A stretch of DNA of 60,120 nt from an uncultured Sphingomonas sp. (GTDB lineage: Bacteria > Pseudomonadota > Alphaproteobacteria > Sphingomonadales > Sphingomonadaceae): the NCBI RefSeq assembly GCF_937871615.1, contig NZ_CALMPA010000041.1, forward strand, positions 1 to 60,120. The letters are read 5' to 3'. The position numbers were made by a program, and so were the translations under genes. How positions within the stretch are numbered: the first letter of the stretch is position 1; each line of letters opens with the position of its first letter. The notes under the pieces were generated by a model that saw only the letters and a program-made list of their open reading frames with translations, was not told the DNA's origin and made no database searches. This document shows, piece by piece, positions 1-60,120 of the stretch.

Positions 1-154
1 CAGGTGAATCAGGAAACCGGCTGCGATTCAAGAGGCTGATTGAGTTTTGACCCTAAGGTCATCATCGGCACTCGCCCCGAGAGGAGATGATGGCTCAACG
101 GATTTAATCCGTCATTCCCCGTAAGTCTACGCATACCAATTCGCCATGACTCAA

Positions 155-1330
155 TCACAATGAAGTTGCGAAAGGTCTGCGTAGTATTGGCAGACATATT
201 AAATAGAGGATCGCGCCGACAATCCAAACCCAACCGTTCCATGCTCCTATGGTAGCAGAATAGAGTGCCGTGAAGCCAAGCGGTCCCGCGATTGAGCTTA
301 GATTGGTGAGGCTTGTAAGCGTTCCCTGTAAAGCTCCTTGCTTGTTACTGCTGACATTATTTGAAAGCATTGCCTGCAAGGCCGGCATGCCAACACCTCC
401 GGCGGCAAGCAGCAACAAAATCGGGAACACCATCCATCCCTGCGTGGCAAAAGCCAGAAGAATGAAGCCAGTCGCATCCGCAGCCATGCCAAAGAGTAGC
501 GTGCGCCGCTCTCCAAGCCGGCTTGAAAGCGGACCGGTAACAAACGCTTGGAAGATCGCATGTGTTGCTCCAAATGCCGCAAGCGACAAACCAACAGTCG
601 TGGTGTCCCACTGAAAACGGTCCTCGCCATAGATGACCCATAGGGCCGCAGGCACTTGGCCGATCAGTTGAATAATGAAGAAAACTGCGAAAAGGGCCGC
701 TAGCCCGCGCAATGCATCATCCAGCCGGAACAGAACGAATGGTTTGATGCGAACCGGCTTTCCGGTCTCGCCATCGCCGCGACGAGTCTCCCTGAGGAAA
801 ATGCAGGCTAGCAGGAACGCGAAGCCGTTGAGAAGGGCAGCGGCGATAAACGGAGCATGGGCAGAAATACCACCGAGCATACCACCAAGTGCTGGCCCGG
901 CAATCATGCCTGCCCCATAACAGGCCCCCATGTAGCCGAACCAGCGTGCGCGAGAACCTTCCCCCGTCGAATCCGCAATGGTTGAGGCAGCTACAGCTCC
1001 GGTTGCGCCCGTGACGCCGGAGACGAGTCGGCCGATATAGAGCACCCATAAGACCGGCGCTGATGCCATAATTGTGTAATCGGCTGCGGCCCCCGCAAGA
1101 GAAGCCAGAAGCACCGGACGCCGACCGTAAGCATCTGAAAATTGTCCAAGCACGGGCGCGAAGATGACCTGCATCAACGCATAGAGTGACAGCAAAGCAC
1201 CATAGTGACCAGCGACCTGCTCCGCCGGCACAAGCTCGCGCAGAAGCGTCGGAAGGACCGGCATGATGAGGCCGAGTCCCATGGCGTCGAGACTGACGAT
1301 CAGCAGGGCGATGATGGCAGAGCTGCGCAC
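155..1330 (-). CDS. tetA(G): Tetracycline efflux MFS transporter, class G
   Basis: Inner-membrane proton antiporter of the major facilitator superfamily that exports the tetracycline-divalent cation complex. The protein is 391 aa, the usual length for TetA. It opens MRSSAIIALLIVSLDAMGLG, carries the MFS loop motif GQFSDAYGRR at residues 62-71, and ends ILRRPFATSL. I recognise the whole sequence as the class G determinant, with scattered substitutions against the reference I remember. It is divergent from tetR(G), with two operator-like palindromes in between, so expression should be induced by tetracycline. The gene looks intact. The 154 bases downstream (positions 1-154) show no gene I can support. 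Confidence 0.96.
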   Translation of the reverse strand: MRSSAIIALLIVSLDAMGLGLIMPVLPTLLRELVPAEQVAGHYGALLSLYALMQVIFAPVLGQFSDAYGRRPVLLASLAGAAADYTIMASAPVLWVLYIGRLVSGVTGATGAVAASTIADSTGEGSRARWFGYMGACYGAGMIAGPALGGMLGGISAHAPFIAAALLNGFAFLLACIFLRETRRGDGETGKPVRIKPFVLFRLDDALRGLAALFAVFFIIQLIGQVPAALWVIYGEDRFQWDTTTVGLSLAAFGATHAIFQAFVTGPLSSRLGERRTLLFGMAADATGFILLAFATQGWMVFPILLLLAAGGVGMPALQAMLSNNVSSNKQGALQGTLTSLTNLSSIAGPLGFTALYSATIGAWNGWVWIVGAILYLICLPILRRPFATSL

Positions 1331-1363
1331 CTGAAACTCCAGCGCCGCTCAATGCGAGCGACT

Positions 1364-1406
1364 TTATCAATGATAAGGACATAGACATAGAACTTATCGG
1401 TGATAA
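1364..1406. promoter_or_regulatory. Paired Tet operators between tetA(G) and tetR(G)
   Basis: Two palindromes lie in the 104-bp divergent intergenic region. TTATCAATGATAA (1364-1376) has perfect 6-bp arms around one base. TTATCGGTGATAA (1394-1406) has 5-bp arms. Their centres are 30 bp apart, the arrangement expected for paired TetR operators that repress both genes. Binding by this TetR is inferred. Confidence 0.85.
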
Positions 1407-1434
1407 ATTGTCAAGCGTTGGCGAAGGAACGTGA

Positions 1435-2061
1435 ATGACCAAACTGGACAAGGGCACCGTGATCGCAGCGGCGCTGGAGCTGCTGAACGAGGTTGGCATG
1501 GACAACCTGACGACGCGAAAGCTCGCTGAACGCCTCAAGGTTCAGCAGCCTGCGCTTTACTGGCATTTCCAGAATAAGCGCGCGCTGCTTGACGCACTGG
1601 CCGAGGCAATGCTGACGGAACGCCACACCCGCTCGCTACCCGAAGAGAACGAAGACTGGCGGCTATTCCTGAAAGAGAACGCCCAGAGTTTCAGAACGGC
1701 GTTGCTCTATTATCGCGACGGGGCGCGCATCCATGCCGGCACTCGACCGACAGAACCGAATTTTGGCGCTGCCGAGACACAAATACGCTTTCTCTGCGCG
1801 GCGGGCTTTGGTCCGAAGCACGCTGTTTGGGCGCTCCGGGCGGTCAGTCACTATGTGGTCGGTTCCGTTCTCGAACAGCAGGCATCTGATGCCGATGAGA
1901 GAATGTCGGACAGATCAGATGTGTCCGGGCAGGCAGCATCGTCCTTCCTGCACGATCTGTTTCACGAGTTGGAAACAGAAGGCATAGATGCTGCGTTCAA
2001 CTTCGGACTTGACAGCCTCATCACCGGTTTCGAGCGGCTACGTTCATCTACAACAGATTAG
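1435..2061 (+). CDS. tetR(G): Tetracycline repressor, class G
   Basis: Dimeric TetR-family repressor that releases its operators on binding tetracycline-Mg. The protein is 208 aa, full length for TetR. The N-terminal helix-turn-helix (about residues 20-50) includes LTTRKLAERLKVQQPALYWH, typical of tetracycline repressors, and the C-terminal ligand-binding domain ends RLRSSTTD. It is divergent from tetA(G) across paired operators. Its stop codon overlaps the end of an antiparallel relaxase gene fragment, so the tetR 3' end marks a recombination junction at about 2058-2062. Confidence 0.96.
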   Translation: MTKLDKGTVIAAALELLNEVGMDNLTTRKLAERLKVQQPALYWHFQNKRALLDALAEAMLTERHTRSLPEENEDWRLFLKENAQSFRTALLYYRDGARIHAGTRPTEPNFGAAETQIRFLCAAGFGPKHAVWALRAVSHYVVGSVLEQQASDADERMSDRSDVSGQAASSFLHDLFHELETEGIDAAFNFGLDSLITGFERLRSSTTD

Positions 2062-2166
2062 GGGCTTATCCCCCTCTGCCGCGCGAGTTGCCACGATTCC
2101 GATCCGCCCTGCACGACGCCCATGACTTCGCGGCCGAGCTGGCGGTCGATGACCGGCCGCCAGCGG
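2058..2166 (-). pseudogene. 3' fragment of a DUF3363 relaxase gene (copy 1)
   Basis: Read on the minus strand this encodes only the last 34 residues of a relaxase, beginning RPVIDRQLGREVMGVVQGG and ending QRGISP before TAA. It matches the C-terminus of the longer relaxase relic at 4062-5549 over about 95 bp, but with differences (S-E-S-W against S-V-S-W; QRGISP against QRGLGL), so it comes from a second, related relaxase gene and not from a recent duplication. It is fused on one side to the tetR(G) 3' end and on the other to a truncated lysR. Confidence 0.8.
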
Positions 2167-2573
2167 TGCCCTCCGTGATTTCGATGTCGAGATTGGGATG
2201 GTCCTTCCGATACTGGCGACCAGCTCTGCAAGGAAGCTGCCCGGAATCAGGGCATAGACAACGATGCGTAGCCGGCCGCATTCGCCTTGCGCTGTCATGC
2301 CGGCGGTCTTGACGGCGTGATCGAGCTGATCGACGCCCACCGCGACCAGCTCCATGAAATGTCTGCCTGCATCCGTTAGCCGGACGCCTCGCGCATGGCG
2401 CTCGAACAGCAGGACACCAAGATTTTCTCCAGCGCCTTCACGCGCGCGCTGACGCTCGACTGACTGACGCCGAGCGCGTTGGCCGCGCGCCGAAAATTCA
2501 GATGCTCGGCAACGGCCATGAACTGAACAAGGGAAATGAGCGGTATCCTGCCGGACAGGATACCGCCATTCAT
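2166..2573 (-). pseudogene. Truncated, frameshifted LysR-family regulator next to floR
   Basis: The minus strand encodes a LysR-type N-terminus: LISLVQFMAVAEHLNFRRAA, then ALGVSQSSVSARVKALEK, a classic winged helix-turn-helix. Reading breaks near 2418, where one base is missing and the next residues GVLLFERHARGVRLTDAGRH continue in another frame. It breaks again near 2215, where one base is missing before YRKDHPNLDIEITEGTA. The gene then ends abruptly at 2166 against relaxase DNA, so most of the effector domain is gone. A lysR gene just downstream of floR is the usual neighbour in floR mobile arrays. It is unlikely to function. The start could also be at 2600. Confidence 0.82.
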
Positions 2574-2628
2574 GAAGCTGCGATGACGGGTGCGCCGCAT
2601 GGGTGCCGACCGTCCTGCCAGTCGCCGG

Positions 2629-3843
2629 TCAGACGACCGGCGACCCCTCGGCGTGAACCTCACGGAATCGAAGTAGCGCAAGACCCGTCGAAACTAGCAT
2701 CGCCATCGTCGCGGCGTAACAGATCACGGGCCAAGCCGTATCTCCGTTCAACAGCGTTACCGCTAGTGTCCCGACGATGCTGACGATCAGGCTTTGGACG
2801 CAGAAGTAGAAGGCGACTGCCGATCCTGCGATGTCGTCGAACTGTGCGAGAGCACCATTGGCGGTGACGGACACCGTGAAGACAATACCGACTGCCATTA
2901 CCCACATTGGCAGGATGAAGCTGAGGAACGATGGTGAGCCGAAAAGTTCACCGATTCCCAACAGAATCGCCCCGCAAACGAGCAACGCCATCCCACGCGC
3001 CGCGCATCCCGCAATGCCCCATCTGGCTACAAAGGACTTCGCGAAACGGGTTGTCACAATCATGACCAGTGCGACAGTGGCGAAAGCCAAACTGAACCCG
3101 ATTTCGGAATAATCGGCTTGGCCTATGAGCACTCGGGGGGCTGTCGAGAAGAAGACGAAGAAGGTGCCCATGCCAGCGCTAAAGCCGACCGTGTAAACCC
3201 AAAAGGTTGGACTCACGAAGATAGGCAAAACGGAACGGCGTGTGTTTACTTCATCCGAGGGGCGGGTTTCGTGCCATCTGAAACCGGCGTTCAAGAGTGC
3301 AGGCAACGCAAGTGCAGCCAGCGTGACGAATATCGCCCGCCATCCGAAAAACTCGCCGATCAGTGCTCCGGCGATGGGGCCAAGGGCGGGCACGAAGGCC
3401 AGCATCGAACTGAAAAGACCGTAGATGACGACACCCTCGGGGCGGCTGGCATAAACGTCGCGAACCGTCGCGAACGTCGCCACCAACGCCGCCGACGCGC
3501 CGACCGCTTGTAGCAGGCGAAAAGCGACGAAGGCTGCGGCCGTTGACGACCATGCCGCTCCGAGAGAAGCGACGATGAAAAGCGCCCCACCCGCAAGCAA
3601 GATCGGCCGTCGCCCGATGCGATCCGATATTGGACCAAAGATCACCTGCCCCACGCCGAGCATAACCATGTAGAGGCTCAACGTGAGCTGGATCATGGAT
3701 GGCGTCGTGTTCAGGATGCCGGGCATCGCTGGGACGACGGGGAGATAAATATCCATCGCCAGTGACGCGAGGATGTCGAAGGGAGCCATCAGCAGCAGGG
3801 CTGCCGGCAACGTATAGGCCCACGCGGGGCGTGTGATAGTCAT
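2629..3843 (-). CDS. floR: Florfenicol/chloramphenicol efflux MFS transporter
   Basis: Drug:H+ antiporter of the DHA1/Bcr-CflA branch of the MFS that exports florfenicol and chloramphenicol from the inner membrane. The protein is 404 aa, the standard FloR length. It opens MTITRPAWAYTLPAALLLMA, has loop motif GPISDRIGRR at residues 70-79, and ends with SPVV as FloR does. Most of the sequence matches FloR as I remember it, with scattered differences, so this is a divergent floR allele. Upstream lies a 12-bp stem-loop and then the 3' end of a relaxase gene; downstream lies a decayed lysR. This resembles the virD2-floR-lysR order known from ISCR2-associated floR arrays. No ISCR transposase is present here. 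Confidence 0.95.
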   Translation of the reverse strand: MTITRPAWAYTLPAALLLMAPFDILASLAMDIYLPVVPAMPGILNTTPSMIQLTLSLYMVMLGVGQVIFGPISDRIGRRPILLAGGALFIVASLGAAWSSTAAAFVAFRLLQAVGASAALVATFATVRDVYASRPEGVVIYGLFSSMLAFVPALGPIAGALIGEFFGWRAIFVTLAALALPALLNAGFRWHETRPSDEVNTRRSVLPIFVSPTFWVYTVGFSAGMGTFFVFFSTAPRVLIGQADYSEIGFSLAFATVALVMIVTTRFAKSFVARWGIAGCAARGMALLVCGAILLGIGELFGSPSFLSFILPMWVMAVGIVFTVSVTANGALAQFDDIAGSAVAFYFCVQSLIVSIVGTLAVTLLNGDTAWPVICYAATMAMLVSTGLALLRFREVHAEGSPVV

Positions 3844-3921
3844 GACGAATCAACCGCTCGATTAAGGATTCCGGGCGGCGCCTGCTCGTCAACAATCAGA
3901 TTGGGATTGATCTTACAGAAC

Positions 3922-3950
3922 GCCGCAACAACAGTGTTTGTTGTTGCGGC
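3922..3950. promoter_or_regulatory. Perfect 12-bp stem-loop upstream of floR
   Basis: GCCGCAACAACA (3922-3933), a 5-nt loop, then the exact complement TGTTGTTGCGGC (3939-3950). It sits about 80 bp upstream of the floR start. Neither strand has a following T-run, so it is not a typical intrinsic terminator. It could be an operator or a leader-RNA structure; the role is not determined. Confidence 0.6.
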
Positions 3951-4061
3951 TTACTTGTCTGCTGACTTAGCGTTTCCCATGCAGATAGCTCCACACTTGG
4001 CAATACGAATATCTATCTCCTATCCGAATAGCGCCGGTGTCGCAACGCCGTTTCAGGTGCT

Positions 4062-5549
4062 CTAAAGTCCCAACCCCCTTTGCCGCCCCAACTGCCACGA
4101 CACCGATCCGCCCTGCACGACGCCCATGACCTCGCGGCCGAGTTGGCGGTCGATGACCGGCCGCCACGGGACTAGCGTAAATTCATGGGATTGCTCGACC
4201 ACGGCGAACTTGCCGCTTGATAGCTGCACGGTGCCGGTGAACTTGCCGCTGACGTTTTCGCCGTCCGTGGCGGCGCGGAACGGCAGTCCCTTGCTCTCGG
4301 CCATCTCTGCGCCGACGCGGGCAACCTCGCGCTCGCGCAGGGTGGCGAGAAGGCTGCGGCGGTAGAAGATGCGGCCGTTCCGCGCTCGGGTGGCGTCGCC
4401 CTGTTCGATGTGATGCTCGCGCCGCTGGTCCATGGCGTCGCGCACCTGCTGGCCGAAACCGACCGGAGCAAGGTCGGCCGTCTCGCCATGGATCAGCCGC
4501 CGGTCCAACCAGGTCGCGCCATCCGAACCGATCTGCCTTTGCAGATCGACCGGGGAAAGCACGCGCACGCTGGCCTGCCTGTCGCGGCCGGCGTCATAGG
4601 CGGTGGCGCGGCTGACCAGATCATCGGGGATGCGCCATTGGTCGGTGTCGATCCGCTCGACGATCCCGGCCCGGCGTAGCGCCTCCAGTCGCCGGACATG
4701 GGCATCGACATAGCCCTCGTAATCGTCCCCCGGAACGCGGCCCTCGAACTTCGCCTGCTCCAGATGGCGGCTCGGGCGATAGATGTCGTCCTCGGCGATG
4801 GCCGTAATGGTGCGGTCGGACGGCCGTGCTGCCGCCTCGGCCGGGCCGATCTGGATGACGCTGCCGATGCGGGCATCCTCCAGCCGCTCGGGCGCGATGC
4901 CGGCGATGTGGTGCGTCCGCCCGTCGATCCCGTCCACCACAACGGTCAGGTTCTCCCCCAGCTCGTCGGACAGGTGCTTGTCCACGACGCGCCCGACGAT
5001 GGGTGTCTCGGGCGCTCCGTCATGGATTTGGAAGCTCATGGGATCGCGTTCGCCGCCCTGCGGGCCGAGCGCCTTCTGCATGGTGCGGATAATGTCGCCG
5101 CGCTCGCCCAATTCGCGCAACGCCGGCTCCATATCCTTGCTCAATTCCCAAACGGCGGGCGCGTGCTCGGTCGCCAGCCCCATCTTCTCCAGCTTGCCGA
5201 GCCTTCGCAGGCGCAGCGTCCGCTCGAACTGCCGCCTCGGCGCTGCCGGTTCATGGCGCAGGTCGAGGAAACGGGCATCGGCTTCCTCGACCATGGCGCG
5301 GTCGATACGGGTGAAACGGTCTTGGTCGATCTCGGCCGACAGCTTGCGGGTCTGCTCGATCTCGGTGACGGGGCCGAGTTCCAGACTGGCAAGCTCGCTG
5401 GCACGCTCGCGAAGGCCAGCGGAAAGGTAGTCGCCGTTGATGACTAGATCCCCGCCGGTATCGTCACGGCCGTTGACGACGATATGCACATGGGGATGGC
5501 CGGTGTTGTAGTGATTGACGGCAACCCAATCGAGTTTCGTGCCTAACGA
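4062..5549 (-). pseudogene. VirD2/IncP-like relaxase with DUF3363, N-terminus lost
   Basis: A relaxase would nick oriT and pilot single-stranded DNA during mobilization. What remains starts at LGTKLDWVAVNHYNTG and contains the metal-binding histidine cluster HPHVHIVVNG (motif III), followed by a long C-terminal region of the DUF3363 type ending RQRGLGL. The catalytic tyrosine segment upstream is missing: homology stops at about 5547-5549, and what lies beyond reads as DNA next to the transposon res site. The product is therefore probably inactive. It lies 218 bp upstream of floR in the same direction and is much longer than the virD2 stubs I recall from other floR arrays. A second relaxase, MobF TraI at 17949, is intact. 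Confidence 0.85.
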
Positions 5550-5625
5550 TTTTTGAGCTGGGCAGCCATAACGGGAAACATGTGTTTGCCGTGGCCGGCG
5601 GAGCGGTGACGCGCTTGGCTGCAAA

Positions 5626-5705
5626 TTTGTCCGATATTCTGCGCGACAAACCCTGTCGGATCGCTACGATGCACGACAACGTCATTTTCGGGGTTTGTCG
5701 CATAT
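5626..5705 (+). other. Resolution (res) site of the Tn3-family element
   Basis: Immediately upstream of tnpR are two 25-bp resolvase-type subsites, each starting TGTC or TTTGTC and ending GACA or GACAAA: subsite I 5626-5650 with mirror ends TTTGTC and GACAAA, subsite II 5654-5678 with ends TGTC and GACA. A third, degenerate half (TTTGTCG, 5694-5700) runs into the tnpR start. This is where TnpR should resolve cointegrates, and where it should repress its own promoter. Confidence 0.75.
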
Positions 5706-6309
5706 GCTGGTCGGTTACATGCGCGTGTCGAGCAGCGATGAGCGCCAATCGGTCGATCTGCAACGCGATGCACTGATCGCTGCTGGCGTCGATGACCGGC
5801 ATCTTCATCAGGACAAGGCCTCGGGCGCGCGCGATGACCGGCCGGGACTCAAAGCATGCATGGCCGATCTGCGTGTCGGCGACACGCTGATCGTCTGGAA
5901 GCTCGACCGTCTCGGACGATCGCTGTCGCATCTGGTCCGCATCATCGAGGACCTGAAACAGCGTGGCGTCGCCCTCCGCTCGCTGACCGAGGCGATCGAC
6001 ACGGCAAGCGTTCACGGCAATTTTCTGTTCAACCTCTTTGGAACGCTCGCCGAATATGAGCGGGCGCTGATCACGGAACGGGTCAACGCCGGGCTTGCTG
6101 CGGCACGCAGGCGGGGGCGCAAGGGCGGCAGGCCGCCCACGATCGGTGCGGAAAAGGTCGAGCAGATCCTGGCCGCCCTCGAGGGCGGGGCCAGCAAAGC
6201 TTCGGTGTGCCGCAGCTTCCAGGTGCCGCGATCGACTTTGATTGATATGCTGAAACGGACCGGGTGGGTTGGCGCTGGCGCGGCCGGCAAGCCGGTCAAC
6301 GCCGCATAG
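5704..6309 (+). CDS. tnpR: Tn3-family resolvase (serine recombinase)
   Basis: Site-specific serine recombinase that resolves transposition cointegrates at res. The protein is 201 aa from the ATG. The N-terminal catalytic domain has MLVGYMRVSSSDERQSVDLQ with the nucleophilic serine in the RVSSSDERQ segment. The helix NLFGTLAEYERALITERV and the hinge GRKGGRPP precede a C-terminal helix-turn-helix (SKASVCRSFQVPRSTLIDML). An in-frame TTG at 5695 is possible, but the ATG at 5704 fits the family N-terminus. tnpA follows after 15 bp in the same direction, so the two are probably co-transcribed. Confidence 0.92.
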   Translation: MLVGYMRVSSSDERQSVDLQRDALIAAGVDDRHLHQDKASGARDDRPGLKACMADLRVGDTLIVWKLDRLGRSLSHLVRIIEDLKQRGVALRSLTEAIDTASVHGNFLFNLFGTLAEYERALITERVNAGLAAARRRGRKGGRPPTIGAEKVEQILAALEGGASKASVCRSFQVPRSTLIDMLKRTGWVGAGAAGKPVNAA

Positions 6310-6324
6310 CATCGGCGCATCACG

Positions 6325-9291
6325 ATGGCGTTTCTTGATGCCGGTGCCTGCTCCATCCTGTTCGAGCCGCCCGACACCCACGACGAGGCTCTTGCCCGCT
6401 ATTCCCTCACGGCAGAGGATATCGCATTCGCCCGACGTCGCCGTCGAGCGCACAACCGGCTCGGTTTCGCGGTCCAGCTTGCGCTGGTGCGCGATCTCGG
6501 ACGCCCGCTGCGGGCCGGCGAGATCGTTCCTGTTGCCGTCGTCGAGACCGTCGCGGAGCAGATCGGGATCGATCCGGTCGTATTCGACCTTTATGCCCGC
6601 CGCGACGAAACCCGGCGCGAGCATGTCGCCGACATTATGGCGCATCTCGGCTTGCGGACCATTCGGGAAAGCGACTACCGGCGCTGTATCCGCGCCGGCG
6701 CGGCCGGGGCCGTCGGCACCGAGCGGGGCGAGGCGATCGTGCTGGCCGTGATCGACGATCTGAAGTCGGCGCGGATCGTCGTTCCGGTTCCGCGGGTGGT
6801 CGAACGACTGGCCCTGGCGGGCAGGGCGATGGCACGGCGACAGGCCTATCGGAATCTGATCGAAGGTCTTGATCCGGAAACACTTGCCCGACTGGACGGG
6901 CTGATCGCCGAACGCAGCGGCGACCGCACGCTGCTGGGCTGGATCGCCGATGCACCGGAAGGAGCGAAGCTCAAAAGCCTGAAGGCGGTGATTGATCGCC
7001 TCGAAGTACTGCATCGCGCCGGTATCTCCGACGAGCGCCGTAAGAGGATCCACGCCAACCGTTACGGTGTGATCGCCCGGGAAGCACGCATCCTCCACGC
7101 CCGCGAGATGCACCGCTTCTCGACCGAACGCCGCCATGCCACGCTGTGCGCCTTCGTGATCGAGCGTCAGGCGTCGCTCACCGATCTGGCCATTGATCTG
7201 TTTCGCAAACTGCTGGGCGGCGCCGGGCGCAGGGCGGAACTGAGCCGCAGGGAGCGCCTGTTGCAGGAGGCGCAGATCCTGAACGGCATCGCGGTCGACC
7301 ATGTCCGGCTCGGACAGGCGCTGCTGGCGGCGCGCACGAACGGCATCGATATGGCGACGGCGATCGGCGAGGCGCTGGGATGGGACGCACTGGAAGCGAG
7401 CATCACGGTCGCCTCCCGGATCGTCGCCCCCGACCGGCACGACGAGTTCGACGACCTGATCGATCGGCACCGGTCGCTGCGCGCCCTCGCCAGACTGATA
7501 TTCGCCGCCTTCGACTTCCGCTCCTTCCGACCGACCGATCAGATCCTGGCATCGATCCAGCTGCTCCGGGGGATGTATGAGGGTGGTCGGTTGCCCCGGA
7601 CGGTGCCGCTCTCCTTTCTCACGCGCAAATGGCGTCGTCGCGTCCGCTCGGGTGACGATCTCGATGCCCGCGCGTGGGAAGTCGCGCTGCTCGTGCATCT
7701 GCGCGACCGGCTGCGTGCCGGCGACATCTGGGTCGAGGGCAGCCGGGCGTGGCGGAGCTTCGAGGACTACCTCCTGAACCGTGCGACATTCGTCGCCATG
7801 CGCGACGAAGGGCGGCTCGGGCTTGCCGTCCCGGACAGCTTCGAGGCGTGGCGGAGCGAACGGACCGTGACGCTGGACGCCCGTTTGAAGGCTCTTGCCG
7901 TAGCGGCTGCAAACGGCACGATCCCCGACGCCACGCTGACCGGCAAGGGGCTGTCGATCAGTCCGATCGGCGAGGAGGATCGCGATCGGATCGTCGCACT
8001 CAGCCGGCGGTTGTACGCCCTGGTCCCGCGCGTCAGGATCACCGGCCTGCTGGCCGAAGTGCATCGCTGGACCGGGTTTCTCGACAGATTCACCCATTAC
8101 CGTACCGGCGATACCGCCGGTGACGAGGCTGCGCTGATGGCCGCCATCCTGGCCGATGCCACCAACGCCGGTGCCGAGCGCATGGCCGAAAGCTCGCGCG
8201 GCGTCACTATCCACCAGATGATGCTGATGGTCGACCGGCATCTCCGCCCCGAAACCTATGCGACCGCGACCGCCGTCCTGGTCGATGCGCAACAGGCGCA
8301 TCCGTTCGCGGTAATCTGGGGCGATGGGCACGTCTCGTCGTCCGACGGGCAGTTCTTTCCGGCCGGGGGGCGCGGTGAAGCCAGTCTCGACTATAATGCC
8401 AAATACGGCAAACGACCCGGCGCCTCGCTGTACGGATTCCTGTCGAACCGGTTCGCTTCCTTCTTCTCCCGGCTGATATCCGCCTCCGAAAGCGAGGCGC
8501 CCTATGTGCTCGACGGGCTCGTCCACAACGAAAGCGCGATCGAGATCCGCGAGCATGCGACCGATACCGCTGGGGCGACCGAGACGATCTTCGCCATGTT
8601 CCACCTGTTCGGCTATCGGCTGATCCCGCGCATCCGTAACCTGGGCGGGCGGCGCCTGTTCGTAATCGCAGACGACAGCGCCTACGATCCGCTCGACGCG
8701 CTGATCGGCGGTTCGGTCAACATGGCCCGGATTGAGCCCCATTGGGACGAGGTGCTCCGCCTCGGCGCGTCGATCGGCGCCGGGCTCGTGCCCCCGTCGG
8801 TGATTCTCAAGAAGATCGCCGCGACGCCGCGCCAGAACAGCCTCGCCATCGCGCTGCGCGAGATCGGTCGGATCGAGCGGACGATCTTCATCTGCGACTG
8901 GCTGCTCGATCCCAGACTGCGCCGGCGATCGCACGCCATCCTCAACAAGGGCGAAAGCCGCCATGCGCTGGCCCGTGCCGTGTTCCTTCATCAACTCGGC
9001 GAACTGCGCAATCGCGTCGCTGACACGATGGCCTATCGTGCCTCGGGCCTTAACCTCGTCGTCAACGCGATCATCCTGTGGAACACCGTCTATCTCAGCC
9101 GCGCCGTTCGCTACGTCGAGGAACAGGGCGTCTCGATCCCCGCCCCGCTACTTGCCCAGATCGCGCCGCTGCCGTGGAGCCACATCGCGCTCACCGGCGA
9201 CTATCTCTGGAACGAGATTGACCAACCCCTCGAACGCTATCGCCCGATCCGCGCCAACCGCTTCAATCCTCGCAACTTCGTCTTCCCTTAG
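6325..9291 (+). CDS. tnpA: Tn3-family DDE transposase
   Basis: Replicative transposase, 988 aa, full length for Tn3-family TnpA. Recognisable catalytic segments are WGDGHVSSSDGQFFP (first Asp, about residue 665), VLDGLVHNES (second Asp, about 729) and NKGESRHALARAVF (Glu, about 876). The C-terminus FNPRNFVFP runs into the terminal repeat, and its stop codon lies inside that repeat, as is usual for this family. No frameshift was seen. On the opposite strand there is a very long open frame, which I treat as an artefact of high GC. Confidence 0.95.
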   Translation: MAFLDAGACSILFEPPDTHDEALARYSLTAEDIAFARRRRRAHNRLGFAVQLALVRDLGRPLRAGEIVPVAVVETVAEQIGIDPVVFDLYARRDETRREHVADIMAHLGLRTIRESDYRRCIRAGAAGAVGTERGEAIVLAVIDDLKSARIVVPVPRVVERLALAGRAMARRQAYRNLIEGLDPETLARLDGLIAERSGDRTLLGWIADAPEGAKLKSLKAVIDRLEVLHRAGISDERRKRIHANRYGVIAREARILHAREMHRFSTERRHATLCAFVIERQASLTDLAIDLFRKLLGGAGRRAELSRRERLLQEAQILNGIAVDHVRLGQALLAARTNGIDMATAIGEALGWDALEASITVASRIVAPDRHDEFDDLIDRHRSLRALARLIFAAFDFRSFRPTDQILASIQLLRGMYEGGRLPRTVPLSFLTRKWRRRVRSGDDLDARAWEVALLVHLRDRLRAGDIWVEGSRAWRSFEDYLLNRATFVAMRDEGRLGLAVPDSFEAWRSERTVTLDARLKALAVAAANGTIPDATLTGKGLSISPIGEEDRDRIVALSRRLYALVPRVRITGLLAEVHRWTGFLDRFTHYRTGDTAGDEAALMAAILADATNAGAERMAESSRGVTIHQMMLMVDRHLRPETYATATAVLVDAQQAHPFAVIWGDGHVSSSDGQFFPAGGRGEASLDYNAKYGKRPGASLYGFLSNRFASFFSRLISASESEAPYVLDGLVHNESAIEIREHATDTAGATETIFAMFHLFGYRLIPRIRNLGGRRLFVIADDSAYDPLDALIGGSVNMARIEPHWDEVLRLGASIGAGLVPPSVILKKIAATPRQNSLAIALREIGRIERTIFICDWLLDPRLRRRSHAILNKGESRHALARAVFLHQLGELRNRVADTMAYRASGLNLVVNAIILWNTVYLSRAVRYVEEQGVSIPAPLLAQIAPLPWSHIALTGDYLWNEIDQPLERYRPIRANRFNPRNFVFP

Positions 9292-9324
9292 CGTACACGG
9301 CTGAAGAAATTCCCGCGGAGCCCC
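9287..9324 (-). repeat. 38-bp Tn3-family terminal inverted repeat (right end)
   Basis: Read inward from 9324 on the minus strand it starts GGGGCTCCGCGG and ends TACGCTAAG, exactly 38 bases. GGGG at the outer edge and a TAAG-type inner end are characteristic of the family. The flanking five bases outside are CATGT (9325-9329); these would be the target duplication if the left end were known. Confidence 0.88.
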
Positions 9325-10155
9325 ATGTTTGCCATCATGTTCGCGCTCGGCGACGGCGAATGCGCCTTCCCAAGCCTTGATATTGCTGAAAACCAGATCG
9401 CCTGCTTCAATCCGAAAGAGCGATTGCCAAGTGAGTTCTGACCCTACGAGGTCAGGCTTGGTGAAAAGGCCCTTGCCGAATGAGCGGACGCCCAATTCCG
9501 GATAGGAAGCATCCGGGTCGATCACGACCGGGCGACGAACCAGCGGTGCAATTTCCCCCATCGCCACGCGCGGCGCATCCGCAACGATCCGCGCAAAGGC
9601 CGCGCGCAGGGTTGCGTCGATTTCGGCTGCCACCAGCTCGGCAGCATGCCCGCGTTCGGCAATCGACGCAGCGGCTCGGTTCAACCGCGCGACGATAGCT
9701 TGCTGTTCGGCAGTTGACGGCAATGGGATGGCTTGCGCGAGAAATCGGCTTTCCTTGAGCCGGACCCGGTTGGTGCTACCTTCGCTCGCACTCTTGCAGA
9801 TCGCTATGAACCATGCGGTCCGAGCCACCCAAGCGACATACTCAGGGAGAGCCCTTTCAGGATCGACATCGAAGGCAGGGAAGTCATTCGAGACGACTGC
9901 GCCATCTAGTTCGGCGGGCACAATCCCGAAGGCACCATGGCGGGCGTCGATCTTGGAAATGACGAACTGATTGGTTGAGACGCGGTTCTGTTGTGCGGCT
10001 GCAATTTCGGAACCCTTGACCAACCCGCGAAGCGCAAGCCCTTTACCCCACAATCGGGCGGTAACCTGCGCATAGGTCTGATCCGGGTCCAGTTGGACCC
10101 GGTCAGAGCTCGGTTCGAGCACCTCACCCAAAGGGACGGATGGCCAACGGCTCAT
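9325..10155 (-). pseudogene. hsdS: Type I restriction specificity subunit, truncated by the transposon
   Basis: HsdS chooses the DNA target for a type I restriction-modification complex through two target-recognition domains. Here 277 codons survive, with an inter-domain segment LPSTAEQQAIVARLNRAAAS and the start of the second recognition domain (DLVFSNIKAWEGAFAVAEREHDG). Reading then crosses the terminal repeat and continues as unrelated codons to a stop at 9148, giving a 335-residue chimera. An intact HsdS has roughly 400 or more residues. The start overlaps the hsdM stop by 4 bp (ATGA), so translation is coupled. The complex probably lacks a normal second half-site specificity. Confidence 0.88.
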
Positions 10156-11714
10156 GCAAACGCCTGTTGCGAAACGAGCGCGCGCAGCTCGCCCAGCAGC
10201 TGCAGAACTTCACCTTCCTTGGCAAAGGCAGCTTCGACGATTTCTGAAGGTATCCGGTGATCTTCGGCCCCTTTGGCGTTGGGATTCTTGATGTCGAGGT
10301 TAACTGCAACGACCTGCCCGCCAGCATCGCGTTCGATCAGCCCCTGTCCATCGACTAGCCACGCGCGCGGATCGTCCCCGCGTGCGTCCCACCAAGCGCT
10401 CAGATCAGCCAGATCGGCGGACTGAAGTGGCGCGGTCTTGGAATATTTCCGGCGACCTTGGGGCGCGGGCTGCTCCCAATAGGCAATTTGCCCGGTCGGG
10501 CCGGTGGTGTCGAAGAACAGGATGTTCGCCGCAATGTCGGTATAAGGCGCGAAGACGCCTTCGGGCAGGCGCACAATGGTGTGGAGGTTGAACTTCTCCA
10601 GCAGGTCCGCCTTGATCCGGGCGGCAACACCGGTGCCAAACAGCGTGCCGTGCGGCACGACCACGGCGGCGCGGCCCTGGCCCTTGCGCTTCAGCCGCCG
10701 CATGATGAGTTGCAGGAACAGCAGCGCCGTTTCCGCCGTGCGGCGATCGTCGGGGAAGTTGGACAAGATGCCCGCCTCTTCCTCGCCGCCGAAGGGCGGA
10801 TTGGTCAGGATCACATTGACCCGCTCGCGCTCGCCGATTTCGGACAGGCGGAAACGCAAGGCATTGCCCGGATCGATCTCGGGCGCTTCCAGTCCATGCA
10901 GCAGCAGGTTCATCTGCACCAGCAGGAAGGGCAGCGATTTCGGCTCGACGCCCATCAGGGTGCCGGACTGGAGCTGCTCCCGCTTCTCCACGGTATCGGC
11001 CTGCAAGGCCATGTGAGCGAAAGCCTCGGTAAGGAACCCGCCGGTGCCGCAGGCCGGATCGAGCACGGTTTCCCCGATCCGGGGATCGATCCGTTCGACC
11101 ATGAAGCGCACCACGGCGCGCGGCGTGTAGAACTCGCCGCTATCGCCAGCCGCGTCGCGCATCTCGCGCAGCAACGTCTCGTACAGCCGCCCGAGCGTGT
11201 GCATTTCCTCGGAACTGTCGAAATGAATGCCGTTGATCAGGTTGATCACGTCACGCAGCAGGTAGCCGCTTTCCATGCGGTTGGTAACGCCGCGGAACAC
11301 GGTCGAGATAACGTCCCGCCGGTCGCGCCCGCCGTTGGTGCCGCGCAAGGATCGCAGGTAGGCAAACAGGCCTGGCCCCTCGCTGCCGTCCGGCAATGTC
11401 GTCTTTTCGGCGGTGATGAAGGTGAGCAGGTCCGGCCCGGTGATGCCGTCCTTGTCCGCCGCCCAGTCTCGCCAGCGGTAGGGCGGCTCGATTGCGTGGT
11501 CGAATTTGCTGCCCGCCAGTTCCGCCTCGTCGGCGTGCATCCGCTCAAGGTCGTCGAGGAACTTGAGGAACATGATCCAGGTGAGCACCGGCAAGCGATC
11601 AAGATCGCCATTCAGTCCCTTGTCCTTGCGCATGATCTTGCGCGCGGACTTGACGATGGAATCGAGGCGCTGGGCGGTGGTCTGGGGAGCGGTCTTTTTC
11701 GGGGCGCGGGCCAT
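10152..11714 (-). CDS. hsdM: Type I restriction-modification DNA methyltransferase subunit
   Basis: N6-adenine methyltransferase subunit that uses S-adenosylmethionine and needs HsdS to recognise DNA. The protein is 520 aa. The N-terminal helical domain covers about residues 10-140. The SAM-binding motif DPACGTGGF lies near residue 218, preceded by GEFYTPRAVVRFMVE, and the catalytic NPPF motif lies near 304 (VILTNPPFGG). An AAGGA ribosome site sits just before the ATG. It follows hsdR by 18 bp and overlaps hsdS. The gene looks intact. Confidence 0.95.
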   Translation of the reverse strand: MARAPKKTAPQTTAQRLDSIVKSARKIMRKDKGLNGDLDRLPVLTWIMFLKFLDDLERMHADEAELAGSKFDHAIEPPYRWRDWAADKDGITGPDLLTFITAEKTTLPDGSEGPGLFAYLRSLRGTNGGRDRRDVISTVFRGVTNRMESGYLLRDVINLINGIHFDSSEEMHTLGRLYETLLREMRDAAGDSGEFYTPRAVVRFMVERIDPRIGETVLDPACGTGGFLTEAFAHMALQADTVEKREQLQSGTLMGVEPKSLPFLLVQMNLLLHGLEAPEIDPGNALRFRLSEIGERERVNVILTNPPFGGEEEAGILSNFPDDRRTAETALLFLQLIMRRLKRKGQGRAAVVVPHGTLFGTGVAARIKADLLEKFNLHTIVRLPEGVFAPYTDIAANILFFDTTGPTGQIAYWEQPAPQGRRKYSKTAPLQSADLADLSAWWDARGDDPRAWLVDGQGLIERDAGGQVVAVNLDIKNPNAKGAEDHRIPSEIVEAAFAKEGEVLQLLGELRALVSQQAFA

Positions 11715-11732
11715 GGTTGTCCTTATCGATTA

Positions 11733-14096
11733 TCAGGCCGCATAGAGTGCTTCGGTCAGTTCCGCCACTGCCTCGCGCATGGCCTGGGGGCCGCCGAACA
11801 AGCGCGCGATCTCGCTGGGGTTGCCGAAGTCCGAGATGGGCTGGACCTTGAGCGCCTGGGGCAATGACAACTGGTCAGGCCCGGTCGCGGCATACTTTTC
11901 AAGCAGGGCATCGATCACGGCCCGGGCCGGCTCTCCATACCGCTGGAAAAGATCGGGCGCCTTGGCGCGCAGCCGCTGTGCGCGCTCCGACCGCGTGGTG
12001 AGTGGCGCATTCCATGCCAGATGGCACAGCAGATCGAACGGATCATCTTCGGGCCTGCCTGCATCCACCTGAAGCGCCGCCAGATCGATCCCGCGTTCGG
12101 CCAAGGCATCGATGATCGCGCTGCGCTTGTCCTGAATGGCCCATTCGGCGCGGAAGGCGGCAGGTGTTGGGAACAGCGTCCGCACCTTCTCCCCGGTCCA
12201 GTCGGTGAGCTTGCGGCAGGTCAGGCGCTTCCCATCGGAATCCAGATCATAAACGAGATGCGCAACAACCTCGACTTCGCCGCCATCGACATACAACTTG
12301 CGCGGAAGGGTGTCGGGTTCGTCCGGCGGAAGCGTTGTAGGACTGCCTTCACCGGTCGGTTCTGTCGGCTCGACTGCCTGTTCCTCGTCCGTTGAAACGA
12401 CTTCGCCCGCGGCATCGATCTCTGTCGTAATATCGTCTGCCGGTTCACCGTCAAAGGACGGGTCTGCGAACTTTTCGGTCGCCGTGCCGGTGTAGTCGAG
12501 GATGCTGAACCAGAGCTTCCCGTAGTCCTCGCGCAGCCGCGTTCCGCGCCCGATGATCTGCTTGAACTCCGCCATCGAACCAACTACCCGCGCCAGCGCC
12601 ACGTTCTTGCAGGTCGGGGCATCAACGCCAGTGGTCAGCAGCTGCGAGGTGGTAAGAATGACCGGCGTTTCGGATTCCAGATCCTGAAACGTGCTGAGCT
12701 TGCCCTTGCCAATGTCGCCCTCGTCCGAGGTGACGCGGGTAACGTAGTCGGGATACTTCGCCACCATGTCCGAATTCAGATTGATCAGCGCCTTCCGCAT
12801 TTCGCTGGCGTGATCCTGATCCACGCAGAAGACGATGGTCTTGGCGAAGCGGTCGGTGTTCTTGAGGAAGTCCGTAAGGTGGCGCGCTATGGCCTCAGTC
12901 CGGGATCGGAGCGCGACTATCCGCTCGAAGTCCCTCGTCTGGTATTCCTCGTCAGGAATCTCGCGCCCATAACGGTCCAGCTCGCCCGCCGAAGGGCGCC
13001 AGCCAACAGCATCGAGATCGGTGACGATGCGATGCACGCGGTAGGGCGCAAGGAAGCCATCCTCGATCCCCTGTGCCAGCGAGTAGGTGTAAAGCGGCTT
13101 CTGGAAATAGGCGTATGTGTCGCGGCTCTCTTCCCGCAAGGGCGTGGCCGTCATTCCCAGCTGATAGGCTGGTTCAAACCATTCAAGGATTTCGCGCCAA
13201 GAGCTGTCCGAACGCGCGCTTCCCCGGTGGCACTCATCGATGATGATGAGGTCGAAGAAGTCCGGTGCGAATTCCTTGTAGAGACCGGGCCGGTTCTCGT
13301 CGCGGGCGATGGCCTGGTAGGTCGAGAAGTAGATGTCGCGGCCATGGCTGATCGCGTTTGCGCCAAGCTTCCAACGCGCATCGCCGAACGGAGCGAAGGT
13401 TTTGTCCTTGGGGTCATCGACCAAAATGTTTCGGTCGGCAAGAAACAGGACTTTCGGCTTGCGGTGGTCGCCCCGCTTGTTCCAACCGGACGACCACAGC
13501 CGCCAGCAGAGCTGGAATGCCACTGCGGTTTTTCCCGCCCCGGTACAGAGATTGAGCAATGCCCGACGTTGCCCGCCAAGGATTGCTTCCATTGCCCGAT
13601 TGACGGCGATCTCCTGGTAGTATCGCAGCGGCCTTTCCGGATCGGGAAAGCCTGCAGACAGCAGCTTTGCAGAGCCATCCCCAGAAATTTGCAACTGGTT
13701 CTCGATCCGGGACCAGAGTTCAGATGGAGCCGGGAAATCAGCCCGCTGAACCTCGGTTCCCAGCACCAGGTCAATCTCGATAATCTCGCGTCCATTGCTG
13801 GCATAGGCAAACCGCAGGCCGAGGATCTCGGCATAGTCCTTCGCTTGCTGAACCCCGTCCTGCGCAGAACGATATGCCGCCTTCGCCTCAATGACCGCGA
13901 TCGGATAATCGGGCCGATAGCGCAGGATATAATCCGCACGCTTTCGTGTGCCCCGACGAGCCACTCCGCCTACGAAAAGAACCCGACCGTCCGTGAATGT
14001 CCGCTGCTCTTGAATTGCGCAAGGTGCATCGTCCCAGCCTGCGGATTGCAGCTTCGGAACAATATACTTTCGGCAGGTGTCAGCTTCGGTATTCAT
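11733..14096 (-). CDS. hsdR: Type I restriction enzyme motor/nuclease subunit
   Basis: HsdR translocates DNA with a superfamily 2 motor and cleaves unmodified DNA at a distance. The protein is 787 aa from the chosen ATG at 14096; an in-frame ATG at 14135 would add 13 residues that do not resemble the family. The N-terminal nuclease domain includes PIAVIEAKAAYRSAQDGVQQ (Glu-Ala-Lys active site). Walker A is TGAGKT (about residue 185) and the DEAD-type box is IIIDECHRGSA. The C-terminal region is of the EcoEI type. It is first in the hsdR-hsdM-hsdS operon. The open frame is intact although hsdS is broken. Confidence 0.93.
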   Translation of the reverse strand: MNTEADTCRKYIVPKLQSAGWDDAPCAIQEQRTFTDGRVLFVGGVARRGTRKRADYILRYRPDYPIAVIEAKAAYRSAQDGVQQAKDYAEILGLRFAYASNGREIIEIDLVLGTEVQRADFPAPSELWSRIENQLQISGDGSAKLLSAGFPDPERPLRYYQEIAVNRAMEAILGGQRRALLNLCTGAGKTAVAFQLCWRLWSSGWNKRGDHRKPKVLFLADRNILVDDPKDKTFAPFGDARWKLGANAISHGRDIYFSTYQAIARDENRPGLYKEFAPDFFDLIIIDECHRGSARSDSSWREILEWFEPAYQLGMTATPLREESRDTYAYFQKPLYTYSLAQGIEDGFLAPYRVHRIVTDLDAVGWRPSAGELDRYGREIPDEEYQTRDFERIVALRSRTEAIARHLTDFLKNTDRFAKTIVFCVDQDHASEMRKALINLNSDMVAKYPDYVTRVTSDEGDIGKGKLSTFQDLESETPVILTTSQLLTTGVDAPTCKNVALARVVGSMAEFKQIIGRGTRLREDYGKLWFSILDYTGTATEKFADPSFDGEPADDITTEIDAAGEVVSTDEEQAVEPTEPTGEGSPTTLPPDEPDTLPRKLYVDGGEVEVVAHLVYDLDSDGKRLTCRKLTDWTGEKVRTLFPTPAAFRAEWAIQDKRSAIIDALAERGIDLAALQVDAGRPEDDPFDLLCHLAWNAPLTTRSERAQRLRAKAPDLFQRYGEPARAVIDALLEKYAATGPDQLSLPQALKVQPISDFGNPSEIARLFGGPQAMREAVAELTEALYAA

Positions 14097-14425
14097 CTTG
14101 TCGGCCACATTCGCTGAACAACATGGGATTGGCAACTAGCGGCAGAGTTTCCGATGGTTGGACGTCCTATTTCGAAACCGCGACCATCCAAGAAATCATC
14201 CCCTTTCATGAACTGATCACGCCCCTGGCCGAACCCGGATAGGCCCAGCAACGCGCGCTCATGCGGACCGTGTTGCCGCCCTGCGGTCGGCTGCCCGCAC
14301 CACTCCTTCGAGCGGCGTTTCCCTCTCTGCGTTCGGTGCAGACCTGTCCGTGCCCGGCCTCATCGGGGCTCAGTCAAAGGGATGGTCCCTTGGACGGATT
14401 GAACAGCTTCGAAAGGTCAAATCTC
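14097..14425. other. Intergenic region between hsdR and ssb
   Basis: 329 bp between divergent genes, so it should hold promoters for both. I see no convincing gene. A small perfect stem-loop (AAGGGA, TGG, TCCCTT; 14377-14391) lies 35 bp before the ssb start and could influence its expression. Confidence 0.5.
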
Positions 14426-14794
14426 ATGAAGAACATCGTCACTCTCGTCGGCTTCGTTGGCAGCAATCCCGAAGTCCGCACCACGCAATCGGGGGCTTCG
14501 ATCACCAACGTCTCGCTCGCCACAACCAACAGCTTCAAGGACAGCGAAGGCAACCGCCAGACCGAGACCGAATGGCACCGGATCACCTGCTTCAACGGCA
14601 TCGGGAAATGCGTCGCCGAGCATGTCCGCAAGGGAGCGATGATCATGGTGACAGGCCGCATCCACTACACCAAGTGGACCGACCAAAACGGTATCGACCG
14701 TTACGGCTGCGAGATCATTGCCGAGCAAGTCGACTTCCTCGCCAAGGCGAAGGAAGCGACCACGACTGAACCGAAGAAACGGCGCTCGAAGTAG
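14426..14794 (+). CDS. ssb: Single-stranded DNA-binding protein
   Basis: Coats single-stranded DNA during replication, repair and conjugative entry. The protein is 122 aa from the ATG at 14426, chosen because the OB fold begins MKNIVTLVGFVGSNPEVRTT; the longer open frame upstream is not SSB-like. Typical motifs are ASITNVSLATTNSF, TEWHRITCFN and GAMIMVTGRIHYTKW. The acidic C-terminal tail with a terminal Phe that recruits partners in chromosomal SSBs is absent; the protein ends in a basic KKRRSK. Short element-encoded SSBs are common next to transfer genes. Confidence 0.93.
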   Translation: MKNIVTLVGFVGSNPEVRTTQSGASITNVSLATTNSFKDSEGNRQTETEWHRITCFNGIGKCVAEHVRKGAMIMVTGRIHYTKWTDQNGIDRYGCEIIAEQVDFLAKAKEATTTEPKKRRSK

Positions 14795-14827
14795 CACCGC
14801 CTTTGCCAAACGTGCGTCACCTGAAAT

Positions 14828-14855
14828 AGCCCCGATGGTTGCTGCCGTCGGGGCT
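14828..14855 (+). terminator. Possible terminator after ssb
   Basis: Perfect 8-bp arms AGCCCCGA (14828-14835) and TCGGGGCT (14848-14855) around a 12-nt loop, 33 bp after the ssb stop. The following sequence has only a weak T content, so termination is plausible but not certain. Confidence 0.45.
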
Positions 14856-15293
14856 TCTCGGCTGTTTGCGGCGTCCCAAACAAAGCGCTGGTGCGGACAG
14901 CGGCCAGGACCGCTGGCGCTTTTGTGTGAATGGATACAGATGATGGCTATTTGGTCCCCAATCCGGAATTTTTCGAGAACAAGGGCGGCCTAAATGAAAG
15001 CCTAGCGTTAAACGCTCGATTGTCGCTTTCTCGCCCAAACCCACAGGAAATCCCGACTTTTGGTCCGAAATTAGAAGGCGCAAACGCACTGGGCCAGGCG
15101 CTGGGAATATCGGAACTTGACAGCACACCCTACGCACCTGAAGGTGCATGAGTTCCGTTGTTTCACAACGGGTTAGCGCGGAAGGAAAGGAGACTACGTT
15201 GTAGTACGACAATGTGAGCGGGCAAGAACGGCGGAAATCAGCCATTCGTGCGTAGTCTGTGAGACTACGACCCGCCGGTCCATGACGATCAAC
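14856..15293. other. Structured non-coding region upstream of the traD-traI operon (oriT/operator candidate)
   Basis: No convincing gene. The right half is packed with small perfect hairpins: GCACCT-GA-AGGTGC (15134-15147), CCGTTGT-TTC-ACAACGG (15155-15171), ACTAC-GTT-GTAGT (15193-15205) and CGTAGTCT-GTG-AGACTACG (15251-15269). The octamer AGACTACG also occurs at 15191-15198, so it appears twice directly and once inverted. Position just upstream of an RHH protein, coupling protein and MobF relaxase makes it a candidate origin of transfer and autoregulatory site. A 73-codon open frame at 14930-15151 has no recognisable features and I do not call it. Confidence 0.5.
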
Positions 15294-15322
15294 TTGCCGG
15301 AACCGGGCCGCTCGGCTATAAA
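15294..15322 (+). promoter_or_regulatory. Sigma70-type promoter for the RHH-traD-traI operon
   Basis: TTGCCG (15294-15299) and TATAAA (15317-15322) are separated by exactly 17 bases, a near-consensus -35/-10 pair. The -10 lies in a near-palindrome GGCTATAAATAGAGCC (15314-15329). Transcription would start near 15330, leaving a leader of about 40 nt. Confidence 0.6.
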
Positions 15323-15344
15323 TAGAGCCATTCTTCAGTCCCCA

Positions 15345-15368
15345 CCAGCCTCCCTGCTAGGAGGTTGG
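15345..15368 (+). promoter_or_regulatory. Hairpin that sequesters the ribosome binding site of the RHH gene
   Basis: CCAGCCTCC (15345-15353) pairs over nine positions, one of them G-U, with GGAGGTTGG (15360-15368) across the loop CTGCTA. The Shine-Dalgarno AGGAGG (15359-15364) is almost entirely inside the stem, two bases from the TTG start at 15371. In RNA this should limit translation of the first gene of the operon. Confidence 0.55.
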
Positions 15369-15370
15369 TC

Positions 15371-15661
15371 TTGGCTACCAGTTACCGGCATTACAACGTC
15401 CGCCTGGAGCGCGCCCAATGGGACCGCCTCAGCGTGATCGCCACCGAACAGAAATTGAGCGTCGCCGACGTCATCCGATCGGCCCTCAATGTCTTCCTTT
15501 CATCCTCCGACGTGCTGACCGCGAGCCAGCGCCGTCTGGCCCGGATCAGCGAGTTCCAGCAGCTCGTGCTCGACGTCATTCTGCGCGAGCAATATCCCGA
15601 GCTGCGCGACCGCCTCGTTGCCGAAACCGACAAGCGCCTGGTGCAATATCATGGCGCGTGA
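15371..15661 (+). CDS. Ribbon-helix-helix-like protein, probable relaxosome accessory factor/autoregulator
   Basis: Small DNA-binding protein, 96 aa from a TTG start. This TTG is chosen because AGGAGG lies 6 bases upstream; another TTG at 15365 touches the Shine-Dalgarno. The N-terminus SYRHYNVRLERAQWDRLSVI followed by KLSVADVIRSALNVFL fits a beta strand plus two helices of the RHH fold. The C-terminal half is helical and of unknown role. Its last 11 bases overlap the traD start, so it is coupled to the coupling protein. By analogy with TraY or TrwA it may bind oriT and its own promoter, both candidates for which lie just upstream. Confidence 0.75.
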   Translation: MATSYRHYNVRLERAQWDRLSVIATEQKLSVADVIRSALNVFLSSSDVLTASQRRLARISEFQQLVLDVILREQYPELRDRLVAETDKRLVQYHGA

Positions 15662-17945
15662 GGACATCCGCTCGAACGGGAAAAACATCCCGCTGACCCA
15701 CCACTCCGCGCGCGGCCGCGTGCAGCGAAACTCGGGCAATTTCACCCGCGGCTCGCAGCTTCTCACCCACGAGATGCTGATGTGGTTTTCGGGCGCGCGG
15801 CTGCCCATCATGGTCTGGTTCTTCGCCTTCCTCGCGGCCTGGTTCATCATCCTCTCGATCCGCCTCGACGAGCATGGTTTCCAGCTCGTCTGCATGAAGG
15901 TCTATTCGGCGCTCTGGAACTGGGTCGACCTCAATCCCAACAAGCGCGTCAACGTCACCCTGCCCAATGGCGAGATCTACAAAACGGTCATGCCCGTGGT
16001 GCCCTATATCCCGGCCGTGCAGCAGGCCTGGGAGACCACGATCCGGGCGCTGATCGGCTCGATCCTCGTCTCGGTTTTCGTGGTCGCGCCGCTTACCATC
16101 TGGTTCGTCGACATCTCGCGCAGGCGCGGGCGTTCGATCCTTCAGGAACGCCACGAGCGCGGCGCCATGCTGGTCGATCGCGCCGTGCTGGTCTCCGAAA
16201 TCGCGCAGCACAACGCTGAGAAATTCGAGGAGGACGCGCGCCAGTTCTTCCCCGGCCGCTCGCCCGCCGCCGTGCTCAGACTGCCGTTCGTGACACGGAA
16301 GGCGGGCGGCATCCACCATCCCTATACGCTCGCCGGCATCCCCTATCCGCACCGCCTCGAGCAGTCCCATTCCATGCTGATCGGCACCACCGGCGCGGGC
16401 AAGACCACCGAGCTCAGGAGCCTGGTCAGCCAGATGCGCCAGCGCCAGGACAGCGCCGTGATCTTCGATCTCACCGGCGCCTATGTCGAAGCCTTCTACG
16501 ATCCCATGCGCGACACGATCCTGAACCCGATGGATCAGCGCTGCCCCGCCTGGTCGATCTTCAACGACTGCTCGACCTACAGCCATTTCACGTCGGCCGC
16601 CGCGGCGCTCATTCCCTCCGATGGCGGCTCGTCCGAACCCTTCTGGGCGCTCGCGGCCCGCACCTTGTTCATCGAGATGTGCGTCCGGCTTCAGGAGCGG
16701 GGACAGACCACCAATCTCGCGCTCGCCGAGAACCTGATGACCGCCGATTTGAAGCGGGTGCATCGCTTCCTCGCGAACACCATTGCCGACCCGCTGACCG
16801 CACCTGAAGCGGCCCGCATGGCGGAATCGATCCGGGCGGTCTTCAACACCAACGCGCAGGTCCTGCGCTTCCTGCCCGACGAAGGCGAGCCGTTCTCGAT
16901 CCGGCACTGGATGACCACCGAGCGCGCACCCGGTTCGATCCTGTTCGTCACCTCCGATTACGACGACCTGGAGATGAACCGGCCGCTGCTGACGCTCTGG
17001 ATGAACATCGCCATCACCAGCCTCATGACCCTGCCGCGCACGCGCAGCTTGCGGACCTGGTTCATGTTCGACGAGGTCGGCGCGCTGCACCGCCTGCCGG
17101 CGATCGAGAAGGGCCTTCAGACCGCGCGCAACTTCGGCGGCGCGATGATCCTGGGGCTCCACAGCTTCCAGAAGCTGGTCGAGGTCTATGGCGAGGAGGG
17201 CGCGCGAAATCTCGCCTCGCTCGCCCGCTCGAAGCTCATCCTCGCAACCAGCGAGTTCAAGACCGCCGAGGAATGCTCGCAATATATCGGCAACCGCGAA
17301 GTGCGGCAGATGGATGAGGCCTATAGCTACGGCTATAACAACAACCGCGACGCCTCGACCCTGACCCCGCGCAAGCAGGTCGAGCCTCTCGTGATCCCCG
17401 ACGACATCACCAACCTGCCCTCGATGCACGGCTTCGTGAAATTCCCCGACGGCTTCCCGGCCGCGCGCATCCTGCTCGAATGGAAGGACTACCCGATCGT
17501 CGCGCCGGGCTTCCTGAAGCGCCCCGTGATGCAGCCGGTTCGGTCCAGGCGCGGGGAGGAGATTTTCGAGGAGGAGGGCAGTGAGGCCGGCGGCAGGGAC
17601 GGCGCCGTCCAGATCGTGGATGAAGTGGTCGAGCCGACCAATCTCGCCAAGGAAATGGCGGCGCGGATTCTGCAGTCGCCGAGCGAGGGCCAGGTCGCCG
17701 AAACCGGTCGTATCGCCCCGCGTAGCGAAGACCGGCCGGTGCCCCCTCAGGCGAAGGGGTCAGGCGGTGGAAAGGAGGACGGCGCGCGCGGCCGGGACGC
17801 CCAGCAGGAGGCCGGCCAGCGGCCCGCCGACGACCGGCGCGGACCGTCACCGCAGGCGCCGCAGGTCGAGGATCAGACCATCATCGAACTGCGTCAGGGC
17901 TTCGCCGCGGGCCGTGACCAGGACGATCTCGACATGGGGATCTGA
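15651..17945 (+). CDS. traD: Type IV coupling protein TraD
   Basis: Hexameric inner-membrane ATPase that brings the relaxosome to the secretion channel. The protein is 764 aa from ATG 15651. Two N-terminal membrane segments lie at about residues 45-65 and 135-160. Walker A GTTGAGKTT is near residue 244 and the Walker B region WFMFDEVGALHRLP near 469. The C-terminus is long, charged and proline/glycine-rich, as in F-type TraD, and probably contacts TraI. It overlaps the RHH gene at its start and is followed after 3 bp by traI. Confidence 0.94.
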   Translation: MAREDIRSNGKNIPLTHHSARGRVQRNSGNFTRGSQLLTHEMLMWFSGARLPIMVWFFAFLAAWFIILSIRLDEHGFQLVCMKVYSALWNWVDLNPNKRVNVTLPNGEIYKTVMPVVPYIPAVQQAWETTIRALIGSILVSVFVVAPLTIWFVDISRRRGRSILQERHERGAMLVDRAVLVSEIAQHNAEKFEEDARQFFPGRSPAAVLRLPFVTRKAGGIHHPYTLAGIPYPHRLEQSHSMLIGTTGAGKTTELRSLVSQMRQRQDSAVIFDLTGAYVEAFYDPMRDTILNPMDQRCPAWSIFNDCSTYSHFTSAAAALIPSDGGSSEPFWALAARTLFIEMCVRLQERGQTTNLALAENLMTADLKRVHRFLANTIADPLTAPEAARMAESIRAVFNTNAQVLRFLPDEGEPFSIRHWMTTERAPGSILFVTSDYDDLEMNRPLLTLWMNIAITSLMTLPRTRSLRTWFMFDEVGALHRLPAIEKGLQTARNFGGAMILGLHSFQKLVEVYGEEGARNLASLARSKLILATSEFKTAEECSQYIGNREVRQMDEAYSYGYNNNRDASTLTPRKQVEPLVIPDDITNLPSMHGFVKFPDGFPAARILLEWKDYPIVAPGFLKRPVMQPVRSRRGEEIFEEEGSEAGGRDGAVQIVDEVVEPTNLAKEMAARILQSPSEGQVAETGRIAPRSEDRPVPPQAKGSGGGKEDGARGRDAQQEAGQRPADDRRGPSPQAPQVEDQTIIELRQGFAAGRDQDDLDMGI

Positions 17946-17948
17946 TCC

Positions 17949-20900
17949 ATGCTCTCGGTCGCCGCCGTCCGCTCCGCATCAGGCGCCGCGAACTATTTCG
18001 CGAAGGACGATTTCAAGGACAATTACTACACGGCGGATGGCTCGTCCGAGGTCAGCGCCTGGGGCGGGGCAGGGGCCGACGCCCTCGCACTCGATGGCGA
18101 AGTCAGTCGCGAAAGTTTCGAGCAGATTCTGGGCGGCGTCCTGCCGAGCGGGGAGGGCGTCGCCCAGGTCGAAAACCGGCGCAACGGTGTCGATCTCACC
18201 TTCTCGGCGCCGAAGTCCGTATCGGTCATGGCTTATGTCGCCGGCGACAAGCGGGTGCTCGCCGCCAACATGGCCGCGGTCCAGAAAACCATGGCGTGGG
18301 TCGAGAAGAATCTCGCCGAAGGGCGCAAGGACGTTGAGGGCCGCAAGGTGCCGGTGCCGACCGGCAAGCTCGTCTATGCGCTGTTCCAGCACGACACCAG
18401 CCGGGCGCTCGATCCGCAGGCCCATGTCCACTCTGTCATCGGCAATCTGACCCAGATGCCCGACGGCAAATGGCAGGCCCTCCACGCCGACAAGATCTGG
18501 TCGAACAACGCGGTCATCGGGGCAATTTACCACGCCTACCTGCGCGCCGGATTGGAGAAGCTCGGCTACCAGGTCGAGCTCAAGGGCAAGCACGGCACAT
18601 TCGAGATCATGGGTGTGCCCAAGGCGATCATCGATGCCTTCAGCCAGCGGCGCGAGGCGATCCTCGAGAAGGCGGCCGAACTCGGCATCGTCTCGGCCAA
18701 GGGGCGCGACGGCGTGACCACCACCACCCGCGATCCCAAGCTCAATGTCGAGGACCGCGACGGGCTCCAGAAAGGCTGGATCGACAAGGCGGCGGAGCTC
18801 GGGTTCGACGGCAAGGGACTGCTCGCCTCGGCGCTGGCCCGGGCAGGGCAGGGCGCAGCCGACAACAAGCTGGAGCGGGGCTTCCGGGCGGTCACCGACG
18901 CGATCGCTGGTGCGCGGGATCTCATCGGCGGCTTTCTGCGCTCGCCCGATCCGCTGATCGACAGCGGCCTTGCCCGTGCCACCAAATCGCCGGCCGTCGC
19001 CCGGACGCAATTGGCGGTGGCCTCGGCCGTCCGCATCCTCGCCGAGCGCGAGGCGGCATTCGACGTCAACAAGCTCTCCAAGACCGCGCTGGATCTTGGT
19101 CTGAAGGGCGTCACCATCGAGACGGTCGAGCATCGGATCGAGCAGCTCTACGATAACCGTCAGCTGATCCCCGGCGTCGCCCGTGCCGGGGACAAGGGCG
19201 TCGAGATGGTGACCACTCAGGAGGCGCTTCGCACTGAGGAGGCGATCCTCAAGGCGGTCGATGCGGGCGTGGGCAGGGCGACGCCGATACTTCCCGCGCA
19301 GGATGCGCCCGCCCGCCTGCAGGAGGCCGCCGATCGCCCGCTCAATGCCGGCCAGCTTGCTGCCGCGACCCTGATCCTCTCCTCTGAAGATCGGACCGTG
19401 ACGGTCCAGGGCGTCGCCGGCGCCGGCAAGTCGACCATGTTGCAGGCGGTCGCCCGGATCGCGGATGCCGAAGGCAAGGATGTTCTGGGGCTCGCCTTCC
19501 AGAACAAGATGGTCGCCGACCTCGCCGAAGGGGCCGGGATCAAGAGCCAGACGATCGCCTCGTTCGTGCTGGCCAATGAGCGCTACCTGACCGAGCGCGA
19601 TACGCCGCGCTACGAGGAGGCGCGCGATCGGCTCGGTGGCGCGATGCTGGTGGTGGACGAGACCTCGATGGTCTCCAGCGCCGACATGCTGAAGCTCCAC
19701 AGCATCGTCGAGGCGCTCGGCATCGACAAGCTCGTGCTGGTCGGCGATCGCCAGCAGCTCTCCTCGATCGACGCCGGCAAGTCCTTCGCGATGATCCAGG
19801 CCGCCGGCGGCACCATGGCCCGGATGGACGAGAATATCCGCCAGCGAACCGACACCCTGCGCACCGTCGCCGCACTCGCCAATGTCGGCAAGGCGGGCGA
19901 GGCGATGAAGGTGCTGGGCGATAACGTCCACGAAAGCGCGAACCCGCCCGAAGAGGCCGCCGACAAGTGGCTCGCGCTGGGGGCGGACGACCGCGGGGCG
20001 ACCCAGGTGTTTGCCTCCGGCCGGGAGTCCCGCGCCATCATCAACCAGCGCATTCAGGACGGCCTTGCCGCCGAAGGCACTGTGCGGGGCGAGGGCATCC
20101 ACCTCATCGTCTACGACCGGGTGAACCTGACCCGTGAGGAGTTGCGCTACGCGGCCAGCTATCGGCCCGGCCTCACCCTCGATGTCGGCCGCGGCGGCGC
20201 GCAGGACGTCGGGCTCGCGCAAGGACGCTATGACGTCTCCAGGGTGCTGCCCTCGGGCAAGGTCGAACTGGTCGATGGGCGCCGCAAGATCCGTTTCGAT
20301 CCGCAGCGCCTCTCGCCGACGGAGAAGCGGGACCGCCTCGAACTCACGGAGAAGAAGGATCTGCATATCCGCGAGGGCGACCGCATCCGCTGGACCGCGA
20401 ACGACAAGCCCCGCGACCTGCACAATGCCGCGCTTGCCCGCATTATCTCGGCCGACGCCTCGGGCATCACCGTCGAAACGGCGGGTAATCAGACCCTGAC
20501 ATTGGCGCCCGGTGATCCGATGCTCTCACGCCTGGACCTCGCCTACGCGCTCAACATGCACATGGCGCAGGGCATCACCACCGACAAGGCGATCACGGTC
20601 ATGGACAGCCATGAGCGCAATCTGTCGAACCAGCGCCTGTTCAATGTCGGCGTGACGCGCGTGCGCGACGAACTCACCATGATCGTCGACGATAAGGAAA
20701 AGCTCGAACGCCAGCTCGACCACAATGCCGGCAACAAGACCTCGGCCCTGGAGACGGTCGGCCGTCTCGATATCGACGGCAGGAAGGGCGGCGCCAAGCC
20801 GGTGAAATTCGATCCCGGTCCGATCGACGGGATCAACCTCGCGGATCAGCCGGACATCCTCGCCGATCTTCCCCCCATTCCGGATGGGCCGCTCGAGCCC

Positions 20901-21008
20901 GCAGCTCCGATCAAGGGCGACGGCCTCAAGGCACCCCCGGACCTCAAGCCCGAAAAGGCCGACCTGCTGCCGCCGCTTCCCGAGCGCAGCCTGGGCCTTG
21001 ACCTTTGA
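17949..21008 (+). CDS. traI: MobF-family relaxase-helicase TraI
   Basis: Nicks oriT, stays attached to the 5' end and unwinds the transferred strand. The protein is 1019 aa, shorter than F TraI and close to TrwC. The relaxase domain begins MLSVAAVRSASGAANYFAKD with tyrosines at NYYTADG (about residues 26-27). The metal-binding histidines sit in PQAHVHSVIGN (about 157-166). The helicase domain has Walker A GVAGAGKST (about 490) and VVDETSMVSS (about 565), with later RecD-like motifs (ALNMHMAQGITTDKAITVMD). The proline-rich C-terminus may be an interaction tail. It follows traD after 3 bp. The gene is intact, unlike the second relaxase relic at 4062-5549. Confidence 0.95.
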   Translation: MLSVAAVRSASGAANYFAKDDFKDNYYTADGSSEVSAWGGAGADALALDGEVSRESFEQILGGVLPSGEGVAQVENRRNGVDLTFSAPKSVSVMAYVAGDKRVLAANMAAVQKTMAWVEKNLAEGRKDVEGRKVPVPTGKLVYALFQHDTSRALDPQAHVHSVIGNLTQMPDGKWQALHADKIWSNNAVIGAIYHAYLRAGLEKLGYQVELKGKHGTFEIMGVPKAIIDAFSQRREAILEKAAELGIVSAKGRDGVTTTTRDPKLNVEDRDGLQKGWIDKAAELGFDGKGLLASALARAGQGAADNKLERGFRAVTDAIAGARDLIGGFLRSPDPLIDSGLARATKSPAVARTQLAVASAVRILAEREAAFDVNKLSKTALDLGLKGVTIETVEHRIEQLYDNRQLIPGVARAGDKGVEMVTTQEALRTEEAILKAVDAGVGRATPILPAQDAPARLQEAADRPLNAGQLAAATLILSSEDRTVTVQGVAGAGKSTMLQAVARIADAEGKDVLGLAFQNKMVADLAEGAGIKSQTIASFVLANERYLTERDTPRYEEARDRLGGAMLVVDETSMVSSADMLKLHSIVEALGIDKLVLVGDRQQLSSIDAGKSFAMIQAAGGTMARMDENIRQRTDTLRTVAALANVGKAGEAMKVLGDNVHESANPPEEAADKWLALGADDRGATQVFASGRESRAIINQRIQDGLAAEGTVRGEGIHLIVYDRVNLTREELRYAASYRPGLTLDVGRGGAQDVGLAQGRYDVSRVLPSGKVELVDGRRKIRFDPQRLSPTEKRDRLELTEKKDLHIREGDRIRWTANDKPRDLHNAALARIISADASGITVETAGNQTLTLAPGDPMLSRLDLAYALNMHMAQGITTDKAITVMDSHERNLSNQRLFNVGVTRVRDELTMIVDDKEKLERQLDHNAGNKTSALETVGRLDIDGRKGGAKPVKFDPGPIDGINLADQPDILADLPPIPDGPLEPAAPIKGDGLKAPPDLKPEKADLLPPLPERSLGLDL

Positions 21009-21054
21009 TGACGAACGGCCGGCGCGGTGCCGGCTGAATGCAAGGAGACTGACG

Positions 21055-21255
21055 ATGGCATGGGATTTTGATGAAGGCGGCAAGTTCGGCAGCGAGAAGG
21101 CCGCCGAGGACTATGCCCGGCGCAACGGCCTCAGCAACGCGGACTTCCGCACCCGGCGCAAGGGTGATGAGGTTGAGCTGGAGATCCGTCGTTCCGCCGT
21201 CGACGGCCGAAACCTTCGCGACACGGGCGAAGGCCGCAAGGACGGTTGGTTTTGA
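21055..21255 (+). CDS. Small conserved-looking hypothetical protein
   Basis: 66-residue acidic/basic protein beginning MAWDFDEGGKFGSEKAAEDY with a strong ribosome site (AAGGAG, 21042-21047) 7 bp before the ATG. It has no membrane segment and no motif I can name. It sits 46 bp after traI in the same direction, so it may be part of the transfer operon. The function is unknown. Confidence 0.7.
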   Translation: MAWDFDEGGKFGSEKAAEDYARRNGLSNADFRTRRKGDEVELEIRRSAVDGRNLRDTGEGRKDGWF

Positions 21256-21300
21256 TCGGGGCGTCTTTGACCCGGACATTCGGCAGTAGGCGGTTGTCCA

Positions 21301-21939
21301 ATGGGCATCGATGATCGCGACTATATGCGAGCGCGCTACAGGCAGCGCGCCAACCGCACGAGATGGAACGAGGGTCGGGGGCGGATCGAGGCGGCCTGGC
21401 TTGATCCGCACCACCAGCGATATCGCCGACAACCGTTTGCAGCGGCGCTCGCTTTCCGTTTCGCCCTGCCGGTGCTCGGCCTGCTGCTGATCCTGATCCC
21501 ATTCTATGGGGATGCGCAGCGTCATGGCTGGATTCCCGATCTTGAGCCGGCGCAGCCGTTTCCGGAGAGCGGGTCGGTAACCGTCGCTGGCAATGTGGTA
21601 GGTTTGGCTTCGCGCAGCTATCTAACGATCGCGGCCGCCGATTCCAATGCAGTGGTGCAATTGATGGACCCGGATACGAACGCCCATGCGCTGTCGATCT
21701 ACGTTGCCGCCAATGAACGGGTGACCGTGCCGGTGGCCGCTACGACATACCGGGTCCGACTGATCGAAGGTCGGAAGTGGCACGGCGCGAAGCGCTATTT
21801 CGGGCCAAACACATCCTATGAGACGGTCGCCAAGCTGATAGAATTCACACCGACGATGGGCCACATCATCGACCTGCATCGTCGGCCGGGGGGCAATCTG
21901 GAGACGCGGATGATGGGCTCGCGACCCGCGCCGCTTTGA
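21301..21939 (+). CDS. Membrane-anchored hypothetical protein
   Basis: 212 aa. A basic N-terminus rich in Arg (about residues 1-45) is followed by one strong hydrophobic segment (FALPVLGLLLILIPFYG, about 52-70) and a C-terminal domain of mostly short beta-like stretches with about 140 residues. It looks like a bitopic inner-membrane protein with a periplasmic beta domain. I do not recognise the family. It lies 45 bp after the preceding small gene and ends the plus-strand transfer segment, so a link to transfer is possible. No clear ribosome site was seen. Confidence 0.7.
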   Translation: MGIDDRDYMRARYRQRANRTRWNEGRGRIEAAWLDPHHQRYRRQPFAAALAFRFALPVLGLLLILIPFYGDAQRHGWIPDLEPAQPFPESGSVTVAGNVVGLASRSYLTIAAADSNAVVQLMDPDTNAHALSIYVAANERVTVPVAATTYRVRLIEGRKWHGAKRYFGPNTSYETVAKLIEFTPTMGHIIDLHRRPGGNLETRMMGSRPAPL

Positions 21940-21970
21940 TCGGGGCAGCCCGGCCTACCTGCTCCTAAGA

Positions 21971-22023
21971 TGCCATCAATGACACTTTACCTAGAAGCGC
22001 CCGGTAGAGTGTCATTGATGACA
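21971..22023. repeat. Large inverted repeat of two TGTCATTGATGACA-like sites
   Basis: Arms CATCAATGACACTTTACC (21974-21991) and GGTAGAGTGTCATTGATG (22003-22020) are complementary at 17 of 18 positions around an 11-nt spacer. Each outer part is itself a near-palindrome: TGCCATCAATGACA (21971-21984) and TGTCATTGATGACA (22010-22023), with centres 39 bp apart. There is no T-run. It lies about 95 bp before the TIR-like gene and could be an operator or a recombination site. Confidence 0.65.
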
Positions 22024-22116
22024 ATCATTGGGCGCGGGACTGTGCGTCGTTGATGCCTGAGTCAGGCAGGCATGTTAGCGAGGGCGTCCGTCATAACGAC
22101 GAGAATCGCCACCTGA

Positions 22117-23775
22117 ATGCCGCACCATATCTTCTATTCCTGGCAAAGCGACACTGAGAACCGGATCGGTCGCGGCTTGGTCCAGTGGGCGCTGGATCGC
22201 GCCATACGCACCGTCAATGCGGACGCCGACGTCGATCCTGCCGATCGTGAGCTTCGCGCCGATCGCGACACAGTGGATGTGCCGGGAATGCCGCCGCTAG
22301 CGGACACCATCTTCGGAAAGATCGACCGGGCGGTCGCCTTCCTGTCCGACCTCACGCATGTTGCCACGCGCGCCAAGGGCCAGCTCTCGCCCAACCCCAA
22401 TGTCCTGCTAGAGCATGGCTGGGCGCTGAAATCGCGCGGGTGGGGCAGGATGATCGGCGTCATGAACACGGCGATGGGCCATCCCGACGAGCATCCCCTT
22501 CCGTTCGACCTCACTCATTTCAAACGCCCGATCCTCTTCCACTGCCCGGCCGATGCGACCGACGAGGAGCGTCAGGCGGCACGGGCGGGGCTTCAGAAGG
22601 ATCTGGAGAGTGCCCTCCGCCTGATCCTCGACGATGAGGTTCTTATGGCGGCTGCGCCGCCGGCCGAGCCTCATCCCCACGACGTCGAGCTGTTGCAGCG
22701 CTATCGCCAGCAAATCCCGGAGCTGCTGCGCCAGTTCCTGCGAGACCATAATTTCGGAACGCCCTACCCGTGCAAGGCGCTCGATCCGCTCGATGACATG
22801 GCTGCGACCTGGGCGGGCGCTGCCTTCGATTTCGAGGACCCCGCGCTACAGGAGGCCGCCATGGCGGTCCGCGCGGCGAACACCTCTCTCATGGAGCTGG
22901 TCTATGAACGCATCCATGTGATGGACCGGAACCGCAACATGGCCTGGCCGAAGACCGACTATGACGTGCGGCACGGCATGCAGCAGAGCACTCTGGACGC
23001 GATCAGGGAGCTCAATGCGCGCGCCGGAACGCTGATCGGCGCGATCGACGCATTCGAGAAGGTTGGGCGTTCCCGAATCCGTGTCGCGCCGCCGGCGCCA
23101 GCGGCGGCGCCGGTGGATCCCCGCTGGGAGGCCGCGCGGACCGCGATTTCGGAGCTGGCGGCGGACCGGATGCGAGGAGGGCTTCCCGAGATCGTCGCCA
23201 TGCCCAGCATGACGCTGCGCATTGTGCCGCTGGCTGCGATGGATCGGCCGGCTCTCGATCCAAAGACCGTCCTTGCAGCGGCGCTCCGCTTTCCGCCTGA
23301 CAGCCAGGTCCGGGTTCAGTCGGATTCGGATGAGCGCCAGTGGTGGAGCTATGGCCTGCCGCTCATCCAGACCGAAAACAACCCGGAGACCCGGTGGCGC
23401 ACGCGCCTGGTTCGCCCCGGTCTGATCGAATTCGAGGCAATGATCGGCGCCCGGATCGACGACGATCCCGAAATCCTGGTGGATGGCCGCGCGCTGGAGG
23501 CATCGATCGCAGCCCACCTCGAGCGCCTTGCCGCCGTGCTCGCCGACGTAGGACTTGCCGGTTCCGGCCTCGTTTCCATCGCATTTCGAGGGATGGAGGA
23601 CGTCGAGCTAACGCGCGCCCGCGGTGGCGGCCGCAAGATCCGCAAGCCCGAGCTGTTCCTGCCTGAGCGTCAGGTGACCGATCTTGCCGTGCCGATGCAG
23701 CCGCTGCTGCAGGAGCAGTTCAATATCCTCTGGCAGGCGTCGGGCTGGGCCGATGGCTCGCCCTCGTTCGGCTGA
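22117..23775 (+). CDS. TIR-like/nucleoside-deoxyribosyltransferase-like protein (defence candidate)
   Basis: 552 aa. The N-terminal 150 residues look like the TIR-like or 2-deoxyribosyltransferase-like fold: IFYSWQSDTENRIGRGLV, then VPGMPPLADTIFGKIDRAVA, then NPNVLLEHGWALKSRGW, where the glutamate is in the position of the catalytic Glu of that superfamily. In bacterial immunity such domains often cleave NAD or bind nucleotide signals. The remaining 400 residues match nothing I know. The stop overlaps the start of the next gene by 23 bp, so the two are expressed together. An anti-phage role is inferred from domain and context. Confidence 0.75.
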   Translation: MPHHIFYSWQSDTENRIGRGLVQWALDRAIRTVNADADVDPADRELRADRDTVDVPGMPPLADTIFGKIDRAVAFLSDLTHVATRAKGQLSPNPNVLLEHGWALKSRGWGRMIGVMNTAMGHPDEHPLPFDLTHFKRPILFHCPADATDEERQAARAGLQKDLESALRLILDDEVLMAAAPPAEPHPHDVELLQRYRQQIPELLRQFLRDHNFGTPYPCKALDPLDDMAATWAGAAFDFEDPALQEAAMAVRAANTSLMELVYERIHVMDRNRNMAWPKTDYDVRHGMQQSTLDAIRELNARAGTLIGAIDAFEKVGRSRIRVAPPAPAAAPVDPRWEAARTAISELAADRMRGGLPEIVAMPSMTLRIVPLAAMDRPALDPKTVLAAALRFPPDSQVRVQSDSDERQWWSYGLPLIQTENNPETRWRTRLVRPGLIEFEAMIGARIDDDPEILVDGRALEASIAAHLERLAAVLADVGLAGSGLVSIAFRGMEDVELTRARGGGRKIRKPELFLPERQVTDLAVPMQPLLQEQFNILWQASGWADGSPSFG

Positions 23776-25411
23776 CCGGGCCCGCGCGGTGGAGCTCAAG
23801 CCCCCGTCACCGGAAGAGGGAGATGCCGGTCTTCAGGCGTTCCGTGAGGCAGCAAAGCTCCACGAGGATACGTTGCGCAGCCGGATGTCCCGCGAATTCT
23901 ATCGAAAGGATCTGGCAAAATGGCAGAAGCTCTATGCGACGCTCGCCGGCAAACGCGCGGCAGGCACGGCAGCGGCCGTTCATTTCACTCGGCTATCGGT
24001 GCTCTGCGGTGAGCTGCTGACAGAATATGGTCCGGAGGGGCCGCCCAAGAAGCGGTCGCCCAAGGCGATGACGCCAGTGCCGTTGACCTATCCTGACTTC
24101 CCCGACGACATCACCCACCGCATTCACTTCCTCGAAGGGCCGGGGATCCGACGGCAGCGCGCCGTTGAGCTTTCGGCCCATGCCCCCGGCATTTCGAGGC
24201 AGACCTCGGCGCGCGGCCGCGTCCTTCTTTCGGTCGGGGTTCGTCAAGATCAGGTCCGCCTGTTCGAGCGCATCGTCGAAGCCATCGGCGATCTCGCCAT
24301 CGCTGATTACGCCGCCGCAGGTTTCGACATCGGCTATGTGATGCGACCCGAAGGGATCGCCCAAGGTCAATCCTGGACGGCCAATCCCCTCGATCCAGCG
24401 CTGCCGATTGCCCGTGTGTGGGAGGATAATCAGCGGGCCCGGGGTTACGGGTTGCAGGCGCGCCTGCTTGGCGATCAATGGCGCGGTGCTGACGGGACCG
24501 GCCTCCCAGCCGACCTACCCGATTTAGATGGCGGACCTTGGGACCCTGATCCGCATTGGCAGCGCGTTCTTGAATTCACGGAAGCTGACCGCCTCGATGA
24601 GGCGCTCGCGCTGGTCGATGCGGTGCCCGGTCGCGATCGTGAGCCCCTGTTCGACGAAGTTATCTATCTCAGGTTCCTGACAGGATCGCGGCTGCGCGCG
24701 CAGGATGTCCGCGTGCTGGCGCGCAAACATGCGGAATCGTCGCTCATTGCGGGGCGACTGCTTGAGGAATTCGAGGCCTTTCTAGGCGATCTTGATGCGC
24801 AATTTGCGCTGGAGCCGCCTGTCCTGGAGGAACTGATCAGGCTTCGGCCGGATTTCGGGTCGACCATGATACCGCCCATGCCGCCCGCTTCGGATTGGGC
24901 TGCCTATCGGCGCCATATGGCGCAGTTCACGAACCATGGTGCGCGGCGCGGCCGGATCTTCTCCATCAACATCGGCGCCGCCGATACCGGGGCATCGGCG
25001 TTCTTTGCGACCGCCATGGTCGCTGCCGAAGAGGCATTCCGCCGCGCGCGGTCGATTCCCGAGATCGGACGGGGCTGGGTGTCCGAGGTGGCGCTTCTCG
25101 ATCTGGTTCGCACCCTATGGCCCTCCGCGGTCCATCAATGGCGCCCGGCGTTCCTCGGCATGCAATCGGTCGATATCCATGTGCCGGAACTGGGCCTCGC
25201 CATCGAGTATCAAGGGCAGCAGCACTACGCGCCCGTGACGCTCTTCGGCGGCGAAGAGGGGCTCAAGCTCACCCAATTGCGTGACGAGAAAAAGCGCACG
25301 CTGCTGGCTCGCCACGGTGTGCGGCTCCTTGAATGGCGCTTCGATGTTCCGATCACCAGGGCAGAGCTGATCGCTCAGATGGCCGCCATGGACATCCCGA
25401 TCCCGGACTAG
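23753..25411 (+). CDS. Hypothetical protein with C-terminal PD-(D/E)XK-like nuclease domain
   Basis: 552 aa from ATG 23753; this start gives MARPRSADRARAVELKPPSP and a 23-bp overlap with the TIR-like gene. The first 400 residues are unrecognised and include several short helical stretches. The C-terminal 120 residues contain QSVDIHVPELGLAIEYQGQQ, then H-Y, then LTQLRDEKKRTLLARHGVRL. An acidic residue, a strand with Glu, and a following Gln-rich turn match a Vsr or restriction-endonuclease-like core. Together with the TIR-like partner it may form a two-gene defence module. It ends convergently, 4 bp into the next gene on the other strand. Confidence 0.72.
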   Translation: MARPRSADRARAVELKPPSPEEGDAGLQAFREAAKLHEDTLRSRMSREFYRKDLAKWQKLYATLAGKRAAGTAAAVHFTRLSVLCGELLTEYGPEGPPKKRSPKAMTPVPLTYPDFPDDITHRIHFLEGPGIRRQRAVELSAHAPGISRQTSARGRVLLSVGVRQDQVRLFERIVEAIGDLAIADYAAAGFDIGYVMRPEGIAQGQSWTANPLDPALPIARVWEDNQRARGYGLQARLLGDQWRGADGTGLPADLPDLDGGPWDPDPHWQRVLEFTEADRLDEALALVDAVPGRDREPLFDEVIYLRFLTGSRLRAQDVRVLARKHAESSLIAGRLLEEFEAFLGDLDAQFALEPPVLEELIRLRPDFGSTMIPPMPPASDWAAYRRHMAQFTNHGARRGRIFSINIGAADTGASAFFATAMVAAEEAFRRARSIPEIGRGWVSEVALLDLVRTLWPSAVHQWRPAFLGMQSVDIHVPELGLAIEYQGQQHYAPVTLFGGEEGLKLTQLRDEKKRTLLARHGVRLLEWRFDVPITRAELIAQMAAMDIPIPD

Positions 25412-25929
25412 ACGGCAAGCCTCTTCTGCCTCGGGCCGCCGTTTATTTCCTCGACGATGAACGTGCGGGCCGGCGGTGTTTCGAGAAGGTCGATCTTTGG
25501 GAGCAGGTGGTCGAGCCATTGCATGCGTTGCCGGCGCAGGATGATCGCACCGTGTCGATCCTGGTAGTGGCTGACTTCGGGGTTGGCTGCGACGGTGATG
25601 AAGCGGAAGGACAGGGGCCACTCGGCCATCGCTGGCTCCCAGATCGCCGCGAGATAGAAGAAATTGCCGTCCTCGAGCCGCACTCGATACTGCTTGCCGC
25701 CGCTTACGGTCATATGGAATTCCGACGCGGGCACCAGACAGCGCTGGCTGGGGAAGGTCTGGCCCTCCGCGCGCACGAAGCGGAAGGAGGCGCCGCCGCT
25801 GAAGCGTGGATTGGAGCCCCACCGGGCCTCGACCATTTCCATTTCTTACATATCGTCCGGATTTCGCCGGATGATGGGCAAGAGCTTCTCGAGGGGGGCC
25901 TCGGAGTCGAACGGTGTTGGCGTCGCCAT
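25408..25929 (-). pseudogene. SRAP-family protein lacking the catalytic cysteine, interrupted by an in-frame stop
   Basis: SRAP (HMCES/YedK) proteins shield abasic sites in single-stranded DNA by a covalent link through Cys2. From ATG 25929 the frame reads 27 codons (MATPTPFDSEAPLEKLLPII and on to NPDDM), hits TAA at 25846-25848, and resumes in the same frame at ATG 25842 for 144 aa: VEARWGSNPRFSGG, CLVPASEFHM, AAIWEPAMAEWPLSFRFITV, RHGAIILRR. No Cys2 is present. Either it is a pseudogene, or translation restarts 3 bases after the stop. It is divergent from an intact SRAP gene, and a LexA box lies 5 bp upstream of the ATG. Confidence 0.7.
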
Positions 25930-25934
25930 GGCAA

Positions 25935-25949
25935 GAACATATATAGAAC
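25935..25949. promoter_or_regulatory. LexA (SOS) box between two divergent SRAP genes
   Basis: GAAC-ATATATA-GAAC, which on the minus strand is GTTC-N7-GTTC, the alphaproteobacterial LexA operator. It lies 37 bp upstream of the plus-strand SRAP start and 5 bp upstream of the minus-strand one, so it may control both. Confidence 0.8.
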
Positions 25950-25986
25950 GATGATGAATCGCAAGGACCAGTGGAACGGATGACCG

Positions 25987-26604
25987 ATGTGCAATGATTA
26001 TCGCCTGGAGGTCGATATCGCCTCGATCGTTGAGGATTTCGACGACCTCAAGATCAAGATCAAAATGCCCGAAGGGACGCCCAATGTCGCGGCCCGCGCG
26101 GACATCAACATCAGCGACATCGCGCCGATCGTGCGCAGTGGCGAGGGCAGGGGATCGGGCGAGCTCGTCAATCGGCGATGGAGCTGGCCCGGCCAGAATG
26201 GGCGGCCGGTCTATAATTTCCGCTCCGAGGGCCGCGAGTTCACTTCGCACCGCTGCCTCATTCCGGCCGACGGTTTCTACGAATTCACGGCGCCGCTCGA
26301 GCCGGGCCAGAAGCGCAAGACAAAATGGCTGTTCACGATGAAGGACCATCCCTGGTTCTGCATCGCCGGCATCTGGCGATCGCATCCGGAGATCGGCGAA
26401 GCATTCACCATGCTGACGATGGAACCCGGCGAGGATGTCGCGCCCTATCATTCCCGTCAGATCATCCCGCTACCGCGCGACCGGTGGGCCGACTGGCTTG
26501 ATCCCTCAGTGCCAGCAGAGGAGGTGCTTGGCCTCCTGCCGAAGGGCAGCCTCCTGCCGCTGCAGGTCTATCCACCGGCCGCGGCGCAAGCGTCGCTGCT
26601 TTGA
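25987..26604 (+). CDS. SOS response-associated peptidase (SRAP) family protein
   Basis: Abasic-site processing protein, 205 aa. It opens Met-Cys (MCNDYRLEVDIASI), giving the Cys2 nucleophile after Met removal. Other active-site residues visible are Asn in RPVYNFRSEG, Glu in ADGFYEF and His in APYHSRQ. By analogy with YedK and HMCES it forms a thiazolidine crosslink with abasic sites in single-stranded DNA and has autoproteolytic activity for Met removal. A LexA box 37 bp upstream predicts induction on DNA damage or on entry of single-stranded DNA. Its divergent partner lacks the cysteine. Confidence 0.92.
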   Translation: MCNDYRLEVDIASIVEDFDDLKIKIKMPEGTPNVAARADINISDIAPIVRSGEGRGSGELVNRRWSWPGQNGRPVYNFRSEGREFTSHRCLIPADGFYEFTAPLEPGQKRKTKWLFTMKDHPWFCIAGIWRSHPEIGEAFTMLTMEPGEDVAPYHSRQIIPLPRDRWADWLDPSVPAEEVLGLLPKGSLLPLQVYPPAAAQASLL

Positions 26605-26608
26605 GGTC

Positions 26609-27385
26609 TCAGGCCGCCGGCGGCTCAACATCCGGCGGGTTCATATAGACCCTGAAGCCAGCAAGATCCTCGTCGCTCGGATTCTCCATCTCGGGGATAT
26701 AGCGGATCGTCTCAGCCATATCGCGGCGCGTAACATAGTCGATGATCGAGCCACCGTTGCTCAGCTCGTACTGCATCGATCCACAATGGCGATCGACGGT
26801 GGCGAGCCCGGGCGCGAAGGCGATGGGCTTCTTGTTCCCCTTCTTGCTTACCTCATGCTTGGCGAGCGCGACGCGCAGGAATTCCAGCCTGGTGAAGCCC
26901 ATTTCCGTCCGGCGCAAATCGATCCGCATCTGATCGACGAGTTCGGGTCGCTCCTGGGCATCGCGAAGCTGTTGGGCCCGCAGCTCCCTATCGTAATGCC
27001 GGTAGCCGAGATCGCGTTCGAGGTTGGTGGCCTTGAGATTGATCCCGCCATTCTCCGCGAGCTTGATGACCTCCTCGCACCGTTGGCGCCAGGTGCGGAG
27101 CAGTTCGTAGGCCGCATAGATCCACATGGGTGTCAGTGCCGACAGCTGCGCCATCCGGCCGCGCGGCGGTTCGTCGTCGAGCTGATGCTCAAGGATCTCC
27201 TGCTCGATGTGATTGAGCATGTTGTCGACCAGGCACAGCTGGCTCGCCTGCATCCTCAAAAATGGATTCTCGCCGAACCCCGCCAGGGTCATCAGCGCTT
27301 CGTAGAGTTCGGCCTGTCCGATTTCCGCCAGCGGACGATACCGGGGCTCATCATCCACCTCGTCGGGATAGGGTTCGTAGTCCAC
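26609..27385 (-). CDS. Hypothetical acidic protein
   Basis: 258 aa, unrecognised. The N-terminus is very acidic (MDYEPYPDEVDDEPRYRPLA). The middle is predicted helical with LERDLGYRHYDRELRAQQLR. No membrane segment or enzyme motif is seen. It is convergent with the SRAP gene (4 bp between stops) and lies 52 bp downstream of the Mrr-like nuclease gene, on the same strand and probably in the same operon. Confidence 0.65.
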   Translation of the reverse strand: MDYEPYPDEVDDEPRYRPLAEIGQAELYEALMTLAGFGENPFLRMQASQLCLVDNMLNHIEQEILEHQLDDEPPRGRMAQLSALTPMWIYAAYELLRTWRQRCEEVIKLAENGGINLKATNLERDLGYRHYDRELRAQQLRDAQERPELVDQMRIDLRRTEMGFTRLEFLRVALAKHEVSKKGNKKPIAFAPGLATVDRHCGSMQYELSNGGSIIDYVTRRDMAETIRYIPEMENPSDEDLAGFRVYMNPPDVEPPAA

Positions 27386-27437
27386 GGTCAGTCCTTTCGC
27401 GCCGGCCGCGATCGCGCCGGTCCGGGGATAATAGTGC

Positions 27438-28352
27438 TCACGAGACCTTCTCCCGGAGCCAGGACGACAGCCCTGCGTCGAGGACCATCCGCGCGAGGCG
27501 CTGAGGCCCGAGCAGAATCACTCCTTCAGGGCCTTCATTCTCGGGAATGTTGCCGGTGTGCCATACGAAGAACATGCGATCATAGGCCTCCGCCTCGGCC
27601 AGCCGGCCGACATAGTCGTCGAGGGATGCCCGCGTGGCCTGAGATTTCACCTGCACGAAGGCGCGTTCGGCGGTGCTTGGAAGCATGAGTTCGAGGTCGA
27701 TCGTCTTCTGGGTCCGACCGACCTGACTGAGCCGGCGCCATCCGCTGCTCGAGAAGACCAGATCCACCAGCAGTTCGAAATCCTGCCAGGTCAGCAGCCG
27801 CATCAAGGGGATGATCGCCGCGGTGAGGGCGCGTTCTGCCTCTTCCGCGGCTGCAACTTCCAGGGATAGTTCATCGCCCAGTCGGCGCAGCAGATAGTCT
27901 GCCGCGCGAACGTCGCAGATCGTCCCGCGAAACATCTGGACCTTGAGCAATCGTCCGGACAGCCGGTCGGCCGTCAGCAAGCTGCCGCCGATCGACGTGC
28001 TGTGCCAGCCATCTAAGGTCGCGCGGCGGTGGCTGTTGTCCGACAGGATCTCGATCTCGCCTACCGGCCGACACCAATAGAGCAGGCCGCCGACGAAGGT
28101 GATGAAAATGGTATCCTCGTCGCTCTCGTAGAATGCCCGGATTTGCTTCACATCGCGGGTGGCAGCGCCGGCGTCCCCGCGACGCTCCTTCATCGCTTCC
28201 CAGACGCCCGACCAGTCGCCCGCCACGCAAAGGTCGTGCGGCACTTCGCGATAGCCGAAGCGCAGAACGCCATCGCGGATGCTCTCGGCCTCCCAATCGC
28301 CGCCCCGGCCCAGCTTGATGTAAAAGACATTCGCCGCCGTAACTGCGGTCAT
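27438..28352 (-). CDS. Mrr-like restriction endonuclease domain protein
   Basis: 304 aa from ATG 28352, chosen because GGGGGA lies 5 bases upstream; an open frame extends 16 codons further. The N-terminal 190 residues are unrecognised. The C-terminal domain fits the Mrr/PD-(D/E)XK pattern: LTWQDFELLVDLVFSSSGWR, then a strand TIDLELML with Asp, then RAFVQVKSQA, where Gln-x-Lys replaces Glu-x-Lys as in Mrr proteins, and a final helix ASLDDYVGRL. Mrr enzymes cut modified or foreign DNA, so a defence role is plausible. Confidence 0.8.
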   Translation of the reverse strand: MTAVTAANVFYIKLGRGGDWEAESIRDGVLRFGYREVPHDLCVAGDWSGVWEAMKERRGDAGAATRDVKQIRAFYESDEDTIFITFVGGLLYWCRPVGEIEILSDNSHRRATLDGWHSTSIGGSLLTADRLSGRLLKVQMFRGTICDVRAADYLLRRLGDELSLEVAAAEEAERALTAAIIPLMRLLTWQDFELLVDLVFSSSGWRRLSQVGRTQKTIDLELMLPSTAERAFVQVKSQATRASLDDYVGRLAEAEAYDRMFFVWHTGNIPENEGPEGVILLGPQRLARMVLDAGLSSWLREKVS

Positions 28353-28480
28353 GGAATCCCCCGTTGCCTGCAGGGCAATTCCGATCAGCCCGCCCCGCAT
28401 CGCAAGCTATACCTTCATCGTAGAAAAGATATTGAAGAGCTTGCCCCGATCAGACGGAGGGCAGCAAATCAGGGGGGCAA

Positions 28481-29017
28481 ATGACTAAGGCAGACAGCAA
28501 CGCGCATCGCAAGAAATCGTCAAAGCCCTACAACGAGCGCACAGATCTCGAAAAATTGCAGTCACAATGGACCAAATTATCCGGCCTACACCTTCGAGAA
28601 GAGCCATCTGCGGCGATCGTCCGTTGCGCGACGGCAGCGGAGATCGCGGCCAACTATGCCATTCGGACGGAATGGGCCCGCAAGACCGAATTCGATGACA
28701 CCATCATCGACATGTTCTTGCGCTGGGCGAACGGCCTACCGCTCAAGGTAACCCGTCTGTTCGTGCCGGTCTATTTTGCGACCCCGGACGAGAGCCAGAT
28801 CGGCAAGGCGCTCAAGGCATCGGCTGAGAAGATCAACACAGTGCGCAACGCGGTGGTACACCAAGGAGCCTTCAGCAATCCCGAAGAGGCGGAAGCCGTG
28901 ATCGCCGAGGCGAAGAGCTTCATCAACACAATCGTCGGCCTGTCGATCGAGAATTTCGATATCGAGGCTGCGGCGCAGGAATGGCAGGCGTCCCGCAAGA
29001 GCGAGGAGGCCGAATGA
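28481..29017 (+). CDS. HEPN-motif hypothetical protein
   Basis: 178 aa, mostly helical. A C-terminal segment KINTVRNAVVHQGAFSN contains Arg-x4-His (RNAVVH), the signature of HEPN ribonuclease or nucleic-acid-binding domains. A strong ribosome site (AGGGGGG) precedes the ATG. The last 4 bases overlap the start of the next gene (ATGA), so they are translationally coupled. HEPN proteins commonly act in abortive infection and toxin systems. The role is inferred; no antitoxin is recognised. Confidence 0.75.
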   Translation: MTKADSNAHRKKSSKPYNERTDLEKLQSQWTKLSGLHLREEPSAAIVRCATAAEIAANYAIRTEWARKTEFDDTIIDMFLRWANGLPLKVTRLFVPVYFATPDESQIGKALKASAEKINTVRNAVVHQGAFSNPEEAEAVIAEAKSFINTIVGLSIENFDIEAAAQEWQASRKSEEAE

Positions 29018-30417
29018 CCTCGACGCTCGGCGGTCTGACCGTCACGCTCGGCAAGAAGCTCAAACAGTCCGACGATTTCCTGAAGGCCAAGCACAATCTG
29101 CTGACCCAGTTCGACAGCATCGATGATCTCGTCACGGACGAGACCAAGCTGTCTGCCAAGGACCGCCAGGCGATCGAGCATCATATCCTGCAGCTTCGGG
29201 CGGCGATCGCGCGAACGCTCTGGTCGAACGAGTTCTACGTCGGACGCTCGCTGCTCGACGACTATATCCTGCACACCGCCAAGGATGGGGGCGGGGATGT
29301 GCCCGCGCGGGTCATCGCCGGGCTCGCGACCGCCGGCGCCGACAGGCCGGGCTTCGTCCTCTATCCGCTGACAGGTTTCGGGATGGAGATGCCGCGGATC
29401 TTCGCGAAGGACAGCAAGCTCCGCTCCGAGGCGATTTTCAGGAACGCGGGCTTCGCCGTGAGCACCCAAAGCAATTCGTTCGATGCGGCCGTCGCCAGCA
29501 TTGAGCGGATGGCAAGGGGTCTCGGCGTGAAGCAGCGCATCGACAAGTCGGATTTCCGGCACTTCGCCTACTCGGCAAAGTGGTTCGGAAAGAACCCGCT
29601 CATGCTGGTCCGCCTCACGTCGTTCACTGGCGATATGTACGAGAACCAGTTCGTTTATTCACTCAAGATCAGGGTGGCAGCGGCGAACGTGCTGATGCTG
29701 CATTGCCTGTCGCAGGAGGCGGTCGGGCCGCTCGACCGGCACCGCAACTCGTCTTTCGTCAACAATTTCGAGACGCTCGACATCGCCCATTATATGATCG
29801 GTGAGGCAATCCCTGGCCGCCCGATGTCCACGCGCCGCGTACCCATGAACGTCTCCCAGCTCGAGCTGGCCAAGCTCTCCGACGTCGCCGCGACGCTCTC
29901 GACCAGCGCATTGGCGACGTCCCGCATGCGGCGGCTCGCGACGAAGGTGACGCAGGCGTTGAACACGGTGGAGCGAGGCTACTTCCGTCACGTCAGTATC
30001 GCGACCCATTCGAAACCGGAGAACCGCCTGTACCGCCGTCTGCTCACCGCCCTGGACTGGTTCCGGCAATCGTTCAGTGCCCGCGCGAACGAGGCGGAGG
30101 CGATCGTCGCGTTGGCGGTGGCGTTCGAGACGCTGCTCACGGACCAATATGCTCCCGCGATTGCAGAGCGCCTGCGGCGTCGGATTGGGATTTGCATGAA
30201 AGGGGTGCCAGGCGTGGCGAGCTACCAGGCCAGCGTTCTGGCGATCTATTATGCCCGCAGCGCAATCGTTCATACGGGTGAGCCCGACCACGCGATTGAC
30301 ATTCATCGTGGCCAGGTCGCCTTCGCGCGCTGCTTCTGTGCGATCGCCGAACGGCTTACGGCTTGGACACCGACCTCGAACAACGCCATGGGCGACTTGT
30401 TGGGCGACGTTGCCTGA
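29014..30417 (+). CDS. Large hypothetical protein with C-terminal HEPN-like (ApeA-type) motif
   Basis: 467 aa from ATG 29014. The first 330 residues are unrecognised. The C-terminal 120 residues are helical, with EAIVALAVAFETLLTDQYAP followed by LAIYYARSAIVHTGEPDHAI, where RSAIVH (about residues 414-419) matches the HEPN Arg-x4-His motif. The shape EALLT...RN-IVH-G is typical of Abi-like or ApeA-like HEPN domains. Together with the preceding small HEPN-motif gene it forms a tightly coupled pair whose function is unknown. An anti-phage role is a reasonable guess. Confidence 0.75.
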   Translation: MTSTLGGLTVTLGKKLKQSDDFLKAKHNLLTQFDSIDDLVTDETKLSAKDRQAIEHHILQLRAAIARTLWSNEFYVGRSLLDDYILHTAKDGGGDVPARVIAGLATAGADRPGFVLYPLTGFGMEMPRIFAKDSKLRSEAIFRNAGFAVSTQSNSFDAAVASIERMARGLGVKQRIDKSDFRHFAYSAKWFGKNPLMLVRLTSFTGDMYENQFVYSLKIRVAAANVLMLHCLSQEAVGPLDRHRNSSFVNNFETLDIAHYMIGEAIPGRPMSTRRVPMNVSQLELAKLSDVAATLSTSALATSRMRRLATKVTQALNTVERGYFRHVSIATHSKPENRLYRRLLTALDWFRQSFSARANEAEAIVALAVAFETLLTDQYAPAIAERLRRRIGICMKGVPGVASYQASVLAIYYARSAIVHTGEPDHAIDIHRGQVAFARCFCAIAERLTAWTPTSNNAMGDLLGDVA

Positions 30418-30484
30418 CATCTCCGTCAGGCTGAACCTATCGACAGGCCGTCGCCCTACGATTGAGGGCCTTCGACGCTTTGCT

Positions 30485-30994
30485 ATGATGAGACCGATGC
30501 AGATACGACCCGAGAAACTTGAGGACGAGGAATTTATCCGCGCCGTAACCACTTCCGCTTTCCTCGAGGCGGAGCACAGTGACGGCAACGAAGCGGCAAT
30601 CGTTGATGGGCTGCGAAAAGCAGGTGCGCTGACGATCTCGCTTGTCGCGGCCGACGGTGGGAATATCGTAGGCCATGTCGCTTTCTCCCCAGTCATGATC
30701 GACGGCGTTCTCGACGGGTGGTTTGGGCTTGGCCCCGTGTCGGTTGACCCGAAATGCTAACGAGAGGGCGTCGGGAGTGCGCTGATCGAGGCGGGACTCG
30801 CCAAACTGAAGCGGCAAGGCTCGAAAGGATGCGTGGTTCTCGGCGATCCCGCTTACTACCGCCGCTTCGGCTTTGCCGTCGATCCTGACCTGCGTTTGGC
30901 AGGTGTCCCGCCAGAGTATTTTCAGCGGCTTTCGTTCGATGAGCAACGCCGCAGCGGTATCGTCACATATCATCCCGCATTTGGCGGCGAATAG
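30485..30994 (+). pseudogene. GNAT-family N-acetyltransferase with a nonsense mutation
   Basis: From ATG 30485 the frame reads MQIRPEKLEDEEFIRAV and GHVAFSPVMIDGVLDGWFGL up to VDPKC, then TAA at codon 92, and continues in the same frame as REGVGSALIEAGLAKLKRQG, GFAVDPDLRL to a stop at 30994. The acetyl-CoA loop normally reads roughly Q-R-x-G-x-G; here the glutamine codon seems to have become TAA. The product would be a 91-residue stub lacking the CoA-binding core. No frameshift. The substrate is unknown. Confidence 0.85.
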
Positions 30995-31072
30995 AGAACC
31001 CTACGCGCTGTCGCTTGCATCGCGTTGAGAGGCTTGGTGCTTCAGCAAAAATCGCGCGTCGGCGCCCTCACG

Positions 31073-32170
31073 CTAGACCGAGATCTTTCGATAGCCGCTT
31101 CCCTGCACGAAGCCCTGTTCAAGGCACCAGCGGCGGGTCAAGCCAGCGCCGGTGTTATTCGAGTAGGCGTGCGCGTTCGATCGGAAGCGCAGAAATGAGG
31201 GCCAGGTCGGAGGGGCTGGGTGGTTCGTCGCTACATGGACAAGCACCTTCTCCCCGCTTCCGATATCGGTGGGCTTCCTGACGGCGTAATGTTCACCCCG
31301 ATCGTCGCTCTTTTCGAGGACGGCCTGAGTCACCGTTTGCCGGGTGGCAGGCCGTCCGGGTTTTGCGGCCTCTACTTGCGACGCGATTGTATCGCGGTCA
31401 TCCCATTCCCGGAAATACACGTTGGCCCAGCAGCCAAGAACCTGATGGGCGTTGAGCGCCTCGATATCCTGATGCCGATCGATGTCGATCCAATGCGCCC
31501 GGTGGCCAGAGGTATAGACAGCCCCGTCGTACAGGATTGCAAAGAGAGATGGTGAGAGCGGCAGGAAAAAGATGGCCCCCGCCGTTTTCACCCCAAAACT
31601 CGGTCGGCCCTTGCGTGGCCGCTGGATATGCAGGCGGTTGGTCAGGATGGCCGGATCGTCGGAGGTGATAAAGGGGAGGCCTGTCCGGTTTCGCGCGATG
31701 CAAAGCGTGAGATCGTCGATGATCCGCATCGTGTCCTTGTAGTTCAGCATCGCGGCCTGGACGGCCTCCTTCGATGCCTCCTTCACCGTTGGCACGGGAA
31801 GGTCGGATCCAGGAACATCTTGCAGCGCCAGCGCCATTTCACTGGCTTTCAGCGAGGCGGCTTCCGTCCGGAGGTATTGGAGATAGATGAACCGCTTGAG
31901 GACGACCTTGACCGCTGAACCGACCGCGCCGCCATCGGACAGGTGGCGGACGATCGGCCCATATGGGTCCTCGATGAAATTGATCGCGTTCTCGAGAAGA
32001 TTGTTTTGCCCATAGAAATAGTCGCCTGAGCATTGATTCCTGACGGGCGCGTTGGGAATGGCCTTCATGCGATCAAGATTGAACAGGTTGATCGCCAAGC
32101 CCTCTCCGTTGACCGTGAACGGCCGAAGGTGGACCCGAGGGACGAAGTGCTGATTCTTGTTGTCGGCCAT
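31073..32170 (-). CDS. DUF4238 domain protein
   Basis: 365 aa. It opens MADNKNQHFVPRVHLRPFTV, the DUF4238 signature (Gln-His-x-Val-Pro-x-x-x-Leu-Arg-x-Phe). The middle contains LTLCIARNRTGLPFITSDDP and PAILTNR, also usual for this family; biochemical activity is unknown to me. It starts 17 bp after the stop of the 717-residue nuclease-like gene, so the two are one operon. Such proteins often occur in genomic islands near nucleases. A defence role is conjecture. Confidence 0.8.
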   Translation of the reverse strand: MADNKNQHFVPRVHLRPFTVNGEGLAINLFNLDRMKAIPNAPVRNQCSGDYFYGQNNLLENAINFIEDPYGPIVRHLSDGGAVGSAVKVVLKRFIYLQYLRTEAASLKASEMALALQDVPGSDLPVPTVKEASKEAVQAAMLNYKDTMRIIDDLTLCIARNRTGLPFITSDDPAILTNRLHIQRPRKGRPSFGVKTAGAIFFLPLSPSLFAILYDGAVYTSGHRAHWIDIDRHQDIEALNAHQVLGCWANVYFREWDDRDTIASQVEAAKPGRPATRQTVTQAVLEKSDDRGEHYAVRKPTDIGSGEKVLVHVATNHPAPPTWPSFLRFRSNAHAYSNNTGAGLTRRWCLEQGFVQGSGYRKISV

Positions 32171-32187
32171 CTATCGGCTTGTCCGCG

Positions 32188-34341
32188 TCATGCGTGTTCA
32201 TCGGCCGGGTAGCTTGCTTCCATGATCTCCTGAAGTTTCAGAGGATCAAGGACATAGGTTGCGAGCGTAAGTCGCCTGTATCCCATCGCGACTTGCCAGT
32301 CTGTGGGGTCGAGCGCCGCGAGTTGCTTGGCGGCGATGGAATCGCCCTCGAGATAGGTCACAAGATCGAGCGCATGGAATTCGCTTCCGGCCCAGATCGA
32401 CAGACTGCGCTCCTCACCGCTCAGCTTGCCCATGGTCAGGACATTGATGAGTTCATGCGCCTGGCGAACCGGATGGCCGTTCAGGGCCGCACCATGAAAG
32501 ATACGATTTGCGGTGACGATTCCGGTGTGGACTTCGGCAGACGGATCGACCGCCCAGCCAAGCTTCTTCAACAATTGGCTCTTGTGGGTCGTCTCCGAAA
32601 AGACCCGCCGCCGCTTGTCCAGCTGGTCGCGCCCGACCTTAATGTGATCATAGCTGTTGCGCATCTCGTGGGGTGAGCACGGGTGGTAGGCGTTCTTGCA
32701 TTCGAAGAAAAACAGATGGCCATCGCGCCAGGCGACGATGTCGAGTTCAAAATCGAGCCCGCCAGCACGCAGTTCCACGCCAGCTTCAACCTTGAACCCC
32801 GCGGATTTGAGCGCGTCGATCACTGCGTTCACCATCTGGTCTTCGGGGCCGAGTGCGATCGGTCGCAGGCCGTTGGCCACGATGGTGTTGCGGACGAGAT
32901 TCGAGGCGGCCAGCACCTGAGGGGCAATGACGTAATATCCGCCGAGGTCGATCAACGGTCGATATTGCAGATCGATGTGACCGGTGCTGATGGTCATTTT
33001 CATCAGATCGATCAGGGAGCGCACCTTTGTTTCGCTCCTAAAAATCAACATCATCTGCATGAAGAGATTGTCGTGAGACATCACAAAGACGGTCGACGTG
33101 AAGGTGAGGAATGTGCGCTCGGCCTCGTCCTCAATCCGCGCCAGGGCCCTTTGGTACACACCGCTCAGGAAGGTGAAGTACCTCTGAAATTTGAAGATGT
33201 CGGTGGTGGTGACATGCTCATTCACATCGGCGATCAGATCGCTGACGTTCCCAAAGTTGTTGACATCGAGGAGGAGGAGGCTCTCCACCTCCTCGCGAAA
33301 CATCTGGTCCCCAGCGAAGATCGAGAAGATTTCCGGCGCCGTCGGCAGCATCATTCGATAGCGTCTGACCGGCTTTTCCGCGAGTTCGAGCAAGCCGGGA
33401 AAAGCGTCACGTTCAAAGCCCATGTCGAGAAAGTCACTCATGGACATCGGCGGGTTTGAGTTCCGGAAACGGTGGATCCGGATGATCGCTTGATTGTCGC
33501 TCTGAATGTAACCCAAGCGGACGGAGCGCTCTATGTCCGGGTCGATCGATGAGATTGCGACGGTCTCGCCTTCGATGGTCGCCTGGTAGGGCAACCCATC
33601 AATCTGGATTTCCGCGTCCTTGAATTTTGTGAGGCGCACGGCCGCGAGGAGCAGTCGTTCATAGACCACCGCGTCCGTCGTGATGGCAGCGATATCGACG
33701 TGATTGCAGCATTCGTCGGTGACCGGGAACAGCGAGGCGTAGATCGAGAAGATCAGCGAGACGCCATCCACATATTCTTCCGTGGTGTAGCGGCGAGGCG
33801 ACCAGGACGGCTGCGAAGGGTCGGCGACCCAGCCCTGGTAGAACTGGTTATTGAGAATCACGAGCAGGGTCTTGAGAACGCAATCGCGCCGGCTCCCGAG
33901 GATCTTGACGATTTCGTCGTAAAGCGTGCGCGCGTTGGAGGCCAATTTGCTGAGCGCAATCACGGACTCGAAATAGCGTGCGCGTTCTGGAGCGTTCAAC
34001 AACGGTCGTATCTGGAGTGCGGTCTTGGCGAGGGTGCCGATCAGATTGCCGGCGTAGCCGTAACGGGAGGCACGCAGCACACCTGCCCGGCGCAGGCGGG
34101 GCACCACATATGCGGCATCGATGTACAACAGCGCGAGGAGCGTCGCGGCCGCCTCGCGGCGGCGTTTTGCTTCGATATGATCGCCGAGCGTCTCGATTGC
34201 GGACCGGATCTCGGCGCCGATCGCCTTGGACATCGCAGGCCGCGGCGTTTGGCCCAGTTTGGCAATCATGTCGGCCTGATTCCGCGTCGCAAGCAATGTC
34301 GCGATGAGGGCTTCAACTGTCGCGGCGGACGAAGATACCAT
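32188..34341 (-). CDS. Large hypothetical protein with PD-(D/E)XK-like nuclease core
   Basis: 717 aa. The first 480 residues are helical and unrecognised. Near residues 530-580 comes a nuclease-like core: ELRAGGLDFELDIVAWRDGH, then LFFFECKNAYHP, where Asp in LDIVAW and Glu-x-Lys in FECKN fit the PD-(D/E)XK active site. It is first in a two-gene operon with the DUF4238 protein. I see no signal peptide. It may be a novel defence nuclease, but no family is recognised. Confidence 0.72.
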   Translation of the reverse strand: MVSSSAATVEALIATLLATRNQADMIAKLGQTPRPAMSKAIGAEIRSAIETLGDHIEAKRRREAAATLLALLYIDAAYVVPRLRRAGVLRASRYGYAGNLIGTLAKTALQIRPLLNAPERARYFESVIALSKLASNARTLYDEIVKILGSRRDCVLKTLLVILNNQFYQGWVADPSQPSWSPRRYTTEEYVDGVSLIFSIYASLFPVTDECCNHVDIAAITTDAVVYERLLLAAVRLTKFKDAEIQIDGLPYQATIEGETVAISSIDPDIERSVRLGYIQSDNQAIIRIHRFRNSNPPMSMSDFLDMGFERDAFPGLLELAEKPVRRYRMMLPTAPEIFSIFAGDQMFREEVESLLLLDVNNFGNVSDLIADVNEHVTTTDIFKFQRYFTFLSGVYQRALARIEDEAERTFLTFTSTVFVMSHDNLFMQMMLIFRSETKVRSLIDLMKMTISTGHIDLQYRPLIDLGGYYVIAPQVLAASNLVRNTIVANGLRPIALGPEDQMVNAVIDALKSAGFKVEAGVELRAGGLDFELDIVAWRDGHLFFFECKNAYHPCSPHEMRNSYDHIKVGRDQLDKRRRVFSETTHKSQLLKKLGWAVDPSAEVHTGIVTANRIFHGAALNGHPVRQAHELINVLTMGKLSGEERSLSIWAGSEFHALDLVTYLEGDSIAAKQLAALDPTDWQVAMGYRRLTLATYVLDPLKLQEIMEASYPADEHA

Positions 34342-34609
34342 GAGACGCTACTTTCCTGCTCCGGCTGTTGCTGGCGCGCCTCGTTCACCCGCTCGCACGT
34401 CATTGCGTGGGCAGAAGCACTGTGACGCGTTGGCCGTAAGCTGGCCCCCGGTGGCGATATAGGGATGGTCCAGGCTCCCTGCCATGAGCCGGAATGATGT
34501 CTCTCGCCCGAATACCTATGCGCCGACCGGCTAGCCGAAGGACACGCTCCCACCGCGCCGAACTTCTCTCGTTTTCCCTGGAGTTGCGATCCGGTGAGGT
34601 TCGACATGA

Positions 34610-37600
34610 TCAGCGGAAATCACGCGAACGGACCCTTATGCCGGGATCAGGCGGTGGCGTCAGCGATCTGCGATCCCACGATACCAGATCGCGAGGATCG
34701 CACCGCAGCGGATGTTTGGCCACGTCAGCGCGACTAACCCGGTAGATATCGGCGACATCCGTGCGTGTGCCAACGCTGGCGAGGAGCGGCGACAAATCAT
34801 CGAGCCGCTGGGCGACCACATGGATCACCTCGCCCTCGCGCTGAACCTGGCCTCGCACGCCCATCATCGACGCACCCAGGACGGCGCGCCGATGCTTCTC
34901 GAACACGTTGGTCCATACCACCAGGTTGGCGACGTTCGTTTCGTCCTCCAGCGTGATGAACATGACGCCCTTGGCGGAGCCCGGCTTCTGTCTGACCAGC
35001 ACGATCCCCGCAAGATTGATCCAGCGGCCGTCTTTCATGGACTGCAGCTCATCGCAGGTGATCATCTTGCGATTGCGCAATTCGTCGCGCAGGAACGCCA
35101 GCGGATGAGCCCGCAGCGACAGGCCAGAGGCCCGATAATCCTCGACCACTTCCGCGCCGGCGCCCATCGGCGCAAGGATGACCGTCGGCTCAATCGCTTC
35201 CTGGCGTAGCTTGCCTTCACGTTCGTCCGCCGCAGCGAACAAGGGCAATGCTGCATTGCCGAGCCCCTTAACGCTCCACAGTCCCTCACGCCGATTGTTC
35301 CCCAATGAGCCGAACCCATCGGCTTCGCCGATCCGATCCAGAGCGCCGCGCCCCACGCCGGCACGCCGCTGGATTTCCTCGACGCTCTCATAGTGTTGAT
35401 CGGCGCGCGCCGTGACGATCGCCGCGGCATCGCGGTTGGCGAGCTCATTCACCATGCGAAGGCCCAGCCGAACGGCGAGATAGCGGCCGCCCGTTGGCTC
35501 AAGGGTGCAATCCCAGCGGCTGTGATTGACGTCGATCGGGCGGATCTCGACGCCATGCTGACGCGCGTCGCGGACGATTTGGGCCGGGGCATAAAAGCCC
35601 ATGGGCTGGGCATTTAGCAGCGCGGCGCAAAACACATCTGGATGATGGCATTTCACCCAACTGCTGGCGTAGGCGATCAGCGCAAAGCTCGCGGCGTGGC
35701 TTTCCGGGAAACCATAGGAGCCGAAGCCCTCGATCTGTTTGAAGGTGCGCTCCGCGAATTCCTGATCGTATCCGCGCGCGACCATGCCATCGATCAGCTT
35801 GTCCCGAAAATGTGAGACGCCGCCTGTCAGCTTGAACGTCGCCATCGCCCGCCGAAGCAGATCCGCTTCGCTCGGTGTGAAGCCAGCGCATTCGATCGCC
35901 ACGCGCATCGCCTGCTCCTGAAACAGCGGCACCCCCAAGGTCTTCTCGAGTACGCGCCGCAGTTCCTCGGTCGGATAGGTGACGGCCTCCTCGCCGTTGC
36001 GCCGGCGACGATAAGGGTGGACCATATCGCCTTGGATCGGCCCGGGGCGCACGATCGCCACCTGAATGACCAGATCATAGAAGGTGCGCGGCGCCATTAA
36101 CGGAATGGACGCCATCTGTGCGCGGCTCTCGATCTGGAAGACACCCAAGGTATCGGCCTTGCGGATCATCGCGTAGGTCGCCGGATCCTCGGCGGGGATG
36201 GTCGCGAGATCGAGCTTCAGGCCCTTGTCATTCTCCATGAACTCGAACGCCCGCCGCATGCACGACAACATGCCCAGCGCCAGGACATCGACCTTCATGA
36301 AGCCCAGGAGATCGATATCGTCTTTGTCCCATTCGATCACCTGTCGATCTTCCATCGCAGCCGGCTCGATGGGCACCAGTTCGTCGAGCCGATCGCGTGT
36401 CAGCACGAATCCGCCAGGATGCTGCGACAAATGGCGCGGCGTATTGATGAGCTGACGGGCCAATTCCAGGGTCAGCACCAGGCGCCGGTCGGCGAGGTCC
36501 AGATTGAGCTCTTCCGCGTGTTTTTCCTCGACGCCATCCTGGCTCCATCCCCAGACGGACCCGGCCAGACCCGCCGTCATGTCCTCGCTCAGGCCCAATG
36601 CTTTGCCGACTTCGCGGACCGCGCCCCGCGCGCGATAGCGGGTCACGACCGCCGTTAGCGCCGAGTGCGTGCGGCCATAGGTCTCATAAATCCACTGGAT
36701 CACTTCCTCTCGGCGCTCATGCTCGAAATCGACGTCGATATCGGGCGGCTCGCGCCGCTCGGCCGACACGAAACGCTCGAACAGCAATTCCGAGCGCACC
36801 GGATCGATAGAGGTGATGCCCAGCACGTAGCAAACGGCACTGTTTGCGGCCGAGCCGCGCCCCTGACAGATAATCTCGCGCCGCCGCGCCTCGGTCACGA
36901 TGGAATGGACGGTCAGGAAATAGGGCGCATACTCAAGGTCAGCGATGAGCTTCAACTCGTGGATCAGTTGCGAGCGCACCTTGCCGTCGACCCCGTCGGG
37001 ATAGCGGTCGGGGGCTTTCGCCCAGGTCAGCCGCTCCAGCTCTTCCTGCGGCGTCCGGCCGGGCACATTGATCTCATCCGGATATTGGTAGCGGAGCTCA
37101 TCGAGGCTGAATCGGCACCGCGCCGCGATCTCGAGCGTGCGAGAAACAGGCGACGCATCCTTGAGATAGCGACGGAACAGCCGCTCCATTTCCTGACCGG
37201 TCTTGAGATGCCGATCGGCGAACCGCTCGCGCCGAGCGCCCAATTCGTCGATCGTGCATTTCTCCCGGATGCAGGTGACGACGTCCTGCAACATGCGGCG
37301 CTCCGGCGCGTGGTAGAGCACGTCATTGGTCGCGACCGTGGGAACGCGAGCTGCAGCCGCCAGGTTCGCGAGATCACGCAGCCGGATCGCATCTTTCGGT
37401 CGCCGCCGGATCGTCAGAGCCAGATAGGCACGGTCGGCGAAAATCCGTTTCGTTCGCGCAAGGGCGGCCTCGGTGCCGACGTCTGCCCGGTCAGGGCTCA
37501 GGATCGCGATCAGCCCGTCATTCCATCGTTCGACATCCGACCAGTCGAGATGACAGGCTCCCTTGCCGCCGCGTTCCTTGCCTATGCTGAGTAGTCGGCA

Positions 37601-37879
37601 CATTCGGCCATAGGCTGCGCGGTCCGTCGGGTAGAGCAGTAGGGCCGTGCCGTCGCTCAGATCGATCCTGCATCCGATGATGGCACGAACGCCGGTGGTT
37701 CGTTCGGCATCCCAGGCCCGGACGATGCCGGCGACCGATCCTCGATCAACGACGCCGAGAGCAGGCAATCCGAGCAATGCGGCCGCGGCGAATAGCTCCT
37801 CAGGGGATGATGCGCCCCTCAGGAAGCTGAAGTGCGTCGTAACCTGCAGCTCGACATAGTTGGCGTCGACCTCGCTCAT
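34610..37879 (-). CDS. dnaE2: Error-prone DNA polymerase DnaE2 (ImuC)
   Basis: Translesion polymerase of the C family that works with ImuA and ImuB in SOS mutagenesis. The protein is 1089 aa, full length for DnaE2. The N-terminal PHP domain starts [20 protein letters not shown]. The catalytic palm has [18 protein letters not shown] (paired Asp, about residues 375-390), and [16 protein letters not shown] carries the third acidic site. It ends with an OB-fold region ([20 protein letters not shown]). The start overlaps the imuB stop by 4 bp. Chromosomal copies are common in alphaproteobacteria; here it sits between transfer modules. Confidence 0.96.
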
Positions 37880-39432
37880 GCGAACGCACCGTGGATGAAC
37901 CAGCGCATGGTGCCCGTAGCCGGATTTACGCCGTCACCGAGCCGGAACAGCCAGTATCGACCGCCTGTCTCGGTCTCGACCTGATAATAATCCCGGACGA
38001 TCAGCGCTTTGTCGGCCTCATTGCCGCTCTCGCGCCACCATTCGCCGTGCAAGCGTTCCGGACCATCGCCTCGGGTCACCCGATAGCGCTTTCGACGCCA
38101 CACGAAGAGGCGAGGGGCATCGTCTGGCAGCAGGGCAACCACGTCGATTGGCTCGGGTCGATCCAACATGCGGGCGGGGCGAGGGAGGTCATCGTCCCAC
38201 TGGGCGCCGCTATCTTTCGCAAGGGCGGGCGTCGCGATGATCGAGCGCTCAGGCATACTGCTCGCGTGCGGCGCCGCGCGATGCAGGCTCCGTGGACCAA
38301 AACGGTTGGCGAGCGCATCGACCAGAGAGGCGAGGTTCGGCCCGCGATGCGGGCTTTCCAACCCTTCGTCCTGTTGGGCCGCGAGCGCGTCAGCCAGCGG
38401 CGTCACGAGGGTCATTGCCTCAATGCCAAGCCCTGGCTCGACCGTCTCGATCTTAGCGCGCAGCAATTTCGCGAGATGGCCTGCGTCGCGGGATGCGGTT
38501 GCGGTCCCGATGCGGATCGCCTGATTGTGGCCGTCCACACGGTGGAAATAGCAATCCAATCGGCGAGCGCCCTTGCCGATACAGGTGAGCTGCCCCACCA
38601 CATCGGCAACGAGATCGCCGATCACCTGGGCGAAGGCTTCAGGTGTCGCGATCGGCTCCATGAAACCTCGACGGGCCCGCGGCAGATGTTCAGGGTAGAT
38701 CGGCTCGATCGGCTCGGGCACGAAGCCGAGCACCTGATCCAGCCGCCGATGCAATTCGCGGCCGAACCGTTTGGCGAGAGGGCCGCGCGGCGCACCGATG
38801 AGCTGTTCGATCCGCTCAAATCCGAGCTTGCGCAAACCTTCGACCTCGCGTCCTGGCAATCGCAACGCTGATATCGGCAGGATGGAAATGGCAGTGCGGT
38901 GTCCGCCCGGCTCGATCGTGACTGGCCGGCCGGCGGGTACATGCCGCGCAACGGCATGGGCGCAGCCTGCGGTGTCGGCCACAGCGATCTGCAGAGCTAG
39001 CCCCGACGCGGCAACACGGCGATGGAGATCCTTGAGCAGCGCCTTCTCGGTGCCAAAGAGACCCGCGCAGCCGGTGATGTCGAGCCAGATTCCGTCGGGC
39101 GCATCCGGTGATACGAAGGGTGAGTATCGGCGGCCCGCCCATAGCGCGAGATCGCGAAGTCCCTGCAGGTCGCCCTCTGGGTCGGCATCGACGACCTGCA
39201 ACTCAGGGGCAAACGCTCGGGCCTTCGTCACGGTCATGCCGACGCGGATACCGAGCGCCTTTGCCTCGGCATCGACGGCAGCAATGACTTTCCTGCCGTG
39301 ATCGGGCACCGCGGTCACCAGCGGAAGATCAAGGACCAGGCCGTCACGGCACTCAGGCGACAATTTTGCGATCTTCCGCCGCAGCCGGTCGGTCGACCAG
39401 TGCGGCAGGAAGAGCGATACGACCCGTCGCAT
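37876..39432 (-). CDS. imuB: ImuB, catalytically inactive Y-family polymerase-like protein
   Basis: Adaptor of the SOS mutasome that binds the sliding clamp, ImuA and DnaE2. The protein is 518 aa from ATG 39432, chosen because GGAGG lies 6 bases upstream and the family starts [20 protein letters not shown]. The Y-family catalytic Asp-x-Asp of the first strand is replaced by FLPHWSTD, as in all ImuB proteins. [20 protein letters not shown] is the usual palm segment. It overlaps imuA by 80 bp and dnaE2 by 4 bp, so the three are coupled. Confidence 0.94.
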
Positions 39433-40084
39433 CGCACGCCTCCACAATCCAGGCGTGCGGATTACCACCGCGCACACGTTCCAAATTCACATGCCAGCGA
39501 GGGCGACCCAGGCTCGGCAGACCGAGATCTTCGCTTGGTGAAGCGGTGATCCGCCAGCGTGTCATCGCTGCCGTCCCTTCGGCGACCTGTTCGGCCTTCG
39601 CCGCGCGACGAAACACGAAGGCCGCTACACCCGAGCTTTCCGCCGCCAATTGCAGGCGCTTCGATGCAGTAGTCGAATATTTCCCGACTTCGCCAACCAC
39701 ACCGGCGATGCCAGGGTGACGCAGGCACTCCTCCATCGCGAGCAGGACATTGGTATCGCTGCCGGCCTCGACATAGATGACCCGATCTGGATGAAGACCG
39801 GCGAGATGAAGGGCAGGGGCAAACAGGTCGCGCCAGCGCAGGCACCAGAAGACGGGACCTTCCATTCGCGCCAGGATTCCCGCCAGAAAGACCGTCGCAC
39901 TCGCCTCGTCTGCGAGATCGGGACTGCCCATCATTTCATGGAGAGCGCCTGCAGCAATGCCTCCGCCCGGCAATCGCTGATCCAGTTCGTCGATGCCGAA
40001 CGGGATCGCTTCGCGCTGAACGCCTACGCCCTCGATACGCGCGATGCGCGCTCGCAAATCTTCAAGGACGGTTGATTGACGCAT
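39353..40084 (-). CDS. imuA: ImuA, RecA-like SOS mutasome protein
   Basis: RecA-fold partner of ImuB and DnaE2. The protein is 243 aa. It has the family start (FGIDELDQRLPGGGIAAGAL) and lacks a Walker A motif, as usual. It is first in the imuA-imuB-dnaE2 operon. A LexA box (40116-40130) lies 31 bp upstream of the ATG, so the operon should be induced by DNA damage. Its 3' end overlaps imuB. Confidence 0.93.
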   Translation of the reverse strand: MRQSTVLEDLRARIARIEGVGVQREAIPFGIDELDQRLPGGGIAAGALHEMMGSPDLADEASATVFLAGILARMEGPVFWCLRWRDLFAPALHLAGLHPDRVIYVEAGSDTNVLLAMEECLRHPGIAGVVGEVGKYSTTASKRLQLAAESSGVAAFVFRRAAKAEQVAEGTAAMTRWRITASPSEDLGLPSLGRPRWHVNLERVRGGNPHAWIVEACDATGRIALPAALVDRPAAAEDRKIVA

Positions 40085-40115
40085 AGCATTCAGGAGACTC
40101 GGGACTCGTTGATTC

Positions 40116-40130
40116 GTTCCTTATTTGTTC
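40116..40130. promoter_or_regulatory. LexA (SOS) box upstream of imuA
   Basis: GTTC-CTTATTT-GTTC, a perfect match to the alphaproteobacterial GTTC-N7-GTTC operator, 31 bp before the imuA start. A third GTTC follows at 40133-40136. It lies in the 174-bp region divergent to the gene at 40259. Confidence 0.85.
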
Positions 40131-40258
40131 CTGTTCCCGGCGATGAGTCAAGCAGCTCAAATGCACCGCTTCCGAAGCCTGTGGAATCCGCCAGAAAAAA
40201 AGCGCCTTCGGTCCTTTGTGGGATTCACATCCACCAAAGTGCATAGTAGATTCATGCT

Positions 40259-40792
40259 ATGTTCCATCAGGCAGACCTATTCGAAGCATCCGCCGAACCC
40301 GCGCGAGGGATGGACACGCCGGGGCTTTTGGCGGCGATCGCCGCAGCTTCGCCGCGGCCAAAATTCTCCTACATGCTCCTCCAGCTCCTGGAGGAAGTCG
40401 CTGACGAAAAGGGCAGGGCTGGACCGAGCGTGATGGTGAACGGCGACGCCGTGCCTGTCCGCGACTGGCTGTGCGATGCACTGGCTCCGATCGCGCAGCG
40501 TACGCCCTGGCGCCGTTCGACGATCGAAACCGTGCGGTCGGCCCTTGAGCAGGCTGACGAACTACCGGCCGATCCGACACAGGCTGACCGTGTCATTGAA
40601 GAAAGGGTCCGTGAGCGGGTTCGCCAATCGGGCCGCTGCAATGTCAGCCGCGCAGTGTCGGATCTATGTCGGGGCGGCCTCCTGCGACGCCACTATCAGG
40701 GCTATCGGGTGGATCATCAAAATCGCGGCGCCCAGCGCGAGGCAGTCTACACGATCATGCCGGACACCTTGGCGGCGCTACGCCGGCGATGA
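40259..40792 (+). CDS. Hypothetical protein, divergent from imuA
   Basis: 177 aa. It begins MFHQADLFEASAEPARGMDT. The C-terminal half (RQSGRCNVSRAVSDLCRGGL, LLRRHYQGYRVDHQNRGAQR) looks like a winged-helix DNA-binding domain that follows a longer helical region. It is divergent from imuA and shares its promoter region. Its last 15 bp overlap the antiparallel small gene at 40778. A regulator of the cassette is possible but unproven. Confidence 0.7.
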   Translation: MFHQADLFEASAEPARGMDTPGLLAAIAAASPRPKFSYMLLQLLEEVADEKGRAGPSVMVNGDAVPVRDWLCDALAPIAQRTPWRRSTIETVRSALEQADELPADPTQADRVIEERVRERVRQSGRCNVSRAVSDLCRGGLLRRHYQGYRVDHQNRGAQREAVYTIMPDTLAALRRR

Positions 40793-40996
40793 GCTGCCGC
40801 TGATCGCAAGATCGGCTTCTACTGCGGTCGCGCGCATCAGGCGATCGGGCATCTCCAACAACTTCACGGCCGCCGCGGTGATCGCTTCGGCTTCGGTTGG
40901 ATAGGATTCGGCCGAGCTGATCGATACCCCGTCGGGCAGTGCTATCGTTGCCTGAAATCCGTTGCCTTTAGGCGTCGCGCTCAATCGGACTTCCAT
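40778..40996 (-). CDS. Small hypothetical protein
   Basis: 72 aa, MEVRLSATPKGNGFQATIAL onward, with a GGAG ribosome site 8 bases before the ATG. No motif recognised; a small beta-hairpin followed by a helix (TEAEAITAAAVKLLEMPDRL) is likely. It is convergent with the 177-residue gene. The 172 bp beyond its start, up to the next divergent gene, is AT-rich (several TATT and ATAAT tracts) and probably holds promoters. Confidence 0.6.
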   Translation of the reverse strand: MEVRLSATPKGNGFQATIALPDGVSISSAESYPTEAEAITAAAVKLLEMPDRLMRATAVEADLAISGSSSPA

Positions 40997-41168
40997 GAAT
41001 GGTCTCCGCGGTGTATCGGGACTGATATTCCTATAAGATATTGATATTTAACATAATCAACATTATCGCTCTACAGATTTCAAATTCCGGCACAGCCCCG
41101 AGTCGGGCCATTCCCATTTGTAAAAGACGACACCAGATGATAATATTGCGGCCGCATGGAAGCCATCA

Positions 41169-41369
41169 ATGTTAGACACAACGACCTACTTACTGACCCA
41201 GAATAACCCGGCGGGCCCGATCTTGCGCCCTGCCGAGCCGATGGCGCATGAGCTTTTCGATAACAGCGATGACGAACTTGGCGAGCCCTCGCGTGGCCGC
41301 GTGATTGGTGGATTGATATCTCTCGTGCTGCTCGTGGTGACCGGCGCCTATTTTTATCTGACGCTCTGA
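41169..41369 (+). CDS. Small single-pass membrane protein
   Basis: 66 aa with one C-terminal membrane helix (IGGLISLVLLVVTGAYFYLT). The N-terminal 45 residues are polar and acidic (DNSDDELGEPSRGR). GGAAG lies 7 bases before the ATG. It converges on traG with 8 bp between stops. The function is unknown; it may be a membrane component of the element. Confidence 0.6.
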   Translation: MLDTTTYLLTQNNPAGPILRPAEPMAHELFDNSDDELGEPSRGRVIGGLISLVLLVVTGAYFYLTL

Positions 41370-41377
41370 TCCCAACC

Positions 41378-44203
41378 CTATTTCCGCAAATCCGGATCGG
41401 TGAAGAAGCCGCGGTCGAGTTCTCGGCCTACTTCTGACTGGAGGTCAGCGTTTGCTCCTCCGCGATTGGTGCGCGCCGCCTGCGCTGCTCCCCGGTCGCC
41501 CTCGAGCCTGGTTTGACCGTCGGAGATGATCCGGGCGGCGGCACCGGGATCACCCGAGCCACCGCCCTTCCCGATCCCACTCACGCCATGGGGACGGTAG
41601 GATCCGCGCACGCCGCCGGCGTCGAGATTGATGCGATTGACGTCGACCAGCGACGGATCCTTGACGTCGCCGCTGATCTCCGACCACAAACTGTCGCGCT
41701 TTTCCTGCGCCCATTGCTGGATCAGCTGATCGCGCACAGTGCGCTGCTGCGACGTCAGGTCGGTAGCCCAAAGTTCGGGCGCATCGAGGTTCGGATGGAG
41801 CGCCTGTTGCAGCCTGTACCACTGCGCGAGGTCCTGGCTCATATTCTCGCTGAGCTGCATGCCATGGGATTCGGCAAAGCTCGCGTCGCGCGCCAGAGAT
41901 TGCGACAATTCCTCCATGCGCCGCGCCGCCTCGGTATAAGACTTTGCCCGCGCCAGCGCATCCTCGGTGCTCGCCGACGATGACGATGTCATGGAGGATC
42001 GGCTGAAGGAGCCAGAGCGGACGTAGGTCCCATCGGACGTGCTCGCGCCGGTGCCGTTCGAATGCTCATCGCGCACCCCGCTCGACGACGAACTGGAGCT
42101 ATCCGACGACCGCGTTTGATCCGCACCATAGCGCAACGTATCTTGCTGGCTGCCGGTCTTGCTGACCCCCAATGAACCACCGACATTGGGCAAGAGGCCG
42201 CCGGAGGTTGGACGCCCACCGCCAGCCTTGCGACCGCTACCACCACCAGCACCGCCGCCAATCCCACCATTGATCCCGCCGGTTACCTGGTCGAGCGTTC
42301 CGGCCGAACGATCATGGCCCTGGGAAATTCGTTCACTCAGGCCGGTGGAGGACCGCTCCTCTAGGCCCTGAGAACTCGATCCGGTGACACGGTCGAACTT
42401 TTCGACATTGGTATTGGCCGACGAGCCGCTCCCGGACTCAAAGCCCCTCGACCGTTCGGACGAGACGCCGAAGGCGCTGCGGTTCGTATGCGTGCTGGTC
42501 AAAATGTCCTGCGCCGCATTCTCCCAGGCCTCCGCCTGGCGATGGGCAGCGCTGGACATTTCGCGCCATTCGGCAACGGTGCCGCTGTTCATCGTTGGTG
42601 TGAAGCCAAGGCGCGAAATTGCACCCGACATGTCGATGACATCCTGCCCATTGCCGAAACCCGACACGACGGCGCCATTGTCCTGGCGCCAGCCCACGCT
42701 TGTCGCGCCTCCCATGAAACTCGGCGCCACGGACCACTGGTCGCTCTGGCGCATGTTCGACGTCGCATTTGCCCAGCTCACATTGCCATAGGAATAATTC
42801 CCCGTGGTTTGCTCCAGCGCGGCGGCTTCTGCCGCGTTCTGCGCGGGCGCGAGCATCGAAGTCGCCTGCCCCGCGATCGACATAGCGCCCCGCGCAAGGC
42901 CGGCGGCCAGGAACGGGATGCTCATCAACATGAAGCCGGCGATCGTCGCCGTCTCCCCGTTCACGGCACCGATGCCCGCATAGGTGCCCAAAGTGATCCC
43001 GCCGGGCGCGACGCCGGCAGCAGCCGCCTCGGCTCTCGTCATGCAGATCATGTGAAGGATGACGTAGAGTGGACCCCATGCAGCAAGGTAGAAGAAGCCC
43101 ATCGCATAGCCCTTGAGGGTCCCCAGACCCGTCTGCGGCATCAGGAACAATGGGAAAATCACCGGGAACATCGCGAAAAAGACTACGGTCAGCACGATGT
43201 TGAGGATCGGCACCCAGGCCATCGCCTGCTGCGCGATCGAGTTATAGGTGTTGCGCGCCTGGATGTCGGCGCGCGTCTGCGCGAAGGTGTCGATCGTCGC
43301 GGCGCCCGATCCTCCCGCCATGCTGTTGCGAGCTTGCATGAACGCGTTGATCGCCGTGTTCTGCCGCATGGAATCGCTGTAGTTGCTGCCCGAGCCGGTG
43401 AAGGCAGCGTTGGCGATCGGCAGATCGTGCTTCAGCTTATCGGCCGCCAGCGCATTGCTGAGCTTGGGATAAAGCTCCTTACCCCAAAACGGCGTATTCG
43501 CCTCGATCATCGGCGCCCACCGGGCATTGAGCATGTCGTAGGCCTGACGGCAGGTGACGATCGCGCTGGTGACCGTGCCGTCACCCTGTCGTTCAAGCCA
43601 TTCCTGTGACCGGGCTTCCGAGCCGGGCCCGATCTCTGCCCAGAGATCCTTCGATCGCGCCAGCACTGTCAGCGACTTCCGGTAGAGCATCACGTCGCCG
43701 AATACGCATTTCTTGAAATGCTCTTCGAGGTTGGTCGAAAACTCGGCGTCGCGGATGACGAAATTGCGGGTCGCGTCGAACAGACGCGCGCCATAGACCA
43801 TGCCATTGGTCGAATAATTGAGCTCGCTCGGCATCACGAAAACGGTCTCGGCCGTCCGCGTCAGCCAGTCACCGATCTGCGTGGTGAAGCTCGCGAGCAC
43901 GCCCAGCCCAAGCGGCACGTTCGCGACAGTCGCCGGTGCCAAGGACGGATTGATCCGGTCGGTGACCTTCACATCGATGGTCGGAACCATGAGGCAGAGA
44001 TAGATGGCGGTCGACTGCAGAAACCAGTTCATCCAGACGCGGAAGTTCATCGTGAACGCGACGACGAGCAGCGAGTAGATGAGGCCCATCACCATCACGA
44101 CGCGGAGGAGCGAGCGATATCCCCCTCCCCCGGACCAGGCAGCGACGGCATTGAACGTGTTGACGAGATACTCCCCGCCCCCGACCGTGAAGACCTCGAG
44201 CAT
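41378..44203 (-). CDS. traG: Conjugal transfer protein TraG (mating-pair stabilization)
   Basis: F-type TraG, a polytopic inner-membrane protein for pilus assembly and mating stabilization. The protein is 941 aa. The N-terminal region MLEVFTVGGGEYLVNTFNAV is the family start. Several membrane helices lie at about residues 30-60, 330-350 and 360-450. The last 400 residues are polar and Ser/Gly-rich and are presumably periplasmic. It is last in the minus-strand tra operon, after traF-traH. Confidence 0.94.
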   Translation of the reverse strand: MLEVFTVGGGEYLVNTFNAVAAWSGGGGYRSLLRVVMVMGLIYSLLVVAFTMNFRVWMNWFLQSTAIYLCLMVPTIDVKVTDRINPSLAPATVANVPLGLGVLASFTTQIGDWLTRTAETVFVMPSELNYSTNGMVYGARLFDATRNFVIRDAEFSTNLEEHFKKCVFGDVMLYRKSLTVLARSKDLWAEIGPGSEARSQEWLERQGDGTVTSAIVTCRQAYDMLNARWAPMIEANTPFWGKELYPKLSNALAADKLKHDLPIANAAFTGSGSNYSDSMRQNTAINAFMQARNSMAGGSGAATIDTFAQTRADIQARNTYNSIAQQAMAWVPILNIVLTVVFFAMFPVIFPLFLMPQTGLGTLKGYAMGFFYLAAWGPLYVILHMICMTRAEAAAAGVAPGGITLGTYAGIGAVNGETATIAGFMLMSIPFLAAGLARGAMSIAGQATSMLAPAQNAAEAAALEQTTGNYSYGNVSWANATSNMRQSDQWSVAPSFMGGATSVGWRQDNGAVVSGFGNGQDVIDMSGAISRLGFTPTMNSGTVAEWREMSSAAHRQAEAWENAAQDILTSTHTNRSAFGVSSERSRGFESGSGSSANTNVEKFDRVTGSSSQGLEERSSTGLSERISQGHDRSAGTLDQVTGGINGGIGGGAGGGSGRKAGGGRPTSGGLLPNVGGSLGVSKTGSQQDTLRYGADQTRSSDSSSSSSSGVRDEHSNGTGASTSDGTYVRSGSFSRSSMTSSSSASTEDALARAKSYTEAARRMEELSQSLARDASFAESHGMQLSENMSQDLAQWYRLQQALHPNLDAPELWATDLTSQQRTVRDQLIQQWAQEKRDSLWSEISGDVKDPSLVDVNRINLDAGGVRGSYRPHGVSGIGKGGGSGDPGAAARIISDGQTRLEGDRGAAQAARTNRGGANADLQSEVGRELDRGFFTDPDLRK

Positions 44204-44220
44204 GGCGCCGGCCCCCTTCC

Positions 44221-45675
44221 CTAGTTCAGCCCTTGTGCGTTCAACCCGCGCGAGAAATTGAGCGCGGAGGCCATGCCCGGTGTCATCGAATTCTGGAGCG
44301 TGGACTCGAGCATGATGCTGCGATCGATGATCTGCATCGTCACCTGCAGCTTGTTCGACAGCTTGACGTCACGCTGCGAGAATTTTTGCCGCGTGGCGGC
44401 GATCTGCTGTTTCCACTGGGTCGCGGTCGCCTGGTCGAAGGTCTGATAGTGGGTCTGCGCTTGCTCGACCCGGTCGAGCATGTTGTCCAGCATCGCAGCC
44501 AGCAGGTCGACCGCGACGATCTCGGACAGCGTCTCGATCTCGCCATCGGTCAGCGCATAGTGCGCATAGGCCTGGACCGAGAGGATCTTGTAAAGCGGGA
44601 CGGTCGCGAGATTGAGGAGCTGCTTTTCCGAAGCGTCGAGCGCGGTATCTGTGCGGATCTTGCTGCTCATCGAGCGGATCATGCTGGCAATCCGTGGCCG
44701 CAACGCGGAGGATGCGGGCACCGACAAGGTCTGCTCGCCGACATCATAGCAATCGGTGTCGTTGCACTTCAGCATCTTCACGGCGGGCGCTCCCGCCGTC
44801 CCGTCGAGAAGCGCGGTGACAACGGCTTCCTCCGCGGGGCCGAACATCACCACCTTCCCGCCAACGCTCGGATCAGACGATGGCGTCGTCACCACGGTGC
44901 CGACCAGGGTCATGATATATTCCGAGAATGACTGGTCGAACGCACCGAACTTCGCGGACTTCTTCAGTGCCTCCCAGGTGTAGTTGTGCGGCTCGCCGAC
45001 GAGCTGATCCTTCATGTTGGCATCCGTGTTGCCCGCGATCGTGCTGTCACGGCGGTTGCCGTTGTTGCAGCCCTGCCGCGACGCGGCCCAGTCGGAAAAG
45101 ACCCCCTGGCTGTTGCCCACCGCTTCGCAAATGGTCGACCGAGTCGTTTCCATCTGTGGCCAGATCCCGCCGACCAGCGCCTGCGCTGTCTCACAGCTCG
45201 AGATGTTCATCTGGTTGAGCAGCTGAGCCTTCTGGCTGAACTCATCCATCACCTTGCCGATCTCCGGCGACACGGAGTCGATCGCGAGCTTGAAGGCGAA
45301 GCCCAGTGCGTTGTTGGCAGTCGCCTTCAGCATCGCCACGATTTCAGAGGCATTGATGAATGAGAAACTGCCGGCGAACAGATCGATACCGCCGCAACCG
45401 GCCCGGGCGCTGGGAAGCTGCAGGTTGAACGGCGAAACGCTCTTCTGCGGGAAGCGCGTCCAGACGTTCCCGAGCGAATAATAGCCGGCCGACTGGCCCT
45501 CGAACGCGGTCGGCCCGGTGACGTTTGCCGCGCCGCCGGCGTCGTTGAAGAAGCCGTTCATCTGGGACGCAACATCGGCGCGCGCGACGCCAACGAACGC
45601 AAAATGGGAGGCTGCAACTAGCGCCATGGCGGTGCCGAGCTTCCGGCGCAGCGCGCCATTCCTTGCCTGTGCCAT
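44221..45675 (-). CDS. traH: Conjugal transfer pilus assembly protein TraH
   Basis: Periplasmic/outer-membrane-associated F-type pilus assembly protein. The protein is 484 aa with a signal peptide (LGTAMALVAASHFAFVGVAR, cut near ARA-D). The family pattern GGIDLFAGSFSFINASEIVA is at about residues 95-115, and cysteines at SSCETAQALVGG and CNDTDCYD may form disulfides. The start overlaps the traF stop (TGATG). Confidence 0.94.
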   Translation of the reverse strand: MAQARNGALRRKLGTAMALVAASHFAFVGVARADVASQMNGFFNDAGGAANVTGPTAFEGQSAGYYSLGNVWTRFPQKSVSPFNLQLPSARAGCGGIDLFAGSFSFINASEIVAMLKATANNALGFAFKLAIDSVSPEIGKVMDEFSQKAQLLNQMNISSCETAQALVGGIWPQMETTRSTICEAVGNSQGVFSDWAASRQGCNNGNRRDSTIAGNTDANMKDQLVGEPHNYTWEALKKSAKFGAFDQSFSEYIMTLVGTVVTTPSSDPSVGGKVVMFGPAEEAVVTALLDGTAGAPAVKMLKCNDTDCYDVGEQTLSVPASSALRPRIASMIRSMSSKIRTDTALDASEKQLLNLATVPLYKILSVQAYAHYALTDGEIETLSEIVAVDLLAAMLDNMLDRVEQAQTHYQTFDQATATQWKQQIAATRQKFSQRDVKLSNKLQVTMQIIDRSIMLESTLQNSMTPGMASALNFSRGLNAQGLN

Positions 45676-46508
45676 CAGTAATCGCTCCCGACCTTCGTGT
45701 TGGTCAGCATGAAAATGCGGTCCATGATTTCGTCGGCACTGAGCACGCCATAGCCAACCGGAATGGTCCGCTTGGTCTGTGTGTCGAACAGAACCAGCGC
45801 CGGCGTCTCGTTGCCGGGCACGCCCATCCGCGCGCGCTGCCCGGAGTCGACGACATAGTTCGGAAAGTCCTTGCTCGGGCCGCCGTCCATGGACACGGCC
45901 ATCACCGTCATCCGGTGACTGTCGGTCACCGACCGCAGGATGGGCGCGAACACCTCGCAGGCGCCGCAGCTTTGGGCGTAGAAATAAAACAACCCATAAC
46001 GCTGGCCGAGGCTTGTCAGGACGGTGTCCCGATCAGCCTTGCGATTGTCCAGCCAGAGACGTTTGCCCACCGTCGAGACCGGGCGTTGCAGCGTGTAGTC
46101 GAGATCCGGGTTCTGCCACAGCGCACGCTGCCAGGTATCGGAGAAGGTCGATGCGCGATCGAGCTGCTCGCGTTGGAAGCGGATGTAGTTGATGACGTTG
46201 GCTTCGGTCGGTTCGAGGATCGCCTTAGCCTTCAACTCATCGAGCTGCCTGGTGATCGCGGCGATACGATCTGAGGCGCGCTCTTCCTCGATCGGCGTGG
46301 CAGGTTTGGCATTGTCCGCCGGCTTCGGCTTTGCGCAATAGAACCACTGCCCCAACCTTCGCTCGCCGCAGTAGAAATCATCCGGCCTGTCCTGGTCGAT
46401 CGCCTCATTCCGGGCTGACGGGACATCCTGAGCAGCGACAGGTGGCGTGCCGATCGTCGCCGCCAGCGCCAGCGCCGCCAGAATTGCGCACATGTCACAG
46501 CGCCGCAT
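45675..46508 (-). CDS. traF: Conjugal transfer pilus assembly protein TraF, thioredoxin-like with CxxC
   Basis: Periplasmic F-type assembly protein, 277 aa from ATG 46508 (GGGGAGG lies 7 bases upstream; another ATG at 46526 lacks this). The signal peptide is AALALAATIGTPPVAAQ. The C-terminal thioredoxin fold retains FYFYAQSCGACEVFAPILRS, so CGAC is a likely redox motif, which F-plasmid TraF lacks. Its cis-Pro loop is NETPALVLFD. It may help oxidise TraH, TraN and TraU. Confidence 0.92.
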   Translation of the reverse strand: MRRCDMCAILAALALAATIGTPPVAAQDVPSARNEAIDQDRPDDFYCGERRLGQWFYCAKPKPADNAKPATPIEEERASDRIAAITRQLDELKAKAILEPTEANVINYIRFQREQLDRASTFSDTWQRALWQNPDLDYTLQRPVSTVGKRLWLDNRKADRDTVLTSLGQRYGLFYFYAQSCGACEVFAPILRSVTDSHRMTVMAVSMDGGPSKDFPNYVVDSGQRARMGVPGNETPALVLFDTQTKRTIPVGYGVLSADEIMDRIFMLTNTKVGSDY

Positions 46509-46725
46509 GGTTCGCCCTCCCCTCACTCTCCTGTGCAGGGAGCTGTTGCGGCACCCTGCTGGCCCGATCGACGTTCACCTCACCATCGCGGAAGTGGACG
46601 CAGCAATCCGCGATCGTGGCTGGATGCCGGGAAGCGCATTGCATCGGCCGCGACGGTGGTGTCTCTGAAGGATGCAGCAGGAGCGCGGTCGCGATGACGG
46701 GCAACTCAAGAAGCGGCAGCGGCAT
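46495..46725 (-). CDS. Small hypothetical protein between traN and traF
   Basis: 76 aa: a hydrophobic N-terminus (MPLPLLELPVIATALLLHPS) and a polar C-terminal half with Cys pairs (CASRHPATIADCCVHFRDG). A good ribosome site (GGGAG, 7 bp spacing) precedes the ATG, and the 3' end overlaps the traF start. Otherwise the 280 bp between traN and traF is empty. No homologue recognised, so this call rests on position and translation signals. Confidence 0.45.
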   Translation of the reverse strand: MPLPLLELPVIATALLLHPSETPPSRPMQCASRHPATIADCCVHFRDGEVNVDRASRVPQQLPAQESEGRANHAAL

Positions 46726-46790
46726 GGTTCGTCTCCCTGTTTCCGGAGCCTACAGCGCCTTCCCGCAAGGCGGGGGCCATCAGGACCCCG

Positions 46791-48656
46791 TCACTTGCCA
46801 TGGAGATCGTAGTAGGATTGAATTTTGGACTGGATGTCCGTCATGGTCTGGACTTCGTCGGGCAACTTGGCCGCGTCCATGAAGTCCGCGTAGACCTCCG
46901 TGAAATTCATGACCGACAGATCGAGCCGGGCAAATTCCTCGACAGTAAATCCGGCGCACTGCTCGTTTTTGGGCGAACCCCATCCCTTGCCCAACTGGGG
47001 CCGGCCCTGCTCCTGAAGCACGCGGCTGAGCTTGCTTTCGAAGCAGCAATAGGCGGTCCGCTTCGTGGTGCAGATGCCCAGGATCTTCGACGAACAGTAG
47101 GTCCCGAGATTATGGCACAGGCCCATGCGGTCCTTGATGTCGAGCTTCATCTCATCCTGCGAACAGGCGAAAAGGGTGAGGAAGGGCGTGGCGAGCGCCG
47201 CAATAGCGGCAGGACCGCCAGCCAGGGCCGCAGCGCCTGCGCCGACCGTCAGAAGGCCCGACGTCTTGCCCGCGCAGCAGTTGATGAGGCCGAAGACGGG
47301 CTTGTGGCAGCTCTCACGATTGCCCTTGAAGACCGTGAAATTGTTCTCGTCGAACTCCTTGCCGGCCTGATCGATCGAATGGAGTGCGACGAGCGCATCC
47401 TTGAACTCGGTCGACGCTTCGCGGACGATCGGTTCGCAGTCGCCGTTGATACAATATATGTCGTTGCCGCAGATGTATTGCGGCGCGTCGGTGGTTCCAC
47501 CCGATGGTGTCGGGCATTGATAGACGCGGTTCTCGACCTTGCACGGCCCGCCGCTGCCATCGTCGTCGAGGCATTCGGTGCGAAGATAGGTGCAGCTTCC
47601 GTTCGCCTCGAGCTCACCGCAATCATTGGCCGCCGAGACGCGATTGCATTGATAGGTGCGCTGCCAGGCCCAGCAGGGTTGAGTCACGGACACGCCATCG
47701 ATGATCCTCGTGACCGGGTCGCTCGACGTGCAGACCTCGCTTTCGAGCGTGCAATTGGCATCGGCAGCATTCGCCGCGCAGAGACCCTCGTTCCGGGTGA
47801 TCACCGGCACCGCGGACTCCTCCTGCTTCGTGAGCCAGTAATTTCCCGTCGAGATCACATAGCCTGGGTGATATTCGCCGGGCGTGATGCCCTGCGCTTC
47901 CGCCGTACATTTGACCTCCACGGCGGTATGCCCAAGGCTGCTGCAGTTCGGCGCCGCCGTGTAGCCGTAGGCGCCCATGTTTCCGCAATAGTCGATCGGC
48001 CGACTTTCCCAGCAGACACCGGACGCGATCTCGTCGTCGAAGGCGGCGCGGGCCGGATAAGGTCCCCCGTCTGTCGGAAGAAAGCTCAATCTGCCGGTAT
48101 AATAGGTGTAGATCGTCCGCTTCTCGGCGCGCACATCGAGAGTGACGGCACAGGTGCGGGCTTCAGGCGTGACCTTGCTGCCTGCATTGCAGCTCGCTTC
48201 GTAATAGCCAGCGCCGCCGGTCGCGGGGGGCAATGGCACGCAGGAACCGCCGCTGCCAGTATATTGCTCGCCGGCGAGATATGCCGACGGATCATTCTCG
48301 ATCGACGTGGCCCGCGTCGTGGTCGCGAGGACCTCCGAATTGCTGAAGGTCGCACGGCTACGATCGGCATCTGTGGTGATGCGATATTGTTCGTTGGAGG
48401 ATTTCGAGGATTGGGCGGCTGATTCCAATCGTTCAGGATCGTCAAAATAGGACCCTTCGGGGAGATTGGTGCCGGAATAGCCTGGCACAGCCGCCGCCTG
48501 CGCCTCGCTGGAGGGCACCAGCGTCGTATCGCTGCGCTTCTCCGTCCCAAATGCCTTACCCTGCTGCCGCGCCTCCTCGATGGTCGTCTGGCCGAGCGCT
48601 GGCGGTACGCCCGCCAGTGCAGCAAGCACCGCAGCAAAGGCGAGGATCGACCTCAC
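46791..48656 (-). CDS. traN: Conjugal transfer mating-pair stabilization protein TraN
   Basis: Cysteine-rich outer-membrane adhesin that stabilises mating pairs. The protein is 621 aa with signal peptide MRSILAFAAVLAALAGVPPA. Cysteine clusters are typical: VCTSSDPVTR, CWAWQRTYQC, CTYLRTECLD, then LINCCAGKTSG and TKRTAYCCFESKLSRVLQEQ, the conserved C-terminal block. The stop is followed by a 280-bp spacer. The start overlaps the trbC stop by 4 bp. Confidence 0.94.
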   Translation of the reverse strand: MRSILAFAAVLAALAGVPPALGQTTIEEARQQGKAFGTEKRSDTTLVPSSEAQAAAVPGYSGTNLPEGSYFDDPERLESAAQSSKSSNEQYRITTDADRSRATFSNSEVLATTTRATSIENDPSAYLAGEQYTGSGGSCVPLPPATGGAGYYEASCNAGSKVTPEARTCAVTLDVRAEKRTIYTYYTGRLSFLPTDGGPYPARAAFDDEIASGVCWESRPIDYCGNMGAYGYTAAPNCSSLGHTAVEVKCTAEAQGITPGEYHPGYVISTGNYWLTKQEESAVPVITRNEGLCAANAADANCTLESEVCTSSDPVTRIIDGVSVTQPCWAWQRTYQCNRVSAANDCGELEANGSCTYLRTECLDDDGSGGPCKVENRVYQCPTPSGGTTDAPQYICGNDIYCINGDCEPIVREASTEFKDALVALHSIDQAGKEFDENNFTVFKGNRESCHKPVFGLINCCAGKTSGLLTVGAGAAALAGGPAAIAALATPFLTLFACSQDEMKLDIKDRMGLCHNLGTYCSSKILGICTTKRTAYCCFESKLSRVLQEQGRPQLGKGWGSPKNEQCAGFTVEEFARLDLSVMNFTEVYADFMDAAKLPDEVQTMTDIQSKIQSYYDLHGK

Positions 48657-49399
48657 GGATTGGCCTTGCGCATGTTGGAAAGGCCGACCGCGGCGACACG
48701 CGCACCCGGCCCATGCTCTTTTGCGAACTGTTCGAGCGCGTACTGGACCGACACGTTGCCGACCATGCGGTCATAGGGAGGAACCTTGGTCTGGCAGGAG
48801 AATCCTGCGCAGAGATCGAAGTCGGAAGAAACCGCGACGTAGGTCGGCACGGCCTGGACATTGAATGCGCGAAAGAGGCGCGGATCGATGCCGACATTGG
48901 CAAAGTCGTCCTGCCGATCGACGATCTTGCCGAGGGCAGTGGCAAACTCCTTCATCGAATTGTTCGGAAAGCCCCGGAAAACCACGACGCCGCCGGCTTT
49001 GGCGGTGTCGCCAATCAAGGTCTTGAGCGACCGCGGCGGCATCGAGAGGCTGGCGAAGACGATGAACTGTGGCGCATCGCCCTTACCCGTCGTGGCATTC
49101 GATGCGGCGCCTGCAACGATCTCATCGAAATCGACAGGACCCGCCGGCCCTTTGGGCAAATCACTCTTCGCGACCCGCTGCATATTGGCCATGCCCGCAT
49201 CGCCAGCCTTGGCGGCATCCTCTCGGAATGCGTCGCCCCTATCCTTCACCTGATTGACGAAGGCCTCAGCATCGGCCTGGAGCTCTGCCGAACGCTTCTT
49301 GATCGCCTGCACGTCGATCCCGTCGACGCTTTGCGCGAGCACAGCAGATATGCCGGCGATCCCGAGGAGTGCAGCGGAAGCCCAAAGATAAACGCGCAT
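48653..49399 (-). CDS. trbC: F-type conjugative pilus assembly protein TrbC
   Basis: Periplasmic pilus assembly protein, 248 aa, with signal peptide ending ISAVLAQS. The F-type TrbC domain follows: QFIVFASLSMPPRSLKTLIG, GGVVVFRGFPNNS, then VGIDPRLFRAFNVQAVPTYV, a thioredoxin-like cis-Pro loop. It overlaps traN by 4 bp and lies 11 bp after traU. Confidence 0.93.
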   Translation of the reverse strand: MRVYLWASAALLGIAGISAVLAQSVDGIDVQAIKKRSAELQADAEAFVNQVKDRGDAFREDAAKAGDAGMANMQRVAKSDLPKGPAGPVDFDEIVAGAASNATTGKGDAPQFIVFASLSMPPRSLKTLIGDTAKAGGVVVFRGFPNNSMKEFATALGKIVDRQDDFANVGIDPRLFRAFNVQAVPTYVAVSSDFDLCAGFSCQTKVPPYDRMVGNVSVQYALEQFAKEHGPGARVAAVGLSNMRKANP

Positions 49400-49410
49400 C
49401 GAGAGCCCTC

Positions 49411-50433
49411 CTAGAGCACGCAGCAGTTGCGCTTGCGCCAGATCAGGTAGCCCATGTCCTCGCCCCCGGCGGGATAGGCACGGCCAGCATCAGGCGGCAT
49501 GGTGGATGCCCCGATCGCGGAGCAGGCGAAGCGACCGCTGACGGTCGGGATCGGATTGACCATCTGGAAGCGGTATTGCTGCTTCCGCATGATCGGCATG
49601 AGATACTTCTTGCAAAGACCCGCCGACCCCATCGTTCCCCAGGCAAGAGCCTCGCGGTGCATCTTGTAGGCGAAGCGCGACAGCGCGAGCCGCGAGGATT
49701 GGACATGGCCGATCGAGGACGGCACGTTTCCGTTCAGCGGATACATGCTGCCCTGACAGCCCGCGCACCAGAACAGCGGATCGAGCGGAAGGTGGACGGT
49801 GCCTGCAATGCAATCGCCTGCGCAGGCCACCTGTGCGATAGGGTTCGCGAAAACGATCGCCTCAGGATTGATCAACGCCGTCAGCGAGTCATCCTGCCAG
49901 AGTGGATCGATCTCGGTCATGTAGGCGATGTCGAAGCTCGCCTGCTCGAAGCAGACGAAATCGGTGAGGATCTCCATCCAGTAGAGCACCGGATAAACGT
50001 ACCAGTGGACGTGCCATTTGGCCGTGCTCTGGGATCGTCCCCCAACCATCGACGGGCCCGTCAAATAGCCCTGGCCAATATCGAACCCCGGTGCGATGCG
50101 GATGCCGCCGAGGTTGGGAAAGCACCAAGGCTTCATCGTCACGTCCGCGAGGCGGGCCGGCTCCCAAAAGCCGACGGAGATGCCGATGCGAGGAATGGGG
50201 CTCCCGCACAGGCAAATCGGCGACGCGGGATTCGCGGTATCCGGGCGACCGCTTGGCCAAATCTTGAGACCGCCCACCGACAATGGGAACAGGCAGGACC
50301 AACATACATCGGTGATGGGGTTCACGAATTTGCCGTGACACGTCGGTCCTGCCGCCTGTGCGCTTGGCGCGAGAACGAAAGCGGCGATCGCGACGAGAAG
50401 AAGGCGCAGGGCCGATCGAGCGGAACGCATCAT
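49411..50433 (-). CDS. traU: Conjugal transfer protein TraU
   Basis: Periplasmic cysteine-rich pilus assembly protein. The protein is 340 aa from ATG 50433 (tandem ATGATG; GGAG upstream), with signal peptide LLLVAIAAFVLAPSAQAA. The family pattern starts CHGKFVNPITDVCWSCLFPL and continues with PWCFPNLGG and MYPLNGNVPSS. The open frame runs further upstream, but those residues are not TraU-like. Its start overlaps the stop of the small gene before it. Confidence 0.94.
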   Translation of the reverse strand: MMRSARSALRLLLVAIAAFVLAPSAQAAGPTCHGKFVNPITDVCWSCLFPLSVGGLKIWPSGRPDTANPASPICLCGSPIPRIGISVGFWEPARLADVTMKPWCFPNLGGIRIAPGFDIGQGYLTGPSMVGGRSQSTAKWHVHWYVYPVLYWMEILTDFVCFEQASFDIAYMTEIDPLWQDDSLTALINPEAIVFANPIAQVACAGDCIAGTVHLPLDPLFWCAGCQGSMYPLNGNVPSSIGHVQSSRLALSRFAYKMHREALAWGTMGSAGLCKKYLMPIMRKQQYRFQMVNPIPTVSGRFACSAIGASTMPPDAGRAYPAGGEDMGYLIWRKRNCCVL

Positions 50434-50699
50434 AGCTCCTCTCCGATTGCATCGAGAAACGCCGTGTCCGCGCGCTGCTTGCGCACCAGGTAGAGCGCCG
50501 TCGTCGCGACGACCGCTACCAGCAGCACCGCGATCGCAGCGGCGGCCGTTCGGCCGAACTGGCGTTGCAAGGGATGCAGGCTCAAAATGCTGGCACCGAG
50601 CGACAGGCAAAGCGCCTGCCAGATCAGGCGAAGGCGCCGGAGCGCACGGTTTTCTGGCGCCGCCATCGGGGTGCGGAGCATGTCCAGCCAAAGCGGCAT
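50430..50699 (-). CDS. Small membrane protein in the tra operon
   Basis: 89 aa with a basic, Leu-rich first half and one clear membrane helix (AAAAIAVLLVAVVATTALYL). It overlaps traU by 4 bp and touches the end of traW, so it is translated in step with both. I do not recognise it among the F-plasmid genes; it may be a lineage-specific assembly factor. Confidence 0.7.
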   Translation of the reverse strand: MPLWLDMLRTPMAAPENRALRRLRLIWQALCLSLGASILSLHPLQRQFGRTAAAAIAVLLVAVVATTALYLVRKQRADTAFLDAIGEEL

Positions 50700-51355
50700 C
50701 AGCCCGGCCCTCCGGTCTTCAGGACGACCTCGGAGACGCGCATCACCTTGCCCGCCTGAGACACAACCGCCGGCGTGTGTTCGATACCGAACCGAGACGT
50801 AAGCTTTCCGGCCTGATCGAAGTAGAAGCGCCGCTTTTTCGCGGTCATCTGTTCGACAGGCGAGCCTCTGACGAGGATGATCTTGGCCTTGAGATCGGTA
50901 TAGCGCGCTATCGCCCAGGCCATTTGCTCAGGATCGTCGCCGTCGATGAAGACGAGGTCCTGCCGGATCGCGACAAAGTCGAGCGGATTGATGCGCTGGC
51001 CGGCGGCGGCGATCAGGTTCCCTTTCTGATCGCGGATATCGCGCTCCATCGTGACCGACGGATCGAAATCCCATGTGCGAGCAGCCCGTGCCGGCGTGAT
51101 TCCCGCAACCGGATCAGGGCGACGAACCTTCGCCTCTACACGCTTGGCGAACATCTCATTCGTGCGCGCGAGCTCGCCGCTGGCCTCGGCTCGGCGCAGA
51201 CGGCTCTCAATCGTCGAAAGGAGATCCGGCTCAATCACCGGGAATGTTTGGGCCGCCTGGCCGTAGTCCTTCGCCTCCGAACGCATCGGACCCAAGACGA
51301 GCGCGGAACCAAGCGCCGTGACTGCGCAAACGCAGCCCGTGACAAGCATCCTCAT
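50699..51355 (-). CDS. traW: Conjugal transfer pilus assembly protein TraW
   Basis: Periplasmic F-type assembly protein, 218 aa, with signal peptide MRMLVTGCVCAVTALGSALV. The family region is RTWDFDPSVTMERDIRDQKG, then PLDFVAIRQDLVFIDGDDPE and QAGKLTSRFGIEHTPAVVSQ. It overlaps the S26 peptidase by 4 bp. Position and sequence agree with traW in F-type operons. Confidence 0.93.
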   Translation of the reverse strand: MRMLVTGCVCAVTALGSALVLGPMRSEAKDYGQAAQTFPVIEPDLLSTIESRLRRAEASGELARTNEMFAKRVEAKVRRPDPVAGITPARAARTWDFDPSVTMERDIRDQKGNLIAAAGQRINPLDFVAIRQDLVFIDGDDPEQMAWAIARYTDLKAKIILVRGSPVEQMTAKKRRFYFDQAGKLTSRFGIEHTPAVVSQAGKVMRVSEVVLKTGGPG

Positions 51356-51888
51356 AGGATTGGCTCCCCTGTCCCAATGATCTGGCGCGCGCAGACGAAG
51401 CCGATTTCGGCGTAGCGACTATCGAAGCCGTCCTTGTGGGGCGTTGCCGCAAAATAGCAGCCGTCCGGCACCCGGCCGGTGAGGCCCGGGGTCAACGGCT
51501 CGCCGAGGCGTGTAAGCGGCTTCATCTCCGCGACCGCGCGGCCATTCACCGCGACCGTGCGGCCGACATGGCTGATGATGTCGCCAGGCATGCCATAGAC
51601 GATCTTTCCGAACATCCGCGGTTTCGTCCCGAAATGGCGACGCAGCAGAGCACCCGCAGGTGGATCGAAGAAAACATAGCTCCCGCGCGTCGGGAGCTTG
51701 TGGCGCTCGATGAAAAACGCCCAATTCGGCAGCGAGTCCGTCGTGTTGATCAGGATGATGTGGCAATCTTGCCATGCGCTTATCGCGCTGAACCCCAGGG
51801 TCCCAATGACGGCCAGCGCCAACGTCCCCCAGAGACGCTTGCGCGGCCGCCAGGGCTGGGCCGCGACCTTATTGGCCACCGTTGCCAT
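51352..51888 (-). CDS. S26-family signal peptidase of the transfer system (TrhF/IncP TraF-like)
   Basis: 178 aa. One membrane helix (about residues 20-40) is followed by the catalytic serine in NTTDSLPNWAFF and the catalytic lysine in GKIVYGMPGDII. Such peptidases process pilin or other transfer proteins; an S26 peptidase sits in IncH-type tra operons at the same place. It overlaps trbI by 20 bp and traW by 4 bp. No pilin gene is inside the window; it would be expected upstream of traL. Confidence 0.9.
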   Translation of the reverse strand: MATVANKVAAQPWRPRKRLWGTLALAVIGTLGFSAISAWQDCHIILINTTDSLPNWAFFIERHKLPTRGSYVFFDPPAGALLRRHFGTKPRMFGKIVYGMPGDIISHVGRTVAVNGRAVAEMKPLTRLGEPLTPGLTGRVPDGCYFAATPHKDGFDSRYAEIGFVCARQIIGTGEPIL

Positions 51889-52546
51889 CAGGGCCTCCGA
51901 AGGTGGAAACGGACGCTCCAGGCATTTGCGCCGGCGCCGGCTGCACAGTCCCCGCCTGTCCTGCCGCTGCGGGTCCGTAACCGCCGGCCACGCCAGCCAT
52001 GGGATCGATGGTGGCGCCCTGCACTGGCTGCGGCGCGGAACGCGAGGCGGCCAACGCGGACTGCGCGGCCGAAAGCTCCTGCAGTCGCTGCAATTCCTCG
52101 ACGGAAAGGCGCTTGGGTTCTGGCACGCCAGAGGCGAATACGGCCTTCTTCAGACTGTCGGTAATGTCCGGCACGTTCTTGGTAAGGACGGCCTCGCCGA
52201 CGAGGACGATCTGGCCGCCTTGGCTCCGGCGCTGCAATTCCTTTTCGAGCGACGCCATGAACGCCTGCATCTCGGCTCGCACGCGTTCCGGCGGCGAGCC
52301 AGAAAAGCGCTGGGCCTCGACATAATCGCCGACCAGAGCCGACAGCCGCGCCGAAACGATATTGTCCTGTTTCGACTGGGTCAGCGATCGGGTCACCCAC
52401 ATGCCCCAGACAACCGCCGCGATCAGCAGCAGCAGGAACAGCATCTGGGTGCGCGTGAGGCCGCCAAACCCTACCCTGCGCTTCGCCGCTCGGGTCTCTG
52501 GCGCGGAAGGGGGAATGGGAAGGTCGAGTTGGGGTTGTTCAGCCAT
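51869..52546 (-). CDS. trbI: F-type TrbI pilus assembly protein
   Basis: Inner-membrane protein, 225 aa, with one membrane helix (MLFLLLLIAAVVWGMWVTRS, about residues 36-55). The periplasmic part has VLVGEAVLTKNVPDITDSLK, typical of F-type TrbI, and a Gly/Pro/Ala-rich tail (AGVAGGYGPAAAGQAG). It overlaps the following peptidase gene by 20 bp and the preceding membrane gene by 8 bp. Confidence 0.88.
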   Translation of the reverse strand: MAEQPQLDLPIPPSAPETRAAKRRVGFGGLTRTQMLFLLLLIAAVVWGMWVTRSLTQSKQDNIVSARLSALVGDYVEAQRFSGSPPERVRAEMQAFMASLEKELQRRSQGGQIVLVGEAVLTKNVPDITDSLKKAVFASGVPEPKRLSVEELQRLQELSAAQSALAASRSAPQPVQGATIDPMAGVAGGYGPAAAGQAGTVQPAPAQMPGASVSTFGGPDGNGGQ

Positions 52547-52898
52547 GACGGGGGGCTCCCTCCTCTGCGCGCGGAGGCAGGATGCGGTTGGCGCGAAGAG
52601 CTACGACGGCGGTGGAAAGGATCATGTGCGCGATGGCGAACATGTTGAGGAAGGCACCGGCCCGCGCCGGATCGGCGGCGATGTAACGGGTCGTGAAATT
52701 GTTCAGCTGATGGACCAAACCATCGAACGAGAAGCCGCCGATCGCGAGGAAGAAAAGAAAGAACAGGCCCCAGGTGATGAGCAGGGTCGACGCGACAAAG
52801 CCAAGACCGTGGAGCGCGAAGTACAGCACGTTCTGCCATTCGCGCCGCGTGAGCCTGGCGCGGCGGCGATTGGTCCGTTGGGTTGAATGCGTCGCCAT
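52539..52898 (-). CDS. Two-helix membrane protein in the tra operon
   Basis: 119 aa from ATG 52898 (GGAG lies 8 bases upstream; an in-frame GTG at 52907 is the other option). The N-terminus is basic and Arg-rich, followed by a long hydrophobic stretch (TLLITWGLFFLFFLAIGGFS) and a second helix (FLNMFAIAHMILSTAVVALR). It sits between traC and trbI, where F carries no comparable gene that I recall. The function is unknown, presumably in channel or pilus assembly. Confidence 0.78.
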   Translation of the reverse strand: MATHSTQRTNRRRARLTRREWQNVLYFALHGLGFVASTLLITWGLFFLFFLAIGGFSFDGLVHQLNNFTTRYIAADPARAGAFLNMFAIAHMILSTAVVALRANRILPPRAEEGAPRHG

Positions 52899-52903
52899 AT
52901 CTG

Positions 52904-55495
52904 TCACTCCGCAGCGATCGCGACCTCATCCGATGGGACGAGGTTGCTGACCCACTTTTCGGGATTGTTGGGAAAGGCGATGCGCTCGATCGCTTCGTCC
53001 ATGCTGAGACCTTCAGCGATCAATGCGTCGATCGCCGCGAAGGTCTTCGGGCTCGAGGAGAACAGCGCCGCCGAATAGGGATCGAGCACCAGGCGGCCGA
53101 CCGCCAGCGTGTCGGGCCCTTTGATCATGATATCCGAATATTCGAAGCCGTTACGCTTCAGGGACCGCAGCAGCGCATCGGTATAGTCATCCATCTCGAA
53201 GCGATCGTGCTTCTTGAAATCCGCGATGGTCTCCGGCTTTTGCTGGAGGATCACGAACCAGTCCGAATTCTCCAGCGCTGCGACCGAGCCCGCCGACTTG
53301 TAATAATCGTTCAGCGACTGGGTCGCCGTAACCAGCGACGCACCGTATTTCCGGCAGGTGCGCGCGTAGGTCTCGATGAAGTCCGCCATCGCCCCGCCGC
53401 GCAGCATCTGCCACGCCTCGTCGAGCAGGAGCGCCTTGGGGATCGAGCGGTCGAGCTTGCGCATCATTTGCTGCGACATGAACATGATTGCCGTCAGGAC
53501 GACGCTGCGCAGTTCCTCTCGGGCCGACAGGTCGGAGAGCTCGAAGACCGTGAGCTGGGCGGACAACTCGAACGAAACCTCGCCCTGGAAGAAGCGGCCG
53601 TAGGTGCCGCCGGACGAGAAGGGTCGCATGGCGATCGCAAGGTTCGCGGCCAGCCCATTTCCGGTCGCCTCGAGCGCCTCGATGACGAGATCGATCGAAC
53701 CACGGCTGCCGTGAGCCTCCCAGACCTGGTTGACGGCGCCATCGATCAGCCCGCGCTCGGTATCGTCGAGCAGGTTTATGTGCCGCGACATCTGGTTGAT
53801 GATGGCCTTGAGCATCGCCATGCAGTCGAGGAGATAGTCCTCATCCTCGGCGGCCTGGGCCTCGTCGATCATCGAGAACGGGTTGAGGCAGAAGCCCGAG
53901 CTCATCGTGAATTCGACAAAAGCGCCGCCCTGGAGCTTGGCCGAATGTTCGAACGAGCGACCGTCATCGATCACGACCACGCGGGCCCCGGCCCCGCAGA
54001 GCGAACCGCACAGCTCCTGCAATGCGACCGACTTGCCCGAGCCCGATTTGCCGAAGACCGCTACATTGTGATTGCCGGCGGCATTCTCGAACGGACTCCA
54101 AAAGAATGGCTGCCCCCGGCGGCCGATCAGCAGGAGATGCGGTATGCTCCCGCCGAGATACTCGCCCTGCAGCGGCGCGAGGTTCGCGGCCGTCGTCGTG
54201 AGCAGGGTGCGCATCCGCTTCATGCGCTCGAGGTCCTTCGACAGGCCATTGGCCATCGTCATGGGCATCGCGCACAGGAGGCCCATGACCTGCAGGTAGC
54301 GGTCATCGAGAAGATCCCAGCCCGCAGCACGATAGACCGACTTCAGCACGCGCTCATTGCTGTCGCCCTGGCCCTTCGGCGAAAAGGACGTGACGCTGAA
54401 GAACACCCGCACGAGCTTGCGGCCCTGCCGGATCTCTTCATTGACGTGCCGCCATTCCTGCGACTGTTCGCGCAGCTGCGGCAGGAACCGGGACGACTTA
54501 GAATCGGCCAGGCTGGTGGTGCGCATGAACTTGTAGCTGGCCTTGTTGGTCGACGCCTGCGGATCGGGAAACTCGATGCACAGATTGGTCGACACCGGGC
54601 ACGGCATGCGCAGCTTGTCCGTGAAGATGTCGCCGATCAGCCGCGTGACGTCCCACGGTGCCCAGCGCGTGGGGAGATTGCGCACCGAAAAGGAACGCAC
54701 GTCGAACACGTCGGGGTAAATCTCCCCGATCTCCGGGGCCCCTTTGAGTGTTTTGCCGGTCGGACGGAAACGCTCGGTTCGCAGCAACATCCGATCGGGC
54801 TCGATGTGCAGTTCGATGTCGCGGCGGATCGCCTGGTCAGCGATCGGATCGAGCGGATTGTAGCTGACCGCATCGTCACCAGCGGCGGTCGTCGGCGACG
54901 TGATGTCGTCGATCCAACCGATCAGGGCGACGGGATCCATTTTGCGCGCGGACACGTTGACCGACTGGAGCGCGGAGATCAGGCCATCCATCAATGAGAC
55001 GATCTGCTCGATCGTGATCGAGGAGGAATCCGGGGTGGAATAGGAGATGGCAACGCGGTGATGGCGCAGGCAGAAGGGCGCATCTGCCGACAGGGATTCC
55101 CAGACGCCGTCGGTCAGGAAATCCACCCGGTGCTTGGCCATCCGCTCATAGACGCCCCTCGCCGAGTAGCGCGGCAGATACCATTTCGAGAGCTGCTCAC
55201 CGATGCGCGGCGACATCCATTGATGGATCTGAAGGCAACCCGGCGCCGGAATGCCCTCGGAAAGGAACTGCGCCAGAATTTCGCCCGTGCGCTCGTCAGC
55301 ACCCACCAGCGGCGCGGCCTCAATGACGAACCCGCGCGAAGCGCTGTTGTAGAAGATCCCCGTCTTCGGATCGTAGCTGCGATAGGGAAGCCAGTGCGCC
55401 AGCATCGGAATGGCGAAATCCGGCCGTTGGGCGTCCGGCCGCTTGCTGTCGCCAAAGATGCCAGACAGCATCTCGTCGAGGAAACCGCGCGCCAT
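52904..55495 (-). CDS. traC: Conjugal transfer ATPase TraC (VirB4-like)
   Basis: Cytoplasmic ATPase at the channel base that powers pilus assembly. The protein is 863 aa, usual for F TraC. Walker A GKSGSGKSVAL is near residue 485, followed by VVVIDDGRSFEHSAKLQGG. Walker B-like SIPKALLLDEAWQMLRGG is near 700, followed by TATQSLNDYYKS. It lies 1 bp after traV. Confidence 0.95.
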   Translation of the reverse strand: MARGFLDEMLSGIFGDSKRPDAQRPDFAIPMLAHWLPYRSYDPKTGIFYNSASRGFVIEAAPLVGADERTGEILAQFLSEGIPAPGCLQIHQWMSPRIGEQLSKWYLPRYSARGVYERMAKHRVDFLTDGVWESLSADAPFCLRHHRVAISYSTPDSSSITIEQIVSLMDGLISALQSVNVSARKMDPVALIGWIDDITSPTTAAGDDAVSYNPLDPIADQAIRRDIELHIEPDRMLLRTERFRPTGKTLKGAPEIGEIYPDVFDVRSFSVRNLPTRWAPWDVTRLIGDIFTDKLRMPCPVSTNLCIEFPDPQASTNKASYKFMRTTSLADSKSSRFLPQLREQSQEWRHVNEEIRQGRKLVRVFFSVTSFSPKGQGDSNERVLKSVYRAAGWDLLDDRYLQVMGLLCAMPMTMANGLSKDLERMKRMRTLLTTTAANLAPLQGEYLGGSIPHLLLIGRRGQPFFWSPFENAAGNHNVAVFGKSGSGKSVALQELCGSLCGAGARVVVIDDGRSFEHSAKLQGGAFVEFTMSSGFCLNPFSMIDEAQAAEDEDYLLDCMAMLKAIINQMSRHINLLDDTERGLIDGAVNQVWEAHGSRGSIDLVIEALEATGNGLAANLAIAMRPFSSGGTYGRFFQGEVSFELSAQLTVFELSDLSAREELRSVVLTAIMFMSQQMMRKLDRSIPKALLLDEAWQMLRGGAMADFIETYARTCRKYGASLVTATQSLNDYYKSAGSVAALENSDWFVILQQKPETIADFKKHDRFEMDDYTDALLRSLKRNGFEYSDIMIKGPDTLAVGRLVLDPYSAALFSSSPKTFAAIDALIAEGLSMDEAIERIAFPNNPEKWVSNLVPSDEVAIAAE

Positions 55496-55496
55496 G

Positions 55497-56462
55497 TCAG
55501 TTTTCCTCCGGAATTGCGGCCGGAAAACTCGCCGCGCGCACCGTGGATTGCGCTTTGCCGTCCTGTGCTGGAACCGTGCCCGTGAGTGCCGCCGCCTTCG
55601 CGTCGCTTTCCGCCTGGGCCGCGCGCGACCTATATTCCGGGGACGCCTTCACGCGCGCGGCCGCGTCGGCGCCCACGGCGGTGCTCGGCAAACCGATCGG
55701 CGCCGCAGACTTCGCCTCTGTGGCCGGCGCCACCGGCGCCGCTCCGTCAACGCTGCGGGTTTCCGCACGTCGTTTGGAGGCTTCGGCAGCCGGTTGCGCC
55801 GGATTGAGACCCGTCCTGGGGGCTAGGCGGGCCGCAACATCGTCCTGGATTGCCTTGACCGGGTCGGTTGAGCGGGCACGAGCCGCCGCCACAACCGCTG
55901 GATCAGGAAGATTGGGATCAACGCCGCCGGCCGCACGGTCGGCCAATTCGGCGCGATCGACGGCATCGGCCAGCGAGCTAGGTGTCGCGACCAGCGCCAT
56001 CGCATTGCGATCAGGAATTGCGCTGGCGTTGGCAAGGAGCTGCTGCTGCCATTCGCCGCTTTGGACGACGGCGTGAACCGCCGTCACTTCATGAAGACGA
56101 CCGCGCTCATCGATGTAGGGCTGGAATACGATGCGCAGGACGCGCTCTTGTGTCCGCCGGGCATCGATCTGCGACGTCGATGCCCCCTGTCCCATCGAAG
56201 CAACGCGGGACGACCTGGGCGCCGTGCCGCGGACCCTGCTGTCGCGTGCGGGCGACGGCTCACTGATTGCGCCCTCACCGGCGATCATCGCCAGTGCGCG
56301 ATCGTCGATCGAGGAGGACGGCGCGCAGATGCCGTCCGGCGCCGTGCAGGAGAAACTTCCCTTCACGTTGCTGCCGAAGGTCGCGCAGCCGGAGAGCGCC
56401 GCCAGCGCTGCCATCGCGCACGAGCCCCGCAACGCCAGGGTGCTACGGAATGCCCCCTTCAT
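55497..56462 (-). CDS. traV: TraV-like outer-membrane lipoprotein
   Basis: Core-complex lipoprotein (VirB7-like). The protein is 321 aa, longer than F TraV. The lipobox LAALSGC|A is at about residues 20-26. The family block is GSNVKGSFSCTAPDGICAPS with paired cysteines. The rest is Ala/Arg-rich, with MALVATPSSL and several Pro-Ala stretches. It overlaps the DsbC-like gene by 4 bp and is adjacent to traC. Confidence 0.88.
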   Translation of the reverse strand: MKGAFRSTLALRGSCAMAALAALSGCATFGSNVKGSFSCTAPDGICAPSSSIDDRALAMIAGEGAISEPSPARDSRVRGTAPRSSRVASMGQGASTSQIDARRTQERVLRIVFQPYIDERGRLHEVTAVHAVVQSGEWQQQLLANASAIPDRNAMALVATPSSLADAVDRAELADRAAGGVDPNLPDPAVVAAARARSTDPVKAIQDDVAARLAPRTGLNPAQPAAEASKRRAETRSVDGAAPVAPATEAKSAAPIGLPSTAVGADAAARVKASPEYRSRAAQAESDAKAAALTGTVPAQDGKAQSTVRAASFPAAIPEEN

Positions 56463-57337
56463 GATTGGGCCCCCCGCAGCCAGGCCTCGAGAAACTCCTT
56501 CGGCCGATAGCCTTCGAGAACAGCGCCATCCCCGCGCACGATAATCGGCGTTGCATTGAGGCCGTGTTCGCGGGCAAATCGCTCATTCGCGTCTAGGCCC
56601 TTGGTGTCACAGGACGCGGGTGCCTTGAAGGGCTCGCCGGCATAGGCGGCATGGAGCGCCTGCTCCTGGTTCTTCGAGCAATAGACTCGGTCGGCGATGT
56701 CCCGGCTTCCGAGCACCGAGATCGGCCGCTCGACGACCTTCACATCCATGCCCCGCAGCACGTTCGTGAGCGCCCTGCAGTAGCCGCAGCGGAAGTCCGT
56801 GAAGATGGTGACGCTCTGCTTCGCGGCCCGATTGCCCCAGACTATGGCGCCCTCGGTGGGAAGGCCCGACAGGTTGAGCGCGGCCGGGCGTACTGGCACG
56901 CTCGTCTTGCCGACACCGCGCGCGGGCGCGGTGACATCAGCCTGGTCGCCGTCATCGGTCGCCGCCGCGTTCGCCTTGGCAGCGCCGCCCACCAGCATGT
57001 CCGGATTGATTTCGAGCAGCCGCGCCGCTGTCAGATCCTGGCGGGTCTCCATATCGTAGACCCGGCCGATGATCAGATATCGGGCGCCGCGATTGACGTA
57101 GAAGAGGTTCGCCCCGGATGTGACCTCGCACAATCCCTCGATCTTCTCGCAGTCGAGCTTGGTCAGCGGCGTTTTGGGAAGCCGTGTCTTGAGGAGGAGG
57201 CTGACCTTGGTTTCGTCCTTGCCGGCGACGTCGGCCGCAAGGGCAATGCCCGCGACGCTGAGCGCGGCGGCGGCCGCCACGATCGGCGCGGGACGAGCGA
57301 ACGCACGCAGCTTTCGCAAACGATCAATTGCGGACAT
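56459..57337 (-). CDS. DsbC-like thiol:disulfide isomerase of the transfer operon
   Basis: Periplasmic disulfide isomerase, 292 aa from ATG 57337 (GGAGG 7 bases upstream; a GTG six bases earlier touches the Shine-Dalgarno). A signal segment (IVAAAAALSVAGIALAADVA) is followed by a dimerization-like region (LFYVNRGARYLIIGRVYDME) and the thioredoxin domain with VTIFTDFRCGYCRALTNVL, active site CGYC, and a cis-Pro loop NATPIIVRG. It lies between traB and traV. Its likely clients are TraN, TraU, TraH and TraV. Confidence 0.92.
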   Translation of the reverse strand: MSAIDRLRKLRAFARPAPIVAAAAALSVAGIALAADVAGKDETKVSLLLKTRLPKTPLTKLDCEKIEGLCEVTSGANLFYVNRGARYLIIGRVYDMETRQDLTAARLLEINPDMLVGGAAKANAAATDDGDQADVTAPARGVGKTSVPVRPAALNLSGLPTEGAIVWGNRAAKQSVTIFTDFRCGYCRALTNVLRGMDVKVVERPISVLGSRDIADRVYCSKNQEQALHAAYAGEPFKAPASCDTKGLDANERFAREHGLNATPIIVRGDGAVLEGYRPKEFLEAWLRGAQS

Positions 57338-58664
57338 AGACACCCTCCAGAAAGACGATTTCGACGTCGATGCCGGTCGGCATCTCGATCACGGGTTGGT
57401 ACTGCTCGGCCCGCTCGATCAGATATTTCGAGACGTCCTTGCCCGATTCCGCGGCGCCGCCACCGAGCGCACGCAAGCCGACGCTGCCGAAGTTAGGGGT
57501 ACGGTTGGTGCCCCCCTCCCCGTCGGTGCTGATGCTTGCGAGCGGCTGATTGAACGCCGTGTTGAGGGCATTGCCGCCACCGCTCACCAGCCCGGCCAGG
57601 AAGGCCTGCATGGCGAGTGATCCTTCGCGGCTGACCACACGGCCGCGCACGCCGGTCTTGCCGCCGAACGCGATGAATCCCTTGACCTCGGACACCGCGT
57701 AGCGGCCGCCGGGCTGAGGACAGGTCATCTTCTGGAGTTTAACGTAGACCTTCTCGCTGGAGAGATCGCCGCGCGCGGCGCCATTGATGAGGCAGCCTTC
57801 TATCTTGGTCGTGAGGAGCCGGCCGTTCTGATAGACGGAGCGTGCCGGGCCAGTGATGCGCAACACCACCGGCAAGGGATCGGTCTGGCTGTTCACCCCA
57901 GCACTGGCGTCGACCCCGACGATGACCTTGGCACTCGCAAAGCTGTTCGGCGGCAGATAATTGATGCTGTCGCTGAAAGTGGTCGTTCCCTTGGCGACCC
58001 GCGTCGCATTGCCGGCGTCTGCGGTCTGGAAGCTGACCAGCTTGACCTCGGCAGCACCGCCCATCGGCATCGGACGGCTGCCGGCGGCCCCATTCTGCCC
58101 GTCGGGCCTCTGATACGCCTGCGTCCCGTTCGGGCCGTACATCGCGCCCGGCCCTGTTGAGGGTGCCGGCGCGGGCGTGGCACGCGCCGAGGCCACTTGC
58201 CGCCGAAGCGCTTCATTCTCTTGCTGATAGGCAGAGAGGACGCGCGATCCGTCCGCGCGCATGGCCTGGTTTTCGCCCTTCAGGAGTTCGACCTGTTGCG
58301 AGAGCTGGTCGAGCCGCTGCTGCTGACCGTTGACGGATTTCAGCTGGTTCTCAACCGATTGCATCTGGTTCTCGGAGAGGGCCATCCACTCCTGCTGGTT
58401 GAGGTTCTTGTTGACCATGTCCTTGGTCGACACCTCGACCTTCGCCGTCCCAACATCGCCGCCGTCGCTGGCCTTTTGATCGCCACCGAAAATCCAGAAG
58501 GAGGATCCGACCAGGCCTACGCCGGCGACTCCGGCGAGCAGCATCCGCTGCTTCTTCCTCACGCTTTCGTTTGCGGACAGGTCCGTCGAGATGGGTGAGA
58601 CGCCTTCGCCGTCGCCGCCATCCAGCGGTTCGCGCTTGCGCTTCAGGAAGTCATTCCAGGCCAT
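57324..58664 (-). CDS. traB: Conjugal transfer protein TraB (VirB10-like)
   Basis: Spans the periplasm and links inner and outer membranes. The protein is 446 aa from ATG 58664 (GGGAGG upstream). One membrane helix (LLAGVAGVGLVGSSFWIFGG, about residues 40-60) is followed by a coiled coil (about 90-160: QMQSVENQLKSVNGQQQRLD and LKGENQAMRADGSRVL), a Pro-rich linker (ATPAPAPSTGPGAMYG) and a VirB10-type C-terminal domain (LPPNSFASAKVIVGVDASAG, GKTGVRGRVVSREGSLAMQA). It ends 14 bp into the dsbC start. Confidence 0.94.
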   Translation of the reverse strand: MAWNDFLKRKREPLDGGDGEGVSPISTDLSANESVRKKQRMLLAGVAGVGLVGSSFWIFGGDQKASDGGDVGTAKVEVSTKDMVNKNLNQQEWMALSENQMQSVENQLKSVNGQQQRLDQLSQQVELLKGENQAMRADGSRVLSAYQQENEALRRQVASARATPAPAPSTGPGAMYGPNGTQAYQRPDGQNGAAGSRPMPMGGAAEVKLVSFQTADAGNATRVAKGTTTFSDSINYLPPNSFASAKVIVGVDASAGVNSQTDPLPVVLRITGPARSVYQNGRLLTTKIEGCLINGAARGDLSSEKVYVKLQKMTCPQPGGRYAVSEVKGFIAFGGKTGVRGRVVSREGSLAMQAFLAGLVSGGGNALNTAFNQPLASISTDGEGGTNRTPNFGSVGLRALGGGAAESGKDVSKYLIERAEQYQPVIEMPTGIDVEIVFLEGVYVRN

Positions 58665-58665
58665 G

Positions 58666-59475
58666 TCACTGCCTCCCGGTTTGTGAGACGAGATAGGCCG
58701 TCGTGACCTTCCCAGGATCGAGCTTCGGCTCGGCGATGGACACCGCGAGCGCACTGTTCGGCGCGACCGTCGTTTCGGTCAGGGTGATGGCTTCGGCGCC
58801 GCGATTCTCGATGCGCAGGACGCGGCCAGTCAGCTCCGATCCGCGGTATTCCGCGATCATCTGGACCTTGAGATTGCCGACATAGACGGGCCGCAAGGTG
58901 CGCTGGCGCATCTCGTAGCCATCAGCGACGCTGTTCGAATACATGGCCTGGACCAGCTCGACCGCCGCTTCCTGCGGGCTAGGGGCAGCCGCCAGTTGGG
59001 GCGCGCCGTTCTCGTCCGCCTTGGCCTTTGCGATCGCCGGATTGGAAATGAAGAGCTGGACGGCCTGTTCGCCAGCGATCCGGCAGACGATCTTGTAGAC
59101 GTACCCCCGCTTGCTCGTCGCGAAGAAGGACAGCGCGGGGCGCGCAAAGCCCTCGGGGACCGACAGATAGATGTCCCCGCGCACCGGCTCGTTGACGACG
59201 GAAAAATCGTCCTGCGGGTTGCCGGTCGAGATCTTCGACACTGAGGCGAACTCGTCCTCGACGAGGCTGATCCTCGTCAGGTCCTTTGCCGAGGCGGCGC
59301 AATCCACCTGACTGCCATCAGCCGCCATCACGGTCTGGTCCGCCCACGCCGGGGATACGACGAGCACGAAGCTCACCGCCACCAGCGCGACACCGATCAG
59401 CCGGCTCAAAAGGCAGTAGTAGCGCAACAGGAAGACCGCGCCGGTTGCGGCGCTGCCGATGACGTAGACCGACAT
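58666..59475 (-). CDS. traK: Conjugal transfer protein TraK (secretin-like)
   Basis: Outer-membrane core component (VirB9-like), 269 aa from ATG 59475. The signal segment is LLSRLIGVALVAVSFVLVVS, followed by beta-rich sequence (DIYLSVPEGFARPALSFFAT, GYVYKIVCRIAGEQAVQLFI) and a C-terminal block of the F-type TraK family. The ATG overlaps the traE stop (TGATG). The stop is 1 bp from traB. Confidence 0.9.
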   Translation of the reverse strand: MSVYVIGSAATGAVFLLRYYCLLSRLIGVALVAVSFVLVVSPAWADQTVMAADGSQVDCAASAKDLTRISLVEDEFASVSKISTGNPQDDFSVVNEPVRGDIYLSVPEGFARPALSFFATSKRGYVYKIVCRIAGEQAVQLFISNPAIAKAKADENGAPQLAAAPSPQEAAVELVQAMYSNSVADGYEMRQRTLRPVYVGNLKVQMIAEYRGSELTGRVLRIENRGAEAITLTETTVAPNSALAVSIAEPKLDPGKVTTAYLVSQTGRQ

Positions 59476-60041
59476 CACTGATCCTTTTCCTTGCCGGTCG
59501 CCACCATTCCAAAGCCCACAAGCTTCAGGGACAATCCGGAATATTGCCAATCGAAGCGGAAGGAGCGGCGCTCGCTGGAGACGACCTTGTTGCCCACGAT
59601 GGTGTGCAGGTCGCCGGTGACGGTCGACTGCAGGTTCTTGGTGTCCAGCTCCATCGTCTGGATGGTGAAGAACTGCGCGATGGAAGAGCCGCGCTGCTCG
59701 TTCACGATCTTCATGAGGTCGGCGCGGATCTTGCCCTGCGCGCTTGGCGCGGTGATCTCGAGCACCGACTTCATCCAATATTCGAGGTTGGCCGGGCTGC
59801 GATCGAGCGTCAGGACCGCGGTATCGCGCGTGACCAGCTCCAGATACTGCCGCGACACCCCGGAAGAATTCACAACCAACGGCGACGCCAGGATCGGTTG
59901 CAGGACCACCTCACGGTCGCGGGTGGCGGTGATGAGCCCAAGAAAGGCGCAGAGGGCGCCAAGTACGCCGGCGACGATCACGAGCAGGTTGCGTTGTTTT
60001 AGAACGCGCTGGCTCTGGGCGTGGGTGTAGGAAATCTCCAT
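59475..60041 (-). CDS. traE: Conjugal transfer protein TraE (VirB5/8-like)
   Basis: Inner-membrane protein with a periplasmic domain, 188 aa. It starts MEISYTHAQSQRVLKQRNLL, with a membrane helix LLVIVAGVLGALCAFLGLIT at about residues 19-38. The periplasmic domain has NLEYWMKSVLEITAPSAQGK and QSTVTGDLHTIVGNKVVSSE. It is followed directly by traK (TGATG overlap) and preceded by the end of a gene in the traL position. Confidence 0.93.
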   Translation of the reverse strand: MEISYTHAQSQRVLKQRNLLVIVAGVLGALCAFLGLITATRDREVVLQPILASPLVVNSSGVSRQYLELVTRDTAVLTLDRSPANLEYWMKSVLEITAPSAQGKIRADLMKIVNEQRGSSIAQFFTIQTMELDTKNLQSTVTGDLHTIVGNKVVSSERRSFRFDWQYSGLSLKLVGFGMVATGKEKDQ

Positions 60042-60042
60042 C

Positions 60043-60120
60043 TCAGCCCGCCATCAGCCGAAGATGGCCCAGTCGGCCCCAAGCTGCGATTTTGGCCAAG
60101 TCGGAGAACGTTTTGGGAAC
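60043..60120 (-). CDS. traL: C-terminal end of a tra gene, probably traL
   Basis: Only the last 25 codons plus TGA are inside the window, ending IAAWGRLGHLRLMAG. The gene ends 1 bp before the traE ATG. The canonical order traL-traE-traK-traB makes traL the likely identity, but the visible piece is too short to prove it. It continues beyond 60120. Confidence 0.6.
   Translation of the reverse strand, partial: VPKTFSDLAKIAAWGRLGHLRLMAG

Follow-up and report, generated by a model that had tools for sequence, protein, structure and literature searches.

A divergent pair of SRAP genes around a LexA-type box in Alphaproteobacteria, one partner lacking the catalytic cysteine

The gene pair and its intergenic region

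The window analysed here, a stretch of 60,120 nucleotides from the draft genome (71 contigs) of an uncultured Sphingomonas sp., carries two divergently oriented genes of the SRAP family (Table 1). SRAP crosslinkers (human HMCES and E. coli YedK) act on single-stranded DNA, where they cap abasic sites in a self-reversing manner, and their cysteine is taken as the family hallmark. A preliminary description of this DNA had placed the two genes around a single GTTC-N7-GTTC box on a conjugative element. Both statements were borne out: Pfam SRAP was matched on both strands, with an exact box in between, and TraG_N and TraH were found (Pfam) besides the relaxase and the coupling protein listed in Table 1. 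An imuA-imuB-dnaE2 cassette lies about 8 kb from the pair.

The plus-strand protein contains the full catalytic set ascribed to it, Cys2, Asn77, Glu99 and His155, all invariant across 10 aligned sequences including its own. The minus-strand partner had been correctly described as devoid of Cys2 and of the usual N-terminus, and its frame is indeed interrupted by a TAA at codon 28, three bases ahead of a usable ATG. A stop at this codon was seen in none of the other copies examined; the window copy is therefore a damaged representative of a conserved family. Apart from the stop, 17 synonymous codon changes and 5 amino-acid changes separate it from its nearest relatives. The nonsense codon that cuts the window copy may be recent. 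The same genome carries a second, intact pair on another contig, beside alkB-, xth- and ligD-like genes, which may compensate.

Table 1. Features of the window that bear on the SRAP gene pair
Feature	Position	Strand	Basis
TraD-type coupling protein, conjugative element	15618..17945	+	Pfam TrwB_AAD_bind, 541 bits
MobF/TrwC relaxase-helicase, conjugative element	17949..21008	+	Pfam TrwC, 272 bits
Cys-less SRAP paralogue, full frame from ATG 25929, with TAA 25846-25848 (codon 28)	25408..25929	-	
144-aa ORF downstream of the TAA; ATG 25840-25842, three bases past the stop	25408..25842	-	Pfam SRAP, 46 bits
LexA-type box GAAC-N7-GAAC (GTTC-N7-GTTC on the - strand), GAACATATATAGAAC	25935..25949	.	exact motif match
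Sigma70-type promoter motif of the Cys-less gene: TTGCGA 25959-25964, 17 bases, TATGTT 25936-25941 (within the box)	25936..25964	-	conserved in relatives
Active-type SRAP (YedK/HMCES kind), 205 aa, MCNDYR start	25987..26604	+	Pfam SRAP, 78.4 bits
dnaE2 (error-prone DNA polymerase)	34610..37879	-	Pfam DNA_pol3_alpha and others; relative annotated 'error-prone DNA polymerase'
imuB	37876..39477	-	Pfam IMS, DUF6504
imuA	39353..40084	-	similarity to annotated ImuA genes; no Pfam match at E 0.01
Second LexA-type box, a short distance upstream of imuA	40116..40130	-	motif match

GTTC-N7-GTTC, which we take to be the LexA box of the alphaproteobacterial class, occurs four times in the window (shuffle mean 1.52; at least four in 6 of 100 shuffles), a count that is unremarkable on its own. 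Genome-wide, 115 matches were obtained versus 40 with a reversed control pattern. The weight of the box comes not from its count but from its conservation, an exact copy lying between both genes in 75 of the 82 related loci, and from its presence in the source genome, where two copies closely precede lexA and the motif also lies upstream of recA. As a sequence motif, the LexA-type box stands, and its position ahead of lexA and recA supports this identity. A promoter motif TTGnnn-N17-TATGTT (TTG-N20-TATGTT) faces the Cys-less gene in 61 of 62 distinct regions, at a control rate of 7%, and an in-frame start codon follows 5-8 bases past the box in all 75 exact-box loci (3-12 bases searched). A start further upstream, considered as the source of the partner N-terminus, was rejected because box and promoter motif end at this distance from the in-frame start. 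Since TATGTT sits in the box and the start codon (25929 in the window) follows closely, transcription from the putative start would probably yield a leaderless mRNA. The pair would be under one LexA (SOS) switch, LexA presumably acting at the box and DNA damage presumably inducing the genes.

The same divergent arrangement, sought in relatives, was present in 76 of 82 related loci; genome loci were the best 80 of 188, found by RCL[VIM][PA]ASEF and a second motif. The script recorded no active gene in six loci (L046, L049-L051, L080, L090), and an exact box before the partner is readable by eye in L046, L080 and L090. The active gene is present in L126, with a box of one mismatch only. In a survey of the family, 26 of 29 loci, counting that of the window, combined a divergent active gene with an exact box; the other three are a truncated copy (L182), a weak match of 36% (L186) and a locus with active gene and box, the box coming from a search of the same genome (L185). 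Five weaker class-level loci comprised one with both features, one with the active gene only and three with neither.

Residues, predicted fold and distribution of the cysteine-less partner

Elsewhere the partner has an open N-terminus: intact orthologues measure 164-184 aa, and the nearest ones 172-173 aa. Residues were compared between 91 intact partners (82 distinct proteins) and 89 active SRAPs (79 distinct), near-copies counted; the 91 exclude the copies of the window and of S. herbicidovorans as well as the truncated loci L049-L051. Canonical SRAPs entered this alignment from the 9 of 21 loci that gave a usable protein. Cys2 and the catalytic Asn77 are found in none of the partners and in all 89 active SRAPs. 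Glu99 is likewise missing from all partners (M 61, I 13, V 7, H 5, L 4, F 1) and occurs in 88/89 active SRAPs, while His155, present in 88/89 active SRAPs, is retained in five partners, all rhizobial, and replaced by Gln in the other 86. The positions of Asn77, Glu99 and His155 are in neither search motif. An intact minus-strand gene with the cysteine was looked for among the relatives; with Cys2 at 0/91, the Cys-less state is old and not the outcome of decay. Partners keep Arg79 (90/91), Arg157 (91/91) and Trp65 (91/91), the two arginines presumably being the putative DNA-phosphate arginines of YedK, and Arg21 is invariant among them. Several lost residues have conserved substitutes: Phe77 (93%), Ser95 (98%), Glu96 (97%) and Gln155 (95%), the conservation of Ser95-Glu96 being due in part to the search motif RCL[VIM][PA]ASEF. 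A replacement nucleophile at the N-terminus was also considered and rejected, since no residue is conserved at position 2 (D 23, S 14, G 12, A 10, E 10, N 7, T 7, Q 4, K 2 and M 2 in the 91 partners).

The partner family scores 46-52 bits against the SRAP profile PF02586 (cut-off 27.1). A PDB sequence search with one partner gave no match at E <= 1, five proteins (three partners, two active) had no match in NCBIfam, and neither SRAP protein was matched by PADLOC at E 0.01. An AlphaFold model of the partner, with active SRAPs among the alignment rows, reached a pLDDT of 88.5 and a pTM of 0.85; every one of the 21 PDB structures that it matches at E <= 0.001 is an SRAP structure, DNA-bound YedK and HMCES among them, and a strand is predicted at residues 16-23. 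The active SRAP rows may bias the fold of this confident model towards active SRAPs. A model from a partner-only alignment was weaker (pLDDT 66.6). By homology and predicted fold the partner is an SRAP protein, which has apparently lost the capping chemistry and seems to keep its grip on DNA.

By sequence comparison, the Cys-less genes are a distinct SRAP clade under purifying selection in Sphingomonadales and Rhizobiales. In a quick, unrooted tree of 57 partner and 52 active rows (clustered at 90% identity), partners and active proteins are each set apart by a branch (SH-aLRT 99 and 97). The median dN/dS is 0.29 for partners and 0.20 for active genes (1079 pairs), with values above 0.5 in 42/1079 partner pairs. 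Partner and active distances correlate across 86 loci (r 0.745; 0/999 permutations as high). Among 397 genomes of the family, the partner was found in 27, one weak match included, the active gene in 61 and both in 25 (Fisher p 9e-21, kinship ignored). With the thresholds used, 36 of the 61 genomes have the active SRAP alone, and the active gene therefore does not need the partner. A class-wide draw of 385 genomes gave four matches above 150 bits in three genomes, two of them from the window's own genome; beyond its home groups the partner is thus uncommon. A pair with a box between its genes lies on pSymA of Sinorhizobium meliloti 1021, a convenient laboratory bacterium. Further broken partners were found on S. 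herbicidovorans pMSHV and, as a truncated copy, in three assemblies. Two relatives sit in viral contigs. A phage origin was tried and rejected: tblastn of one partner protein against 50,697 phage records gave no match at E 1e-5.

Gene neighbourhood and possible roles of the pair

Among 95 loci, ImuA was found near the pair in 67, ImuB in 66 and DnaE2 in 65. MobF, the sole relaxase kind searched, was found in 14. An AlkB-like gene is present in 35 loci and missing from 60, the five rhizobial plasmid loci being among those that lack it; in 29 of 31 loci checked, using hand-copied positions, it lies on the same strand as the partner, the two starts being no more than about 1 kb apart.

We propose, with moderate confidence, that the pair around the LexA-type box combines a crosslinking SRAP of YedK/HMCES chemistry with a dedicated non-catalytic 'pseudo-SRAP' that would aid SOS repair. 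Catalytic loss, arginine retention, selection and co-inheritance of the partner, with a conserved box and promoter motif, are evident at the level of the sequences; that the partner may bind DNA, contact the active SRAP and affect crosslinking is what we infer from them. Upon DNA damage, LexA would leave the box and the Cys-less gene would be transcribed from the box-overlapping promoter as a leaderless mRNA; the active SRAP, in many loci together with DUF1810-imuA-imuB-dnaE2, would be expressed in the opposite direction. The active SRAP would crosslink abasic sites within single-stranded gaps, and the pseudo-SRAP would bind the same kind of DNA non-covalently. It might then limit, place or hand over the active SRAP at the gaps, with ImuB/DnaE2 filling and AlkB cleaning. 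More tentatively, the alphaproteobacterial pseudo-SRAP, its pocket rebuilt with conserved Phe, Glu and Gln, could read damage in single-stranded DNA without bonding to it, and in this way control or complement the crosslinking of abasic sites within the ImuAB-DnaE2 mutasome. The cysteine-less partner could also be a decoy or a regulator, as the preliminary description suggested.

It is rather doubtful that the Cys-less SRAP is instead a separate reader or enzyme, whose rebuilt pocket (Phe77, Ser95-Glu96, Gln155) would serve, for example, alkylated or other non-abasic lesions of single-stranded DNA and deliver AlkB. The replacement residues are conserved, the AlkB-like gene is often close to the partner, and SRAP and alkB appear together as induced in the consulted portion of a Sphingopyxis granuli study (PMC6472365). 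Against this stand the loci without AlkB, the rhizobial plasmids among them, the retained Arg/Trp set, which is that of the abasic-DNA fold, and the partial dependence of Ser95-Glu96 conservation on the search motif. The preliminary description had suggested an SOS-induced abasic-site shield for incoming conjugative DNA. Single-stranded DNA is the SRAP substrate, in the window and on several plasmids mobF lies within a few kb of the pair, and of 157 plasmid records that encode a partner-like protein, 101 are typed as conjugative, a bare proportion without a baseline. However, a shield specific to conjugation is not favoured, because ImuA lies near the pair in 67 of 95 loci and MobF, the relaxase kind searched, in 14; moreover, the second pair of the same genome has a repair-gene setting, and the main text of a leading-region paper (PMC11541004) contains no SRAP, YedK, HMCES, DUF159 or abasic wording. 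We regard it as improbable.

Least credible of all is that the Cys-less gene is a relic throughout. The term, used in the preliminary description, draws support from the window copy, cut by its TAA, and from a few other broken copies, but it fails for the family, where pseudogene status was ruled out by 91 intact relatives, the median dN/dS and the conserved promoter motif, as well as by the conserved box and a single group spanning two orders; even the window copy shows an excess of synonymous over amino-acid changes. The TAA itself is unlikely to be a sequencing or assembly error, or to be bypassed through a restart of translation at the ATG that follows after three bases. The draft state of the assembly, the intact and constrained remainder of the frame and the closeness of stop and start would agree with this, but a re-initiated product would be devoid of residues 1-29, including the invariant Arg21 and the predicted strand at 16-23.

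If the pseudo-SRAP is indeed such a non-covalent reader, the SOS neighbourhood would hold inactive paralogues of RecA, a Y-family polymerase and SRAP. The Cys-less clade, accompanied by an active copy in 25 of 27 family genomes, would be a natural separation-of-function partner, and the pair would make testable how SOS crosslinking is limited or passed to error-prone polymerases.

Comparison with known systems

In the open-access main texts searched, we found no biochemical or genetic account of a Cys-less SRAP. In the consulted portions of the 2013 SRAP paper (Aravind et al., PMC3765255), the cysteine is described as absolutely conserved and always residue 2, two conserved arginines are predicted to contact DNA, and no mention is made of a paralogue without the cysteine or of SRAP genes in a divergent pair. 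For YedK, the consulted part of PMC9436759 reports Cys2 and Glu105 as essential, H160Q as ten times slower, most lyase activity gone in C2A/E105Q and a minor effect of Asn75. Like other members of PF02586 (formerly DUF159), partner and active protein score as SRAP, and two arginines and one tryptophan are retained; unlike them, the partner lacks about 35 N-terminal residues including Cys2, as well as Asn and Glu, and in 86/91 cases His.

In Sphingopyxis granuli TFA, an 'SRAP domain containing protein and alkB' are up 8-10 fold together with lexA, recA and imuABdnaE2 (PMC6472365, portion consulted). The condition was anoxia and not a direct DNA-damage test. As in our loci, SRAP and alkB (SGRAN_3204-3205) are numbered beside imuABdnaE2; the consulted text, however, is silent on a missing SRAP cysteine, and the induced SRAP would be the Cys-less one because of the gene order in the Sphingopyxis loci of this analysis.

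SRAP genes beside imuA-imuB-dnaE2 or dinB were described by Aravind et al. (PMC3765255, in the portion consulted), and the same neighbourhoods are seen here. The mutasome proteins ImuA (RecA-like) and ImuB (Y-polymerase-like) of that account resemble the present case in being catalytically dead relatives within one SOS cassette; unlike ImuA and ImuB, the dead protein here is related to the abasic-site crosslinker.

The SRAP pair and its setting in the window

The genome that carries the window comprises 3.99 Mb in 71 contigs, the window being contig C41. An F-type conjugative element was recognized here (TrwC/MobF relaxase, TraD-type coupling protein, TraG_N, TraH), together with an imuA-imuB-dnaE2 cassette that has a LexA-type box of its own. 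The divergent SRAP pair is located between the relaxase and this cassette, and its preliminary description was confirmed in gene content, interrupted minus-strand frame and box.

Features of the divergent SRAP pair in the window
Feature	Position	Strand	Remarks
Active SRAP	25987-26604	+	complete SRAP protein
Partner frame	start 25929, end 25408	-	SRAP-like, without Cys2; TAA at codon 28, ATG three bases past the TAA
LexA-type box	25935-25949		

Using blastn, the pair matched 141 plasmid records, 11 of which contain 80% or more of it at a single location. The three nearest, from Rhizorhabdus dicambivorans, Sphingobium amiense and Sphingobium sp. CFD-2, cover it entirely at 96.8%, and their partner genes are complete and identical; that of R. 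dicambivorans is intact, encodes 173 aa and uses the same start codon as the window's. Compared with the two nearest relatives that were read, the partner in the window differs at 23 codons, of which 17 are synonymous, five change the amino acid and one is the stop; in the active gene, 12 of 13 differing codons are synonymous. By these counts, the break is recent, or an assembly error. A second pair, with an intact partner and a box between the genes, was found on contig 6 of the same genome, with alkB-, xth- and ligD-like genes beyond, named by their similarity to annotated genes of the related loci L040, L039 and L038. A scan of genome contigs yielded 188 relatives; we retained the best 80. 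Viral contigs yielded two.

Broken partners also occur elsewhere. In S. herbicidovorans pMSHV the partner is split in the annotation. In three assemblies (L049-L051) a deletion has removed the active gene, the first 26 residues of the partner and the genes up to dnaE2, joining residue 27 to about 1.5 kb of other DNA, by inspection an insertion sequence. Genome G770 has the same partner end, as does locus L182, where the active gene is missing.

Several further observations were made. Weak PADLOC matches (NERD, CARF_PDDEXK, Csx1; PDC-S02) at 32188-34341 (-) and 27438-28400 (-) of the window, together with an Mrr_cat match slightly below its own cut-off, suggest possible nuclease cargo, and these may be defence genes of the conjugative element. 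Two overlapping ORFs lie at 28481-30417 (+); the second matches in position a gene on R. dicambivorans p2 (L036) with the annotation HEPN-domain protein, and a Pfam search with this ORF gave no match. That near-identical plasmid carries an inserted TniQ/TniB/Mu-type transposase/TnsA module (L036:3820-8456), the window being uninterrupted at about 22040. Records titled Microbacterium and Nostoc (L050, L120, L121) are yet typical sphingomonad loci, probably through contamination. In L046, a Novosphingobium MAG, the start of the active SRAP contains a tandem duplication (about 5700-6000), either real or an assembly artefact.

Residues, fold and selection of the Cys-less partner

We aligned 91 intact partners with 89 active proteins and nine canonical SRAPs. 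Because the partners begin about 35 residues late, Cys2 is absent from all 91. The catalytic Asn is replaced by Phe (85), Val (5) or Leu (1), the Glu by Met (61), Ile (13), Val (7), His (5), Leu (4) or Phe (1), and the His by Gln in 86, the five that keep it all being rhizobial. Among the active proteins, Glu is missing in one and His in one. The partners retain Arg79 (90/91) and Arg157 (91/91), which we take, by comparison with YedK, to hold the DNA phosphates, as well as Trp65 (91/91). Several of their replacements are themselves conserved: Phe77 (93%), Gln155 (95%), and Ser95 (98%) and Glu96 (97%), the latter two partly as a product of the search motif. According to excerpts of a study on YedK (PMC9436759), loss of Cys2 abolishes crosslinking, and additional loss of Glu105 removes most lyase activity. 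By analogy, the partner should neither crosslink nor act as a lyase.

A partner-only alignment gave a moderate structure model (pLDDT 66.6, pTM 0.68), and adding the active rows raised it to pLDDT 88.5 and pTM 0.85. All structure matches at E <= 0.001 were SRAP proteins (14 and 21, respectively), YedK and HMCES with DNA being among those of the second model. By sequence and fold the partner is within the SRAP superfamily, and by the tested residues outside the catalytic SRAP family. Pairwise dN/dS, calculated from the 1079 pairs whose dS fell within 0.15-1.2 for both genes, had medians of 0.29 (partners) and 0.20 (active genes), with 42 partner pairs above 0.5. Judged from its sequence, the partner is a catalytically dead SRAP that has nonetheless been conserved.

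Promoter motif and regulation

An exact GTTC-N7-GTTC box lies between the genes in 75 of 82 loci, and its spacer ends with TAT in 75/75. Apart from the box, only the columns CTTGC are conserved at 80% or more among 62 distinct regions (TTGC 98% each); conservation is expected to be better visible on the partner's side, because the partner was used to find the loci. A spacing of exactly 17 bases between TTGnnn and the following TATGTT occurs in 61/62 regions, versus 7% at control positions. We read TTGnnn-N17-TATGTT as a putative sigma70-type promoter of the Cys-less gene, its -10 element inside the LexA half-site. An in-frame start codon of the partner follows the box after 5 (56 loci), 6 (15), 7 (2) or 8 (2) bases, and the predicted transcript would be leaderless or nearly so. 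In the genome carrying the window, two such boxes immediately precede lexA and one lies upstream of recA.

In excerpts of an anoxia RNA-seq study of Sphingopyxis granuli TFA (PMC6472365), "SRAP domain containing protein and alkB" (genes 3204-3205) and "SRAP domain containing proteins" (2555-2550) are listed at 8-10 fold, imuABdnaE2 (3201-3199) at 11-12 fold and lexA and recA at 6. Several Sphingopyxis loci (e.g., L104-L107) have dnaE2, imuB, imuA, DUF1810 and the active SRAP on one strand, partner and alkB on the other. From this gene order, gene 3204, as named in those excerpts, should be the Cys-less SRAP.

Neighbourhood, co-occurrence and descent

A shield for incoming conjugative DNA had been proposed, tying the pair to conjugation. 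Near the pair, among 95 loci, we counted ImuA in 67, ImuB in 66, DnaE2 in 65, DUF1810 in 55, AlkB in 35, MobF in 14, LigD in 13, Xth in 10 and DinB in 7, all lower bounds from mostly 6 kb on each side, some cut at contig ends, with MobF the sole relaxase kind covered. The pair belongs more to the SOS mutasome neighbourhood than to transfer genes, and a shield specific to conjugation is not favoured (ImuA 67/95 versus MobF 14/95). Counting against this reading, of the 157 plasmid records in which a partner-like protein occurs, 101 are typed as conjugative, a proportion that has no baseline. The DUF1810 gene is near the pair in L038, L040, L058 and other loci; where read (L038, L040), it lies between the active SRAP and imuA.

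Among 397 genomes of the family survey, 27 have the partner, 61 the active gene and 25 both, and the two partner-only genomes contain a truncated copy and a weak match. Thus, the partner seems to require the active gene, not the reverse. Amino-acid distances of partner and active protein correlate (r 0.745, 0/999 permutations, 86 loci). The tree, a quick unrooted one with 118 rows, sets all partners apart by one branch (SH-aLRT 99) and the active proteins by another (SH-aLRT 97). As both groups contain rhizobial and sphingomonad members, divergence of the two genes probably preceded the spread of the pair, by descent or transfer, over both orders. For how the pair likely works, we infer everything beyond homology, selection and the promoter motif. 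Partner and active SRAP may be likened to a pseudoenzyme paired with its own enzyme.
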